Shown here in pieces: positions 1 through 64,000 of a stretch of DNA of 64,000 nt. The notes beneath the pieces are model-generated. The model saw only the letters and a program-made list of their open reading frames with translations. It did no database searches and had not been told where the DNA came from. The stretch lies in assembly GCA_019448385.1 (NCBI GenBank), contig JAGTXO010000009.1, forward strand, positions 62,001-126,000, read 5' to 3'. Source of the DNA: Diacronema lutheri. Lineage: Eukaryota > Haptophyta > Pavlovophyceae > Pavlovales > Pavlovaceae. The position numbers were made by a program, and so were the translations under genes. Every line of letters starts with the position of its first letter. Position 1 is the stretch's first letter.

Positions 1-3000
1 GGCGCATCGAGGAGGTGAGCGGGATGCGCTCGTTCGAGACGAGCGTGAGCACCTTGTTGTCGTCCATCACCGTGTTCATCGACTCGATCCATTCGGCGTC
101 GATGTCGCCGTCGAGGATGATCCACTTGGGCTGGCCGCTCTCCATCCGCGAGTAGTCGCGCATCATCTTGGAGATGATCCCGTCGTACGGCTCCTTGGTG
201 ACGGGGTGCATGTACCCGTACAGGTCGTCCACCGTGATCGCCTTCGGGTTGAGCGCCTGGCAGAGCGTCGCGCCGCCGCCCACGCCCATGTGCGTCCACG
301 TGGCGGCGAGCGTCTCCCACAGCTTGGTCTTGGCCGCGCCGGCGGCGCCGAGCACGAAGCAGCAGTGGCGCACGCCGAGCATCTCGGCGAGGTTGCAGAT
401 CTTGGTGACGAAGACATCCTCCGGCTGCAGCCCCGACTCGGGCTTGCCGATCACCTCCTTCACGCCACGCACGAGCTGCGGGTCGGTCGTGGCGGGTGAG
501 TCGATGCGCGGGAAGAGGTCGTTGATCAGCCCGAGGAAGATGCCAAAGTCAGCGAGCACAAACTTGGGCAAGTTCACGTCGCGCAGCGCGCGCATCAGGA
601 TCTGCTTCTCCGTCTTGTCCGGCTCGGCGCGCTTCATCCCGCCCGCGATGCGCAGGATGCCCTTCATCGCGCGCAGGCCCCAGTCGTAGTGGTGCTGCTT
701 GGAGAGCAGCTCCTGGCAGAGCCCGAAGAGCGTCACGAACTTGTGCCCCAGCTCCTTCGCCTCGAGGAAGCCCTCCGCGTTGAGCGAGATCTCGGCGATG
801 TTGCCAAAGTCGGGCACGACCATCGCGCACGGCCGGAAGAGCGCCTTGAGGTTCTCGGGCAGCTCGGTGCGGCCCGCGTAGCCCGGGTTCATCGTGATGA
901 ACGCGCCGACGGTCGGGTTGAGCGCGATCTCGTCCTCCTCGAAGGTGAAGAGCGTCTTCTTGGAGCGGATGCCGTCGAGGATCGACAGGTACTGCCCGGC
1001 CACCACCGACAGCACCTCGACGGAGATGCGGTTGAACTCGTCAAAGCAGCCCCACGCGCCCGTCTGCGCGAGGCCCGAGAAGAAGTTGGCCATCACCTTG
1101 TTGGTCATCTGGTCGGAGCAGTTCTGCACGATCACCCAGATGGCGAGGCCGCGCCCGAGGTCCTTGGTCGTCTCCGTCTTGCCCGTGCCCGCGGGCCCCG
1201 CCGGCGCGCCGCCGAGGATGAGCCGCAGCGCCTGCGTGAGCGTGATGTAGCAGCGGTCGGTGAGCGCCGTGATCACGAGGCGGCCCGTGTTGCCCACGTA
1301 CTCGTAGCAGTAGGCCATCTCGGCGTCGCAGATGTTGATCAGGCAGTCGCTCGTCTCCTCGTCCCACCGGTACTTGAGCTGGCACTGCCACGCGAAGGCG
1401 CCCGCGTTGTCGATGCGCATGTTGATCAGCCGCTGCACGATGTCGCGCGCGTGCACCTCGACCGTGATGAGCGTGATGAACTTGACGCGGTCCGACTTGG
1501 AGAGCTTGCCGAGGACGAGGTCGACGAGCGTCTTGAGCCCGCCGATCACCACCTGCAGGTAGTCCTTGAGCGCGTTCTCGTTCCCCTGCTCGAGCCGCTC
1601 GAAGGCCGAGTTGACCTCCGTCGTCCACCAGACCTGGCCGGTCGTGAGCGACATCTGCGCGGGGTACTTGTACAGCCACTCGTGGCGCGGCAGCTCGACG
1701 AAGGAGTTGATCGCGTCGTGCAGCAGCATGCGCACCTCCTCGCGCGAATGTGCCATCAGCCCCGACAGCCAGTCCTCCACCTGCCCCTCGCACGCGTACT
1801 CCGTGGCGTAGGGCACGTACTCGTCGTCGGTCGACGTCATGCCCGTGCACACGCCCGTCTCCTTGCCCGACGCGTCCTTCACCCACTCGATCTTGCCCGT
1901 GTTGTCCGTGAACTTTGAAAAGTGCTCCTGCACCGCCGGCGGGTAGCGCCCCTTTGACAAAATGTCGATCAGGTCGGCGGGCGCGACGAAGTAGAAGCGC
2001 GGGAACTTCTTCTTCTTGATCTCGAGGTAGTCGGAGAGGCTCTTCTGGCAGAGGTCGAGCGACGCCTGGCAGCGGAAGAAGACCTCCTCGCGCCCCTCGG
2101 CCATCGCCGCGTCGATCGGGTTGGCCTGCTCCTTCGCCGTGTTCATCTGCTCGCGGAAGTCCGAGTCGACCGTGTCGAAGCGCTTCGCGTCCTCGGGCAG
2201 CTGCTCGCGGATGTCCTCCGAGCCGAGGAAGATCGACTCGAGCGAGCACCACGCGCGCTGCACCTCGAGCCAGATGTCGATGACCGAGCGCGTCTTGGCG
2301 AGCTTCATCTTCCAGTCCGTGATCTGCGCCTCGAAGAAGCCCATGAAGCGGTTGCCCATCATGTTCTGCAGCTGCGACTCGTTGTCGTCGAGCGCCTCGT
2401 ACACTTCGCCCGGCATGAGCAGGATCGACACGCCCGTCTGCCGGAAGGGCTCGTACTCGAGGCGGAGGCCCGCCCACGTCGAGCCGATCTTGGTGAGCGC
2501 CAGGTCGATCTTCACCTCCTGCCGCGCCTGCTCCGTGATCTCCGAGACCGGGTCCTGGAAGTTGAAGAGCTTGCACGCGAGGAGGTGGTCGAGGACGAGC
2601 TTGTCGCTCAGCTCGAAGGAGCGGCCCGTCGTGCGCATCAGCTTCTTCCAATGGCGCTCGCGCATCGCCTCGTCGCGCAGGTCCTGCACGAGGGGCAGGT
2701 CGATCATCATCGTGCCAATGTCCACGACGAGCCGCTGGTGCACGTCCCACTTGGCGAGCTGCTTGGGCAGCGCCTTGATCTCCTTGAGCAGCTTCTTCGT
2801 CTCGTCGACCATCCCGTCCACGTCCACGTCCTTCCACAGCGTCGCGCGGTACGAGGCGAAGGTCTCGGCGACGAGCGAGACGTGGTCCCACGCGAGCTTG
2901 AGCAGCTTGAGCTCGAGGCGGCACTGCTTGAGCTCCTTGAACGGGTGCACCGTCAGGTCGAAGAGCTCCTCCTGCCCCTGGTTGTACTGCACCTCCTTCT

Positions 3001-6000
3001 CGCACTCGACGAGCTTGAGGTGCCACTCGTCGAGCAGGCCGTACGCGCGCTCGACGCCGACGTCGTACTTGAAGGGCGCCTCTTCGCGGAAGATGGCGGT
3101 GAAGTCCTCCGTCCGGTTCACAAAGTCCTCCACCTCCTCCTTCACCTTCTCCGCCTGCAGCGCCTGCAGCGGGCCGAGGGCCTCGCGCGCGTTGAGCGCC
3201 GTCTTGCGCACCTCCTCCCACTTGAAGGGCGCGTTCTCGAGCTGCTCGAGCACGCGCTCGTCGATGTGGATCGCGTACTTGCGCAGCAACGCCACCATCC
3301 CGCGCAGCGGCACCCACGACTCGTCGATGGCGCCCTCGCGCCGCCGCACGTCGCGCATGTGCGTCATCGCGGCGAGCAGCCGCACGTGGTCCTCGGGGTC
3401 GACCTCCTCGCCGAGGCCGGCGATGACGGTGGAGAAGAAGGCCATCAGCTCGTTGATCGACGCCGTCACGCGGTTCTCCAGGTGGTGCGTGAACGCGTAC
3501 ACCCACTTGTTCGCCGCGTTCTTGAGCGCGTCCTTGACGGGCCGCGAGTCGATCCGCAGCCACCCCTTGTCGACGGACGTGGGCAGCGCGAGGATCGCCT
3601 CCTTGATCGCGAGGTACTTCGCGATCTGCTGGTCGAAGAGCTCGAGCGACGGCATCGGCGACGAGAGCACGCCGCCCGCCTCCGTCGCGTCGCCCTTGCC
3701 GTCGGCCGCGCCGCCGCCCGCGCCGCCCGCGCCGCCGCCGCCCGCGCCGCCCGCCGGCGCGGCCGCCTCGGGCTGCGCCGAGTCGACGAACTTGCGCAGC
3801 TCGGTCTCGATATCGGCCATCCACAGCGCCTTGTGCTGCCGGAACGGCTGGCGGAACTCGTTGCACAGGTCCTGGTTGTGCTCGGCCTGCGTGTTGATCC
3901 GGTGGACGGCGAAGCGCACCTCCTCGCTCTCCTCCACCTCCTTGGTGAAGTCGCACTCGGGGTGATCGAGGCGCTTGACGAGCTTGACGGCGTTGAAGAA
4001 GTCGCCGATCCACCCGTCCACCTTGTCGAGCACGCTGCTCCCGTCGAAGCGCTGCTCGAGCTCGGGCGTGAAGCGCACGTCGGGCGGCTGGAGGCCGAGG
4101 CGTACCTCGATCATCGGCACGCCGTCGGCGGGCTTGAGCTGCTGGAGCAGCTTGCCAAGCGAGTTGGTGACGGTGGCCTGCAGGCCCTGCACGCAGATGT
4201 TCGCCATGTACTCGACGTACGCGCGCCACGCCGGCGCGCCCTTGGAGACCTTGAGCTCGACGTTGGACTTGGTGACGAGCGCGTGGATCTCCTTGCCGCC
4301 TTCGATGATCCGCTTGTACCGCCCGTCGAGCATCTGCTCGTGCTCCTTACAGAAGACGTCGATCGAGTAGGTCTTCGCCGGCTTGCGCTGGATCAGCGGG
4401 TTCGCCGCGATGTCGTCGAGGATCTTCTGGCACGCGCGCATGTTGGCCTTGATCGCCGAGAGCGTCTCGTACGCGTCGGACACGAGCGACGTCGCCTCCG
4501 CGATGAACTCGTCGATGCCCGCGCTCTTCCACGTGATCGAGCGAAGCCCCTTCTCGAGCGCCTTGTCGATCGCCTTCATCTGCGCCTTGAGCAGCGGCTT
4601 CTCCACGTCGAGCATCGTGTGCAGCATGTGGTTGTACCGGAATGCGATCAGCTCGAGCGCGCCGATCCACTGCCGGTACGTGCGGTCGCTCACGTACAGG
4701 TGCTCGGCGGCGGGCGGGATCTCCTTGGCGAAGTGCTTGAAGTAGCGCGTCTCGCGCAGCAGGCAGACGAGCGCCATGTCGAAGTTGACGCTCACCTCCG
4801 AGCCCGAGCCCGAGCGCACGAGCAGGTTTTGCGAGAGCTTCTCCGTCGACACGTCATCAATGATCGAGCACCAGTTGCCGTACATATCGGCCTCAAAGGC
4901 GTGGAGGGTGGAGGCGACGGCCTCAAACGTGCGCGCCACGTCGCGCGTCTCGTCCGTCTCAGCAAGCGCCTTCATCACGCCATGCAGGTGGCCCATCGGC
5001 CCCTCGACGCGCGCGATCAGCCCGCGCACCCAGTAGAGCGCGCCCGAGACGGGCGGCATGTTCACGTAGAGCGGCGGGCCGTCTCGCTCGTAGAACTTGC
5101 CCAGCAGCGACGCGTTGCGGTTCTGCACGAAGAGGTCCTGCACCGTGCGCAACTCGCGCCCGTACTGCGAGATGAGCTCAAGGTGCTTGCGCTCCACCGA
5201 CGACTGCACCCAGTCGCGCTCGAGGAGGTCGGCGAAGGAGTCGAGCAACTTGAACGAGTTGCCGATCGTCGCGGCGGTCTCGAAGCCCTGGTTGATCACG
5301 CCGCCCAGCCGCTCCTCCAGCTCCTTGATCGTCGAGCGGAACGCGTAAAAGTCGTCGTCGAACTGCTTGGCGCCAATGTCGAGGATGTCGTACGTAGCGC
5401 CCTTCATCCGGTCGAGCGCGCGGTTGAACTCGGCGAAGATGTCCGCGACGATCTCGGTGAGCTGCTTGCCCTTGTTGCCGCCGATCTCGACGCGGTCGAG
5501 CTTCTCGAACTGGATCACCGTGCGCGTCAGCTCGAGCAGGTCCATGCACCGCTCGTTGAAGGCGTCGAGCCGCACGAAGAGCGCCGCGTTCTGAATCTTC
5601 CACGGGTTGTTCGGGCACTCCTTGGTGGCGCGCAGCTTGTAGTCGAAGTAGACCTTCTTGAAGAAGCCGCACACCTTGAGCGCGAGCACCAGCCGCTCGT
5701 GCGCGTCCGCCGCCTCGGACGAGAGCAGCTCGGCGGGCTGGATCGACTCGTGCGCCTTTGCGATGATGTCGTTGCACAGCTCGCGCATCAGCACCGCAAG
5801 CGCCGCGGGCGTGTTGTAGTACTTTGAGTTCTTCCACACGAGGAGGAGGAGGTGCATGATCGGGTGGTAGAGCGTCGGCATCTGCGAAAAGTCGTCGAGC
5901 GAGCTGAGCGCCTCGAAGTGCCCCCTGAGCGTGCGCACGTACTTGACGTTGTCGCGCGCCTCGGCGCACGCGAGGTCGACCTCGCGCACGAGGCTCACGA

Positions 6001-7204
6001 ACGCGGCGTAGTAGGGCGACTTGGTGAGGTCGAGGACGCGTAGGACCTTCTTGATCCGATCCGACGACAGCTGCTCGCGAATCGACGACAAATTGGCCGC
6101 CTTCTCCTCCCAGAACTGCAGGCCGACGAGCGGGCCCGGGTTGCCGCCCGACGAGAGCGCCGCCTCGGGCACCGTCTTGAGCACGTTCTTGATCTGCGCG
6201 GTCCATGTGACGACGGAGGTCTCGAGGACGTGCACGCGGTCCTTGTCCTTCGCCGAGCCGCCGTCCGAGCGGAGCATCTCGCCCGGCGGCACCGCAAGCA
6301 GCGTCTTGCCGATGCTCTGACCGAGCGCCACGTAGACCTGCGACACAGTCTTGTGCATCCCCTCGGACAGCTGCGACGAGACGATGTCCGACATGAAGAG
6401 CTGGTTGCGCGGGTTGGTGATCAGCGGCGTGAAGACGTCTTGCCCCGCGTGGAAGATGTGCGTCAGCGGCGACGGCGACATGTCGCCCCTGCTCGCCCGG
6501 CGCGCGCGCCGGGGCGCGCCACGAAGCGACGCGCGCGCGTCAGCGCCGCCACGCACGCGCGTGGCGTGCGGGCGCGAGAGCAAAGACGCGGCCCAAGTGG
6601 CCGAAGTGGCGGATTCCAGCCACGGTCGCCGCGCCTGCGCTGCCGCGGGCCGAGCCGGTGCACTGCTGGCCACGCCCCCGTCCGGCCACGATCCACGCCG
6701 CCATACGCCCGCGCGTCGCGCCCGGATGGCGGAGGCCGCGGTGCGCCTCGCCACGCCAAGGATGCACCGCAGCAGCGTGCGGCGGCCGTGCCGACGGTAC
6801 GCCACGCACGCACGCCAGCGGCCAACAGCGGGCCGCGCGCCGCGCGGCCGGCGCGCGCGCGCGCACCAGAGAACCTCCGCCTGCACGTTGCCGCTCGTGA
6901 TCTTGACGGGGCTCTTCTTCCGAAAGTAGAGCACCTTCTTCTTCGCGCCGGCAAGTATCGCCGCGCCGTCCCGCATGCCATTGAAGAGCGAGAGATCCTT
7001 GGCTCCCATGACGCAGAAGAGCGTCGGCACGTCGCCAACGCCCGTGAACTCGTTCAGCGGCCGCTTGTCATCCTCGCTCAGCTTGCGGAAGACGTCAGAC
7101 TTGACCTTCAGCATCGCACAGATGCGGTCCTCAAACCACTGCACCATCGCCTCGCGCGAGCCCTCGCCCTGCCCTCTCGACGGCGTCTCGCCCTCGTCGC
7201 CCAT
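1..7204 (-). CDS. Axonemal-type dynein heavy chain, 3' end outside the window
   Basis: Motor subunit of an axonemal dynein, an ATP-driven minus-end microtubule motor of flagella. Exon 1 is 7204-6867 and exon 2 runs from 6488 off the left edge. The intron 6866-6489 is GT-AG and joins a split Trp codon (TG|G). About 2,275 residues are visible: N-terminal tail, linker, the AAA1 P-loop GPAGTGKTETTKDLGR (near 1200-1150, about residue 1875), GCFDEFNRI (near 1050), and the AAA2 P-loop GAAGAAKTKLWETL (near 350). The reading stops within AAA2. A low-complexity Ala/Gly/Pro stretch near 3670-3780 interrupts the tail. The start MGDEGETPSR is chosen because it leaves 132 bp to the divergent EF-hand gene; an in-frame ATG at 7369 would overlap that gene. 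Family assignment is very strong, but I could not decide which dynein arm or subclass it belongs to. Confidence 0.95.
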   Translation of the reverse strand, partial: MGDEGETPSRGQGEGSREAMVQWFEDRICAMLKVKSDVFRKLSEDDKRPLNEFTGVGDVPTLFCVMGAKDLSLFNGMRDGAAILAGAKKKVLYFRKKSPVKITSGNVQAEVLWCARARRPRGARPAVGRWRACVAYRRHGRRTLLRCILGVARRTAASAIRARRAGVWRRGSWPDGGVASSAPARPAAAQARRPWLESATSATWAASLLSRPHATRVRGGADARASLRGAPRRARRASRGDMSPSPLTHIFHAGQDVFTPLITNPRNQLFMSDIVSSQLSEGMHKTVSQVYVALGQSIGKTLLAVPPGEMLRSDGGSAKDKDRVHVLETSVVTWTAQIKNVLKTVPEAALSSGGNPGPLVGLQFWEEKAANLSSIREQLSSDRIKKVLRVLDLTKSPYYAAFVSLVREVDLACAEARDNVKYVRTLRGHFEALSSLDDFSQMPTLYHPIMHLLLLVWKNSKYYNTPAALAVLMRELCNDIIAKAHESIQPAELLSSEAADAHERLVLALKVCGFFKKVYFDYKLRATKECPNNPWKIQNAALFVRLDAFNERCMDLLELTRTVIQFEKLDRVEIGGNKGKQLTEIVADIFAEFNRALDRMKGATYDILDIGAKQFDDDFYAFRSTIKELEERLGGVINQGFETAATIGNSFKLLDSFADLLERDWVQSSVERKHLELISQYGRELRTVQDLFVQNRNASLLGKFYERDGPPLYVNMPPVSGALYWVRGLIARVEGPMGHLHGVMKALAETDETRDVARTFEAVASTLHAFEADMYGNWCSIIDDVSTEKLSQNLLVRSGSGSEVSVNFDMALVCLLRETRYFKHFAKEIPPAAEHLYVSDRTYRQWIGALELIAFRYNHMLHTMLDVEKPLLKAQMKAIDKALEKGLRSITWKSAGIDEFIAEATSLVSDAYETLSAIKANMRACQKILDDIAANPLIQRKPAKTYSIDVFCKEHEQMLDGRYKRIIEGGKEIHALVTKSNVELKVSKGAPAWRAYVEYMANICVQGLQATVTNSLGKLLQQLKPADGVPMIEVRLGLQPPDVRFTPELEQRFDGSSVLDKVDGWIGDFFNAVKLVKRLDHPECDFTKEVEESEEVRFAVHRINTQAEHNQDLCNEFRQPFRQHKALWMADIETELRKFVDSAQPEAAAPAGGAGGGGAGGAGGGAADGKGDATEAGGVLSSPMPSLELFDQQIAKYLAIKEAILALPTSVDKGWLRIDSRPVKDALKNAANKWVYAFTHHLENRVTASINELMAFFSTVIAGLGEEVDPEDHVRLLAAMTHMRDVRRREGAIDESWVPLRGMVALLRKYAIHIDERVLEQLENAPFKWEEVRKTALNAREALGPLQALQAEKVKEEVEDFVNRTEDFTAIFREEAPFKYDVGVERAYGLLDEWHLKLVECEKEVQYNQGQEELFDLTVHPFKELKQCRLELKLLKLAWDHVSLVAETFASYRATLWKDVDVDGMVDETKKLLKEIKALPKQLAKWDVHQRLVVDIGTMMIDLPLVQDLRDEAMRERHWKKLMRTTGRSFELSDKLVLDHLLACKLFNFQDPVSEITEQARQEVKIDLALTKIGSTWAGLRLEYEPFRQTGVSILLMPGEVYEALDDNESQLQNMMGNRFMGFFEAQITDWKMKLAKTRSVIDIWLEVQRAWCSLESIFLGSEDIREQLPEDAKRFDTVDSDFREQMNTAKEQANPIDAAMAEGREEVFFRCQASLDLCQKSLSDYLEIKKKKFPRFYFVAPADLIDILSKGRYPPAVQEHFSKFTDNTGKIEWVKDASGKETGVCTGMTSTDDEYVPYATEYACEGQVEDWLSGLMAHSREEVRMLLHDAINSFVELPRHEWLYKYPAQMSLTTGQVWWTTEVNSAFERLEQGNENALKDYLQVVIGGLKTLVDLVLGKLSKSDRVKFITLITVEVHARDIVQRLINMRIDNAGAFAWQCQLKYRWDEETSDCLINICDAEMAYCYEYVGNTGRLVITALTDRCYITLTQALRLILGGAPAGPAGTGKTETTKDLGRGLAIWVIVQNCSDQMTNKVMANFFSGLAQTGAWGCFDEFNRISVEVLSVVAGQYLSILDGIRSKKTLFTFEEDEIALNPTVGAFITMNPGYAGRTELPENLKALFRPCAMVVPDFGNIAEISLNAEGFLEAKELGHKFVTLFGLCQELLSKQHHYDWGLRAMKGILRIAGGMKRAEPDKTEKQILMRALRDVNLPKFVLADFGIFLGLINDLFPRIDSPATTDPQLVRGVKEVIGKPESGLQPEDVFVTKICNLAEMLGVRHCCFVLGAAGAAKTKLWETLAATWTHMGVGGGATLCQALNPKAITVDDLYGYMHPVTKEPYDGIISKMMRDYSRMESGQPKWIILDGDIDAEWIESMNTVMDDNKVLTLVSNERIPLTSSMR

Positions 7205-7336
7205 GGCTCGCGGCTCCCCCAGGAGCGCCCGCGGCGCAGCGCCCTGCTGAAACTGCTCGAGAAAAAACGGCTTAGCTGCACCGGCCCATGATGGCGCCCG
7301 CACGAGCGCGTCGAGTTCGAGGGTGAACGGGGCGGG

Positions 7337-7903
7337 ATGAGCCGGGTGGCGCCTGCCCTCACCGATCATGAGGTGGAGGAGTTGTGCGTGTGCACGCCGC
7401 TGCGACCGCGCGACATCGCGGCGATCCACGCCAAGTTTCACGCGCTCGCGCCCGACAGCGACGGGCGCGTCTCGTGCTCGCGGCTCGAGCGGATGCGCGA
7501 GCTCGCGGCGAACCCGCTGGCATCGCGGCTCTGCGCGGTCTTCTCGTCGCGCGGCGACGGATCGCTCGACTTTATTGAGTTCGTCGACTTGTTCGGCTGC
7601 ATGGCCAAGGCGGCGCCGCTCGACATCAAGCTCAGCGTCGCCTTTCGCGTCTACGATTTCGACGGCGACGGCTTCATCGGGCGGTCCGACGTGGAGGACG
7701 TGATCGAGCTCGTCGCGGGCGTGCCGGGCGACCACAGCGGCGCGCTGCTCTCGCGAGACGAGGCCAGCGCAATCGTCTCGCGCGTGCTCGCCGAGGGCGA
7801 CTTTGACGGCAACGAGAAGATCTCGCCAACCGAGTTCACCAAGCTGCTGCGGCGCGTGGAGGACTTTGGGCGCACGTTCGTCATGTCGGTGACCCACGAC
7901 TGA
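7337..7903 (+). CDS. CIB/calcineurin-B-like EF-hand calcium-binding protein
   Basis: Single-exon protein of 188 aa, the usual size of calcium-and-integrin-binding (CIB) and calcineurin B proteins. Two canonical C-terminal EF-hand loops are visible: DFDGDGFIGRSD (about residues 112-123) and a DFDGNEKISPTE-type loop (about 155-166). The N-terminal half has degenerate EF hands (for example around SSRGDGSLDFIEF). The C-terminus, DFGRTFVMSV, resembles the CIB ending more than calcineurin B. CIB proteins bind Ca2+ and act as regulatory partners of membrane or cytoskeletal proteins. The gene is divergent from the dynein heavy chain, 132 bp away, so a shared promoter is possible. A flagellar role is an inference from position only. 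Confidence 0.85.
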   Translation: MSRVAPALTDHEVEELCVCTPLRPRDIAAIHAKFHALAPDSDGRVSCSRLERMRELAANPLASRLCAVFSSRGDGSLDFIEFVDLFGCMAKAAPLDIKLSVAFRVYDFDGDGFIGRSDVEDVIELVAGVPGDHSGALLSRDEASAIVSRVLAEGDFDGNEKISPTEFTKLLRRVEDFGRTFVMSVTHD

Positions 7904-8291
7904 GCGCTGGCGGCGCGGGATAGGGGTTGCGTGAAATTGAGACAGGTCGCGCGTGTCCCGGCCGCTGCTGCTGCTGATCGTCGCCGGACGCCGGCACCCT
8001 GGCTGGCGCGTAGGACAGCGGCTGGGCGCTGCTCGCACAGCAGCTGAGGTTGTGCTGGCGCTCACGTGGTTCAGCCGCAGCGAAGCGCCTCACTGTCCCA
8101 CTCGCCTCATTGCACTTCATCCCGTACGACGCCTGCGCTCGGCGGACGTGGCGCATGGCCGCTCGCGCGCGCGCACGGCCGCGGGCGACGACTCGATGTC
8201 GATGAGCTCATCAAACCCTGCTCGCCGTTTTTTGGTGAGGGGGTTCAAATTTGAAATTGTTTTTCGGAGCCAGGAGCGATCCGCCGACCCG
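7904..8291 (+). promoter_or_regulatory. Intergenic stretch with AT-rich palindrome upstream of membrane protein
   Basis: No gene is supported here, although a frame is open upstream of the chosen downstream start. A 12-bp palindrome, TTCAAATTTGAA, lies at 8244-8255 in an otherwise GC-rich stretch. It is about 37 bp before the ATG at 8292, a plausible core-promoter position. Function is inferred from position only. Confidence 0.3.
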
Positions 8292-9200
8292 ATGCTGCCG
8301 CGGGTCGCGACGCTCCTTCCCGTCGGCGCTGCGGCGGGGATCGCGCTCCTCCTCGCCTCAAGCGCGCTCGCGCCGCCCTTCCAGCTTGCTGTCGCGGGCA
8401 AGTGCTTACGGACGGACGGACGCTTCGGCGCGTGCGGCCGCCCCGAGTCCTCGTCGTGGTACTTAGTCGGCGGCGTGGTGCGCGCAGCAGGCGCAGACGG
8501 TTGCCTGACCGCGCGCGGCATGCTCGAACCGTGCGCGTGGCCGCACGTGGGTGGCTGGGTGCTCGACGGTACCGCGCTGTGCAGCAGTGCCGACGGCAAG
8601 TGCCTCGGCAAGCAGGGCGCGGGCGCTGCCGCCGTGCGGAGGGCATGGGCCGCGAACGTGTCCTTCGCAGACCCGCCGCCTCGCCCGGAGGCGCGCGCAG
8701 TGTGGGCAGCGGCGACCGGCGGCGCGAGCGTCTTCCTCGGGCTTGCGATCATGCTGCTCTTCTTCAAGGACGCGTGCGCCGGTTGCAGCTCCGCCAGCCC
8801 GCCGCCCTTCACCGCCGTCGTGAGCGCGACACGCACCGATCGCGACGGCGCCAAACTCGTCCACGCGCCCACGAGCGCGCCGGCGCCGAGCGAGCCGCTG
8901 CCGGCGCCGAGCGAGCCGCTGCCGGCGCCAACCGCGCCGGAGGTGGAAGTGCCGGACTCAGCTGGCACGCTCGTGCGTGCGCTCGCCAGCCCGACCAAGC
9001 CCACGCCAGCGCAGCCTGGCGGGCCGCTTGTGCAGCAGATGCGCGCAGCCGCCAAGCCGAGCGTGCGGGTCGAGCTTGCGCTCCACGTCGGCGATGACGC
9101 CAAGGTGCACGTGCAGCTCGCGCAGCCCGCGCCGGTCTCGCCGGCTGCCGCCTTCTGCCGGCTGCTCAACTTTGGACTCGGCAAGACCAAAGCCGCGTGA
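8292..9200 (+). CDS. Secretory-pathway membrane protein with cysteine-rich, lectin-like ectodomain
   Basis: Predicted 302 aa from MLPRVATLLP. That start is preferred over the in-frame upstream ATG (7953) because it opens directly into a hydrophobic signal-anchor (about residues 5-28). Residues 38-115 carry spaced KCL, DGCLTA, LEPC and GKCLGK motifs with SSWYL and GGWVLDG, which recall the repeating strands of ricin-type beta-trefoil lectins. A second hydrophobic segment (about 140-160) follows. The tail is Pro/Ala-rich and includes a tandem PSEPLPA repeat (near 8887-8927). The layout suggests one ectodomain between two membrane segments. The family is not identified; the lectin comparison is a weak pattern match. 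It is convergent with the desaturase gene, whose stop lies 185 bp downstream. Confidence 0.55.
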   Translation: MLPRVATLLPVGAAAGIALLLASSALAPPFQLAVAGKCLRTDGRFGACGRPESSSWYLVGGVVRAAGADGCLTARGMLEPCAWPHVGGWVLDGTALCSSADGKCLGKQGAGAAAVRRAWAANVSFADPPPRPEARAVWAAATGGASVFLGLAIMLLFFKDACAGCSSASPPPFTAVVSATRTDRDGAKLVHAPTSAPAPSEPLPAPSEPLPAPTAPEVEVPDSAGTLVRALASPTKPTPAQPGGPLVQQMRAAAKPSVRVELALHVGDDAKVHVQLAQPAPVSPAAAFCRLLNFGLGKTKAA

Positions 9201-9384
9201 GCGGCGTCGGGCGGCATTGCAGCCTCTCAGTGGCTGGCGACGGAGAGCGCCAGCGGCACGGCGACGTCAGTTCAGTCAGTGCCGCTGACACATGGCAGGG
9301 TGAAGGAGAAAAGGGCTCGGATGGAAGAGGGGCTCGCTGGCACCCGGTTGCTGGCTAGCCGCAGAGGCAGGGTAGGGCGGCAGC

Positions 9385-11296
9385 TCACTCGGCCTTGCCG
9401 CCCTTCTCAGCTCCTGGGCGAGTGCCCATCTTGCCCATGTGCTGCAGCATGGACGACAAGTTGGAGCCCACCGTCTGAGAGAGAAGGGAAGTCACGGGGG
9501 GACGGACGGACGTGCACGTCAGCAGCGCGTCGCGTCAGCCGCTTGCCGCACGGGTGCGCGGGAGCGCTGGCGCAACGTCCGCGAGCGTGGCGCCGTGCGA
9601 CGGCGCGCAGCCTCTGCGGAGCGCGCGCGCGTTGCGCGTCGCGAGACGGCGCGCCGTCGCGCGCTGCGTGGAGCGCGCGATGGCGAAGCAGCGCTCACGG
9701 GGAAGTGCCTGTACTTGAAGCCGAGCTTCTCGATGTGCGTGCGCACCACTGGGGCAATCTGCGCGTAGTACGAATGGTGCAGCCGCGGGAAAAGATGGTG
9801 CTCGATCTGCTTGCACAGCGCGCACACACGCGCGCAGTCGACGTGCGCAATGGCGTGAGCGTTATGCCGGGAGAGGAGAGGAGGGGAGGGGGGGGGGGGG
9901 CAGGGGGGGGGAGAAAAAGGCGCGCGCCTGGAAGTTGAGCCCTCCATTGAGCACGCCAAGCCAGTAGCCGCCCACATTCGAACTCGTCTCGACCTGCCGC
10001 TGCACGAAGGTTGCAGAGCGCGGCAAGCTGCCCTTGGGGCCCACACTACCCACGCCGTCAAAGTTGTGCGAGATGAAGAAGAAGAAGGCGAGGTAGAAGG
10101 AGCCCGTGCACACCGTCGCGCAGATGCACAGCGCCGTGTGCACCGTCGGCTGCAGCCAGAGCGGCAGCGCGACGAAGCGCGCCCAGAAGCCAAGCTTGCA
10201 CGCCACCGCTGGTGCAAACAGGGCGCGCGCGAGGGGCGAGATCTTCTCGCCCTCCCATCGCCACGCGAGCAGCTCGAGCGCGTCGAGGAAGAGCAGCTTA
10301 AACGCGTACATCGCCTCGCCTGCACCGCGCCGGCGCGCGCGGGCGACGCGCGCGCGGGCCGAAGCAAACGCTCGGTGCGATCAGCAGGGCGCCCGCGGCT
10401 GCTTGGCGGGTGCGAGCCGCGGCGCCTTGCGCCGTGCGGCGCTGCGCGAGAGGCAGGCGCGCGCAGCCGCCGACGGCAGACCGAAACGTGTCCGCTCTCT
10501 CTCTCTCTCCCCCCCCCCCCCCCCCCCCTCAGCCGACCGCGCGCGCACCGGGCAGAATGTAAAGCTGTTGGAGCGCATGCCACGGCATCCAGCCGTCCGT
10601 TGGCTTGAGCCGCAGCACGCCGTGCGCCTTCTGGTCCGGGTCGGCGTCGACGTCGTTGGTGTGCAGGTGGTGCATCACCACGTGCTCCTGCAGCCAGAGC
10701 ACCATGTTGCCGCCGATCCAGTCCTGCGCGTACCCAAGGCAGTAGTTGATCACCGAGTGGCGCGAGAGCGCGCCGTGGTTCGCGTCGTGCTGGATGTTGA
10801 GACCGATCCACGCAAAGACGAGGCCGAGAAAGACGGAGAGGAGGAGCGTCTTGCCGCGCAGCAGCATATACCCCTCAATCGACACGGCGGCCACCACCAG
10901 CGCCGCCGCCTTGAGCCAATAGGAGGGCGGCGCAAAGCCGCCGCTCCCCTTTGGCAGCAAGGCGTTCACCTCCGCGCACAGCCGGAGGTAGGCACTGTCG
11001 GCCTGCGTCGGCTTCTCGGAGGCGTCGAGCGAGCCCACGAAGAACTTGCTCATCCGCGCCTTGGGCCACGCCCGCCGGTGGTACTCCATGAACGCCTCGG
11101 TCGCGTCGCGCCCGCCAAAGAGGCTCACAAAGTGGGCGCCGCCCGGGTGCTCGTCACGGAAGGCCTTGGCGTCGTAGACGGCATCGCCGACGATGGTGAG
11201 GTCGGGGCGCTCATCCACCGCCTTGCGCGTGTACGAGGCGACCTCCGCCGCGCGCAGCTCCGCCACGCCGCCCTCGCTCGCGGCCGAAGGCGGCAT
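9385..11296 (-). CDS. Front-end fatty acid desaturase with cytochrome b5 domain, delta-4 type
   Basis: Membrane enzyme (ER type) that inserts a double bond between an existing one and the carboxyl end of a long-chain polyunsaturated fatty acid; electrons come from its fused cytochrome b5. Four exons: 11296-10549, 10319-9928, 9806-9699 and 9474-9385, all phases consistent, 445 aa. Visible motifs are the heme-binding HPGG near the N-terminus, histidine boxes HDANH and HHLHTN, and the third box QIEHHLFP, whose Gln marks front-end desaturases. Several membrane segments lie between the boxes. The second intron starts GC rather than GT; the others are GT-AG. Length and sequence agree, from memory, with the delta-4 (DHA-forming) desaturase of Pavlova lutheri. 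Delta-4 regioselectivity rests on that match, not on motifs. Confidence 0.93.
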
Positions 11297-11433
11297 GCCT
11301 AGAGACTTCGCGGCGGAGCAGCGGCTCGCGCTGGAAGACGCGCGTGGAAGTTGAGACTGACTATAACATTGGTGGCTACTCGATTCCCCCGCAGCTGGTG
11401 CTGACCCCGCTGTCCTGACGTAAGCGCCGTTAG

Positions 11434-11441
11434 TATAAAAT
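11434..11441 (+). promoter_or_regulatory. TATA-like box
   Basis: TATAAAAT lies 45-52 bp upstream of the ATG at 11486, in the 189-bp gap between the divergently transcribed desaturase and the unknown gene. It is one of few AT-rich octamers in this GC-rich region, and its orientation suits the rightward gene. Confidence 0.5.
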
Positions 11442-11485
11442 AGGGGGCGGGTGAGTCGTTCCGTGAACGCCCGCCGTTTCTGCTG

Positions 11486-12307
11486 ATGAGCGCCATCGCG
11501 GACTGGCGCGATTTGGCGACGACATGCGGCCAGCGCTTCTGGCACGAGACGTGTCAGCAGGAGCGGCGCATCCGAGGCGCGTGGCAGGAGGAGCACGACG
11601 CGTGCACTCGCGCCGCCTCGCGCACTGCCGACCCACGGCCACCCGAGCTTCTCCGCACGTCAATCAACATCCGCACGGGCCTGTGGGAGACGCGGCCGCC
11701 CGCGCGGCCGCACGTGCCGCACCGCATGGGCGCGACGCGTGGGCTCGCGCCCCTCACGGCGTACGAGGCCTCACTGCGCGACATGCTCCTCAAGCCCGAG
11801 CGCCCGGCGCTGCGCATGTCGACGATGCCGCTCGCCGGCGACGCGCCGCGGCCATCGGTGCACGCGGCCCTCTCCGACGACGCGATCCGCGCGCAGGAGC
11901 GCCGGCTGCTTCCTGCGGCCATCCACCACGACGGCGACGGCGCGCTCGGCGATGGCCTCCGTCCGAGCTTCGAGGGCGGTGGCGTGGCCGGTCGCAGCGA
12001 GTACGAGCGCTCGCTCCGGCTGGTCGCGCACAATGCCGGGCAGATGCAGCGCGTCACGGCGGAGGAGCGCCGGCAGCGCTTGCACGAGGGCGCGGCGGGC
12101 AAGCCGCACATCCGTGACTTTGCGGGCATGGGGCTGCCGCCGCCGTTGGGCGCTCGTGACGCGCTGCCGCCCGGCTCGTACCGGCCGACCGAGGCGGACA
12201 TGGCGCGCGTGCGCGCGCGGCACGAGCGCGAGCAGAGGCGCCTGCGAGCACAGCTCGAGCGCGTGGCGCGAAGCGTGGGCGAGCAACCGCTGGCGCGGTG
12301 CAGGTGA
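11486..12307 (+). CDS. Uncharacterised 273-aa soluble protein
   Basis: Single-exon ORF starting MSAIADWRDLATTCGQ. No family is recognised. The protein is rich in Arg, Ala and Pro with charged helical stretches (for example ERRQRLHEGAAGK, and RARHEREQRRLRAQLERVA near the C-terminus), and has no signal peptide or membrane segment. The middle contains RTSINIRTGLWETRPP, the kind of short Trp/Pro motif seen in small axonemal proteins; that comparison is only suggestive. Support for being a gene comes from the TATA-like box just upstream, natural amino-acid composition compared with the shadow frames, and tight spacing between the desaturase promoter and the FYVE gene 93 bp downstream. Confidence 0.6.
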   Translation: MSAIADWRDLATTCGQRFWHETCQQERRIRGAWQEEHDACTRAASRTADPRPPELLRTSINIRTGLWETRPPARPHVPHRMGATRGLAPLTAYEASLRDMLLKPERPALRMSTMPLAGDAPRPSVHAALSDDAIRAQERRLLPAAIHHDGDGALGDGLRPSFEGGGVAGRSEYERSLRLVAHNAGQMQRVTAEERRQRLHEGAAGKPHIRDFAGMGLPPPLGARDALPPGSYRPTEADMARVRARHEREQRRLRAQLERVARSVGEQPLARCR

Positions 12308-12400
12308 CGCGAGCAAGGCGGGCAGGGCTGTCTCTGCAAAGAAGTGCACACTGATGAGCGCAGACTCGAGACAAAAATTTCCCTCCGACCGGACGCCAGC

Positions 12401-14663
12401 ATGGCGACGCCGGCGGTCGAGTGGAACACGACGCACTGGGTGCCGGATGAGGCGGTGAGCGAGTGCGCCGCGCCCACGTGCGGCCGGCCGTTCAATCGCC
12501 TCCTGCGCAAACACCACTGCCGCCGGTGCGCGCGCGCGCCCGCGCCGGCCGCGCGCGCCACGCCGTGGCTTGGTCCCGCCCGCGCCGGCGCACGCCGCGA
12601 TCGACCGACGAGAGCCGCGCGCCCGCGGCCGGCGCGCGCGCCGCGCCTCGCGCAGGTGTGGGCGCGTCTTCTGCGCACAGTGCACGTCGCACAAGCTCCA
12701 CCTCACGCCGCAGCTCGCCGTTGACTCGGAGCGCGGCGTGGCCGTGCGCGTGTGCGTCGGCTGCTACGACGAGTGCGCGACTGCCTCGACGTCCGCGCGC
12801 GCCGGCCTCGGGCCCGAGCAGGCGTTGGACGACGAGCAGCTGGCGCCCGCGCGTGACTGGACAGCCGCGCTCGTCCGCGCGCGCGCCAAGCACGCCGCGC
12901 AAGCGCGCCTCGACATCGCCGACGCGCTGCATCGGTGGGAGCGCGCGTGCGCGACGCCGCTGCTTGCGCGCCCGCTGCCCGGCGCGGTCGCTGCGCGCGC
13001 GGCGGCCGAGGAGAGCGGCGTGCGGTGGGAGGAGGACAACTCGCGGCTGGACTGCCCGCATTGCAACGTCCACTTCTCAGCCTTCACCCGCCGCCACCAC
13101 TGCCGTCTGTGCGGCTCGCTCTGCTGCTCGGACTGCAGCCACCGCACCGCCGTCTCGCGCGCGCCCGCCGGCCGCGGGCCGGCGGGCGGCGGCCCGGATG
13201 CGGCGGGGTGCGGATTCGGCGCGGCGAGGGCGTCGACGCGCGTCGCTGGCGCGCTCGTCGCCGCCGCGTCCGCGAGCGTCGCCGCCGCCGGCCTGCCGCC
13301 GCCTTCGGTGCGATCGTGCGCGCGGTGCGCGGCGTTGCTCGCGAGGCACGCGGCGGGCGTCGCGCACGCCGACGCGCTCGCGGCGGTAAACGAGTCGGCG
13401 CTCGTGCGCGCGTACGCGCAGCTCGCCGCGGCGCGCGCCGCCATCTCCGAGCAGCTCGGCCTGTACGCGCGCGCCGTCTCGCGCCTAGACCTCGCACTCG
13501 ACCCCAGCTCCCTCGGCGCCGAGCTTGCACGGCGCGAGCAGCTTCTCGCGCAGCTCCTGCCAAAGGCGATGAGCGCGCTCAAGGCGCTCGCCGCCGCGCC
13601 GACGCGCACGCCCGCCGACGCGCGCGTCGCCGCGCAGGCCAAGGCGATGGCCATCGCCTTCTTGCAGGGCGCCGCGCCGCGCTTCCACGCGCTCAAGCGC
13701 GCGGCGGAGCTCAAGTTGGCGCAGGCGCGCGACGAGCAGGCGGCCGCGCTCCACGCGAAGCAGGCGATGGCGGCAGAGGCGGCGGCGGCGGGCGCGCGAC
13801 CCGCCACCAATGGCGGCAACGGCGGGCCAAACGACGCAGCAGCAGCTGCCGCCGAGCCACCGTCCCTCAGTGAGAAAAGGCACGGCCACTTCCTCGCGCG
13901 GGTCATCGCACGCACACGCGGCGCGGCGGCGGCGGCGGCGGCCACGCCGGCGATGGGCAACATGGCGACGGCGATGAATGGCGTGACGAGCGCCGCCGTC
14001 GGCACGCTCACCGACCTCGTGCCCGCGCGCGGTGGCGCGGTGCTCGCGCGGCTGCTGCCGCAGCCGGCGGCGGGCGCACCGACGACGGCGGCGGTGTTCC
14101 GCGGCGCGGCCGTGGCCGCCGGCTGCGGCGGCGGGGCATGGGCGCAGCACACCGAGCGCGCGGCGGAGCTGCAGCTGCCAACGTCTGCGCATCTGGACAC
14201 GCTCACGCGCGCGCTCGTCCTCATCTCGCGCCTCTCCCTCTCGCACGCGGACGCGGCCTCGCGTCTGGGCCTCTCCAGGGCGCTGGGCGAGGTCGTGCGC
14301 GAGATCCACGCGGAGGTCGCCTTCTGGGCGGAGGAGCGCGGCGAGGACGTGGGCGCGCGCGACGCGGCGATCACGGCGGACGTGACCGCCGCCGCGGCGG
14401 ACGACGTCCTCGCGCCGATGGGCGGCGGCTCGCTCGTCGAGCAGCTCGCGCGCGCGGGGCAGGAGGGAGGCGGCGTGCGCCTCGAGGACGGCGACGCAGC
14501 TGTGCTCGGCGAGATGGCGCTCGTCGTTGGCGGCGCGTGCTCGCTCGTCGAGACGGAGGTGCCGGAAGCCGCGTCCGCCAGCTCGCGCGCCGCGCTGTGC
14601 GCGCTGCGCCAGCAGCTCAAGGCGACGTGCGCCGCGCGTGGCCACACGGCATCGCCTATATAG
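12401..14663 (+). CDS. Tandem FYVE zinc-finger protein
   Basis: Two exons, 12401-12525 and 12656-14663 (GT-AG intron of 130 bp, join CG|G), 710 aa. FYVE 1 (about residues 8-75) has WVPD, the basic RKHHCRRCG core spanning the splice site, and paired cysteines up to VCVGCYD. FYVE 2 (about 165-270) has CPHC, RRHHCRLCG and SCARC, with a long Ala/Gly-rich insertion. FYVE fingers bind phosphatidylinositol 3-phosphate on endosomes; two in one protein recalls yeast Vac1/Pep7, a Rab5 effector. The rest is Ala-rich helix with possible coiled coil. An in-frame ATG at 12344 is an alternative start. The stop codon TAG straddles the left edge of the dispersed repeat beginning at 14662, so the native C-terminus may have been replaced. 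Confidence 0.85.
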
Positions 14664-15232
14664 GGCGCGGTCCGGGCTGGTCCGGCCAGTGTAAGGCTGA
14701 GTGTACGACCCGGGTCGTACAATCAAGGGTTAAAAGCCAGCCAATGAGCGCTCGAGGGGTCGGAGCGAGGCTTTGGACGAGCCTAGGGCCGAGACCCCCC
14801 TCCGACCGGCCGATTTTGAGTAGAATTCGGGGTCGAGCGGGCGCGGCGGACGGAGGGCCCGAGCCGGGCCGACGGAGGGTCCGACCCCGGAATGCGGGCG
14901 ACCGGAAGGGCTTGGGTGATTGACGCCCAGTAGAATAGAATGGCGGATTCCGGGGGGGATCGCAACTGGCATCGCGCAAGCTGAGGCCCTCTGACTGACC
15001 GGACCGCGCCGAGTGCGCGTGCACCCCGTGGAGGGCGCGGCCAGTCAGACACCCTTCGCTACGGAGCTAGCCGCGGCATACCGTGCGCTGCGCCGGCGCG
15101 CTACTTGCCGTTGGCCGAGCTGCGGGTGTCGCGCACGGCCGTGCTGCGCAGCCAGCGCCTCGATGCGCCGGTGGCCGGAACCAGCGCCTCGACAGCATGT
15201 TGGCTCACTTGGGCTCGGTGCGCGGCTCTGCC

Positions 15233-15265
<33 letters not shown>

Positions 15266-16390
15266 CTTCGGACTCGCTGCCCGGCTCTGCCTGTGCGGGC
15301 GCGATGCACTCGGACTCGATGCCCGGCTCTGCCTTCGTGGGCGCGGTCGCGGGCACGGGCGCGCCCTCGACCCCGTCGCGGTTGAAGACCTCGAACTCGA
15401 CGCACACGCCGTGGTCCTTGAAGTCGGTGGCCTCGCTGTCGTTCGCGTAAGCCTCGGGCGAACTCGCAACGAGCGACGACATCTCGGCGTGGAGCCGGCA
15501 CATCTCATGCTGCACCGCGTGTTCAGGTTCTCGAGCGCTCCGTTGAAAGAGTCACTCCCACAGAGGCGCTCGCTGCACCACACCAGATAGCCATCGAGCT
15601 TGTGAGCGTGCTCGTGCGCCCGTGCGAGGTCCTCGGAGAGCGCGTCGGCGCGCGCGCACATGCCGTCGCATGATTTGGCCGGTGTCATGCTGTGCTTCCA
15701 AGGCCTGGTGCTCGGCGTTGAGCGTGTCGTGATCCATGCGAACGAGCTGCAACCAGCTGCAGCAGCCGCGCGACGCCGCTGTCGCCGACGATGCGCTGGA
15801 GCATGTGGCCCATGAGGTGCGCGCGGCACGTGGCGAGCGCGACATTCTTGCGCAGCAGCGCGAGGATCCGGGCGCCGCGGACGAGCCGGCCCATGCACTT
15901 GAGCGCGTAGATTCGGCCGCACATGCACGCGCCGACGACCGAGTCGGCGGGCCCGCCGTCGAGCCAAAAGTTGGCCTCGGCCGCATCGCGGCGGCGGGCG
16001 ACGCGCCGCAGGATGCGCACGCGGTAGTGCCGGTCGACGAGCAGCTCGTCGCCGAAGATCTCGTCGGGCAGCAGCACGGAGAAGTTCTGGGGGTACATGT
16101 TGTGCGAGCGTGCACGCGACGAGATCTCGTCGGGCGTGCCGTCCATTCGTTCTGAGCAGAGCGCGTCGGACCGGCAGACAGACGATGCAGCGCGCGAAGG
16201 CACCTGCAGCGCGCGGCGTGGCCTCGCGTGCCGTCACGAAGCCGCCTGCGCGCACTGCGGAGGCGGCGAGCGCGACGAGGGCGGGCGCGGACGAGGTGCT
16301 GAGCGGCGTCACGTACGCGCCCTCGCCCGCCGAGCTCGACGCCGCGGCGCTGACGATGCGCACGGCGTACCACACCGACCGCCTCTGAGA
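14662..16390. repeat. Dispersed repeat, copy 1 (about 1.73 kb)
   Basis: Nearly identical to 62129-64000 in the same orientation; similarity starts abruptly at AGGGCGCGGTCCGG in both. The main difference is a replaced block: about 32 nt here (15177-15208) against about 172 nt in copy 2 (62645-62816). GCGGGC hexamer runs also vary. The left part holds a perfect 18-bp palindrome at 14703-14720. On the minus strand, protein-like stretches appear in three successive frames (16203-15700, then about 15740-15680, then 15670-15540, then 15515-15240), and both copies share the frame changes. It therefore looks like a decayed coding element or a non-coding repeat rather than a live gene. A 67-codon plus-strand ORF (16186-16388) is also conserved in both. 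No transposase is recognised. Confidence 0.85.
14703..14720. repeat. 18-bp perfect palindrome in repeat copy 1
   Basis: GTACGACCCGGGTCGTAC is its own reverse complement. It recurs unchanged at 62170-62187 in copy 2, 41 bp inside the left edge of each repeat. Possible protein-binding or element-end site. Confidence 0.8.
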
Positions 16391-16522
16391 CGATGCGCGG
16401 CGCCTGCGGAGGACTGGTCCGATGGCGCGCAAACCGTGGGCGAAAGGGCGCGAAGCCAACGGCCGTCCGCGCACGTTCAAACGCGCGCATATGAGTACGG
16501 GTGGCTTCCTCCCACCTTCGGC

Positions 16523-16834
16523 GCCGCTTTCTAAAAGGGTGTAGGGTGTAGGGTGTAGGATGCAAAACAAGCCCTCCCTACATTTGGGCCCGACGTCATT
16601 CCTTCTTTCGTCACAGCGTCAATCCTTCTCCCCCCATGGGACTTTCATACCCGTACTTATCCTACACCCTACACTATGTAAATACTTAGAGAATAGATAC
16701 ATCCTACACTAAGTAAAAGCACTCGTATGTGAGTAACGTCACGGCTTCGAAGAAGGAATGACGTCGGGCCCAAATGTAGGGAGGGCTTGTTTTGCATCCT
16801 ACACCCTACACCCTACACCCTTTTAGAAAGCGGC
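16523..16834. mobile_element. Foldback/MITE-like element with perfect 85-bp inverted arms
   Basis: The arms 16523-16607 and 16750-16834 are exact reverse complements around a 142-bp loop. The element is clearly AT-richer than its surroundings and has no ORF. Each arm carries three tandem GGGTGTA-type heptamers next to AAAAGGG, giving a telomere-like look, then a unique segment containing GGGCCCGACGTC. The palindrome GGCGCC flanks both sides (16520-16525 and 16835-16840). It sits just beyond the right end of repeat copy 1. Interpreted as a non-autonomous terminal-inverted-repeat element; no matching autonomous partner is seen here. Confidence 0.8.
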
Positions 16835-16934
16835 GGCGCCTCAGAGCATGGCGCCCGCCCGCTCGAGCCGGACCTCCGCGCAGCCGGACTCGCCCCGCCC
16901 CGGGCTGCTCTGGCTGGGCGACGTCGTGCGCGCC

Positions 16935-17219
16935 TCAGAACGCCGCGCTCGCCACGCGCACGTAGCCCTCGTCCGGGTCCGGCTCGGGCGCCGCGTCGCG
17001 CACCGAGCGCGACGCGGCCTCGACGCTTGGCGTTTCGGCACGCGAGGCGACGGATGCCTCGTCCGGCCGGCCCCACGGCAGCTGCAGCTCGAGCTGGCGC
17101 TGGATGATGCGCGGCGTCGCCACGCGCCCGTGCTGCACCTCGCGACGTCGCGCGCGCACGTAGAGCACGATCGCCACCGAGCCGCTGAGGCCCATCATCG
17201 CGCCGAGCAGCACCGACAT
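16935..17219 (-). CDS. Small single-pass membrane protein, 94 aa
   Basis: Starts MSVLLGAMMGLSGSVAIVLY: a hydrophobic segment at residues 2-21, then RARRREV, which predicts a cytosolic C-terminus by the positive-inside rule. The remainder is polar and acidic at the end (PEPDPDEGYVRV). No family recognised. A longer in-frame start at 17300 exists but would place a polar leader before the membrane segment. It is head-to-head with the helicase pseudogene. Size and isolation make this tentative. Confidence 0.45.
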   Translation of the reverse strand: MSVLLGAMMGLSGSVAIVLYVRARRREVQHGRVATPRIIQRQLELQLPWGRPDEASVASRAETPSVEAASRSVRDAAPEPDPDEGYVRVASAAF

Positions 17220-17406
17220 TGTGGTCTCATTGTCTGCTTGGGCGCGAACGGAAAACGCGCGAAGGGTGGCGACGAAGATCGTTGGGTTGGGTTGGGCCAC
17301 CGGCTCCCGAGGGTTGCTTGTGGCGCTCGACTGACCGTTGGCCCAGCTTTTTTTTTCTCGAACCTACTGTGGAGCCGCCTGCAGCGTGATCCTCGGCAAA
17401 ACGACC

Positions 17407-19790
17407 ATGGCTGCCATCGACCTGCGCGCCTTCGACGCGGCGCTCGTCAACTGCGAGATCGTGAGCACGCGGCCGGTCAAGCCGAACGAGAAGGCGCGCA
17501 CGGTCGTCAAGCTGAGCCACGGGCCGTCGCGCCGCGCGCTCGCCTTCGTCACGCCGCCCTGCGTCGTCGACTGGCCCGAGCTCACGGGCGACGGCAACTT
17601 TGGCACCACGGACGGGCCGACGGACGTCGACAAGGCGGCGTACACGGCCGGCGTGACCGACAAGGAGCTGCCGATCGCCGGCGCACCGCTCGCGCAGATG
17701 GACGCCTACTTTGGCGCCCTGCGCGCTATCGACGATCAGCGCGTCGAGACGGTGCACGCGCGCCAGAAGGAGCTGCTTCACACGCGCGGCCTCTCGAAGG
17801 AGGAGGTGCGCGGCAAGCTCTCGCCCACCGTCAAGCCCAACTATCAAGGACGGCACGCTCGCGTACACGCGGCTGAACATGTCGACGCGCACGTTCACGT
17901 GGGCGGGCTCCGAGCGCGTCGTGCCGCTCGTCGACGCGCGGCGCGAACCGGTCGACGAGATCCGGCACGAGGACGTCTGCGCCATCGCCACGCAGCTCGA
18001 CTGCGTCTACACGGGGCTCACGGGCTCGATGTTTGGCACCAAGTGGAACGTGGGCGGGGTCATGCTCCTGAAGCGCGCCGAGCAGCGGCCGCAGCCCGGC
18101 TCGGACGCCTTCGCACCGTACAGCGTGGCCGCCTGGGCCGACACGTTCGACTCCACGGGGCTGTACGTGCCCGACGAGCGCGAGCGCGCGGCGGCGCTCG
18201 CGGCGGTGGCCGGTCTGCGCACGGCGCGCGCGCCGGCCGGGCCGGGCGGGCGCGAGCTCGCGCGCGCGCCGGGCTACGATCGCGCCGAGCGGGCTGCGAG
18301 CGCGGCGGCGGCGCGCGCGGCGATGGCCGAGACCGGCCAGCAGCGCGCGCTCCACGGCGCGGTCGTCGAATCGGCGCTGCGCGGCGTGGGCGACCGGCTG
18401 CATCTTTGCGACGCGCCGGGCGGCACGGGCAAGACGTTCGTCGAGCGCGCCATCATCGCCGCCGTGCGCGCGGATGGGCACGCGGTCGTCGTGGGCGCGT
18501 CCTCGGGCGTCGCCGCCACGCTGCTGCCCGACGGCCGCACCTTCCACTCGACCTTCAAGGTGCCCGTCGGCGCCGACTCGGACGGGCAAGCCGTTCAATG
18601 GCGTGCCGCGCTCCGAGCGCGGGCGCTCCCTCGCCGCCGCGGCGGCTGGTCGTGTGGGACGAGGCGCGGCGCCGATGCAGAAGCGGTGCCACCTCGACTC
18701 GCCTGATCGGTGTTTGCGCGACGTGACGGGCGTCGACGAGCGCTTCGGCGGCAAGACGTTGCGGCTCGCCGGCGACTTTCGCCAGTGCTTGCCGGTGGTG
18801 CGGCGCGGCTCGCGCGCGCAGATCGTGCGCTCCTGCCTCAAGTACTCGGCGCCGTGGCAGCACGATCGGCAGCACGCCTTGGTCGAGGACTTTCGCGCCT
18901 CGAGCGCGGCGCGCGACACGGGCGACGCGCTCGGCGCGGGCGAGTGGGCGAAGCTGCTGCGTAGCCCCGGCGACGGCGCCTTTCCCGCGGCGGTGCCGGC
19001 GGCCGGGGCCATGCCCGGCGCATTCCCGCTCGATCCCGTGCAGCTGCCCGAGGCCGTCGGCGGCGTCCCCATCCGCGTGGGCTCGGCCTACCCGACGGAT
19101 CTCGTGACGACTTTGTCCACGGCGCGGCGTGTTGGACCGACGACGGCTCGCTGTGCGACCGCGCGGTGCTCTGCGCCAAGCAGACGGACGTGGCGCGGAT
19201 CAACGAGCTGGTGATCGGCCGCTTCCCGGGCGCGGCGGCGAGGTGCGAGTCGGCGGACGAGCTGCGCGACGACGTGGCGGGCGGGCAGATTGCGCTGGCG
19301 TCGGTCGAATTCCTCGACTCGCTCGAGCACGCGCAGATGCCGCACCGCGTCCTCGACCTGAAGCCCGGGATGGTGGTGATGCTGCTGCGCAACCTCTCGC
19401 CCGGCGAGGGGCTGTGCAGCGGCACGCGGCTGATCGTGCGCGGCGTGCGCGCCGGCGGCCGGCTGCTCGAGTGCGCACCCCCGGCGCGGCCGCCGGGCGC
19501 GACAGCACCGTGCTCGTCGCGCGTGTCAACCACCACTCGCCCGACGACGGCACGTTCGCGCTTGTGCGGATGCGCCGTCAGTTCCCCGGTGCGGCCGGCG
19601 TAACGAGGCGCAAAGGCAAGCGCTCGGGTGCGCGGGCGTATGGCTCGCCGAGCCGTGCTTCACGCACGGCCAGCTCTACGTGGCCGCTTCGCGCGTCGGG
19701 CACACGTCGCGCGTCCGCTTTGCGCTCGGCCCGGACCTCGTGACGCGCAGCGTCGTCTTCAAAGAGGTGCTCCGCGCGGTCAGCGGTGGC
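17407..19790 (+). pseudogene. Frameshifted PIF1-like helicase with N-terminal domain of possible viral type
   Basis: Two parts are readable, but only by changing frame repeatedly. The first (17407 to about 18120, from MAAIDLRAFDAALVNCEI) has a pattern I associate with ssDNA-binding-like proteins of algal giant viruses (GNFGT, YTRLNMSTRTFTW, FGTKWNVGGV); this is a weak match. The second is a PIF1 superfamily 1 helicase: P-loop APGGTGKT (18412-18435), Walker B LVVWDEA (about 18642-18666), a GDFRQ-type motif (LAGDFRQCLPVV near 18770), VVMLLRNL with GLCSGTRLIV (19370-19440) and THGQLYVAASRV (about 19660-19700). Frame shifts occur near 17845, 18590, 18660, 19110 and between 19500 and 19650. PIF1 proteins of this type travel with Helitrons and large DNA viruses. 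Decay could be real or partly sequencing indels. Confidence 0.75.
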
Positions 19791-21300
19791 GAGGCGGCGG
19801 CGGCGGCGGCGGCGCTCGCCGCGGCCGCCGTCGCCGCCGCGCGCGAATGCGCGGCGGCGGCGCGCGGTGGCGGCGGGCGCGGACGGCGCGCGCGGCGCCG
19901 GCGGCGGGCGGCGCGCTGGCGGCGGGCGCGCCGCCGGCGCGCGGTGCTGGCCGGCACCCGCCGGCGCGACGCCCGCCGCGCCGCTCGCGCCGACGCGCAG
20001 CCGGCGGGTGCTCGCCAGCACCGCGCGCCGCGCGACCGGCCCGCGCACCTGCGCGCCCTTCGAGGGCGCGCAGGGCGGCGCCAATGCGGCCGGCGCGCAG
20101 GGGCCTCACGCTGGCGCGCTGCCGCCGCGTGGGTCGCCGCTGCGCGCGTGCCGTCGGCGCTGCCGCCGCCCGGCGTCGCGCTCGCGCCGCAGCCGCCGCC
20201 GCCGCCGTCGCCGCCGCCTGCCGCCTGCCGGCAAGCTGGGCAAGTGCGCAGCGGCGGCGACGGCGGTGCGCGACCCGGCGAGCAGGCGGCGCGCCGCCGA
20301 GCCGGGGGCGGGCTCCGTGGGCGACGAGGCTCGCCCGCCACTCGCGCGCCAAGTGCGCCAAGTGCGCACAACGCGCCCCCCCCCCCCCCCCCCCCCGATG
20401 AATTTAATGCTCATACCATGGCGTCGCGCCACGGCAGTACGCCCGTGGCCCCGGCGGCCAGCCTCGCGCCGCTACGCCGTGTCGTCGCGGCCGGCGCACA
20501 CAGCGAACTGTGTGTCCGCGGCACATGCCCGGCTGCTCGCGCGCTGCAAGCTTGCCGAACTGCTCGCGCTGGAATGGCGCGTTGCGGGCGTGCCCGCGCA
20601 CCGCGCGTGTGCCATGCGCGTTCCGGGAGCGCCGCGCCGCGCGCCGAAGCGGCGCGCGGCGGACGTGCGGCCTCGGGCCGAAGAGGGGCCGGCGCGACCG
20701 GCCGCGAGGCGGGCGCAGACGCTCGGCGTGCCGGTCGATGCGTCGTCCAAATCCGCGTCGGGCGGATGCGCGCCTGGGCCGGCGCTGCGTGCAGTCGGCG
20801 GGGCCCGGCCACGCGCTCGGGCGTAACGTTCGCGCCTGTTCGGCCGAGGCGCACTCGCCGTCCCCTCGCGCCGGCAACGTGCGTGCGGGCCAGCACGCAG
20901 GCAGCGTACGATGCGACGGCAGCGGCGAGCGCGTCCCCGCCGGTGCGCCGCTCGGCGCCCCGTCACGCGCAACGTGCGCGCCGCCCGCTGCATGCGCACG
21001 CATACGCGCGCTGGCAGCGTGCGCACAATTGCCCGGGCAAGATCGTCCCGCGCTCGCGCCGCCGACGCATCATTCCATGTGTCCGTTTCGGCATCTGCCA
21101 CCATCCACCAGCCCTCGAAAGCCGGCTTGCGCGTGGGCGCCCGTCCGGTGCGAGAAGCGGCTCGCGTCCTCGCGCGGGGCGCCTCCGCGCCAGGCGCCCG
21201 GCGCGCGCTCGTCTTGCCGCGCCACCACGCTGATCTGCGCCCAATTCTCGCTCGCCAATTCCCCCGTCGTCCCTGCTGCGCAGCCCGCAACAGCGCGCGC
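19791..21300. other. Low-complexity stretch without a supported gene
   Basis: GCC/GCG-rich sequence giving poly-Ala, poly-Arg and poly-Pro translations in all frames. It includes a 21-base C run (about 20376-20396) followed by an AT-rich patch ATGAATTTAATG. Long ORFs here lack any domain-like composition. It may hold the end of the helicase pseudogene and an upstream exon or promoter of the C19 peptidase gene, but neither can be placed. Confidence 0.5.
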
Positions 21301-22940
21301 ATGGCGCGTGCACGGCGCAGCGCCTTGAGCAAGTTTTACGTCGTCGGTCGGCAGCCTGTGGAAGACGCGTTTTACGGCCCGATGTGGCCGGTGAGAATGC
21401 CCGACGTGCCGCGTGGTGAGCGCCTGCACGGCTTGCCGGGCTCGGCGCGCGCCCAGCCAGCCTCCCTCCATCCCGCCGCAAACCGTGCGTGCGCTCCCCG
21501 CACACCCGGCGCTGCGCGGCGCGGCGCAGGCGCGAAAAACGAGGGCAACGCGTGCTACACGACCGTCCTTATGCAATCGCTCTTCGCCCTGAACGTGCTC
21601 CGCGCGATGCTTCGCTCCGCTTCGCGCCGTGCCAACAGCGTCGAGAGGGCGTGTTTTCGGGACTTTGGCACGCTGATCGAGGACACCAAGGCGCCGACAC
21701 AGCTGTGTCTTGTGTCCGTCATTGACGTCATCTCGGGCCGTGGCGCGCGAAGGACGCCGCAGGATGCCGCTGAGTTCTTCCGGTTGCTGCTCGGCCGAGT
21801 GCCCGGGCTCGCTGCGGCCTTCGAAGCCGACACACGCGTCGGGCCAGTGCTCGAGCAGATCGCCGTGCCTTCAGAGTCCGGCGAGGGCATCGCCGTACTC
21901 GTCAGCATCGGCGGCGATGCGGCGCGCGCGCTTGCACACGCTCTGGGGGGCGCCGCTGGGCCGCCGCGGGATCGCCACACGAACGCGGGCCACTCGGGCG
22001 TGCTCACGCCAGCCAGCATCGCTGTCGAGGCGCCGCGCACGACGCGCGGCAATGGCTCGCAGTGCAAGAACAACCGCGCGCTCGTGTGCGCGCCGCGGCT
22101 GCTACTCGGCGGGCGCGACCACCTCCTCGTCGCCGGCGTGGTGCACGTGGGCGAGGGGCCGATGAGCGGGCACCTTGTCGCCATCGTGCTCCGCAACGAG
22201 GCTTGGCTTCCGTGCGACGACTACAACGTGCGGCGGCGCGCACGGTCGCTCGGTGCCGCGACCGGCGGTCGAGCGCAGCCGCGACCGCCCCGTCCTCCCG
22301 CGCGGCACGCGCGCGTGGCCTGAAAGCCCGCGCGCGCGCCTGCCGCACGCACGCGCGTTGCCCGCGCAGATCTACAACGTGCCAGAGTCCGACGCGCTGG
22401 CGTGGGCAAGTGGTGCGAGCATGCTCGTTCACAGCCGGCTCGACGTGGAGCCGTTGGACCCGGCGCTGGGCTCAGCGTCACCGCCGTCGGCCGCATCGCC
22501 TGCGTGGCCGAGCTCGGAGCCCGACGCGCCGACCTTGCCGGCAGCCTGGCCGCGGGTGCGGCAGATGGCAGCGGTGCCAACAGATGCGACGATCGGCATC
22601 GCGGAGACGGCTGCCGACATCTCTACGGCGGCGATCGGCCCAGCTGCGTGCGAGGCCCGCCAAGTTGTCTCCGTGACGCGCGCATTGCCAACAGCGGTGA
22701 GTGCGTCCTCGTCTCCGGCGGCCGCTGTGCCGCCCCCCCCCCCCCCCCCCCCCACCGCACACACACACACCACTCTCCCTACCTTCTTCCTCCTTTCGCA
22801 CCTCGCACGCGCACGCCGTCCGCTGTCCGCTGTCCGCGGCCCAAATTGCCTTGCGGAAGCCGAGCAGGCAGAGCCCTGCTTGGATGGCTCCAGCGCGCAT
22901 CTTGTGGATGGCGACGCTGTGGGCGAGCACGGACGCTTAA
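21301..22940 (+). CDS. Ubiquitin-specific protease (peptidase C19)-like protein
   Basis: Thiol protease of the type that removes ubiquitin. The Cys box NEGNACYTTVLMQSLF (about 21541-21590) matches the N-x-G-N-x-C-Y signature; TPQDAAEFFRLLL (about 21757-21793) matches the QQDAxEF box; and GHLVAIVLRNEAWLPCDDYN (about 22168-22227) carries the catalytic His and the DD pair. A 142-bp intron (22228-22369, GTGCGG to GCGCAG, phase 0) joins DDYN to IYNVPESDAL, restoring the normal DDxxVxxVxE C-terminal pattern. A second intron is plausible at 22697-22871 with a last exon ending at 22940 (440 aa in total), but that is uncertain, as is the start. The domain is compact, lies inside the mobile-element-like island, and may be an element-borne accessory gene. 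Confidence 0.6.
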
Positions 22941-23314
22941 ATGTGACCAGTGGCGTGCACGTGCACGTGCGCTGGCTGGACGTCGAGCGTGTGCGCCTTG
23001 TTCGCACGTGTGCACTCACGTGCGTCTGCGGCGATCTGCCCGGCGCGGTAATCCGCGCGCGCGAGAGCCGCGTCGGCAGTAGGAGCAGGACATCGTACTT
23101 GCGCCTGACGAGGACGGCGAGAAGTGCGGCTTTTCGCTCGGGGCCTACCATGCCGCCGAGGTTGGCGCTGGCGAGCGTGAGGCAGTCGGAGCGCGCTGGG
23201 CCCGGGTTGGAGGCCTCACCCCGGGGGACGGGAGGATTCAAGGCGCCGAGCCGCTGCGGGTGCGGCGGGAGGCCCCGGGCGGGTGTGCGAATGCGGCTCG
23301 ATGGCCGCCTGCCT

Positions 23315-23345
<31 letters not shown>

Positions 23346-25531
23346 GGGCGTTGGGCCGCCCGCGGAAACTGAGGTGAGCGTGTGGCCAAGGCCGCCGCAC
23401 CCGCAGCTATCACGGTGGCAGCGACCGCCACGGTCAGTGCGAGGCTCGCGTGGCCGCTGCGCGGGCAGCTCGCCCGCCAGGTCCAGGAGGGCCGGCCTGC
23501 GGCCTCGGTGCCCAGCGTTGGGCATGTCAGCGTCTGCGTCTGCGGGCCCGCCACTGCGATGGCGCTTTGAGCCTGGCGCACCAAAACGCAATCGGTCCGC
23601 CGATCGGGGGTGCGAGGCGTGCGCGGGGGCTTGGGGTGGGCTCCGGGTGCCGGCGCTGTGCCAGCGGCGGGCTTGGTTGACGCCGTCTTGCCGGGGCCCT
23701 TGCGCCTTGCGGCGCGAGCGTCGCGGAGGGGCGTCGGCTGCGCTGGCTCCGCGTCGGCGGTGGCGTGGGGCAGGCTCTTGTGGAGGGCGGAGCGCTCGCG
23801 CACGAGTCGGTTGCCAAGGCGGGCTGTCTGCGTGCCGTTGGGCTGCGCTTGGGCAGGTAGGACCTGCGGCCTCGAGGGCGTGCGGGTTTTCGTGTTGGGC
23901 CAGGCGGCAGCGCGCACCGGCCGTGTTCGCGGCCGGCAGGCGGACGTCCGCAGCGGGGCGGAGAATGCGGGTGAAGCGCCTGCATGGGCGCGATTCGCAC
24001 CTGGCGGCCAGGCGATCACGAACCGTTGGGTCGCCCGGCTGTTTGGTGGAGCTGAGGGCAGCAAGGATAGCGAGCTTGGCCGCCTCATCGGTGACGAGCG
24101 GCACTGTTGCCCAGCTCTGTACCTCGAAGCCCTGGATGTGCAGGCGTCGGGGAAGTTCCCGGCAGCGTCGCCTGCGTCCGTCGAGAGGCGGACCGAACTC
24201 GCGCCCGTGCCCCCGTTGGCGACACCGAGCTCTCGCTCGTTCACACCGGCCCGCCGACGCGGGCGCGTGATGCGCGCGCGTTGGGTGCGTGTCTGCCTCG
24301 AGCAGCGTGCCCAGTCGCAGTGCGGGCGCGTGTCCGTCTGCCTCAAAACGCCACGTGGAGGGGAAGGCGCGGGGCGGGCTCGCCGAGGAGGTGCCGCCGC
24401 TCGCTGCCACCCGGCGCGGGCTCGGTGCAGACGTCTTCGGGTGCCGCGCTCTTCGCGCCATGCACGAACGCTCCGCCGCGCTCGCAGCGCGCGAGCGCAC
24501 ACACAGAGCGCGCGGCGACCCCGGCGGGGGCAGTGCGTCCCGGTGGCACTCGCGGGCGCGCGCCTGGCCTGGGCGCAGCTGGGCGCGTTGCCGCCCGCGC
24601 AGCGAGCCGCCCGCGCGCCTCGCCGCGCGCGCGCTTCGTCGCACGCGTGCGCCCTGCATGCACGCGCACAGCGCGCGGCGGCTCGGCGCAGTGCAAGGCC
24701 GAGCGTGCTGCAACGGTTGCGAGGGCGCGCACGCGCGGCGCGGCGCGCCCCTGTGTGGTCGCCTGCGCGCAGCGCGTGGTCCGGACGCAGCTCGGTGGCG
24801 TGATGCCGTTCGTGCAACACAGTGCGCGTGAGAGCCGCACGTGCACACCCGCAGTGCAACGCGGCATTGCGCGCGTTGCGTGGGCGGAGCGCGGCTGGAT
24901 GTGCTTGAGGTCGCGCAGCATGCCGCGCGCCGCGCGCTGTGCGGCGCAGCGAGTCGGCCATGCCCCTGGTCCTCGTCTCCGGGGGGGGGGCCGGGGGGGG
25001 GGGGGGGGGGGGTGGTGGTGGCAACCAGGATCCGCCAGCGCGTGGTGGGCGCCGTCCAACTCCCAACCAGGATGCGCCCCGTTCTTCCCCGACACTCTCC
25101 GTCCAAACCCGCCGCCCAGCCTGCCGCCGCACCCGCCGCCAACGCCGCCGCGCACCCATCCGCCGAGCTCACCGCGCGCGCGCTCGCGCTCACGCTGCGC
25201 GACGAGGCTGCGCTGGCCGGCGCGCGGCCGTGCAGAGCAGCGCAGGCCGGCGCGCGGCCGCGCGCGCGCGCTCACGTTGCGGCCGCGCAGCGAGCTTTCG
25301 CCGCGTCGCAGCCCCTCCGAGCAGCCACGATGCACGCCCCCGGAGGACGTTGGCCGCGCTCGGAGGCCGCGCTCGGGCGCGCAAAGAGAGGCGGCGCGGG
25401 CAAACGAGTAGGCTCGGCGCGCTGGCGGGTCCTGGTTGTGGGAGAGCGGGGCATTCTCCAGGGCATCATGTAAATTCTCCCAAGTATCATCCGGGCTGCC
25501 ATCCGGACACTGACGTGTCCACAGTCTGCAG
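22941..25531 (-). mobile_element. Remnant of a LINE-type retrotransposon ORF plus low-complexity DNA
   Basis: Minus-strand translation contains GEASNPGP (23220-23197), the 2A-like ribosome-skipping motif that precedes the endonuclease in many protist non-LTR elements. Directly after it comes LTLASANLGGMVGPERK and a KYDVLLLLPTRL segment resembling the start of an endonuclease/exonuclease/phosphatase domain (DVLLLQETRL type). The catalytic Glu position reads as Pro or Thr here and the domain then degenerates, so it is a dead fragment. Upstream on the same strand (about 24180-23850) a non-repetitive stretch with LHIQGFEVQSWATVPLVTDE may derive from the preceding ORF. G runs lie at 23315-23344 and 24993-25012. 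No reverse transcriptase is visible. Confidence 0.5.
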
Positions 25532-26716
25532 ATGGAGGACTCCGTGAAGGACGCTTTGCGCGGCGGGCTGGGCAGCTCGGACAGTTTCTCGCTGGCCCTC
25601 AGCACCACCGTGGCGAACAGTGTGCGCCACCCCCACGTGGTCCCACCCGAGTGCGTCCTCGCCCTGCTGCATGGCGAGAGTCTCGGCCCGAGCGTGGTCA
25701 AGGTGGAGTTCAAGGCGTGCTCGAAGCATGCGCTCAAGGTGGCGCTGCGCAACCTGGGCAAAGCATGCGCGGATGCGGACCGGCTTGGGCAGGTGCTCGT
25801 GGTCGTGCTACCGCTCTGCCTCCGCGCGTCCAGCGGCCTCGATCACTGGACGGCGGCGTACCTGCTCCTCGCGCCGCCCGCGCAGCGCGGCGCGCCGCCC
25901 GGCGCCGCGCTCGCCCTGCACGCCGATTCGCTCAGCTTGGGCAATGGCAAGTCGGCGCACGCCACGGCGGCCGGCAAGCTCATCACGACGCTCGCCCAGC
26001 GCATCGGCATCCCAGCGCCGCCCATCGATGCCTTGAAGGCGCCCGCGCAGAGTGGGAACGAGTGTTGCTTCGCCGCGGCAACACTCGCGGCCGAGGTCGC
26101 GGCGAGCGCAGCGCCGACGGCGGGCCGCCGCGCGAATGTCCTTGTCGGGATCAAGAAGGCTTTGGACGCGCGCCTCACGCGACTCACGACGGCCGCGTAC
26201 GAGGAGGCCCGCAAGCGCACGCTCCACGCCGCCGTCGGCGCTCTGCTCGACGACGGCGCCAGGCGCTGCGGCGCGTTCACCGACGAGGCCGCGCGGCTCG
26301 CCGAGGCCGCGCGGCTCGCCGAGGCGTGCGGTGCCAGTGTCGGCGGATCCGCGCCCGACGGGCTGCTGCAGGCCGTCGAGGCGGCGCTGCGCGCGCCCGA
26401 CGACCGCATCGCACGCACGGCCGCGCTCGACGCGCTCACGGGCGCTGCAGGCCGCGCGCTGTCGACGGCGGCCAGGCCGCGCGGCGCGGCGGCGCCAAGG
26501 CCGCCGTCGCGAGCGCCACCGCCGCGTGCGCCGCAGCGGCGCGCCGCCTCGGCGTGGGGGCACCGACCATTCAGCAGCCTCGGCGTGGGCGAGGGCGACG
26601 GGGGCGATGGCGACGCCACCACCGCTGACGACGGGGAGGACGCGGAGGACGGGGACGACGACCTCTCCAACGACGATGCGGGTCACGACACCGACGACGA
26701 CTCCGCCGACGGCGGC

Positions 26717-26747
<31 letters not shown>

Positions 26748-28918
26748 GCGGCGGCGGCGACGGAGGCGGCGGCGGCGGCGACGGAGGCGACGGCGGCGGC
26801 GGCGGCGGCGGCCAAGGCTCGCCGTCGGCAGCCCCAGAGGACTTCGCGCTGGCCAGCCCCGAGGCGGTGCTCGAGCTGCTCGCGGCCGCCGCGACTGTGC
26901 GCGAGCAGCTGGCGCTCGCCTTTGCGCCGTCCGGCGGCGCGCGCGGCGACGCGCTGGACGCGAAGCGCGCGCCCTTTGAGGTGCTGCGCTCGCTGCTGGT
27001 GCGCGTCGCGCGGCTGTCGGACGTGCGCGCGCGGCTGCGCCTCCGCCAGCTGCTGCTCGCGCTGCGCGATCCGCGTTGCGCTGCCAAGCGCTCGCGGCGG
27101 CGCACGGACGAGCTGCGCGACGCGCGCCGCGTCGCCGAGCGGCTCGTCGCCGAGCTGCACGTGGCCCTGCCCGACTGGCAGCTCTTCTCCGGCGTCTGCG
27201 CCGGCGAAGACGGCTCGGCCGACGCGCCGTTCACGATGCTGCGCGTCGCGCCGCGGCCGGGGCAGCGCGGCGCGCCGGGCGTGCGCGACGTCGCCCAGCT
27301 GCTCGGCGGAGTGCGGCTCTCGAGCGCGCCGCGTGCGCTGCTGGTCGCGATCGACCGCCCGTCGACCGACAGGGAGCCGGTCGAGCTCGGCGGGCCGGGC
27401 GGCGGCGGTGGCGGCGCGCTCGTGCTCGGCACCGTCGGCGGCCCCGACGCGACGTTCGCGCTGGCGAGCGTGCTCGTCCAGCGCCGCGGCCGCAAGCGCG
27501 ACGCGTGCGCCGTGCTCGCGCCCGCGCCCGACGGCGGCTGGTGGCGCGTCGACGGCGGCGGCAAGCAGCGAGACAACGCTGGCAGCGCGGCGGCCGAGGC
27601 GCGCGAGCTCGCCGTGGTCGCGCTGTACGAGCGCGTCGAGCCGCACGCGCCGGCGCGCCGAGTGGTCGGCGCGGCCGACGAGGCGCGCCTGTGCGCCGTC
27701 GCGCGCGCGCTCGACGCGCACGGCGAGCAGGTGTGGCGGTGGGCGACGGACACGGCGCCGCCGCTCCGCGACGCGCTCGACGTGCTGCGCGTCGGGGCGG
27801 ACGCGCCGTCGGCGTGCGCCGCGCTCGCGGCCGCCGAGCTCGCGCCGCTCTTCGCGCGCGCGCACGTCGACGGCGCGTGGGCGGCGCGCGACGGCGACGT
27901 TGTGCTCGCGGAGGCGCGCAGCGCGGCCGACGCCGACGGCGTCCGCAAACGCACGCGCCGGTCGACGCCGTCACTCCGCCCCAGGCTCGTCGTCGCGCTG
28001 CGCGATGGCACAGGCGGAAGGGTCGTGGCGCTGCTCGTCGTGCTGCCGCCGCGCGCGGCGGGCGCCCCCGCGAGGCCGCTGCTCGTCGCGCCGCGCGTCG
28101 GCGGCGACGACGACTGGCGCATCGCGCGCGCGCACGTCGGCGAGCTGCGCAGCGCGGAGCTGCTCAGCACGGAGCCGACGCACGTCGCGATCGGCGGCGT
28201 CGCGCGCGCGAAGCCGCACGTCCTTGCGCTCGAGCTCGCGCTGCTCGCGCGTGCGGTCGTGTGCCACGACCTCGGCGACGCGTGGGCGCGCTGCACGAGC
28301 GCAGACGAGATGTGCCGCAGTGCGAACGCGCACATCGCCGGCCTGCCCGACGCGCGCGACGGTGTCGAGCGCGCGGCCGTGGCCGTTGCGGCGCATCGCT
28401 GGCGGTGGGACGTGCCGCTCGCGGCGCCCTCCGCCGCCGCGTCCACGGCCGCGGCGCCAACCCCGCCGGCGGCGCCGGGCGGCGGTGGCTCGGCGCCGCT
28501 CGGCGCGCCGGTGGCGCACGTGGCGGCGAACGCGGCGGCGGGCGCGCTCGTCGTGGCGGCGGCGGCGGCCGTCGCGGCACCGAGGGCGCCGTGCGCGCCA
28601 CGCGCGGGCGCGACGGCTGCGGCGGTGGTGGTGACGGGCACGGCGGCGACGAGCGCGGTGGCGGAGGGCGCGGCGCCAACCTCGCCGGCGGCGGCGGACG
28701 GCGGTGGCTCGGCGCCGCTCGAACGCGAACGCCGCTGCGTCTACACTGCGCCTGGACAGGGCGACGCGGACGCGCGCGTGTACGACGCCAAGGACCCCGA
28801 GAAGCTAAAAGCGGGCAGGGCGCGGGGGCGAACAGCGGGCGCGCGCCCGCCGTGGTCGACACGCTCGACGCGCACGCGACGGGCACGATCGTCACGCAGC
28901 AGCGCCCGGAGGTCATGA
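25532..28918 (+). CDS. ORF A: Ulp1-like (C48) cysteine protease with acidic/Gly-rich and Trp-centred modules
   Basis: 1128 aa as read. The N-terminal domain (about residues 80-190) has the Ulp1/adenain arrangement: LVVVLPL then DHW (His105), HADSL (Asp132), and PAQSGNECCF (Gln173, Cys178), so the H-D-Q-C set is complete. Such proteases cleave SUMO-like proteins or element/viral polyproteins. Residues 350-430 are Asp/Gly repeats (26590-26815), a likely flexible spacer. The rest contains two or more modules with a hydrophobic strand pair around a W-R or W-x-R core (DGGWWRVDGG, DDDWRIARAH). The last about 37 codons look unlike the rest, while the -1 frame looks coding from about 28810. The true product may therefore be fused to ORF B. 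It lies directly upstream of ORF B on the same strand. Confidence 0.65.
28805..28811 (+). other. Candidate -1 frameshift site between ORF A and ORF B
   Basis: In frame A the codons read CTA AAA GCG. Slipping one base back at AAA enters frame B, which reads on without a stop into the ATG at 28915 and beyond. Protein-like composition switches frames at this point. A simple one-base indel, or reinitiation at the ATGA overlap (28915-28918), explains the layout equally well. Confidence 0.3.
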
Positions 28919-31900
28919 CCGGCGCGGAGATGCACCGCCTCGCCGCCCTGACGCAGGGCGCGGGGTACGGTAACGTCGTGCTGGCCAAGCTGGGCGAGCC
29001 CGGCTTCGCGGGGACGACATGGCACATGACGTCGGGCGTGGAGAACCAGTTGCACGCGGTACGAGCGGCCGCGCGCGCGTACGCGCTCGACGGCTGGGGC
29101 GGCGTGTACAATGCGGACGAGGACTTTGCCGTCTTCGAGGGCTTGCCGCGGCTCGCCGCGCCCGAACCGCTCGCGGCCATCGCCGGCGGGTCGGCGGACG
29201 CGGTGTTCTGCTGGCGGTCCGGCCGGTCCGTCATCGGCGAGGTGAAGACGGTTCACTTCGATGGCGACCGCGCCGCTGCCATCGTCCACGCGCGGGCGCT
29301 GCGCGTCAAGCCCGATTGGCGCTCGCAGCCCAGGATCTACGAGGCGGCGTGCGGCGCGGAGGGCACGGTGCTGCTCGTGTGGGTCGTGCCCGACCGTCAC
29401 AAGAACCCGCGGCTGGACTGGGCGCCGATTCTCGTCGTGATCCACCTGCCCGCCGACCCCGACTGGCTCGCGCGCGCCACGCCGGCGATCGTGAAGGCGT
29501 GGCGCGAGGTCGAGGACGGACGCGCGCTCGCGGAGGCGCGCGGCGTGCCGCAGCACCTCGCCTACACGCTAAGCCCACGCTTCCGAGGCACCGCGCCGCG
29601 CGGCGCCGCGCGCGTGCCGCCGCGCCTCGGCGCGAGCGACGCGCGCGAGGCGCGCGCGCTCGCGGCGCTCGTGTCGGCGCTCATGTTCGTGCCGGCCTGG
29701 CGGCGCGCGGTGCGCGCGGCGAGCCGCGCCCCCGACAGTGGCGCCGCGGCCGTCGCGCGCGCGCTCGCGCGCCTGCACAACGCGCTCGAGCCCGATGACG
29801 AGAGCGCGCCCGAGTCGGCGCGCGTCGCGCCGCTCGCCGCCGCGCTCGAGCAGTCGGCGGGCTGGCCGGCGGGCACGGCGCGCGGCTTGTCGGCCGACGG
29901 CGCGCTGCGCGCGCTGCTCGACGTGCTGCGCGCGTGCGGCGCGAGCGACGAGCTCGAGCGCGCGCTGCGCGGCGGCGAGCCGCCGGCGCCGGGCGCGCCC
30001 TCGGCGCGCGGCGCGTCGGCCGCGTGGCCGCTCGTCGCGCTGCGCGCCGCCGACGCGCGCGGCGCGAGCGCCAGCGCCGCCGTGTCGCGCGCGCTCGGCG
30101 CGCACGGGGTGCGCAACCCGCCGCGGCTCGTCGTCGTGCACGTCGCGGACGCGACCGAGTCGCTGCTCGAGATGCCCGAGCGGCTCGCGCTGCGCGTCGC
30201 GCGCGGCGCCGAGCCGGCCGAGCCGACCGCGGACGCCGCCGGGGCCGACGCCGACGCCGAGCCCGCCGCCGTGCTCAGGCTGGTCGCCGTCGTGCTGCGC
30301 GACGCGTGCGACGACAAGGAGCGGCTCGTCGCCTGCGCTGCCCTCGCGCCCGGCGATCGCGACTGGATGCGCGTTGCCGCCGCGAGCAGGCGCGCGTGCA
30401 CCGCGAGGGTCGCGCTCGAGGGCCGCGCGCTGCTGCTCGTGTACGCGGCCGAGCCGGACGGCGCGCGCGCGCGCGGCGGCGGCGCGAGCGCGCGCGCGGC
30501 GGGCGCGCCGGCCGGCGCGCCCGGCGCGCCGAGCGCGGAGCCGGCCGGCGAGTCGCGCGGCCGCCGCGTCGCGCCGCACCTGCCGCCGCTGCCGCGCAAG
30601 CGCAAGCGCGATGCCGAGGCGCGCGCGCGGCTCGCGGCCGACACCGCGCGCGTCGACGCGGCGGCGCGATTCGGCGGTCCGCCGCTCACGTACACGTGTG
30701 GCGGGCGGCCGCTGTCGACGCACGACGTGCGCGCGCTCCAGGGCAAGTACACCGAGGTGCCTTCGATCGTCGTCGAGGCCGAGCTCGGCGCGATCAACCG
30801 CGCCGCGGACAAAGCCGGCCGGCCGTGGAGGACGGCCGGTCCGGCCGTCGCGCGCGCGCTGCTCGCCGCCGTCGCCGACGGCGGCGGCGAGCCCAATCGC
30901 GCGCAGGCCGCGCTGGACGAGCACGGCCTCGGCGAGTGCACGCACCTCGCGCTGCTCTTCGCCAGCACCAATCGACGGGTCGGCGCGGCCGTCGTGGTCG
31001 TCGTGCGCGACGGCGAGGGCGGCTGGGTGCAGCACTACAACCCGACCGCCGCGCCGGAGCGCGCCACGGGGGCCAAGCCGATCGCCGTGCGCGAGCGCGC
31101 CAAGGAGATCGAGCGCCAGGCGGAGCAGCTCGTCTGCGGGCTCGCGCGCGCGCTCCGCCTGCGCGCGCTTCCGCCCGTCGACGGCGCTGCGCCGGCGACC
31201 GCGCGGTCGGCGCAGCCGACGGCGCACGGGCGCGCGGTCGGCGGCCGCTGGCGCGTCGAGCGCAAGGCGGATTCGCGCGCCGCCTGCGTCGTGGTCATGT
31301 CCTGGCTCGCGCTCGGCGCGCGTGACGCCGCCGCCGACGTCGGCGGCGGCGGCGGCGGCGTCGGCGGCGGCGATGGCGGCGGCGACCAGAGCGCGCTCGC
31401 TGCCGCGGCGAGCGTGCTTGCGCTCAACGTGCACGCGACTGCGCAGCTCGCCGAGTACCGCGCGGCGGTGTTTGCGCTCATCCTGCGCGAGACGGCAGCG
31501 CAGCTGCGAACGCGCGACGCGGCGGTGACGCAGCAGCCGGTCGCGTCCGCGCCGGCGTCGGCGGCGCCGACGCCGGGGGAGGCTCGTGCGCGGTGCCTGA
31601 ACGAGCTCAAGGCATCGGGCGGCAAGCATGCGGTCGTGACGCCCGCCGCCATTGACGGCGTGCTCGCCCAGGTGCGCGACCCGGCGCGCGGGTTCCGCGC
31701 CTTCTTCGGCCCGGGCGAGACGCGCGCGCTGCTCGACGCGCGCGACGCACGGCACGAGGCCGCGCAAGAGCGGCTGCGCGAGTGTCTCGACGGTACCGAC
31801 TGCGACGCGCTGCTGCTCGTCCACTCGCCGAGCGACGGCGCCGACCCGCAGCTTCTCCTCCTGCTCGCCGCCGACGAGCACGGCGCAGGTCCGAGCGGCC

Positions 31901-34900
31901 GCTGGCGCCGGTTCCTCCTGCTCGAGCGCGCGCCGCGCGATGGCGCGGCGGGCGCGGCGGCGACAAGATGGGCGGGCGGGCTCGTCGCGCGTTTGTTCGG
32001 CGGCGACGCGACGCTCGAGCAGCTGCGCCGGTCGGAGCGCTCGCGTGCGTACGTGCCGCCCGCCGGCCGCGCGGGCGTGTGGGCGCTCGCGCTCGCGCTG
32101 TGCGTGCTGCGCGTGGAGCGCGGCGGCCTGCTGGGCAACGCCGGGCGCGTGTGGCCGCGCGAGCGCGACGCGCAGGCGGCCGGCTGGATGCTCGAGGCGT
32201 GGCTGCGCGCGGAGGCCAAGCGCGAGGCCGCTCTCCGCAAGCCGCCGGTGAGCACCGCGCCGGCGTCCGGGCGCGGCGCGGCGGCGGCGCGGCCGCGCGC
32301 GGGCGGCGCGGTCGGCGGGGGCGTGCTCGCGTGCGGCGAGTGCGCGGAGCCGGCCGCGACGCCGCGCCGCGCCGCGCGGACGGCCGCGCCGGCGGCCGGC
32401 GCGGCCAACGCGTCCGCCTGCGCGTGCTGCGCGAGCGCCGAGCCGCCGGCCGAGCCGCCGGACGCGACGGGCGAGCGCATCGCTTGCCTGCAGAAGCCGA
32501 AGGGCTGGCGCACGGAGTACCGGACCCTGGAGCTCAGCGACGGCGCCTTTCGCGGGCGGGCAAAGTACGGCGTCAAGCTGATGCACGTCGTGGACGAGGC
32601 GAACGCCAGCACGCGCATGACGTACAACGTGCTCAACGACCGCGCGCACACATCGCTGCCGAACGCCGGGCAGTGCTCGCCCGGCGACGAGCTGCAGCGC
32701 CCAGACGACGAGCTGAAGGGCTACCCCAAGGGCAAGGACGACGTGGACAACCTGATCCGCCAGATCGAGCTGCCGCCCGACCAGAAGGGCGGCCATCCGC
32801 TCGGCGAGGCCAACGCGGCGCAACGGGCGCGCAACCAGCGGCACATTGACCGGCTGTCGCAGGGCGACGCGCCGACGGCGCGCTCGCACCCTTCGCTAAA
32901 AGGCTGCGTCGACGCCGAGGCGGAGAAGATCTTCACCGCGTACAAGATGCACCCGCGCCGCGTCGCGTACAAGCTGCTGCGCAAGCTGCTGCGCGCGGCG
33001 ATCGACGCGGGCGAGGCCGCCAAGCCGCGCGGCGCGCGCACGTCGAATGAGCAGCGCGACGCGGACGTCGCGACGCTGCTCAAGCTGCTGTGGTCCGGCG
33101 ACACGGCCGGCGCGGCGCCGCGGCTGCCGCCCGCGCTCGCGCAGCACGCCGACTGGCTCGTGCTCCCATGCGACTACAGCACGGATGACCCCAAGGTCAG
33201 GCACACGACCAACTACTTCCTGACGGTGCGCGCGCGCGCGCGCGCGCGCGCGCGCCGCGCGGCGCGCGCGGGGACGGAGGGGGCTACGCACGGGCCCGCC
33301 GCGCGACGGTGGCCGCGCCGTCCGCGCGGCGCGCGCGCGTGCCGCGGCGCGCCCCGCGCGCGCGCGCTCCGCGGCGTGGCGCCGCGGCCGGGCATGGACG
33401 GGCGCGCGCCGCGCGGACGACGTGCCGCGCGCGCGCGCAGCAGGGCCACGGCGCGCGGAGCGCTCGACGGCGCTGATGGCGTGCTCCCCGACCTCCACCC
33501 CCCCCCCCCCTCCCTCCCTTCCTTCCCTTGCGTGCGCCGCGCAGCCGGATAAGGCGGCGATGGGCGCGTCGCTGCTCGCGCGCCTCGCGATGCTCTACAC
33601 GCACGTCACCGGCGAGCCGCCGCCGTACGCGCTCTGCCCCCGGCGCGGGAGCATGCAGAAGCGCTTTGTCGACCTGTCCGCGCAGGACCTGTACCTCCTG
33701 CTCGACGAGGACGACAAGGCCTTCGTCCGCGAGTGGGCGCGCAAGCTGCCGACGGCCGACGGCGTGCCGCACGACGACCCGCACAGCGCGACCAGCGACC
33801 CGCGCGTCAGGGACATGATCTTCTCCCACTTCGTCAGCCTCGACGAGCGGGCGATGCGGTGGACGGGCCAGCAGCTGCCCGGCAGCGACGTGACGGCGGA
33901 GCAGCGGCCCACGTATGTCGGCACCGCCGTCCCACCCGCGACCGCGTCCGCCGGACCGCAGCCGGCGGTGTACATGCGCCACAACGGCCACGCCTGGCAG
34001 GTGGTCGTGCCGGTGTTCAAGCCGCCGCCGCCCGGCGGCAGCAAGTCCTTCCTCGACGATTGGCGCGATCCCAACGGCACGTTCGACGAGGCGACGCCCG
34101 AGCAGCTGGCCGAGGCGATCGAGGTGAACGGCCTCAAGACGGCCACGGTGGACCCCGGCTCCGACGGCTTCGTGACGTACGCGCCGAACGGACACGGGCT
34201 CGAGCCCACCTCGGTTCGCCTCACGCAGCGCGAGCGCGCCGCGCGCGCGGGGCACGCGCGCGAGCGCAGCAAGCTCGAAGGCGCGCGGCAACGGCCGCTC
34301 GTCGAGCCGGGCGCGCGCGCCGGCCCGTCGGGGCCGGGCGGCGCGCGGTCGCGCGCGCCGCGTGCTCCGCCGACGGCGGCCGCGCTCGAGGCGGATCTCG
34401 GCGCGGCGCACGGCGGGCGCACCGCGCTCGGCGCGAACGACCAGGCCGCCTACGCGCGCGCGCACGAGCGCGTGCGACGGGCTACGCTGCCCGTGTACGG
34501 CGCGCGCGCGCGGCTGCGCGCGCGCAAGCGGCGCGGCGGCGCGGGCCGGCGCGAGTGCGCGCGCGCGGCGGCGCGGATCGTGCGCGCGCACGCGACCGAC
34601 CGAGGGCTGCGGCCAGACCAGCTGCTCGTGCTCTTCGGCGATTGGCTCCACCGGTCGCGCGGCGGCGGCTGCGTGCGCGGCAAGCCGCCGGCGCTCGGCG
34701 TCGGCGTGCTGTGCGCGCTGCGCCGGCGCGGCGTCGCGGCGACGCTCGTGCCCGAGCCGCTCAGCTCCAAGTGCTGTTCGCAGCTGCGCGAGGTGCGGGG
34801 CGCGCCCGCTGCGAGCGCGGCGCCGGCCGCCGACGCCGGCGCAGGCGCTCCCGCCGACGACGGCGCGCCGACGACGGCGGACGAGGCGGCGGGGCAGCCG

Positions 34901-35505
34901 CCGCCGCTGCAGCGATGCGGAGGCACGCTGCACCCGTACGCGCGCAGCTCGCCGAGCGGCCGCGGCGCGTGGCGGGCGACGCGGTGCGACGCGTGCGGCA
35001 TCATCTACCACCGCGACTGGACGGCGGCGCGCTGCATCTACCACGATGTGCTCGACATGGTCGCCGACCACCTCGGCAGGCATGAGCGCATCACGTCCGA
35101 GCCCGGCCGCTTCAAGCGCGTCAAGGCCTTTTGGCAGCGCGCCCTCGGTCGCGAGAGAGAGCACGACAAGGGCGAGCTGCAGGTGGACGAAGACGAGGCG
35201 GGCGGCGGCGGCGGCGGCGGCGGCGGCGGTTCCGGCGGCGGCGGTGGCGGCGGAGGTGCCGGCAGCCGCGGCGGCGGCGCCGGCGGCGGCGGTGCCGGCA
35301 GCCGCGGCGGCGGCGCCGGCGCCGGCGGCGGCGGCGGCGCCGGCGTCAGCGGCAGCGGCGTTGGCGTCCTCGGCGGCGGCCGCGGCGGCGGCCGCGGCGG
35401 CGGACGCAGCGGCGGCCGCGGCCGCGGCCGCGGCCGCGGCCGCGGCCGCAGCGGCGGTGCTGGTGCTGCCGGCGCCGCCGACGGTGCCGCAGCCGCTGCC
35501 GCACA

Positions 35506-35538
<33 letters not shown>

Positions 35539-35944
35539 TGCCGCTGCCGGCACCGGCACGACCGGCGGCAACGCGCGAGGTTCGCTCGCGTCCGCACGCG
35601 ACGCGGCGCCGGAGGCGAAGCGCCAGCGTCGCGTCAGCACGGCAGCCGCGAACGGCGCAGCCCCTCGCCGGTCGGCGGCGACCTTGCGGCGGGGCGGCTC
35701 GGCCAGCCCGAGCACGCGCGCCACGCCCCTGGGCCCGAAGCGGGCACGGGCGAGCCGCAGTGGCGCACAGGACGCGACCGCCGCCGTGCGCGCGCGCGCG
35801 CACGCGGCGCCGCGCGTGGCGGCGCCGCGCGGCGGCGCAGCCGGTGGCGCGACGAAGCGCGCCTGCCACACCCTGCTGAGAACAACGCTTCATGGCGATC
35901 TTCAGCCTCAGCACGAGCCGCTTGCGGCTTCGCACGCCCCGTAA
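28915..35944 (+). CDS. ORF B: giant protein with PD-(D/E)XK-like nuclease and C-terminal Fanzor (TnpB-like RuvC) nuclease
   Basis: Exons 28915-33225 and 33545-35944 (319-bp intron, GTGCGC to GCGCAG, phase 0), about 2,236 aa. Near the N-terminus, GSADAVF (Asp at 29197) followed by GEVKT (Glu 29239, Lys 29245) fits a PD-(D/E)XK nuclease. After Trp-centred modules and a Cys-rich patch (about 32320-32450) comes the Fanzor-like part. RuvC-I is DPGSDGFVTYAPNG (Asp 34151), followed by LTQRERAARAGHARER. Then come FGDWLHRS and VPEPLSSKCCS with RuvC-II Glu (34754). CDACG leads to YHRDWTAARCI with RuvC-III Asp (35015). The CxxC partner expected after SSKCC is Leu. The tail (35197-35944) is Gly/RGG/Ala-rich with KRQRR-type basic clusters, suggesting RNA binding and nuclear targeting. 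Fanzors are eukaryotic RNA-guided nucleases of mobile elements. The start could be upstream if ORFs A and B are fused. Confidence 0.75.
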
Positions 35945-36051
35945 GGGTCGTATATACGACAGCAGGTAGCGCCCTCTATACGATGTCGCCCGGACCCCCC
36001 CCCCCCCCCCGGGCCCCCCTCTAGATCTCCTGCGCGCCAGATTCTTACGGT
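35945..36051. repeat. Palindrome and poly-C tract between convergent genes
   Basis: GTCGTATATACGAC (35947-35960) is a perfect 14-bp palindrome starting three bases after the stop codon of ORF B; a partial copy, CTATACGAT, follows near 35976. A C run lies at about 35995-36010. TnpB/Fanzor guide RNAs usually derive from the element end near the ORF, so this gap is where one might lie. No clear guide-RNA fold was recognised by eye. Confidence 0.35.
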
Positions 36052-37248
36052 TCAGCACCGCGCGAGCAGCTCGTCCAGCTTGGCGCGCTGCGCGTCCGTG
36101 GGCGAAGCGCCGAGCGCGGCTGTCGCTTCGGCGCGTGCGCGTGCACTGTCACCCATCCTGTGCGCGAGCTGCGCGAGCAGCAGCCGCGGCTGCACAGAGC
36201 GCGGCGACGCTGCGCCCCAGCGCGCGACGCAGATGCGCACGGCTTCGGACAGCGCGCGCTCCGCTTCACCCAGCCGGCCCGCGGACGCGTGCGCCTCGCC
36301 TGTGCGCGCGGCGCGCGTGGAAATTTAAAAAAAAGGGGGGGGGGGCAGTAGCAGCATATGGGCATCAGCCAAGCGCGCGCGGCCGAGCGCGGCAGGGCGC
36401 GGCGCTGCGGCGGCGCGGCGCACCAAGCCGCACGAGGATCGCCGCGAGCGCGGGCGACTTCTTCGGCTCCTCCGCGACGGCCTCGCGGAGCGTCGTCGCA
36501 GCGCGCGCGTAGAGCTCGGCAGCAGCCGTTACATCTCCACCATCCTCGCGGATCGCTGCGAGCGCGAGCAGGCAGGTGGTCGTCGTGCGGTGCGCGGGGC
36601 CGGCGGTCTTCTCGAAGAGCGAGAGCGCGCGCTCGTATAGCGGGATCGATTCGGCCACGCGCCCCGTGCGACGCAGCAGCTGCGGCGAGCAGGGTCGCGC
36701 ACACCGCGAGGACGCGCGGCGGGATGCACGGCATCGCGTGAGCGGCGGCCTGCGCTGACGCCTGCCGCTCGCGCTTCGTGACGAGGCGATGAAGCGGCCC
36801 GCACCGGTCGAATGGCACACGCGCCCTGCAAGCATGGTGGGCGCGCAAAGGGCGCGCGGCACTCGCAGCGCACCTCGGCCAGGTTGTGCATCGACGTGGC
36901 GACAGGCGGCGACTCGTTGCCAAAGTAGGAGGCCTTCTCAAGCGCGGCGCGCAGCTCGACCTCCGCCTGCAAGCGCTCGCCTGCGCTCCACGCGGCCTTG
37001 GCGCGCTCGATCGTCGCCTTCCAGTCCTCGACGCGAGCAATGTTGACATCCAGGTTGCGCGCGGTCAGGTCGCCGTTCGCCTCCGCCTCGGCCGCGGCTG
37101 CCGCGGAAGCAGGGCCGCGCGGCGGCGGTTGCACGCGCGCGGGTGGCGCGTCGCACCTGGCCCACGCGGCCGTCCCTACGGCGAAAGCGCCCGCGGCCGA
37201 GGCCACGGCGCCACGAAGCGCGCCTTGACGGACGATGGCCCTCAGCAT
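36052..37248 (-). CDS. Organelle-targeted TPR repeat protein
   Basis: Three exons: 37248-36874, 36679-36424 and 36299-36052, phases consistent, 292 aa. The N-terminus MLRAIVRQGALRGAVASAAG is basic, Ala-rich and lacks acids, as in mitochondrial or plastid presequences. The body has kinesin-light-chain-type tetratricopeptide repeats: VATSMHNLAE|LLRRTGRVAE, SIPLYERALSLFEKTAGP, TAAELYARAATTLREAV, GRLGEAERALSEAVRICVA and LAQLAHRMGDSARARAEA. Both introns fall inside helix-turn-helix units and restore the repeat exactly, which supports the joins. TPR arrays bind protein partners; no partner can be named. It is convergent with the Fanzor gene (107 bp) and lies 42 bp downstream of the NADPH oxidase stop. 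Confidence 0.8.
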
Positions 37249-37290
37249 GGGTGCGCGCGGTCTCTAGGAAGGCGGGAAACGGCGTCGTCT

Positions 37291-40200
37291 CTAGAAGTTC
37301 TCAGAGTGCAGCCGGAAGAGCGTGCCCGTCCGCTCGTCCGAGTGCTCGGCGCACGCCTCGGCGAGCTGCTCGCCGATCGCGGGCGCGCCGCAAAAGATGA
37401 CGCCGACGCGCTCGCCCTCAAAAGCGTGCTTGACGCGCGCAAACTCGTGGCCCCAGCGCGGTCGTCCGGCGTGCACGCGCACGTACGGCTCGCCGTGCTC
37501 GTCGGTGACGGACTGGAGCTGCCGCAGCACGTCGCTCACGTCGCCGCGCGCCTCGGTGCGCAGCGCCTCGGCGGTCGTGCCCGTGAGGTAGAGCGTGATG
37601 TCGAGCGTGCGGCTCCCCTCGGCGGCCGCCTCCTCCTCTCGCGCGAGCTCGCGGCTCTCCGCCTCGAGCTCAGCGAGCCGCGCGGCGAGCGGGTCGACCG
37701 GCGCGTGTGCTGCGCGCCCCGAAATGCGCGAGATCCGCTCGCCGATCGCGTCCATCTTGCCACAGGCCTTGTGCAACGCTGGTGTCGGTGGCGCGCGCGC
37801 CTCGAGCTGCTCACGCTCGTCGTCGAGCGCGAGGCGGCGTGCGACGATCTGCGCCTTGTGCTGCGGCGAGAGCGCGTACGATCCGTTGTGTGCGAGTTGG
37901 CGCGCCTTGAAGTGCGGCAGCCTCAGGAGGAGCCACTTGAACGCGGACACGTCCTCGCGCCGTGCGACCCACACAAAGTGGATGTGGAACGGCTGGAAGC
38001 CGAGCAGCCAGCGGTGCATCACCGTTCCCGCCAAAATCGACGCGAGCGGCGTCACGCCGATGCCTGCGCCCACGCACAGCACCTGCCTGTACGTAAGGAA
38101 GGCCTGCGACGGCGCGCCGTGCGGGCCATCGACGCGGAAGAAGGGCCGGCCGTCGGGCCCGATCACCTTGCCCTCCTGCGGCGTGCCATCCGCAGAGTTG
38201 GCGCGCGTCGTCAGCGTGAGTGTGGGCAGGCCCTTTGGGTTGAGCAAAGTCAAATACTCGCACACGCGCCACGTCCACGAGGCGCGGTCGGGGACGACGC
38301 TGCGCGCGGCGGGGCGAGGAACGACGGTGTGAGGCCAAGAAGCGCCGGAGCGCGCGCTGCGCGCCATGCAGCCGTTGCAGGGCGGCGCGCGCAGGCTGCG
38401 CTGCACAGACGTGCAGCGCACGGAGCGCGGCGACAGGGTGTGCTGGCGTACCGGATGTTCACCTCGAGGTAGTCGTCCTGCGGCGCTGACGCGATTGTGA
38501 ACGGGTGCCACTCCCAGCTCGAAACGTGCGGGCAGCAGAGGTAAAGGTATTGCCCTTCCAGAAAGTCCATCGCCGAGCGCGCCTGATTGCCGCCGACGCC
38601 GCGCCGGTTGTCAAAGCGGAGCGTAAAGACCGCGGGCTCGCGCGAAGGCGCACGCGCCGTGCCCGCGGCGCGCAGCGCGGCCTCGTCCACGAGTGCTGCG
38701 TGCGGCGTGCTCGCAAAGTCCGCCCAGCCGAAGAGCCGCGCCCATCCGCCCGCGCGCGCAGCCGCTGAGGCGGCGTGGCTGCGTGGCGCCGCCCCCGCCG
38801 CTACGCCGCCGGGCGGCGGTGCCGAGCCGCCGCCGCCGCCGCCGCCGCCGCTTTTGGCGCCGCTGCGCTGCGCGGGCGCGCTGGCACCCGCGCCGATCGG
38901 CGCCATGCCACTCGGCTCGCGCTCGCTCGCGCGCTGCGCCGCGCCGTGCGTCTGCGCGGGCGGCCCCGCCTCGGCGTAAAACCACAGCACGGAGTGCAGC
39001 GCGACGAGCCGACGGCCGCGCGCGAACGCGCGCCACAGCCGCTCCGCAAGGTACAGCGCGAACGAGATCGCGCCCCACCGCCAAAAGTGCTCGCCGTGCC
39101 CAAGGAGCAGCGCGTAGAAGGGCACGAAGAGGTGGTGCGCCAGCCTGCGGGGAGGAGCCGTCGCACGGCGCGGCGCGCGCGTGTTTGCAATGCGACGCGG
39201 GGAGCCGCCGCCGCCGCACGGCGCGCGCCGCGCCGCTCGCGCCCCAGCCGCACGGCGCCCCACCAGAACGTCTCGTAGTGCGCGCGCCGGACGCTCTCGC
39301 TCGCGGCGGCGACGAGCACGATGAGGATGGCGAGGAGCACGTGGCCGCTGAAGCCGTACCAGAGCGACGGCGAGTAGGCCATCACCTCGGCCCGGCCGGT
39401 CGGCCAGCTGCCCGCGCGGAAGTAAGTCGAGGCGTAGGCGTAGTTTGCCCAGTGGCACGTCGCGTGCGCGACGGTGCAGATGACGACCGCGTGCCGCGCG
39501 ATCGCCCTGTGCGCGGCCACGTTCTTGTCGAGCGGGATCAGCCGCGGTACGAGGCGGCTGCACGAGAGTGGTAGGTATGCCGCGGCCGAGTGGAGCGCCG
39601 AACCGAGCGAGCGGAGCACGGGCAGCAGCAGCAGCATGCAGTTGAGGTTGAGCAGCTGCCCGAAGCCCTTGGCCGCCGCGTAGTAGCTCGTACGCCCGAC
39701 GCCCGTGCGCGCGTGCCTCCACACGGCCTCGCCGAAGAGCGCGGCTGAGAGCAGCACATATGCGCCAAGCCAGAAGCGGCGCGGGAACGTGTCAGCGCGC
39801 ACCTGCGCGCCGTACCACTCACGCGCCGCGCCCGCCGTCAGCGCGGTTGCGTGCGACGCCGCGCCGCGCGCGGCGGTACGCAGCGTCGCGCGAAGCGTCG
39901 CGCGCTGCTCGGTGCGCGCGGCCCGAGCGCCCGCCGCGCCCGACGACGCGCCCGCCGCGCTGCTCGCCACGCTGATCCCGTCGGCGTCGGCGGACGCGTG
40001 CGCGTCGGCGCGCTCGTCGGGCGCGCTCACGGAGACAGCCGCGTACCTGCCCGCCGCGCACCCGCCGCCGCCCGCGCGCCGGTCCGCCTTGGTGCCCAGC
40101 CGCGCGTCCGGCGCGGCGGCACACGTGGGCGCGGCGGCCTCGGCGTCGTCGGCCACGGGCTCGAGCGCGCGCGGCACGCTCGGAACGGGCCGGACGCGCG

Positions 40201-41767
40201 TCGCTCTGGTCAGCGCCCACAGCCCGAGATCGGGCTTGTGCGCGAAGGTTGCGACGACGCACGCCGCGCCCGCCAGCGCCGTGCCGCACAGCGCGAAGGC
40301 GTATGGCAGCGCGCACTCGTCGAGGCTGAGCCAGTAGCTCGCCGCCGCGAGGCCGCCCGCCTTGATAGGCCACTGCACGAAGGAGCGCACGACGGTCTTG
40401 GACCACACGACGGGCGGCGGCGGGCCGTAGTGCTGGGTGCCGAGCGCCGCGCGGGCGCGAGCCGCGCCGCGCGCGCACAGCGCCGACCAGCGCGCGCCGC
40501 GTGGCGGCGGCGCGGCCGTCGAGCTGCGCTCGGACGCGCCGGATTCGGACGGCGGCGGCGTCGCGTGCGCGCTCGAGGCGATGAGCGGGCGCTGCGCGAG
40601 CGCGAGCGCGTGCGCCGGCACCCATTGGCTCCAGCCGAGCAGGTGCAGCGGCAGCGGTGCGCGCCGCTGCACGGCCGTGCCGACGGGCCCGAACCGTTGG
40701 GCGGTGCGCACGCAGCAGCCGCACAGCGCGCCGGCGCGCTCGGCGCGCATGCACGCCGAGCGCGAGTCGCGGCGGCGCTCGGCGCGCTGCGCGCTGCGCT
40801 CCTCGGCGCGCTGCAGCGCCGCCGACGCCTCCTTGGCCGTGCGCGGGCCGAGCTGCAGCGCGAGCACGTACTCGTGCGCGAGCAGCGCGCCGCCGATGCC
40901 GAACGCACTCGCGCCGCTCGCACACGAGTACAGGACGAGGGAGAGGAGGCCCGCCCAGATCATGAGCAAGCCCGCCGCCACGCACAGGTTGCGCGCAACG
41001 ATGGGCATCGCGCGCATCCAGTGGAACGAGGGCACGAGCCAACGGCGCGCCCTGCGCGCGAGCTGACCGCACTCCGCCGACCGTGGCGGCACGAGGGGCG
41101 CTGGCTGGGCCGCGGGTGGCAGTCGGCGCGGCGGGGGCATCGGCGGCAAGCTGCGTGCGTGCGCGCGCGCGGCTGCGCTCTGCGCGCCATACGATCCGCC
41201 GCCCGTGAGCCACGCGAGCACTCCGCCGCCGCCGCCGCCCGCCGTCGCCAAGTCGGCCGGCACGCCCGCGTGGCGCGCCTCGACGGTGAGCACATCGCCA
41301 AGCCGCTCGAGCTTGGCAACAAGGTCGTGAACGCGCGCCTTTTGCTTGAGCTCTAGCTGCCGGATGCGCGCCTCGCGCTGCTTGGTCGAGCGCCGCTCCG
41401 ACGAGCCGCGCGGGCTCGCGTTCGCGCCACCCGATGCGCTGTGCGTGCGCGCAAAGTGCTCGTCGGCGATCGCGAGCGAGAAGATGCTGGGCTGCGCGGG
41501 CGGCTGCACCAGCCCGGGCGCGGGCGGGGGTAGCAGCGTCGCGCCGGCCGACGCGGCCGCATTTCCGCCCGTCCGGCTACTCGCGAGCGCCGGGTCGGCG
41601 GACGCCGCCTCGAGCGACATCCACTCGTCGCCAAACGCGGCCGTCCAAACGGGCGAATCGCTCGAGAGCACGCCGTCGCGGAGCATGTCGACAAGCACGT
41701 CCATATTGACAGGACCCCTCCGCTCGCCGCGCTGGTTCAGGTAGTAGAATGCGTCGGCGCGGAGCAT
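37291..41767 (-). CDS. NADPH oxidase/ferric-reductase-type transmembrane protein with N-terminal GYF_2 domain
   Basis: Three exons: 41767-39264, 39144-38452 and 38299-37291, 1401 aa. Electron transfer from NADPH through FAD and two hemes across a membrane, reducing O2 or metal. Residues 1-55 ([24 protein letters not shown]) fit a GYF_2 protein-interaction domain. A coiled coil and Pro-rich linker follow. The ferric-reductase membrane domain has [10 protein letters not shown] and VAHATCHW; the first splice gives [19 protein letters not shown], the gp91-like heme His pair. HPFTIASAP is the FAD motif, [14 protein letters not shown] the NADPH motif, and FCGAPAIG with LHSENF ends the chain as in NOX proteins. 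No N-terminal EF hands, unlike NOX5 or plant RBOH. The start [10 protein letters not shown] is preferred; an in-frame ATG at 41911 is possible. Confidence 0.88.
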
Positions 41768-41926
41768 GTTCGCGGCCGTCGCGGAGACGTTATTAGCGGG
41801 AGGAGTCTTCAGTTTGGGAGTTTTCCATGGAAAAACCCAGGCACATTTTAAAGAAGTCTCATGGATTGGGCTCGCCTGCCCCTTGGAGGCGTCAAGCAAA
41901 AATGGCGTCAAGTCACGGTCGGCGAG

Positions 41927-44442
41927 TCAGACGTGCACGCCGCCGCCCGGCGGCGGCGGCGGCGAGAGGGCGGCGTTGGGCGGCGGCCGGGGGCTCGGTG
42001 CTGGCGTCGGCGCGAGCGACGGGCCGAACGAGTCCGCCCAGCCAGCCGCGACCGCATCGGCGCCCGCGCCCACCGCGCCGACGTCCGCGGCGCCGTCGTC
42101 GTCGCGCGCGCCGTCATCGACAAGGCTCATCGTCTGCGAGACGAGCGCCCAGAGGTAGGGCGTGAAGAACTCCTCGCACTCGGGCTCCTGCTCGTACGTG
42201 AAGCGCAGTGCAGGCATCGGCGCGAGCAGCGAAGGATCCCACTCGGCGGCCGCCGCGTCGAGCGCGGTCATCGCCTCGCTGACCGTGCGCGCCGTGCGCT
42301 GCGCCGCCGCAGCCGCCGCCTCGCCTGCGGCCGCCGCCTCGCGCGCGGTGCTGGGCAGCACGAGCTCGGCGCCACCGCCATCGGATGCGCTCGCCCCGCC
42401 CGCGCTCGCCACGCGCGGCGCGAAGAAGGCGACGACCACGCCCACGTTGGCGAGCACGTCGCCGAGCTCGGACGGCGCGGCGTGCGCGTGCGGCGGGAAA
42501 AGGTGGGCGCGCTCGAGGATCGCGTAGACGAGGCGTGCATTGTGCACGATGCTCGCGCTGCGCGCCGCGCGGGCGAGGCGGCGCGCGCGGCGCGCGCGGC
42601 GCGCGCGTGAGCCGCGCGCCGGTTGCGGGCGCAGCCGCTCGGCGGGTGATTTGACGACCCGACCGGCGCGTGCGCGCCGACGGCGGCAGCGGCGGGCACG
42701 CGCGCGCACGTGAGCGCCGCGTTGATGGCCTCGAGCAGCGTGCGCATCGCGTCGAGCACGGCCGCCTGCTCCGCCTCCTGCTCCGCTGCCACCGGCGCAC
42801 TCGCGCCGGCTGCCGCGTCGCCGCCGCCGGCCTGCGCACCGCGCCGTATGACGAGCGCGGCGTGTCTACGCGCGAGGCGCGCGTAGAGCGACACGAGCGA
42901 CTGCGCGGCGTGCGCGTGCAGCTGCGCGTGGTGTGGCGCGACGTTGGCGAGCAGCGCGATGCACGTGCTCGTCACGTAGGCGTCGCGCCACAGCGCCGAG
43001 CTGAGGTTGGCGTGCACGACGCGGCAGAGGACGCACACCAGAAGCGAGCCGACGCTGATGGGGCCGAGGAGGCGCTCGCGGTACCACGGCACGCGCGCCA
43101 CGCTCAGCGCGAACGCCGCGCGCATCAGCGGCGCGTCCTGGCTGAGCACGAGCAGCACGATCAGCAGCAGGTAGACGCGCGCGCGCGCGGGCGCGCCCTT
43201 GGCACTGCCGCACGCGTACAACCCGCGGAGCAGCGGGACGAGGAGGGCGTCGACGTCGGTGCGCGAGAGCGCATAGCGCAAAAAGCCACGGTTCGTGTGC
43301 AGCAGGTGGTGCAGCAGCAGCACCTGCGGCTCCGCCGGCAGCTGCGCGCAGATCGCCTCGAACAGCCGCGGGAGCGGGAAGACGCCGCAGCTGCATAGAC
43401 CGCCGCCGCCGCCGCCGCCGCTCAGCTCGAGGTCGGCGGCAGCCGCGGCGGCGCGCGTGGACGACATCGACGGCGAGCCGCTCGTCAAGTCGTCGTCGAT
43501 TGCGCCGAGCTGCCGCGCGACTGCCGTGCGGCTGTCTCGCCCGTGCGGCCGGAGCCCGCGCGGCAGGTCCTGCACGAGGAGGAGGAGGAGGCAGAGCGAA
43601 GCGGAATGGAGCGTGGGCGGCGGCGTGCTCGGACCGCTGCTCGAGAAGAGCAGCGCGATGAGCTGCCGCGGCACGAAGAGCAACGCCGGCAGCAGGCCCC
43701 AGCGGCGCGCGCGCGCGTCGCCGTACGCGCCGGCGCCTGCGCCCGCCGCGCCGCCGTCGACGGCGGCGAGCGGTGCGGGCGCGGGCGCGTAGACGTGGTG
43801 CGCGAGCAGCGCGTGCGCCAGCTCTTCCGCGCGGTACGGCGAGGTGAGCGTCGACGCGAGCAGGCCGACCGGCGTGTCGTCGAGCGACGCGAACATTTGC
43901 ACGCTGAGCGCCGTCTGGCAGACGAGGCACGCCTCGGTCAGCAACGGCAGCGTGGCGGGTGAGCGCGGCACGTCGATGAGCACGTCGACGAGCGCGCGGA
44001 AGATCTCGCCGAGCAGTCCGCCGTCCGCGTCGTCCACGACGTCGCCGGGCATCTGCAGGTGCGCCGCGCGCATAGCGTAGAGGTCGTCGCTCTGCCGCTG
44101 GATGAGCGCGCGCAAGAAGACGCGCGAGATGAAGAGCGCGTTCGCGACGGCGTAGGCGGGACCGCCATCCTCGGCGAGCTCGGCCGCTGACAGCTCGCGC
44201 AGCGCGCGCGTCTTGCGCAGCACGATGCGCATCAGCTTTTGGAAGTTGCGCGTGTGCGGGTTGTGGGCGGTGAGCTGCGAGCAGAGCGAGTCAAGGATCT
44301 CGTCGGCGTGAGACACGTGCTCGGCGCCGATGCGCGCGCAGAGCATCTCTTCGAGCAGCACGTCGTCCTCGTGCAGCGCGACCGTGCCGACGAACGGATC
44401 GAGCGCAAAGATGGCCGTGTCGCTCGACGTCCCGTTGCCCAT
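41927..44442 (-). CDS. DYM: Dymeclin-like Golgi protein
   Basis: Two exons, 44442-42710 and 42557-41927 (152-bp intron, join AC|C), 787 aa; human dymeclin is about 669 aa, and the excess is Gly/Ala/Pro inserts and a Pro-rich tail. It starts MGNGTSSD, a good N-myristoylation context, like the MGxxSS start of dymeclins. Matching blocks in order: NPHTRNFQKLMRIVLRKT, ANALFISRVFLRAL, LLHHLLHTNRGFLRYALSRTD, VPWYRERLLGPISVGSLL, then across the intron INAALTASIVHNARLVYAIL, and EPECEEFFTPYLWAL near the end. Dymeclin is a peripheral, helical-repeat protein associated with Golgi and vesicle traffic. The chosen ATG excludes a 20-residue in-frame leader that would abolish myristoylation. Confidence 0.88.
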
Positions 44443-44981
44443 CTCGGCGGCGGTGGGCCGCCAGCCGGCCTCTGGAGGCGACAGTTGAGAATCAACTGCC
44501 AAATTTCTGCGCTTCCGCCTTCCGTAGTTCCGCTCCTCTCACGTCTCACCGTGCGTACGACTCGCGCTCACACTCGCCGTCTCGGGGCGACCCACGCGCT
44601 GGGCAGCGCCCAGGCCAACATGGCCGGCAAGCAGCATGCGCGTCACCGTCAGGCATCCGGCACGTGCAGGCGCGACCAACACAAGTGTCCGTCTGGGGAT
44701 GGATCATGGACCAGAGTGACCAGACCGCCCCCCTCCCTCCAACAGACATACACACAGACACACACACGCACACATACGCGCGCGCACTCCGTCACACACG
44801 CAACAGTCAGCACAAGTGCCTCGCAGCCCGGCAATGCAGCGGCCCTCAGGCGCTGGCGCCGCCAGCCAACGATGGCGGGCAGCGAGCGCTTGGGTTGGAC
44901 AAGAGCGCGCGCGCCTGTCGCACGCGCCGGCGGCACGCGCCGGCCGACTCGGACGCGTGACACGCGTCGGGCGCGCGCGCG
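44443..44981. other. Intergenic region with CA-rich microsatellite
   Basis: No supported gene. It contains a Pro/Thr-like CCCTCC patch and a CA/GA-rich microsatellite (about 44744-44790). It must hold the promoter of dymeclin and the 3' region of the next minus-strand gene. Confidence 0.5.
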
Positions 44982-47037
44982 TCAAAAGGCAAAGCCGGCG
45001 TTGGCCTCGCGCTTGGGCTCGGCGCGCGTGAACGCCGCCGGCTTGCCGTTGTGTCCGACGTGCGAGTTGAGCGCTTCGCGCGGCAGCACGCTCCCGTAAC
45101 GGCCGTACGCGCTGCCGCTTGTCGCCCACGCGGCCGACTTGGACTCGAGCGGCGCGCGCGAGCCCGGCACGCGGCGCATGTGCGCGTCGCCATCGTGCGC
45201 GCCCGTCTGAGAGTGCAGCTGGCCGTGGCCTGCGAGCGCGCCCCCGTCTCCGCCCCCTCCACCCGACAGCCGCGTCGCCTCCAAACGGCCGCCCAACGTG
45301 CTCTCGACCGCGCGGCGCGCGTCGGCGGCGGCGGCCTCGTGCACGGGCACGGGGCGCTGCGGCGGCGGCGGCACGCCACGCTGCGCGTACTTGGCCAGCG
45401 CCGCCTCCGTCGCGCTCGTCAGCTGCTGCTGCTGCTGCTGCGGCTGCGGCTGCTGCCAGCTGTGCGCGCCGCTGGGCCCTCCGCCCGAGCGCGCGTCGAA
45501 GCGGCCGGGCGGCTGCGGCTGCGCGGGCGCGCGTGCGTACTGCGGCGGCACGTGCTGCAGCGGCGGCTGGCCGGACTCGCGCGGCGTCGGTGCCTTTGAG
45601 TCCGGCCTTCTCATGCCCCATACTGCCTCGGAGTCCGGCCGCGAGTCCGGCGGTGCACATCGCGCCGCATCGGCCCAAACATCACCGCCCATCCGCGCAA
45701 AGTCGGCGCCGGGCGGCGGCGCGTGCGCGCCGCCTCCGCCGTGCGCGCCGCCGTGCGCGTGCGCAGCGTGCGCCAACAGCGCATCATGCGCGTAGTCGGG
45801 CATGTGGAAGCGCGCGCCGCCGCCGCCAGCCTCGTGCGACTGCAGCGGCTGCGGCTGCGCACGCGGCGGCGCGTCATACGGCGCGTCGCGCGCCGACGGC
45901 GGCCCGCTCTCCGCGCGCGTGGCGTGCGACTGCGGCGTCTCGTCCTCGCGGAAGAGGCAGTCGAGGAAGGCGTCAAAGTCCGGGAAGCCACTCGGCTCAA
46001 TGTCGCACCGCGCGAGCAGCTCGGAGAAGCCGGCCACAGACATGAGAAGGCCCTGCGCACGCCATACAGACGCGCGCACACACACAGGGATGGGAAGGAG
46101 GGAGGGGAGGAGGGGGGGGGGGGGGGGTTGGGGGGTTGGCGTCCGAGCGCAGACACCGCCAAGCGAACACGTCGCTGGCGACTGGCGCCGCGCGCGCACG
46201 CGCGCGCGCACGCACCTGCTTGCGCAGCGCGTCCGCCACCTTTGAAATGTCGCCGATCATCCCATCGCTGTCGCGAGGCACGGCAGCGACCTCCGCTCCG
46301 AGCGCCAGCCATTTTGCGCGCAGCTCGGCCAAGTGCGCGTTGCGCATCATGTCGTCGAGCGCGTCGGGCGGAGGCGCGGCGTGCGGCGGCGCGGGCAGCG
46401 AGGCGGCACGGTATCCCGACGCCGCCGCGCGCTCGGCCGGTGCCGCGAGGCCGTACCGGAGCGCGTCGTGCTGGCGCGCGGCCGCCGCGCCGGCTGCGCG
46501 CGCGTCATCGGGCGCGGCGCGTGGCGCGCGCAGCTGGAAAGAAGAATAATCGACGGGGCCGCGGCGCTTGCCGGCAGGCATGCTCAACGGTTGGACCAGC
46601 GCGCCGCCGAAGAGGACCGAGCCCATCGAGTCCTCGCGTCGCGTCGTGCGGCCGGCGACGGGCTTGGCCTCGGGCGACGCCGCCGGGTGCGCGCCCAGCT
46701 GCGCGTCGCGCGCGCGCGCGGCGCTCATGCCAACGTTGCGCTGGGCAGGTGCGTCTTCCACCGGGCCCGCGAGCATGTCGTTCGTGTCGGGCCGGCCGCG
46801 CACCGCGCGGCGGCCGGTGGCGGGCGCGTCGTAGCCCGCCGCGGTCGGGAGGAACGGGTGGTTGGCCGACGTGACATTGCGGTGGCCGTTGGTGATGGGC
46901 TGCGGGACTGCCAGCTGCTCGCCCGGGAAGAGGACGTTTGCCATGTTGTTCCGCTCCGTGTCGTAGCGCAGCCGCCGTGTCTCGCCCGGCGCGCGGTTCT
47001 GCGCGCCGTAAAAGGGCGCGTTGCCCCCGAGCACCAT
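44982..47037 (-). CDS. Uncharacterised 630-aa Pro/Gln/Gly-rich protein
   Basis: Two exons, 47037-46216 and 46052-44982 (163-bp intron, GTGCGT to GCGCAG, phase 0). No family recognised. The N-terminal part has repeated short motifs with a MxxVLFGGALVQP / MANVLFPGEQLAVPQ pattern (about residues 31-46 and 140-155), then a helical block DALDDMMRNAHLAELRAKWLAL. Exon 2 opens with a compact acidic helix segment (FSELLARCDIEPSG, FDAFLDCLFREDE) and then becomes low-complexity: His/Gly, Pro/Gln and a Q run coded by CTG repeats near 45421-45460. The C-terminus is KPAAFTRAEPKREANAGFAF. The mixture suggests a scaffold or regulatory protein with disordered tail. A TATA-like TTTAAAAT lies about 33 bp upstream. 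Confidence 0.6.
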
Positions 47038-47068
47038 GGCGCTGTCAAACGGTTTTCTCTCGCCACTA

Positions 47069-47078
47069 TTTTAAATTT
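47069..47078 (-). promoter_or_regulatory. TATA-like AT-rich box
   Basis: The minus strand reads AATTTAAAATAG about 32-42 bp upstream of the ATG at 47037, within the 148-bp gap before the glucosyltransferase stop. The position suits a core promoter. Confidence 0.4.
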
Positions 47079-47185
47079 TGGCCTCAAAGACCAAGCTCAC
47101 AATTAATTTGAATTTCTCTACGCTTCAAAAAGGAGCGCTCTCGGCTCACGCCCCTCGGCTCTCGCTCTCGCGTCTCGTCGTCGAT

Positions 47186-50100
47186 TCATGCGGCCGGTGC
47201 GCTCGCGGGCGCGCCTCCCAGGGCATCCGCTTCGACGCTCTCCAGCTCGTCGCCGAGCTGGTCCGAAGCGCGGCCGACGCGCTCCGCGGGAAACGTGGCG
47301 TTGCGCTCGAGCTGCGGCGCGCGCTCGCTCGAGCGCGCGCGCGCGCGGTCGGCCAAGTCGTGCTCGCCCACGCCGAGCGACGAGCACCGCGCGATGGTCG
47401 GCCGCACGCCGCAACGCGGCGCGCCTGCGCGGTGGAGCGGATGGACAGGTGCGAGAAGCGGCAGCAGCGCGATGCTGACGATCGACTCGGACGTGAGCGC
47501 CCGCTGGCTCGCCGGTCGCAGCCGCGCAGCCTCGGCGCGGATGCACTCGGCGGCCTCGGCGCGCATCCGCTCGGCGCCGCCCTCCTCGATGGTCGAGAGC
47601 CACGGTGGGCCCTCGATGCGCAGCTCGCCGCCCATGTCGAGCCCGACCGCACCGCCCGGCGCCGGCGCGACGCCCACGTCGCCCACCGCCGCGCCCGCCG
47701 CGCCCGGTCGGTGCCAGCCGCAGCCACGCGCAAGGCGCGCAGGCGAGCGCGCGAGCGGCGGCTCGGCCGGGTGCGTCACGCGCGCGCGCTGGAGCAGCAC
47801 GCAGAACATCGAGAACGAGCAGAAGCTGTCGGGTAGCCCGCGCAGCTCGTCGCCGAGCCGCGCCGCGCCGCTCGGCGCGAGGCCGAGGCGAGGCGAGTCG
47901 ACAAGCTCGCGCGCGACGCTGTCGATCGCGCGCGCGCCGGCGAGGTGGAGGTGGTTCGCGCGGCTGCCGTGGCGCACGAAGATGCGCCGCGCGGCCGCGG
48001 CGACGTCGAGCGCGTCGAGCAGCGCCGCCGCGCGCGGCACGGGCATCTGCGCGTGCGCGCCGACCTCCGCATCAACCGCTTCGAGTCCGAGCCGCTCGGC
48101 GCCGCCCGCGGACTGCCACGGGTCGAGCGCGTACGCGCGGTGGGCGAGGTGGCCGTTGGCCGGGTCGAGGCGCGAGAGCAGCCCGTTGTACAGCCCAACC
48201 GCCACGCGGTCGGCCAGCACGAGCAGCGCGCGCACCGGCCGTAGGAGGAGCGCGAGCGGCAGCGCAAGCACGCACCCAAACGCGCAGCCAAGCACGCCGT
48301 GCGAGCGCGCCCACCGGTCGGGCACGGCCGCGACGTCGTGCAGCACGGCGCAGAGCTGCACGATGGCACCGAGCAGCCCGGCAAGCACGCCCGCGGCGAG
48401 GCCCGACGGCCGCGCGATACCCCACCGGCGCGGCAGGTGGCGGCCGACAACCCGTGCGCCGCCGCCCGCGCGCTCGACGCGCTTCGCGAGCTCGAGCATC
48501 AGCCGCTCGGAGCGAAGGACGGCGCCGACCTCGGCGGACACCTTGAGCCTGCAGCCTCCCCACACGTCCGTCGCCACTTTGAAGCGCGCGAGCCGCCGCT
48601 CTGGCACGCGCAGCAGCAGGCTGACATCGCAGAGCATGTTTTGCCGCGGCAGCCACCGCTCGAAGTGCGCCACCGCGCGCCGCACGCCCTCCTCCGCGCG
48701 CATGCGCGCGCCAAGCTCTCGCGCGCGCGCGCGAACGCCCTCGTCGGCAAGGGCGCGGAACCGCTCGGCAAGGCCGTCGGCGGTGAGCTGGCCGATCGGG
48801 CACGGCGCGGGCCCAACGCCCGCACGCTGCACGCGCTCGCCCCAGAGGAACTGGTCGCCAAAGAAGGGGCAGACGAGCGTCGGCTTGCCCGCGCGCAGCC
48901 CCGCCGCCGTCGTGCCCGCGCCGCCATGGTGCACGACCGCCGCCACCTGCGGCAGGAGCCAGTCGTGCGGACACTGCGCGGCGCCAAGCGGGGGAAAGGA
49001 GGGGGAGAAAGGGGATCTCAAATAATGTGCCGCGAAAGGGGGTGGGAGAACGCGCGCCGCGCGCGCCGCGCGCGCCGCATGCGCGCCGCGTGCGCACACC
49101 GGCCCAATGTCGAAGCAGCAGCCACCCGAGGATGCGGCGGTGTGCAGGCTCGACCAGTTGGACTGCACGAGCACGCGCTGCCCGCTCGCCCTCGCCGCCG
49201 CGACGATTGTCGCAGAGAGCGCGGCGGTGTGCGGCAGCAGCATGGAGCCAAAGCCGACGAAGACAGGCGCACTGCCGGCGCGTAGCCAGCGCAGCAGTGG
49301 CTCGAACGGGCGCGGGTCGAAGGCAGGCGCGTCGGCCGCAAGCGGGTCGGACGGCGGCGGGCTCAGCGCGCCGACGACCTCAACGTGCTCCCCCCAGTCG
49401 TCGGGCTTGGGCAGCAGTGCAGGCGACCAGGCGAAGGAGAACGGCACGCGCAGCTTGGAGAGCAGGTTGCCGCCGAGCGTGCCCAAGCGGAGCGGTGGCA
49501 ACCGCAGCACGCGCGCGCGCCACGCGTTGATGATGAAGCCGTTCCCCATCCACAGCGCCTCGTCGACGAGCGAGTAGGACTTGAAGTTGAGCTCGCTCTC
49601 GGCGGCGCGTACGCTCAGGCCAGACATTGGGTGCGGGAACGCGCGCGTTGGCAGCCACGGCTGCGGGAAGATCATGTGCAGCTGCGCGCGTGGCGCGCGA
49701 GCGCGCGCACGGCGAGTCAGCGCACGCGGCGAGCGCGCGGCCTCCCGCCCCTCGCGCGCACCGGCACGCCGAGCGCCTCGGCGACGTGCACGTGGCCGAA
49801 GCACACGGGGTTGGCGATGATCGCGTCGGCGACGAACGGCCGCGCGTCAAAGTCGTACGGGTCCTTGGCCGTCACCGCCGGCCAGAGCGAGTGCACGATC
49901 TCGCGCAACATGCCGAGCTTGGCAGGCTCGTACCGCTTCGCCTCGCCGATGATCGTGCCGCCGCTCGCAACCATCCAGCGCGAGAGCTGCTTTGGGTCGC
50001 CGGCGAGCGGGTAGTGCTCAACGCCGTGCTTGAGCACGAGCTTGCGGTGCTCCACATGCGTCGCGATGCGCACGCGGTGCCCCTTGGCCTGCAGCGCGAT

Positions 50101-50247
50101 CGCGAGCGAGACGAACGGGAGGACGTCGCCGTGCGTGCCGACGACGAGGATCGCGACGGAGAGGGCGGGTAGCTCGACGGGCGCAAGCGCAGACACCGTT
50201 GAGTCACTCACCGATCGACCGCGCGGCGGTTGAAAAGAACTCACCAT
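47186..50247 (-). CDS. Sterol 3-beta-glucosyltransferase-like enzyme (GT1, UGT80/Atg26 type) with long C-terminal extension
   Basis: Transfers glucose from UDP-glucose to membrane sterols. Three exons: 50247-49762, 49681-49100 and 48973-47186, all phase 0, 951 aa. The N-terminal Rossmann domain has [14 protein letters not shown] and [18 protein letters not shown]; the first join gives [19 protein letters not shown], the second [13 protein letters not shown]. The nucleotide-sugar signature is [20 protein letters not shown] and [14 protein letters not shown]. Both joins land on conserved family motifs. After about residue 470 comes an unusual extension of about 480 aa with two hydrophobic stretches ([20 protein letters not shown] and [19 protein letters not shown]), which may anchor the enzyme. 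The start is uncertain because ATGGTGAGTT itself resembles a splice donor. Confidence 0.85.
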
Positions 50248-50657
50248 GGACTCCGGCGGTCGGAGGACGGCGTCTGCGCCTGCGTCTCGGGCCGGATGGA
50301 ATACCCCCTCTCGTGGCGCCAATTCCAGCGCGGAAAGCCGTTGACTCGGCCCCTTGTAACTGGGGCGTCGGGGGCCTGAGCGCTGCGCAACGACGCCGCC
50401 GCGACGCCGCGACGCTTCGCTGCGCATCTCGCCAACGATCAGCGCGCTGCGCAATTGGCAAGCACGCTCGATCGTCGGCGCGTGCGGTCGCTCGAGCCGG
50501 ACGATGCTCCGCACCCGCCTCCAGGCAATACGTTTGAAAGCGTTTAAAAGCGATGTCGTATCAGAATGGTGTGGTCGACGGTCGTAGGGCTGTTTTCCTT
50601 TTTAGGAAAAAGTGCGTAGTGCTTAAGAAGGCGGGCCTCGGCTTGAGGGCCACGGTC
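50248..50657. promoter_or_regulatory. Divergent promoter region of glucosyltransferase and histidine kinase
   Basis: No supported gene. TTTAAAAG at 50543-50550 is a TATA-like box pointing right. It would place transcription start near 50575 and so favours the kinase ATG at 50658 over the in-frame ATG at 50553. The left half is GC-rich with open but uncharacteristic frames. Confidence 0.4.
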
Positions 50658-52935
50658 ATGACGGCGGTGCACCCGGCGGACCGCACGTCGGACCGCACGT
50701 CGGACCGCGCGCCGCCGTCCGCCGAGTTGCATTCGGAGGCGCCGCGCACGCTTGCGCCCGCCAGCGCCAGCGACAACATGCTGCTCGAGATCAGGCCCCC
50801 GAGCTTCACGCCGTTCTTGTGGAGGTTTGTCGACCCGCAGGAGGAGCGCGACTTCTGCAACTCCGACCTCGGCCCAAAGTACGCGCACCGCATCCAGATG
50901 TACGGCGCGTTGCTCGCCGCCCTCTGCCTGGTCGTGACGCTCGCCGAGGCGATTGCGAGCGACGGCCGCTCGCCCGTGTGGGCGATGACGCTGCCGATCG
51001 CGCTGCTCTACGCCGGCCTTGCAGCGCTCGGCTGGCTGCACAGGCGCACGCGCGTGACAGTGTGCGCGATGGAGGTCGCGTCGATCGCAACGTTCGTGCT
51101 GCACTCGCTCGTGCACGCGATCAGCGCGAGCGACCGCTTCCTCGAGCAGCTCTTTGGCATGAGGGCCGCGCTGCCGTGGTGGTCGTCGGGAAACCTCACG
51201 TTTCGTCTGTCGCTGCTGCCCGTGCTCACGGGCATCATGCTGCCCTCGCAGCCACGCTCGTACGCGGTCTTCCTCTGCGCGGTGATGATTCAGGCCGTGT
51301 TTTTCAGCATCGTCGCGCCGCCCGTATACGAGCCGCTGGCCGACACGGTCGCCAACCTGTTTGCGCTCGGTGTCGTGCTTGGCTCGCTCTTCTTGGGGCG
51401 CGTGCACATCGTGGTGGCGAGGCGCTCAACCTTCCACTTTCGGCGCGAGGTGGGCATCTCCGTCGCGCGCGCCGCCTTTGACGCGCGCGAGCGCGAGGAG
51501 CTGCAGCGGCTGGACGAGCAGAACAAGGTCGAGCTGCTCACGGCGAACGCGGCGAAGAACGCGCGCAGCCGGCTGATCCGGATGGTGATGCACGACCTGC
51601 GCTCGCCGCTCCTCTCCGTCTCAAACCTGTCCCTCGCGCTGCGCGCCATGGCGCCCGCGACCGTCTTGAGCGAGCCGGCGGTACTCGCGCAGCTCAACGC
51701 GCTGCACACCTGCGCCACGCTGATGGAGCACATCGTGCGCGCCAGCCCCCCAACCCATACGCCCGCGCCATCGCCCTTGGCCCCCGGCGACGCCGACACC
51801 GGCGCGCGCGCGCGCGCGCACGCCGACGCCGCTCGCGCGCGCCGTCCGCTCGCGGCCAGGTGTCTGACATGCTCGATTTTGAAAGGATCGACTCTGGTCG
51901 GCTCGTGCTCGTGCCCGCGCCCTTCCGCGTCGAGCGGCTGCTGCGCGACGGGGTCGCGACGTTCGCCGGGCTCGCCAAGGCCAAGGGCATCGAGCTGCGC
52001 GCCGAGCCCATCCCGTCGCCGCTCGCGAGCATGCGCGTGATGGGCGACGCGCGCCGGCTGCAGCAGTGCCTCAACAATGGGATTTCAAATGCGATCAAGT
52101 TCACGCAGCGCGGCGGCACCGTGCTCATCTCGAGCTACCTGTCCGACGACGAGGGTGGCGCGGAGGAGGCTGCGCCCGGCGCGGGCGCGGCGGACGACGC
52201 CGACGGCGCGAGCGCCGACGCGTTGGGCGCGCATGCGGAGATGGTGCGCGTGCATGTCGCCGTCGTGGACAACGGCGTCGGCCTCTCGGCGGACGAGCTG
52301 CGCACGCTGCAGCACGGCGACCTCTTCAGCCAGGTGGGGCGCGGGCAGCTGCAGGGCAACGGCGGGACCGGCCTCGGCCTGAGCATCACCCGCCAAATCC
52401 TCGCGATGCACTCGGGTTCGACGCTCCGCCTCCATTCTGATGGGCCCCATCGCGGCACGTCCTTCGTCCTCGCGCTCTGCCTCGAGCGCGCGATGCGTTT
52501 GCGTCAAAGCGGCGGGCGCAACTCGGCGGAATATGCCGCGCTCAGCCCGCAGATCCGCACGTCCAGAATGTCGGACAGCCGCGGCTTGGCGCGCAGCTTC
52601 TCGGCGAGCAACGTACGCCAGCTGGCGCACGCGTCGTACGCCGGCGCAGCGCACCGCGAGTCGAAGAGGGACGCGTCGCTCTCGCCCAACAACGCGACGC
52701 CGCTCGCGTTGCACAGGTTCACTTTCAACCGGCTGCAGCATCGTGCCGCCCACCCGCTCCCGGAGGCGGGCGGCGGCAAGCCGTTCGCTCGGCCGAGCAT
52801 TCGCACCGAGCGCCCCTCGGCTGAGATGGCGGGCGGCGTGCCCGCCCTGCCCTCGCAGGGCGCGCTCGCGCTCGGCGCACACGGCGACGTGCAGAGCGGG
52901 CACGACACGCCGCTTGTGCCCGGCGCGTCCGCCGC

Positions 52936-52967
<32 letters not shown>

Positions 52968-53632
52968 GGTCACATGCGGCGGTGGGCGCGCCACCATGGG
53001 CGGCTGAGCAGGACGGCGCGGACGGCGGCGCGCCCACGCCGCGCACGCCGCGCGTGCCCTTTGAGGAGGCGTTCTGCGCGCTGTACGTGGACGACGATGC
53101 CTTCTTGCAGCTGACGATGCCGCCGCGCATCTTCTCGCCGCTGCGCGTGCGCTACGAGACGGCTAGTGACGGGCGCGAGGCGGTGGAGCTGGCGACGCGC
53201 GACGGCATCGGCAAGTACGGCCTCATCCTCATCGACAACCAGATGCCGCACATGAGCGGGACGGACGCGACGCGCGCGCTGCGCGCCGCCGGGTACGCGG
53301 GCAAGATCATCGGCATGACGGGCGACCCGCAGGGCTGCTCAGAGCGCGACGACTTTGAGGCCGCCGGGCTGAACGCGTGCGTCGACAAGGACTCGGCGGG
53401 TGTCGGATACATCATTGCGATGCTCTCCGAGATGAAGGCGGACTGGGAGGAGGGCGGGCGCGGCCATGTCGAGGACCACGCGCATGGCAACCTCGCCGCG
53501 CCGCACGAGCTGCGCCTGGCGGACGGCGCCGACGACGACGATGCGCGGCCGGGCGTGTGGGCGGGCGCGGAGGCAGGCGACGCGGCCGCCGTCAGCTCCA
53601 GCACTGATGAGGAGGCGCTGCTCGACACCTAA
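50658..53632 (+). CDS. Membrane-bound hybrid sensor histidine kinase with receiver domain
   Basis: Two exons, 50658-51734 and 51860-53632 (125-bp intron, GTGCGC to GCCAG, phase 0), 949 aa. Autophosphorylates on His and passes phosphate to its own Asp. An N-terminal membrane block of about five to six helices spans residues 60-265. The H box MVMHDLRSPLLSVS follows (His near nt 51590). After the intron come the N box QCLNNGISNAIKF, G1 VVDNGVGLS and G2 GNGGTGLGLS. A Ser/Ala-rich linker with an Ala run (52924-52970) leads to a receiver domain: VDDD, the phospho-acceptor Asp in LILIDNQMPHMSG, the Thr in IGMTGD and the Lys in CVDKDS. The first two residues of the splice-joined protein, HI|VSDMLDFERIDSG, match the normal X region. 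All catalytic boxes are intact. The ligand is unknown. Confidence 0.9.
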
Positions 53633-54717
53633 CTAGCATGAGATGGTCGCTCCCGCCCCTCGCCGCTCTGGCCGCTCGCCGGGAGCAGGCCGCGCACGAA
53701 TACCGCCTCTTCCTCGGGCGGCTGCGTCAGCTCGAGGAGCCCCGGTATTGGCTCGATCATGATCCGGCGCGCGGGCAGGTCGACGTGCGGGCAGAGCGCC
53801 TTCACGAACGGCACAAAGATGCGCTCGGCGCGGCCGCCATCGGGGGGGCGCGCCTTCTCAACGTCGAGCAGGTCATTGCCCAGCGCAGCGTTGCCCGTAA
53901 TCTCGTCCGCGCACACCATCCCGACCACCGTGCCCACAAACTGCGCGCCATCGGGCATCAAAAAGACGGCGCACCCGACCACTTCGCGCACGAGATACTC
54001 GTCACGATCGCGCGCGAGGCTCGCGGGCGCAGGCCCGTCGCGCGTGAAGAGCGTGCAGCCTCTGAGTGCGTCCGCGTCGTCCCGATCCTCCACGCCCTCG
54101 ATGCGCACAATGTAGATGGCGCCGAGCCCTTCCTTGAGCGTGCGCGCGAGCACGCCGGACGTGACCACCACCTCGCGCGGCGCGCGGCGCGTCGGCACCT
54201 TAAGGTAGCGCACGCCGGGCGTGCACAGACGCTCGGTAGCAAAGTCGGTGTCCGACTGCACCTTCACATCGCCTCTCACCCCGTGCGCGCCCACCACTCG
54301 CCCGATCTCGCAGAAGCCGAAGGTCGTCGGGTCGGTCGGGTCGACCGCCGCCGCGTCCGGGTACGTGATCACCCCGCGCTCGCGCGGCTCGGAGGGGGCG
54401 CGGCGAAGCGTGATCGGACGCCTGCGCACGCGACTTTTGCGCTCGACCGGCCCGCCGAGCTCACCGCGCTCAAGCCTCGCGCCGTACTCGTCGTCCGCGC
54501 GTGAGAATTGCGCATACTTGTTTCTGCGCTCGCGCGGCGCGGCAGAGGGAGTCGCCTCGAACGGATCAACGTCGCCCACCGTCGCGCGTGCGAGAGCTCT
54601 CTCTCGCGCGCGCGCTGCCGGCACGACGCCCGGCCGCGCCACCGTCGACGGCGCGGCGAGGCGCGTCGGCGCGGCTAGGACCAACGCGAGCGTGACGCGG
54701 ACGGCCATCGCGGCCAC
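53629..54717 (-). CDS. rimM: Plastid-targeted ribosome maturation factor RimM
   Basis: Single exon, 362 aa; bacterial RimM is about 180 aa. The first about 130 residues are a basic, Ala/Arg-rich leader starting with a hydrophobic stretch (VRVTLALVLAAPTRLAAP), as expected for targeting to a haptophyte complex plastid. The RimM N-domain follows with FCEIGRVVGAHGVRGDVKV and FATERLCTPG, then the PRC-barrel part with DEYLVREVVGCAVF, ALGNDLLDVEK and FVPFVKALCPHVDL, and a final IMIEPIPGLLEL. RimM assists 30S subunit assembly around ribosomal protein S19. The stop codon overlaps the stop of the convergent histidine kinase by 4 bp. The second Met (54708) is an alternative start. Confidence 0.92.
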   Translation of the reverse strand: MAAMAVRVTLALVLAAPTRLAAPSTVARPGVVPAARARERALARATVGDVDPFEATPSAAPRERRNKYAQFSRADDEYGARLERGELGGPVERKSRVRRRPITLRRAPSEPRERGVITYPDAAAVDPTDPTTFGFCEIGRVVGAHGVRGDVKVQSDTDFATERLCTPGVRYLKVPTRRAPREVVVTSGVLARTLKEGLGAIYIVRIEGVEDRDDADALRGCTLFTRDGPAPASLARDRDEYLVREVVGCAVFLMPDGAQFVGTVVGMVCADEITGNAALGNDLLDVEKARPPDGGRAERIFVPFVKALCPHVDLPARRIMIEPIPGLLELTQPPEEEAVFVRGLLPASGQSGEGRERPSHAS

Positions 54718-54781
54718 GGGGCGACAGTAATTGTTTGGGCGTTTTCAACTTTTTTTTACATCTTTTTTTTTACCCGCTGTC

Positions 54782-56122
54782 TCACCATTTTGAGCGGCTC
54801 GCCCGGTCGTGGCCGAGCCATGGCGCGGCATCGAGATCGTCGTCCCCTCGCGAGTTGGGCGCGTCAAATGTCGGTGCAGACGCGGCGGGCAGCGAATCCG
54901 CCGAAAGAATTGTGACGAGGTGCGCGCTGCTCCCCAGCTGCTCTCGCAAAGCGCGGCACAGCCCGGAGCAAAAGCCATACTTGAGCACGAAGGCGCCCGG
55001 TCCCCAGTCAGCAGTATACCGCGCCGCCTTGCCCGCGAGCTGCTCCACGAGCGCATCCGACGCGGGGCCGCACGAGACCGTGCCGTACCTGCGCGACACG
55101 CGGCGGCGTGCGGCGCGGCGCGCGCACGCAGGTACGCACGTACGCTGAGCGTGTCGCTCAGCGGCAGCCGCACTCGCGACAGCGCGCGGCGCCTCTCACT
55201 GGTTCTTCATATCGAGCCAGCAGACTCGATCGCCATGCGTACCGCTGGGCTGGGCGGGGCCAAGGCAGACGGGGAACGCCTCATCGAAAAGGATGTCGGG
55301 CGTCGATCTGCGCTCTTCGTCCTGCTCGAGGCGCAGGTCCTGCTCCGTCCGGAACGACGCGCCGCACCGAGCGAGGTGCCTCTCGAGCTGCGCCTCACCC
55401 GCCTGGGCGCCATTGTACGTGACCTCCTTGGGCACCCCCTGCATGTCGTGCTCGCACGCCCAGACGATCTGCAACCAGTCGGCGGGCGAGAGCTCGCGCG
55501 AGAAGCGCGCTAGGTCGCGCTTCGCCTGCGCCGACAGCCGCCGCTCGCTCGCAGCGGCGAGCAGGTGCGCGCGGAAGGCGGCGAGCTGCGGCGCGGACGC
55601 GGCGCTTTCGCTCCGCTCGCCGACAAACGAGACGGTGAGCTGGAGGACGCGGCGGAGCAGCGAACCGTTGATGCAGTAGCGGTGTCGCACGACCGCGCGC
55701 GCGACCTCGAGCGGCGCCGTCTGAAAGTGCGCCGCGCTCGCCGCGATGCTGCCGCGCGCGTCGGCCGCGTAGTGCTCGGCCATCCGGTGCGGCGAGAGCG
55801 CCGCGCGCTGAGTGTCAAGCTGGAGCTTGTAGAGAAGGTTGCGCACGCACACGGCCTGATCGAGCGTTGTGACCGAGCCGAGGCGCGAGCGCGCCAAATC
55901 CGCGCCCAGCCGCCGCCGCTGCGCGTCGTCGAGCGCGTGGTAACCAAAGTGCCGCGTCGCGACGAACTCGACGAGCGCGCGGTCGACCTCGGGGGTTGTG
56001 ATGGCGGTCTGCGGCCAGCTGATCACAATCGCGGCGCGCGAGACAGGCGCAGGGGTCGTGCGCGACGCCGCTGCCGAGAGCACCGCCGCCACGCCGAAGA
56101 GGCGCACACCGCGCGCGCCCAT
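54782..56122 (-). CDS. CDIN1: CDIN1 (C15orf41)-like PD-(D/E)XK nuclease-family protein
   Basis: Two exons, 56122-55200 and 55088-54782 (111-bp intron GTGAGA to GCGCAG, join CA|G), 409 aa. The helical N-terminal part is followed by the nuclease-like core: EEDLR-type FRTEQDLRLEQDEERRSTPD, the Asp in TPDILF, then VCWLDMKNQ giving D-x-K, and after the splice ARYTADWGPGAFVLKYGF, matching the family's WNRFGPGLVIYWYGF block. In animals CDIN1 binds codanin-1 in histone-chaperone control; its role in algae is unknown. The start MGARGVRLFGVAAVLSAAAS gives a hydrophobic leader suggestive of organelle or secretory targeting; an in-frame ATG at 56224 would overlap the divergent gene. Similarity is recalled from family motifs and not searched. 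Confidence 0.75.
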
Positions 56123-56174
56123 GGGCCTCACTTTATGACCCCCCGCGCGGCTGTTTCCTGTGGTCCTCTTCAGA

Positions 56175-57717
56175 ATGGCGATCGCCCTCGCGGCGGCGCG
56201 CGGTCTGCCCGTCCACACGCGCACGCTGCAGCTCGAGGCGACGCAGCAACGTCGCGGCCGCGCGGGCTCGCCGCCGCGCTACCCGCCAACCTTCCCGCCG
56301 AACGCCGCGCCCTCCGCGCGCGCGCCGCACGCGCGTGCGCTGCAGCTGCAGCTTGAGCCGGCGCGGCGCCGAGGTCGGAGCGCGTCGCCGTCTCGCGCCC
56401 GCCCGCCGTCTCTCGCGCCGTCGGCGGCGTGCGGCGGTGCCGGTTGCAGCGGTGCGATGGGTACCGCGCCACCATCGGCCGCTGGCCCTCCAGCCGCGCT
56501 CGCGCCGCGGCCGCGCGCGGGCTCGCCCGGTGCGGCGCGCGGCGCCGACGCGCGCGCACGATCGCTTCCGCTCCTGCCGCCGCCGCCATCGGGAGCGCAC
56601 GCGGGCGCGGCGGAGGCGTGCACCGCGTGGATGCGCGCGACCGAGGCCGTTTGCTCCCGCGCGCTCGGCCGGCAGGTGCGCTTCGCGCCGCTCGCGCACG
56701 CGCCGCCGGCGTCCGCCGGCGTCGGCGCCGACGCGCCAGGTGGGACCTGCCCGGGCGGCGAGCTGCGCGTGCCCTACGCCGATGGCGCAGACGCGGCCGA
56801 GCTGGCGCAGCTGATGCTCACGCCCGCGCTCGCGCGCGCACACCTCGCCGGCGCGGCGGTCGAGCCGTCGGCTGCTGCAGGCGCACTCGTTTCACGTGCC
56901 CTCGCGCTGCCAGCCGCCATCACACCGGCAGAGCTCGCGCAACGCGCGTCGATTCTGCCCCCCGCCGAGCGGTACCGCGTGCTCGAGGGCTTGGCCGCGC
57001 AGCTGCAGGCGCTCACCGCCGCGCTCGGCGCCCGCCCGCCGTCGAACGCGCCACCGTGCGAGCCGTCCGCCGCAGCGCGCGCGGCGGCGGCGGAGACGCG
57101 CGCGCGCGCGGCCGCCGCGTCGGCGAGCGCGCACGCGGCGCGCGAGGACGCGCTGTCGCTCGGTGCATTCACGCTCGCCTTCGAAGCGGCCGTGGCCGAG
57201 CAGGCGGACGCGGTGTCGCGCGCGCGCGAGCTGCGCGACCGCCTGCGCGCACAGCGCGCGCGCCTTGACGGCGAGAGCGACGCGCTCGCGGCGGCGGCCG
57301 CCGCGACCGAGCCGGTGGCCGCGGCGGCCGTGAGCGCGCTGCGGCCGCGCGTGCGCGAGCTGCACGCGGCGATGGCCGCGCACGCGGCGCACCTCGGCGC
57401 GCTCGACGGCGAGACCGCCGCGCTCGCCGCCGACAACGCGCGGCTGCGCGGCGCGCTCGCGCTCGCGCGCGCTCGCGTCGACGAGCACCGGCAGCCGATC
57501 GCGCAGACCCTCTCACACGCGCGCGAGGCGAGCCTCGCCGAGCGCGCGGCGAGCGCGTGTTGCGCTCTCGCCGCGCTCGACGAGCGCGCCTCCGACGCGC
57601 GCTCGGCAAACGATGCGGAGCGGAGTGTGAACATCCGGCTGCGTGCGCTGCGCATCGCCGACGCGCTGCGCCGGCGCCGCTCGATCGCGTCGGCGCAGCA
57701 GCAGCAGCACCAACACG

Positions 57718-57751
<34 letters not shown>

Positions 57752-58658
57752 CGGGCACGCGCAACTCGACGCGAGAGCCGCGACGCGTGGTGCGCGCACT
57801 TTGCGGCGCCACCCGCCTTCGCCGCAGGGCGTCGTGGTGGCGTGCGCCGGCGCGGCGCGCGGCGCGCGCACGCAGCGCGCGCCCGCACCGCCGCCGCCAC
57901 CGCCGCCGCCACCGCCGCCGTCGCGCGGCGCGTGCGCGGGCAGCGCCCCGCCGGCATCGCCGCCGCCGTCGCGCGAGTTGGTGACGCAACAGCTTGCGGG
58001 CTGGGCCGCTGAGCTCGCTTGGCCGGCGCCTGCCTTCGGCGCACGCGCGCAGCCCGCGCTGGCCGCCGCGGCGGGGGGCGCGCCCTCGCCCGCGCGCGCA
58101 GTCGTGCCGCCATCGCCGCCACCGCGCGCCGCGTATTCTGCTGTCACCGCCGTTACCGCCGCGAGCGCCGCCGCCGCGGCCACGGCCGCGGCAACCGCCG
58201 CCGCGCTCGACGCCGCGCTCGCGCGCGCGCCCGACGCTCGCTCGAGCCCGCCCGCCCGCCAGGTGGCCGCGCCGCCGCCACCCGCCGCAGCCGAGCGGCT
58301 GACCGGAGCGGCTGAGGGCGGCGCGAGCGTGCCCGTCGCCCCCGCCTGTGTGGCCGCATCCACGCGCCCCACTCAGCACGAGATGCGCGAAGCGCGCGCG
58401 CGCGCGGCCGTGCCGCGCGCGCTCCCGCGCGCGCTGGGCCGCGCCGAGCGCGTGTCGGACGCGCCGGTGCACGAGCTGGGCAGCCGATCTGCGCCCTTCT
58501 CGTCCGACGACGGTGACGCCGATTCAGACGACGGGCCGAGCGGGCACGGCCTCGCGCACGATGGCGTCGGGCGTGGCGGCTCGTCCGACGAGGCGGCTGC
58601 CGACGCGCCGCGCCGACCGAACACCGCGATGCGCGACGGCCATTTCTTTTGGGCGTAG
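56175..58658 (+). CDS. Uncharacterised coiled-coil protein with poly-Q and poly-P tracts
   Basis: Single exon, 827 aa from MAIALAAARGLPV; an in-frame ATG lies 15 bp upstream. No family recognised. Residues about 1-150 are Arg/Pro/Ala-rich and disordered. Residues about 250-500 are Ala/Arg/Glu-rich helix with heptad-like spacing (VSRARELRDRLRAQRARLDGESDAL, split here as one long coiled coil). A CAG-coded Gln tract (57694-57751), a Pro run near 57885-57920 and an Ala-rich segment follow. The C-terminus is acidic (SSDDGDADSDDGPSG) and ends GHFFWA. It lies only 52 bp from the start of the divergent CDIN1-like gene. Probably a structural or scaffold protein. Confidence 0.6.
57694..57751 (+). repeat. 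CAG trinucleotide repeat
   Basis: Interrupted CAG array coding for about 18 glutamines with two His interruptions, within the coiled-coil gene. Likely length-polymorphic. Confidence 0.9.
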
Positions 58659-58704
58659 CACACATGTGCGCGCGACTCTCGCGGGATCGCCGCTCTAGCC
58701 GCCT

Positions 58705-59063
58705 CTAGTCTTGGCGAGGCCCCTCGTCATCGCGCTTGGCGCCAAAGCGCGAGACAATATTCGCGTCCACCCACGGCACCGCTGCAAGAGCAACGCCGAA
58801 GCGGAGGGGCACGACGAGCCGCGCGAGGTTGACGCCCGCGAACACGTAGGCGAGCACGGCGGCGCGGTCGGCGTTGTCCGAGAAGTCAGGCAGGTGGCCC
58901 GACGCCTGCACGAATAGGAATGACGCGATGGGCAGCGAGACAAGCCAGAAGACCAGCTCCGTCAGCGCGTACGCCACCGTGCCCGCAACGCCGTACTTTT
59001 TAATGTCGGCAAAGGACACGCCGCCCTTGGCGCCCTTGCCCTCCTCGTCGCCGTCGTCGTCGC

Positions 59064-59095
<32 letters not shown>

Positions 59096-60420
59096 GCCGG
59101 TGAGCGCATCTGCACGCGCACGGCCGCACCGCCGCCCGCCGCCTCGAGGCTGCCGATCGCCATCGCGCCGTCGGCGCCGCGCCGCGCGTACTGCAGCGCG
59201 AGCAGCGCGGGCGGCGTGGCGACGAGCGCGACGGCGAGCGGCAGCTGCGGGTGCAGCGGCAGCTCCGTGCCGAGCGAGCCGTACTTGACGATATAGGCGA
59301 GCGCGAGCGACGAGGCGCCGATCTTCACCGCCTCCGCCGCCTCCGCCGCTGCGTCGGTCGGCATGGGCGCGAGGTCGCGGCGCGCGTCGGCGAGCGCGTC
59401 ACCGGCCGCCGCACCGGTCAAGGGGCGGAGCAGGTCGCCCGGCCGCCAGCCGTTGGACCACGCGAGCCGGCCCGCCGCGAGGGCGAGCGCGCCGTTGCCG
59501 ACGAGTGTGAGGCCTGCTTGTGCAGTCACGAGCGGCTTGAGGTCGGGAGCGTTGTAGAAGAGGTGGTAGGTGCACGCGGCGATGCCCGAGGCATGGAGCG
59601 GGAGCATCGCCCACACGAGCCCCTTCCACCGCTCGTTGCCCGCCGTCTCCGCCCACTGCCACATAGCCGCCATGCACGCCACCCACTCGAGCACGGACGA
59701 CGAGTGCACTGCCCACGTCGGCACGGAGAGCGCGTTGGCCGGCTCGGCGTGCAGCGCGATGGGCGCGGCGGCGAGCGCGTCGGCGGGCAGCGCGCCCACG
59801 CCGAGCAAGAAGGGCGCGTGCGCGCCCAGACCGAGCGGGCCGAGGCCAAACGCGCACGTGCCTCCAAGCGTGGCGAAGAGCGCGAGCGCGCAGGCGGTCA
59901 CCGCGCCGTTCGGCCGGACATCGCCCGCGTTCGCGGCGCGCAGGCCGGCAAGGATGATGAGGTTGGTCGCGGTGAGGAGCAGCTCCGCGCCGCCGTGCAG
60001 CCAGTCCGCGTCCGCGAGCGACTCGGCGTACGCGCTCTTCGCGATGATGCCCGTCGGGATCGTCGCGAGCACGAACAGCAGCAGGAACTGGAAGCCGAAG
60101 AGCACGCGCGGCGGTGTGCCGTTGCGCGAGTCGGCGAGGAAGAGCAGGAACGCAAGGTACGGCAGCAACGACGCCTGGAAGAAGATGCCCGCCAGGTTCT
60201 GCCCCTGATCGGCGAACGCGAGCGCGAGCGACGGCGCCGCCGCGCCGAGCGCGCCACCCGCACCGTCCGCCGCGGCGAGGTGCGCGGCGGCGCCGCCGAC
60301 GGCATCGGGGAGCAAAGCGACGGACGCGGCGCGGCGAACCGCCACGCGCGCCGCGCCGAGTGCCGAGCGGCCGAGCGGCGGCCGCACGAGCGCGAGCGAG
60401 AGGGCCCAGACCACGAGCAT
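58705..60420 (-). CDS. Plastid membrane protein with Ycf49-like (DUF3593/DUF2499) and DUF1279-like domains
   Basis: Single exon, 571 aa, from MLVVWALSLALVRPPLG. The leader and Ala-rich segment look like a plastid targeting region. Residues about 70-190 (NLAGIFFQASLLPYLAFLLFL, PTGIIAKSAYAESLADADWLHG) resemble DUF3593. Residues about 225-310 resemble Ycf49/DUF2499: WAVHSSSVLEWVACMAAMWQW, GLVWAMLPLHASGIAACTYH and LVTAQAGLTLVGNGALALAA. After an Asp/Gly-rich linker (59035-59095) the C-terminal block KKYGVAGTVAYALTELVFWL with VNLARLVVPLRFGVALAAVPW resembles the DUF1279 family of plants and algae. About nine membrane segments. Functions of these families are unknown; Ycf49 is otherwise a separate small protein. 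The start is 8-56 bp from the divergent SET gene. Confidence 0.75.
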
Positions 60421-60476
60421 CGCTGCTGATGACGAGCACGAGAAAAAAACCCAAGAGCCGCACTGCTGCTGTAGGG

Positions 60477-61919
60477 ATGGCGTGCGCCGGCGCGGCCCTG
60501 CTCGCGGCGCTCGCGCCGCTTGGCCACGCGCCTGGCGCGCTGCCGCGCGCGACGGCGGCGCGCGCGGCGCTCGCGCCGACGCGCATCGTGCTCGCCGACG
60601 TCTCGCCAGGCGCGACGGCCGCGCCCGTGCGCCGCGACGCGCAGGCGCCGCTCTTCCGCGTGTGGATGAAGCGCGAGGGCGTCCGGTCGGCGTCGCTCGA
60701 TCTGGCAACGTTTGGCACGCGCGGGCGCGGCTGCACGGCGCTGCGCGACATCGCGCCGGGCGAGGTGCTCGTCTCGTTGCCGCGCGCCGCGGCGATGGAC
60801 CTGGGCACGCTCACGCAGGTGCCCGTGCCGCCCGCGCTCGCGTCGGCCGAGTGCTGGTTGTCGCTACCGTGGTTCGCGCAGCTCGCGCTGTGGGTGCTCG
60901 CCGAGGAGGCCAAGGGCCCCGCGTCGCGCTGGGCCGCGTACATCGAGCTCCTCCCGCTCGAGGGCCGCGCGCTCGACACGCCGTACCACTGGCCCGACGC
61001 GGACCTCGCCGCGCTACGGTACGAGCCGATCGCCGAAGGCGCGGCCGAGCAGCGCGCGCTCTTTCGCAGCCTGCATGCGGCGGTGGTGCGCTCGGCGGCC
61101 GGCTCGGGGCTGACGCTCGACGCCTTCGCGTGCGCGTGCGAGGCCGTCCTCTCGCGCGCCTTCCCCACCGCCGGCCTCGCTGAGCGCGCGCGCGGCACCG
61201 GCGACGGAGGCGGCGGCGGCGGCGGCGGCGGCGGGCTGCTCGGCGCGCTCGCGAGCGGGCTCGCCACGGCGACGGGCGACGCGCGCGCGCCGCTCCTCGA
61301 TGCCGAGTCGCACTACGCGATGCTCCCCGCCGTCGACTCGCTCAACCACCGCTCGGGTTCAACGGGCGTCTTCTCCTACGACACGGCCAACGCCATCCTC
61401 GAGCTACGTACCGCAGAGGCCGTGCCGGCGGGCTCGCAGGCGTTTCTCGAGTACGGCAAGAAGGGGAACGACGAGTTGCTGCTGCTCTACGGCTTCGTCG
61501 AGCCGGACAACCCGTACGACGAGGCCGCCTCCGCCGGCCTTTCTCTCTGGCTCCGCGCCGCGCACCCACCGACTCGCGCTCTTGCCATCGACGCGTGGGA
61601 GCAGCGGCTCGCCGCCATCGACGCGGCGGGTCTCTCGCTCGATGGCGGTGCGCTCAGCGCGGCGGGCGCGCACCCAGCCTTGCTCCGCGCCGCGGCGATC
61701 GCGTGCGGCTCGGAGGGCGCCGCGTGCGCCGCGCTCGCCGCCTTTTGCCGTGCGCGCGCACGGGAGCTGCCGACGCGGCAGGAGACGCGCGCGGCGAGCG
61801 GGTCGGCCGCGCGGCTCGCAACCGTCACGGCGTTTGCCGCGCGGCGCAAGGTGACGCTGCGCGCGGCCGAGGCGGCCCTGCGCCGGGCCGCCGACGCGCT
61901 GCGGGGCCGCAACCGCTGA
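60477..61919 (+). CDS. Plastid-targeted SET-domain lysine methyltransferase (Rubisco LSMT/SETD3-6 type)
   Basis: Single exon, 480 aa from MACAGAALLAALAPLGH, a hydrophobic leader that fits a complex-plastid signal; an in-frame ATG at 60429 adds 16 basic residues and would leave only 8 bp to the divergent gene. The SET domain is split as in this family: FGTRGRGCTALRDIAPGEVL near the start, an insert, then MLPAVDSLNHRSG (the NH-x motif), FLEYGKKGNDELLLLYGFVE with the conserved Tyr, and a helical Rubisco-LSMT substrate-binding region to the end. A Gly run (about 61205-61235) lies in the insert. These enzymes methylate Lys in Rubisco, aldolases or actin; the substrate here cannot be told from sequence. 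Confidence 0.85.
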   Translation: MACAGAALLAALAPLGHAPGALPRATAARAALAPTRIVLADVSPGATAAPVRRDAQAPLFRVWMKREGVRSASLDLATFGTRGRGCTALRDIAPGEVLVSLPRAAAMDLGTLTQVPVPPALASAECWLSLPWFAQLALWVLAEEAKGPASRWAAYIELLPLEGRALDTPYHWPDADLAALRYEPIAEGAAEQRALFRSLHAAVVRSAAGSGLTLDAFACACEAVLSRAFPTAGLAERARGTGDGGGGGGGGGGLLGALASGLATATGDARAPLLDAESHYAMLPAVDSLNHRSGSTGVFSYDTANAILELRTAEAVPAGSQAFLEYGKKGNDELLLLYGFVEPDNPYDEAASAGLSLWLRAAHPPTRALAIDAWEQRLAAIDAAGLSLDGGALSAAGAHPALLRAAAIACGSEGAACAALAAFCRARARELPTRQETRAASGSAARLATVTAFAARRKVTLRAAEAALRRAADALRGRNR

Positions 61920-62128
61920 GCGCACGGCGGTGGCGAGGCGCGACCAGAGGCGCCGGCCGGCGCCCCCGCGGGGGCTGCGGGGCTATGTCCTTGAGCCGTT
62001 CCGCCGCCACAGCCCTCGCCTTGCGTCCGTCATTGCGCCACGACCCTTCCTGCGCGGCTGTGTCACTTGTCGTGACTCGTGCCATCCCTCGCCGAGCTTG
62101 TTACCACGAACTTCCGCACTCGCTTATG
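61920..62128. other. Intergenic gap before repeat copy 2
   Basis: No gene, repeat or promoter motif recognised. Composition is close to the surroundings, with a few TTG/CTTG patches. Confidence 0.5.
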
Positions 62129-64000
62129 AGGGCGCGGTCCGGGCTGGTCCGGCCAGTGTAAGGCTGAGAGTACGACCCGGGTCGTACAATCAAGGGTTAA
62201 AAGCCAGCCAATGAGCGCTCGAGGGGTCGGGGCGAGGCTTAGGACGAGCCTAGGACCGAGACCCCCCTCCTGACCGGCCGATTTTGAGTAGAATTCGGGG
62301 TCGAGCGGGCGCAGCGGACGGAGGGCCCGAGCCGGGCCGACGGAGGGTCCGACCCCGGAATGCGGGCGACCGGAAGGGCTCGAGTGATTGACGCCCAGTC
62401 GAATAGAATGGCGGATTCCGGGGGAGATCGCAACTGGCATCGCGCAAGCTGAGGCCCTCTGACTGACCGGACCGCGCCGAGTGCGCGTGCACCCCGTGGA
62501 GGGCGCGGTCAGTCGGACACTCCTCGCGACTGAGCTCGCCGCGGCATACCGTGCGCTGCGCCGGCGCGCTACTTGCCGTTGGCCGAGCTGCGGGTGTTGC
62601 GCACGGCCGTGTTGCGCAGCCAGCGCCTCGATGCGCCGGTGGCCAAGACCTTGGCGCGCTTTGACTAAGCGACCTCGGCCTGCACAGACTCGAACGCGCG
62701 CGTGAACTCGAGGCGTTGCAGGTGGCGAGCACGTGAGTTCGCGTAGGAGGTCTTGTGCTCGGTGGCCTGGCTGTCGACCGACGAGAGCTTGGGCGAGTTC
62801 GGCGGCACGTTGGCGCACTCGGGCTCGGTGCGCGGCCCTGCCGGCGCCGGCGCGGGCGCGGGCGCGGGCGCGACGCTTCGGACTCGCTGCCCGGCTCTGC
62901 CTGTGCGGGCGCGATGCACTCGGACTCGATGCCCGGCTCTGCCTTCGTGGGCGCGGTCGCGGGCACGGGCGCGCCCTCGACCCCGTCGCGGTTGAAGACC
63001 TCGAACTCGACGCACACGCCGTGGTCCTTGAAGTCGGTGGCCTCGCTGTCGTTCGCGTAAGCCTCGGGCGAACTCGCAACGAGCGACGACATCTCGGCTT
63101 GGAGCCGGCACATCTCATGCTGCACCGCGTGATCAGGTTCTTGAGCGCTCCGTTGAAAGAGTCACTCCCACAGAGGCGCTCGCTGCACCACACCAGATAG
63201 CCATCGAGCTTGTGAGCGTGCTCGTGCGCCCGTGCGAGGTCCTCGGAGAGCGCGTCGGCGCGCGCGCACATGCCGTCGCATGATTTGGCCGGTGTCATGC
63301 TGTGCTTCCAAGGCCTGGTGCTCGGCGTTGAGCGTGTCGTGATCCACGCGAACGAGCTGCAACCAGCTGCAGCAGCCGCGCGACGCCGCTGTCGCCGACG
63401 ATGCGCTGGAGCATGTGGCCCATGAGGTGCGCGCGGCACGTGGCGAGCGCGACATTCTTGCGCAGCAGCGCGAGGATCCGGGCGCCGCGGACGAGCCGGC
63501 CCATGCACTTGAGCGCGTAGATTCGGCCGCACATGCACGCGCCGACGACCGAGTCGGCGGGTCCGCCGTCGAGCCAAAAGTTGGCCTCGGCCGCATCGCG
63601 GCGGCGGGCGACGCGCTGAAGGATGCGCATGCGGTAGTGCCGGTCGACGAGCAGCTCGTCGCCGAAGATCTCGTCGGGCAGCAGCTCGGAGAAGTTCTGG
63701 GGGTACATGTTGTGCGAGCGTGCACGCGACGAGATCTCGTCGGTCGTGCCGTCCGTTCGTTCAGAGCAGAGAGCGTCGGACCGGCAGACAGACGATGCAG
63801 CGCGCGAAGGCACCTGCAGCGCGCGGCGTGGCCTCGCGTGCCGTCACGAAGCCGCCTGCGCGCACTGCGGAGGCGGCGAGCGCGACGAGGGCGGGCGCGG
63901 ACGAGGTGCTGAGCGGCGTCACGTACGCGCCCTCGCCTGCCGAGCTCGACGCCGCGGCGCTGACGATGCGCGCGGCGTACCACACCGACCGCCTCTGAGA
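62129..64000. repeat. Dispersed repeat, copy 2 (right end beyond window)
   Basis: Same orientation and nearly the same sequence as 14662-16390; both read AGGGCGCGGTCCGG at the left edge. The 18-bp palindrome is at 62170-62187. Copy 2 carries an extra or replaced block at about 62645-62816. The minus-strand protein-like stretches lie at 63813-63295, about 63340-63290, 63280-63150 and 63125-62850, in the same changing frames as copy 1. The substitutions I saw are few and include replacements in every frame (for example SVLL to SELL in the longest frame), so selection for one protein is not evident. The window ends at the point corresponding to 16390. Confidence 0.85.

Follow-up and report, generated by a model that had tools for sequence, protein, structure and literature searches.

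A candidate Fanzor-lineage RuvC nuclease domain at the end of a very long reading frame in the haptophyte Diacronema lutheri

Introduction

Fanzors are eukaryotic RNA-guided nucleases and relatives of CRISPR nucleases. The locus described here raises the question of whether such a nuclease is encoded at the end of a very long gene of the pavlovophyte alga Diacronema lutheri and, if so, whether it could still cut DNA. The locus lies within a 64,000-nucleotide stretch of contig JAGTXO010000009.1, which was analysed as a whole and is referred to below as the window. A preliminary description of this stretch, made from the sequence itself, had proposed a eukaryotic TnpB homologue with a complete catalytic triad. 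Viruses of haptophytes are among the known carriers of Fanzors (PMC3627910). A word search of the main texts of PMC10711439, PMC10432273 and PMC11423790, with supplementary catalogues outside its scope, found no mention of haptophytes.

Catalytic motifs

All three acidic residues of the proposed triad are where they had been placed, on the plus strand: Asp 34151-34153 in RuvC-I (VDPGSDG, 34148..34168), Glu 34754-34756 in RuvC-II (VPEPLSSK, 34748..34771) and Asp 35015-35017 in RuvC-III (HRDW, 35009..35020, within HRDWTAA). FGDW, also reported earlier, is present at 34634..34645 on the same strand, and its Gly stands 39 residues ahead of the Glu, which can be compared with G500 and E536 of the Fanzor1 protein SPu-1 (PMC3627910). 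The motifs follow one another in the order DPG, alternative Glu, CxxCG, RD. The DPG typical of the TnpB/Fanzor superfamily occurs as VDPG at 34148, the alternative RuvC-II Glu lies six to seven positions ahead of the ribbon Cys in E-PLSSKC-C, and the RD of RuvC-III is found past the second knuckle in CDACGIIYHRD. Fanzors have been distinguished from ordinary TnpBs by DPG in place of D-hydrophobic-G and by a relocated Glu that stands six residues ahead of the zinc finger (PMC10711439); both marks are found in the window exon. Glu 34754 is the alternative Glu, and the FGDW strand appears to occupy the place of the canonical one. The order of motifs is Fanzor-like, as proposed, whereas their spacing is not: the D-E and E-D distances of 201 and 87 residues are wider than the 158 and 65 of SpuFz1 (triad D383/E541/D606; PMC11423790). 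The helix previously written as LTxRExxxxAG is low-complexity sequence that could be linked to no described motif.

The Bao-Jurka TnpB/Fanzor pattern, with its ribbon spacing relaxed, has a single match in the six-frame translation of the window, namely the exon-2 segment; when the exon-2 protein was shuffled 4,000 times, a single shuffle matched it. None of 20,000 shuffles matches a fuller ordered pattern, which was composed after the sequence had been seen. The strict published regular expression for Fanzor-like TnpBs finds no match here, since the second zinc Cys is replaced by Leu and an insert divides the ribbon. With its tight spacing this expression serves for mining sequences and does not define the family; because it fails, we speak of a Fanzor-lineage candidate and not of a confirmed Fanzor1. 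With the Fanzor1 proteins SpuFz1, GtFz1 and PpFz1 the candidate has in common the order of DPG, alternative Glu, CxxCG and RD, a Gly some 36-39 residues ahead of the Glu and its occurrence in a eukaryotic, multi-copy element. It differs from them in the wider motif spacing and the broken first knuckle.

Similarity to TnpB and Fanzor proteins

Scanning GTDB contigs for E..TSKTC..CG yielded at least 120 loci, with at least 62 ORFs carrying the ribbon pattern and at least 25 of these also DPG. Twenty-five such pro-Fanzor-type TnpBs, at least 15 of them cyanobacterial, were aligned together with the window exon (alignment A2, 26 rows). The D, E, D and CxxC of the window share columns with 25/25 TnpB rows, and three MAFFT modes were concordant on the catalytic columns for the five rows compared. 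Under the same procedure, D, E and D fell in the catalytic columns for 3 of 100 shuffles and for none of 60 other ORF pieces. The exon and the 25 TnpBs also have SK..C and CxxCG..RD in common. In contrast, their identity is only 19-26%, the window exon contains long inserts, and its FGDW strand stays unaligned. MAFFT did not align FGDW to the prokaryotic rows, either when window bounds and row subsets were varied in 144 combinations or under three fragment schemes; for this reason the full A2 alignment was used.

HMMs built from the 25 rows gave the exon non-significant E-values (0.31 for the whole domain, 0.071 for the RuvC half), and a wider 53-sequence HMM was no better (0.13). A profile of 12 pro-Fanzor-type TnpBs had detected 51 viral loci; 28 viral pieces entered the wider HMM, six loci being excluded for want of a D-x-G motif and the rest as short or duplicate. 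By HMM the exon nevertheless comes first in a set of 535 window sequences, three of them overlapping versions of the exon itself, and its score is reached by 1 (whole), 0 (RuvC half) and 0 (wider HMM) of 4,000 shuffles. In addition, the Pfam TnpB zinc ribbon PF07282 matches at the expected place with E 7.4e-5 to 1.3e-3, under the family cut-off. The reading as a eukaryotic TnpB homologue of the Fanzor type is partly supported, by weak but concordant evidence from the motifs, alignment columns, HMM rank, shuffles and sub-threshold PF07282 match, and not by the strict pattern or by whole-domain significance. Judged from the sequence, the exon very probably belongs to the TnpB/Fanzor lineage, and a divergent Fanzor1 carried by a D. 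lutheri mobile element is the best reading of the candidate. A different RNase H-like nuclease, or an ordinary zinc ribbon with chance motifs in Ala/Arg-rich sequence, would fit a whole-domain match that is never significant and the appearance of D, E, D in the catalytic columns of three shuffles in a hundred. The shuffle and ORF controls taken together and the position of the PF07282 match make this explanation improbable.

When searched with phmmer, the domain and two pieces of it had no match in PDB up to E 10. In a PDB profile search, GtFz1 moved from E 0.073 (25 rows) to 6e-4 (25 rows plus the window). We do not count this gain as support, because the Cas12e chain 8xyc rose equally (15.6 to 22.3 bits); it may reflect a looser profile, perhaps owing to the insert in the window row. 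Adding that row lowered the scores of several TnpB/Cas12f chains from prokaryotes (8j1j, from 71.7 to 63.2), and GtFz1 was absent among the 50 VIA rows listed. Word-based protein searches within set length limits (7,994, 7,986 and 1,524 candidates scored) returned only D. lutheri proteins in two cases (4 and 2 matches, one shared) and no match in the third. Viral pattern scans gave eight loci for WNRDVNA and two for E[FY]RTSK, with no DPG-type Fanzor in any of them; locus L008 encodes a TnpB/Cas12-like protein, and L003 contains part of that sequence. Six pattern matches were considered as viral relatives of the window exon, and none was confirmed.

Zinc ribbon and possible nuclease activity

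The zinc-ribbon region (34772..34996, plus strand) contains Cys at 34772, 34775, 34916, 34985 and 34994. Its first knuckle is CxxL instead of CxxC, and the first two of the four ribbon Cys (34775, 34916, 34985 and 34994) are separated by 46 residues, a low-complexity insert lying at about 34799-34906. A zinc ribbon is present in many, though not all, TnpBs and Fanzors (PMC10711439), and elsewhere its motif has been described as strictly conserved (PMC3627910).

With its triad complete, the domain may be an active nuclease. By analogy with known Fanzors, we infer its fold, RNA guidance, cleavage and role in mobility: RNA from the 3' end of the element would be bound by the Fanzor-like domain, the guide would lead the RuvC site to matching DNA, the D-E-D triad would cut, and cleavage would help the element to keep or restore its copies. 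Fold models were poor (mean pLDDT 43 and 51). As to a guide (omega) RNA, no signal was found in Rfam at the gathering threshold or in the folding of 35880-36000, which was no better than that of shuffles (z 0.70). The lack of such a signal, together with the CxxL knuckle, the 46-residue gap in the first ribbon Cys pair and the failure of the RuvC half to match any D. lutheri relative, might instead point to a domain of Fanzor origin that has lost its cutting activity, in which the triad survives, the ribbon is damaged and only DNA binding is retained inside a large transposon protein. We regard this as rather unlikely, since all three acids are kept and coding periodicity is strong across the RuvC half. 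Moreover, GtFz1 is active although its third Asp is replaced by Asn and its TNB is smaller (PMC11423790), which shows that an unusual site or ribbon does not necessarily imply inactivity.

Structure of the gene

The junction 33225/33545 proposed earlier has GT..AG borders and phase 0 on either side, and all five D. lutheri relatives found (P0001-P0005) run across it without a gap; even P0001, with identities of 68% before the junction and 58% after it, reads straight through NYFLT|PD. All the following features lie on the plus strand. The end of exon 1 (32473..33225, from ERIACLQKPKG to NYFLT) is an open frame with high third-position GC and probably the Fanzor N-terminal part; we name it REC/WED from its distance to RuvC-I. 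From 32923 onward it is 68% identical to P0001 over 102 aa. After the phase 0 intron (33226..33544), within which coding periodicity falls, exon 2 (33545..35199) carries the remaining REC, the RuvC and the zinc-ribbon (TNB-like) parts, as indicated by periodicity, motifs, profiles and alignment. A Gly/Ala-rich tail (35200..35944, stop codon 35942-35944) follows, with basic stretches KRQR (35618) and KRAR (35738) that could be nuclear signals; P0003 is identical over its last 26 residues.

Third-position GC in the exon-1 frame is 0.84-0.98 in windows from about 28.65 to 33.6 kb (0.97 and 0.95 in two windows at 32.25-33.15 kb). In the exon-2 frame it is 0.92-0.97 over 33.6-35.4 kb, the RuvC half (0.92-0.94) being like the remainder. 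The window has a GC content of 0.64-0.81 per bin, in line with the 73.25% of the D. lutheri nuclear genome (PMC8379373). The strong periodicity indicates a gene and not merely a stop-poor run in a GC-rich genome.

Starting at Met 28915 and ending at the stop, splicing gives a frame of 2,236 codons. Fanzor1 proteins are mostly 600-700 aa long (PMC11423790), whereas the candidate closes a frame of more than 2,200 codons, and the giant protein that the Fanzor-like domain terminates is its unusual feature. The uninterrupted frame upstream (28915..32472) shows periodicity and contains a motif at 29017-29250 (TSGVENQ within 29017-29049; GSADAVF..GEVKT, 29188-29250) which, at motif level only, we take to be PD-(D/E)XK-like; P0001 matches it at 27% with D and ExK kept, and Pfam gave only one chance-level row on these stretches (E 0.04-0.1). 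Still further upstream, in a different frame, a coding stretch (25514..28810) is supported by periodicity and matched by P0001-P0004. It has no Pfam match and contains several repeated, degenerate stretches that we presume to resemble Ulp1/C48 protease motifs. Between the two, at 28650-28900, the coding frame switches without a clear intron; the change at 28.7-28.9 kb may be due to a short intron, a frameshift or an assembly error.

P0001, one annotated D. lutheri protein and a divergent paralogue, presents in the same order matches to the 25.5-28.8 kb stretch (38%), the GS.DA..EVK block (27%), the spacer (41%) and the Fanzor N-part. That this order is kept at low identity indicates that the long frame is an old arrangement. 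One could tentatively imagine, though we hold it doubtful, a single giant polypeptide of more than 2,200, perhaps more than 3,300 residues, in which a haptophyte mobile element combines a Fanzor nuclease with deubiquitinase/Ulp1-like modules and a PD-(D/E)XK-like nuclease. Such a chain would hold two nucleases, one of them RNA-guided, and the second might act in end processing or in nicking the opposite strand. If a giant transposon protein of several domains does terminate in a Fanzor domain, it would show how these nucleases become incorporated into larger machines.

Relatives and the putative mobile element

Near-identical copies occur on several contigs, and the five relatives P0001-P0005 are on contigs of five different lengths. 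Over 349-475 residues the upstream frame shares 98-99% identity with P0002, P0003 and P0004 (tblastn with other filtering gave 86% for P0002 over a longer 428 residues). Pieces of the window gene recur in all five with gaps that differ between them, and P0003 also has the final 26 residues, so the gene looks like a dispersed, partly deleted repeat. Overall, we consider it likely that the locus codes for a RuvC nuclease that is a divergent member of the TnpB/Fanzor lineage, closest to Fanzor1, and that forms the C-terminal part of a very long protein belonging to a multi-copy pavlovophyte element, itself probably mobile. Since its dispersed copies are in a sequenced, culturable alga, the element is testable.

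The RuvC half itself has no match in the D. lutheri relatives: P0003 skips everything between the residue encoded at 33616 and the tail, which it rejoins at 35864 in the filtered match, and P0001 departs from the window sequence beyond 33904. The RuvC half might thus be intronic or a decayed remnant, the living gene using only REC-like exons at about 33145-33724, and the D. lutheri models behind these proteins were built by BRAKER2 with RNA-seq (PMC8379373). We find this unlikely, given that the RuvC half has the same periodicity as the rest (0.92-0.94) and retains its motifs in order; the P0001 and P0003 copies may instead carry internal deletions.

Ubiquitin C-terminal hydrolase (USP-like) exons lie upstream on the plus strand (21499..22240; PF00443, E 2.6e-10). 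They are matched by the N-termini of P0002 and P0004, both of which join the hydrolase to the Fanzor-like gene. A Pif1-family helicase gene (17407..19650, plus strand; PF05970, E 1.9e-17 and 2.3e-18; PF21530, E 1.8e-15) is perhaps part of the same element; about 200 unrecognised residues precede its helicase domain. In Chlamydomonas, CRe-1, -2 and -3 are Helitron-borne Fanzor1 elements (PMC3627910). Like them, the candidate is algal, spliced and Fanzor1-like, with a Pif1-family helicase upstream; in contrast to them, Pfam found no Rep domain in the window ORFs scanned (single ORFs without exon joining), and no matching ends were found. Helitrons are marked by an HUH Rep fused to a Pif1-type helicase. 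Among these ORFs Pfam found no transposase either. No inverted match of at least 11 was found between 35944-36055 and 16600-26000, and no direct match of at least 9 to 16840-17420 (words made up of only one or two kinds of base excluded); nor were target duplications found.

Several minor features were also observed. Directly past the stop codon of the Fanzor-like gene is a palindrome, GTCGTATATACGAC (35947-35960), whose 11-mer is expected 0.03 times per window at one mismatch; about 110 bases beyond it, at 36052, is the end of a minus-strand TPR-like ORF. The minus-strand ORF 22429-23406 has no Pfam match and presumably resembles the start of a LINE endonuclease/exonuclease/phosphatase domain. 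An inverted repeat of 89 nt (16519-16607 / 16750-16838, 99% identical) contains tandem CCTACACCCTACACCC units with a telomere-like look. A same-strand repeat of 1.7-1.9 kb (14652-16390 / 62120-64000, 96-98% identical), cut by the window end, is probably another mobile element. Ordinary nuclear genes surround the locus: dynein heavy chain, dymeclin, Cyt-b5 desaturase, FYVE and ferric reductase.
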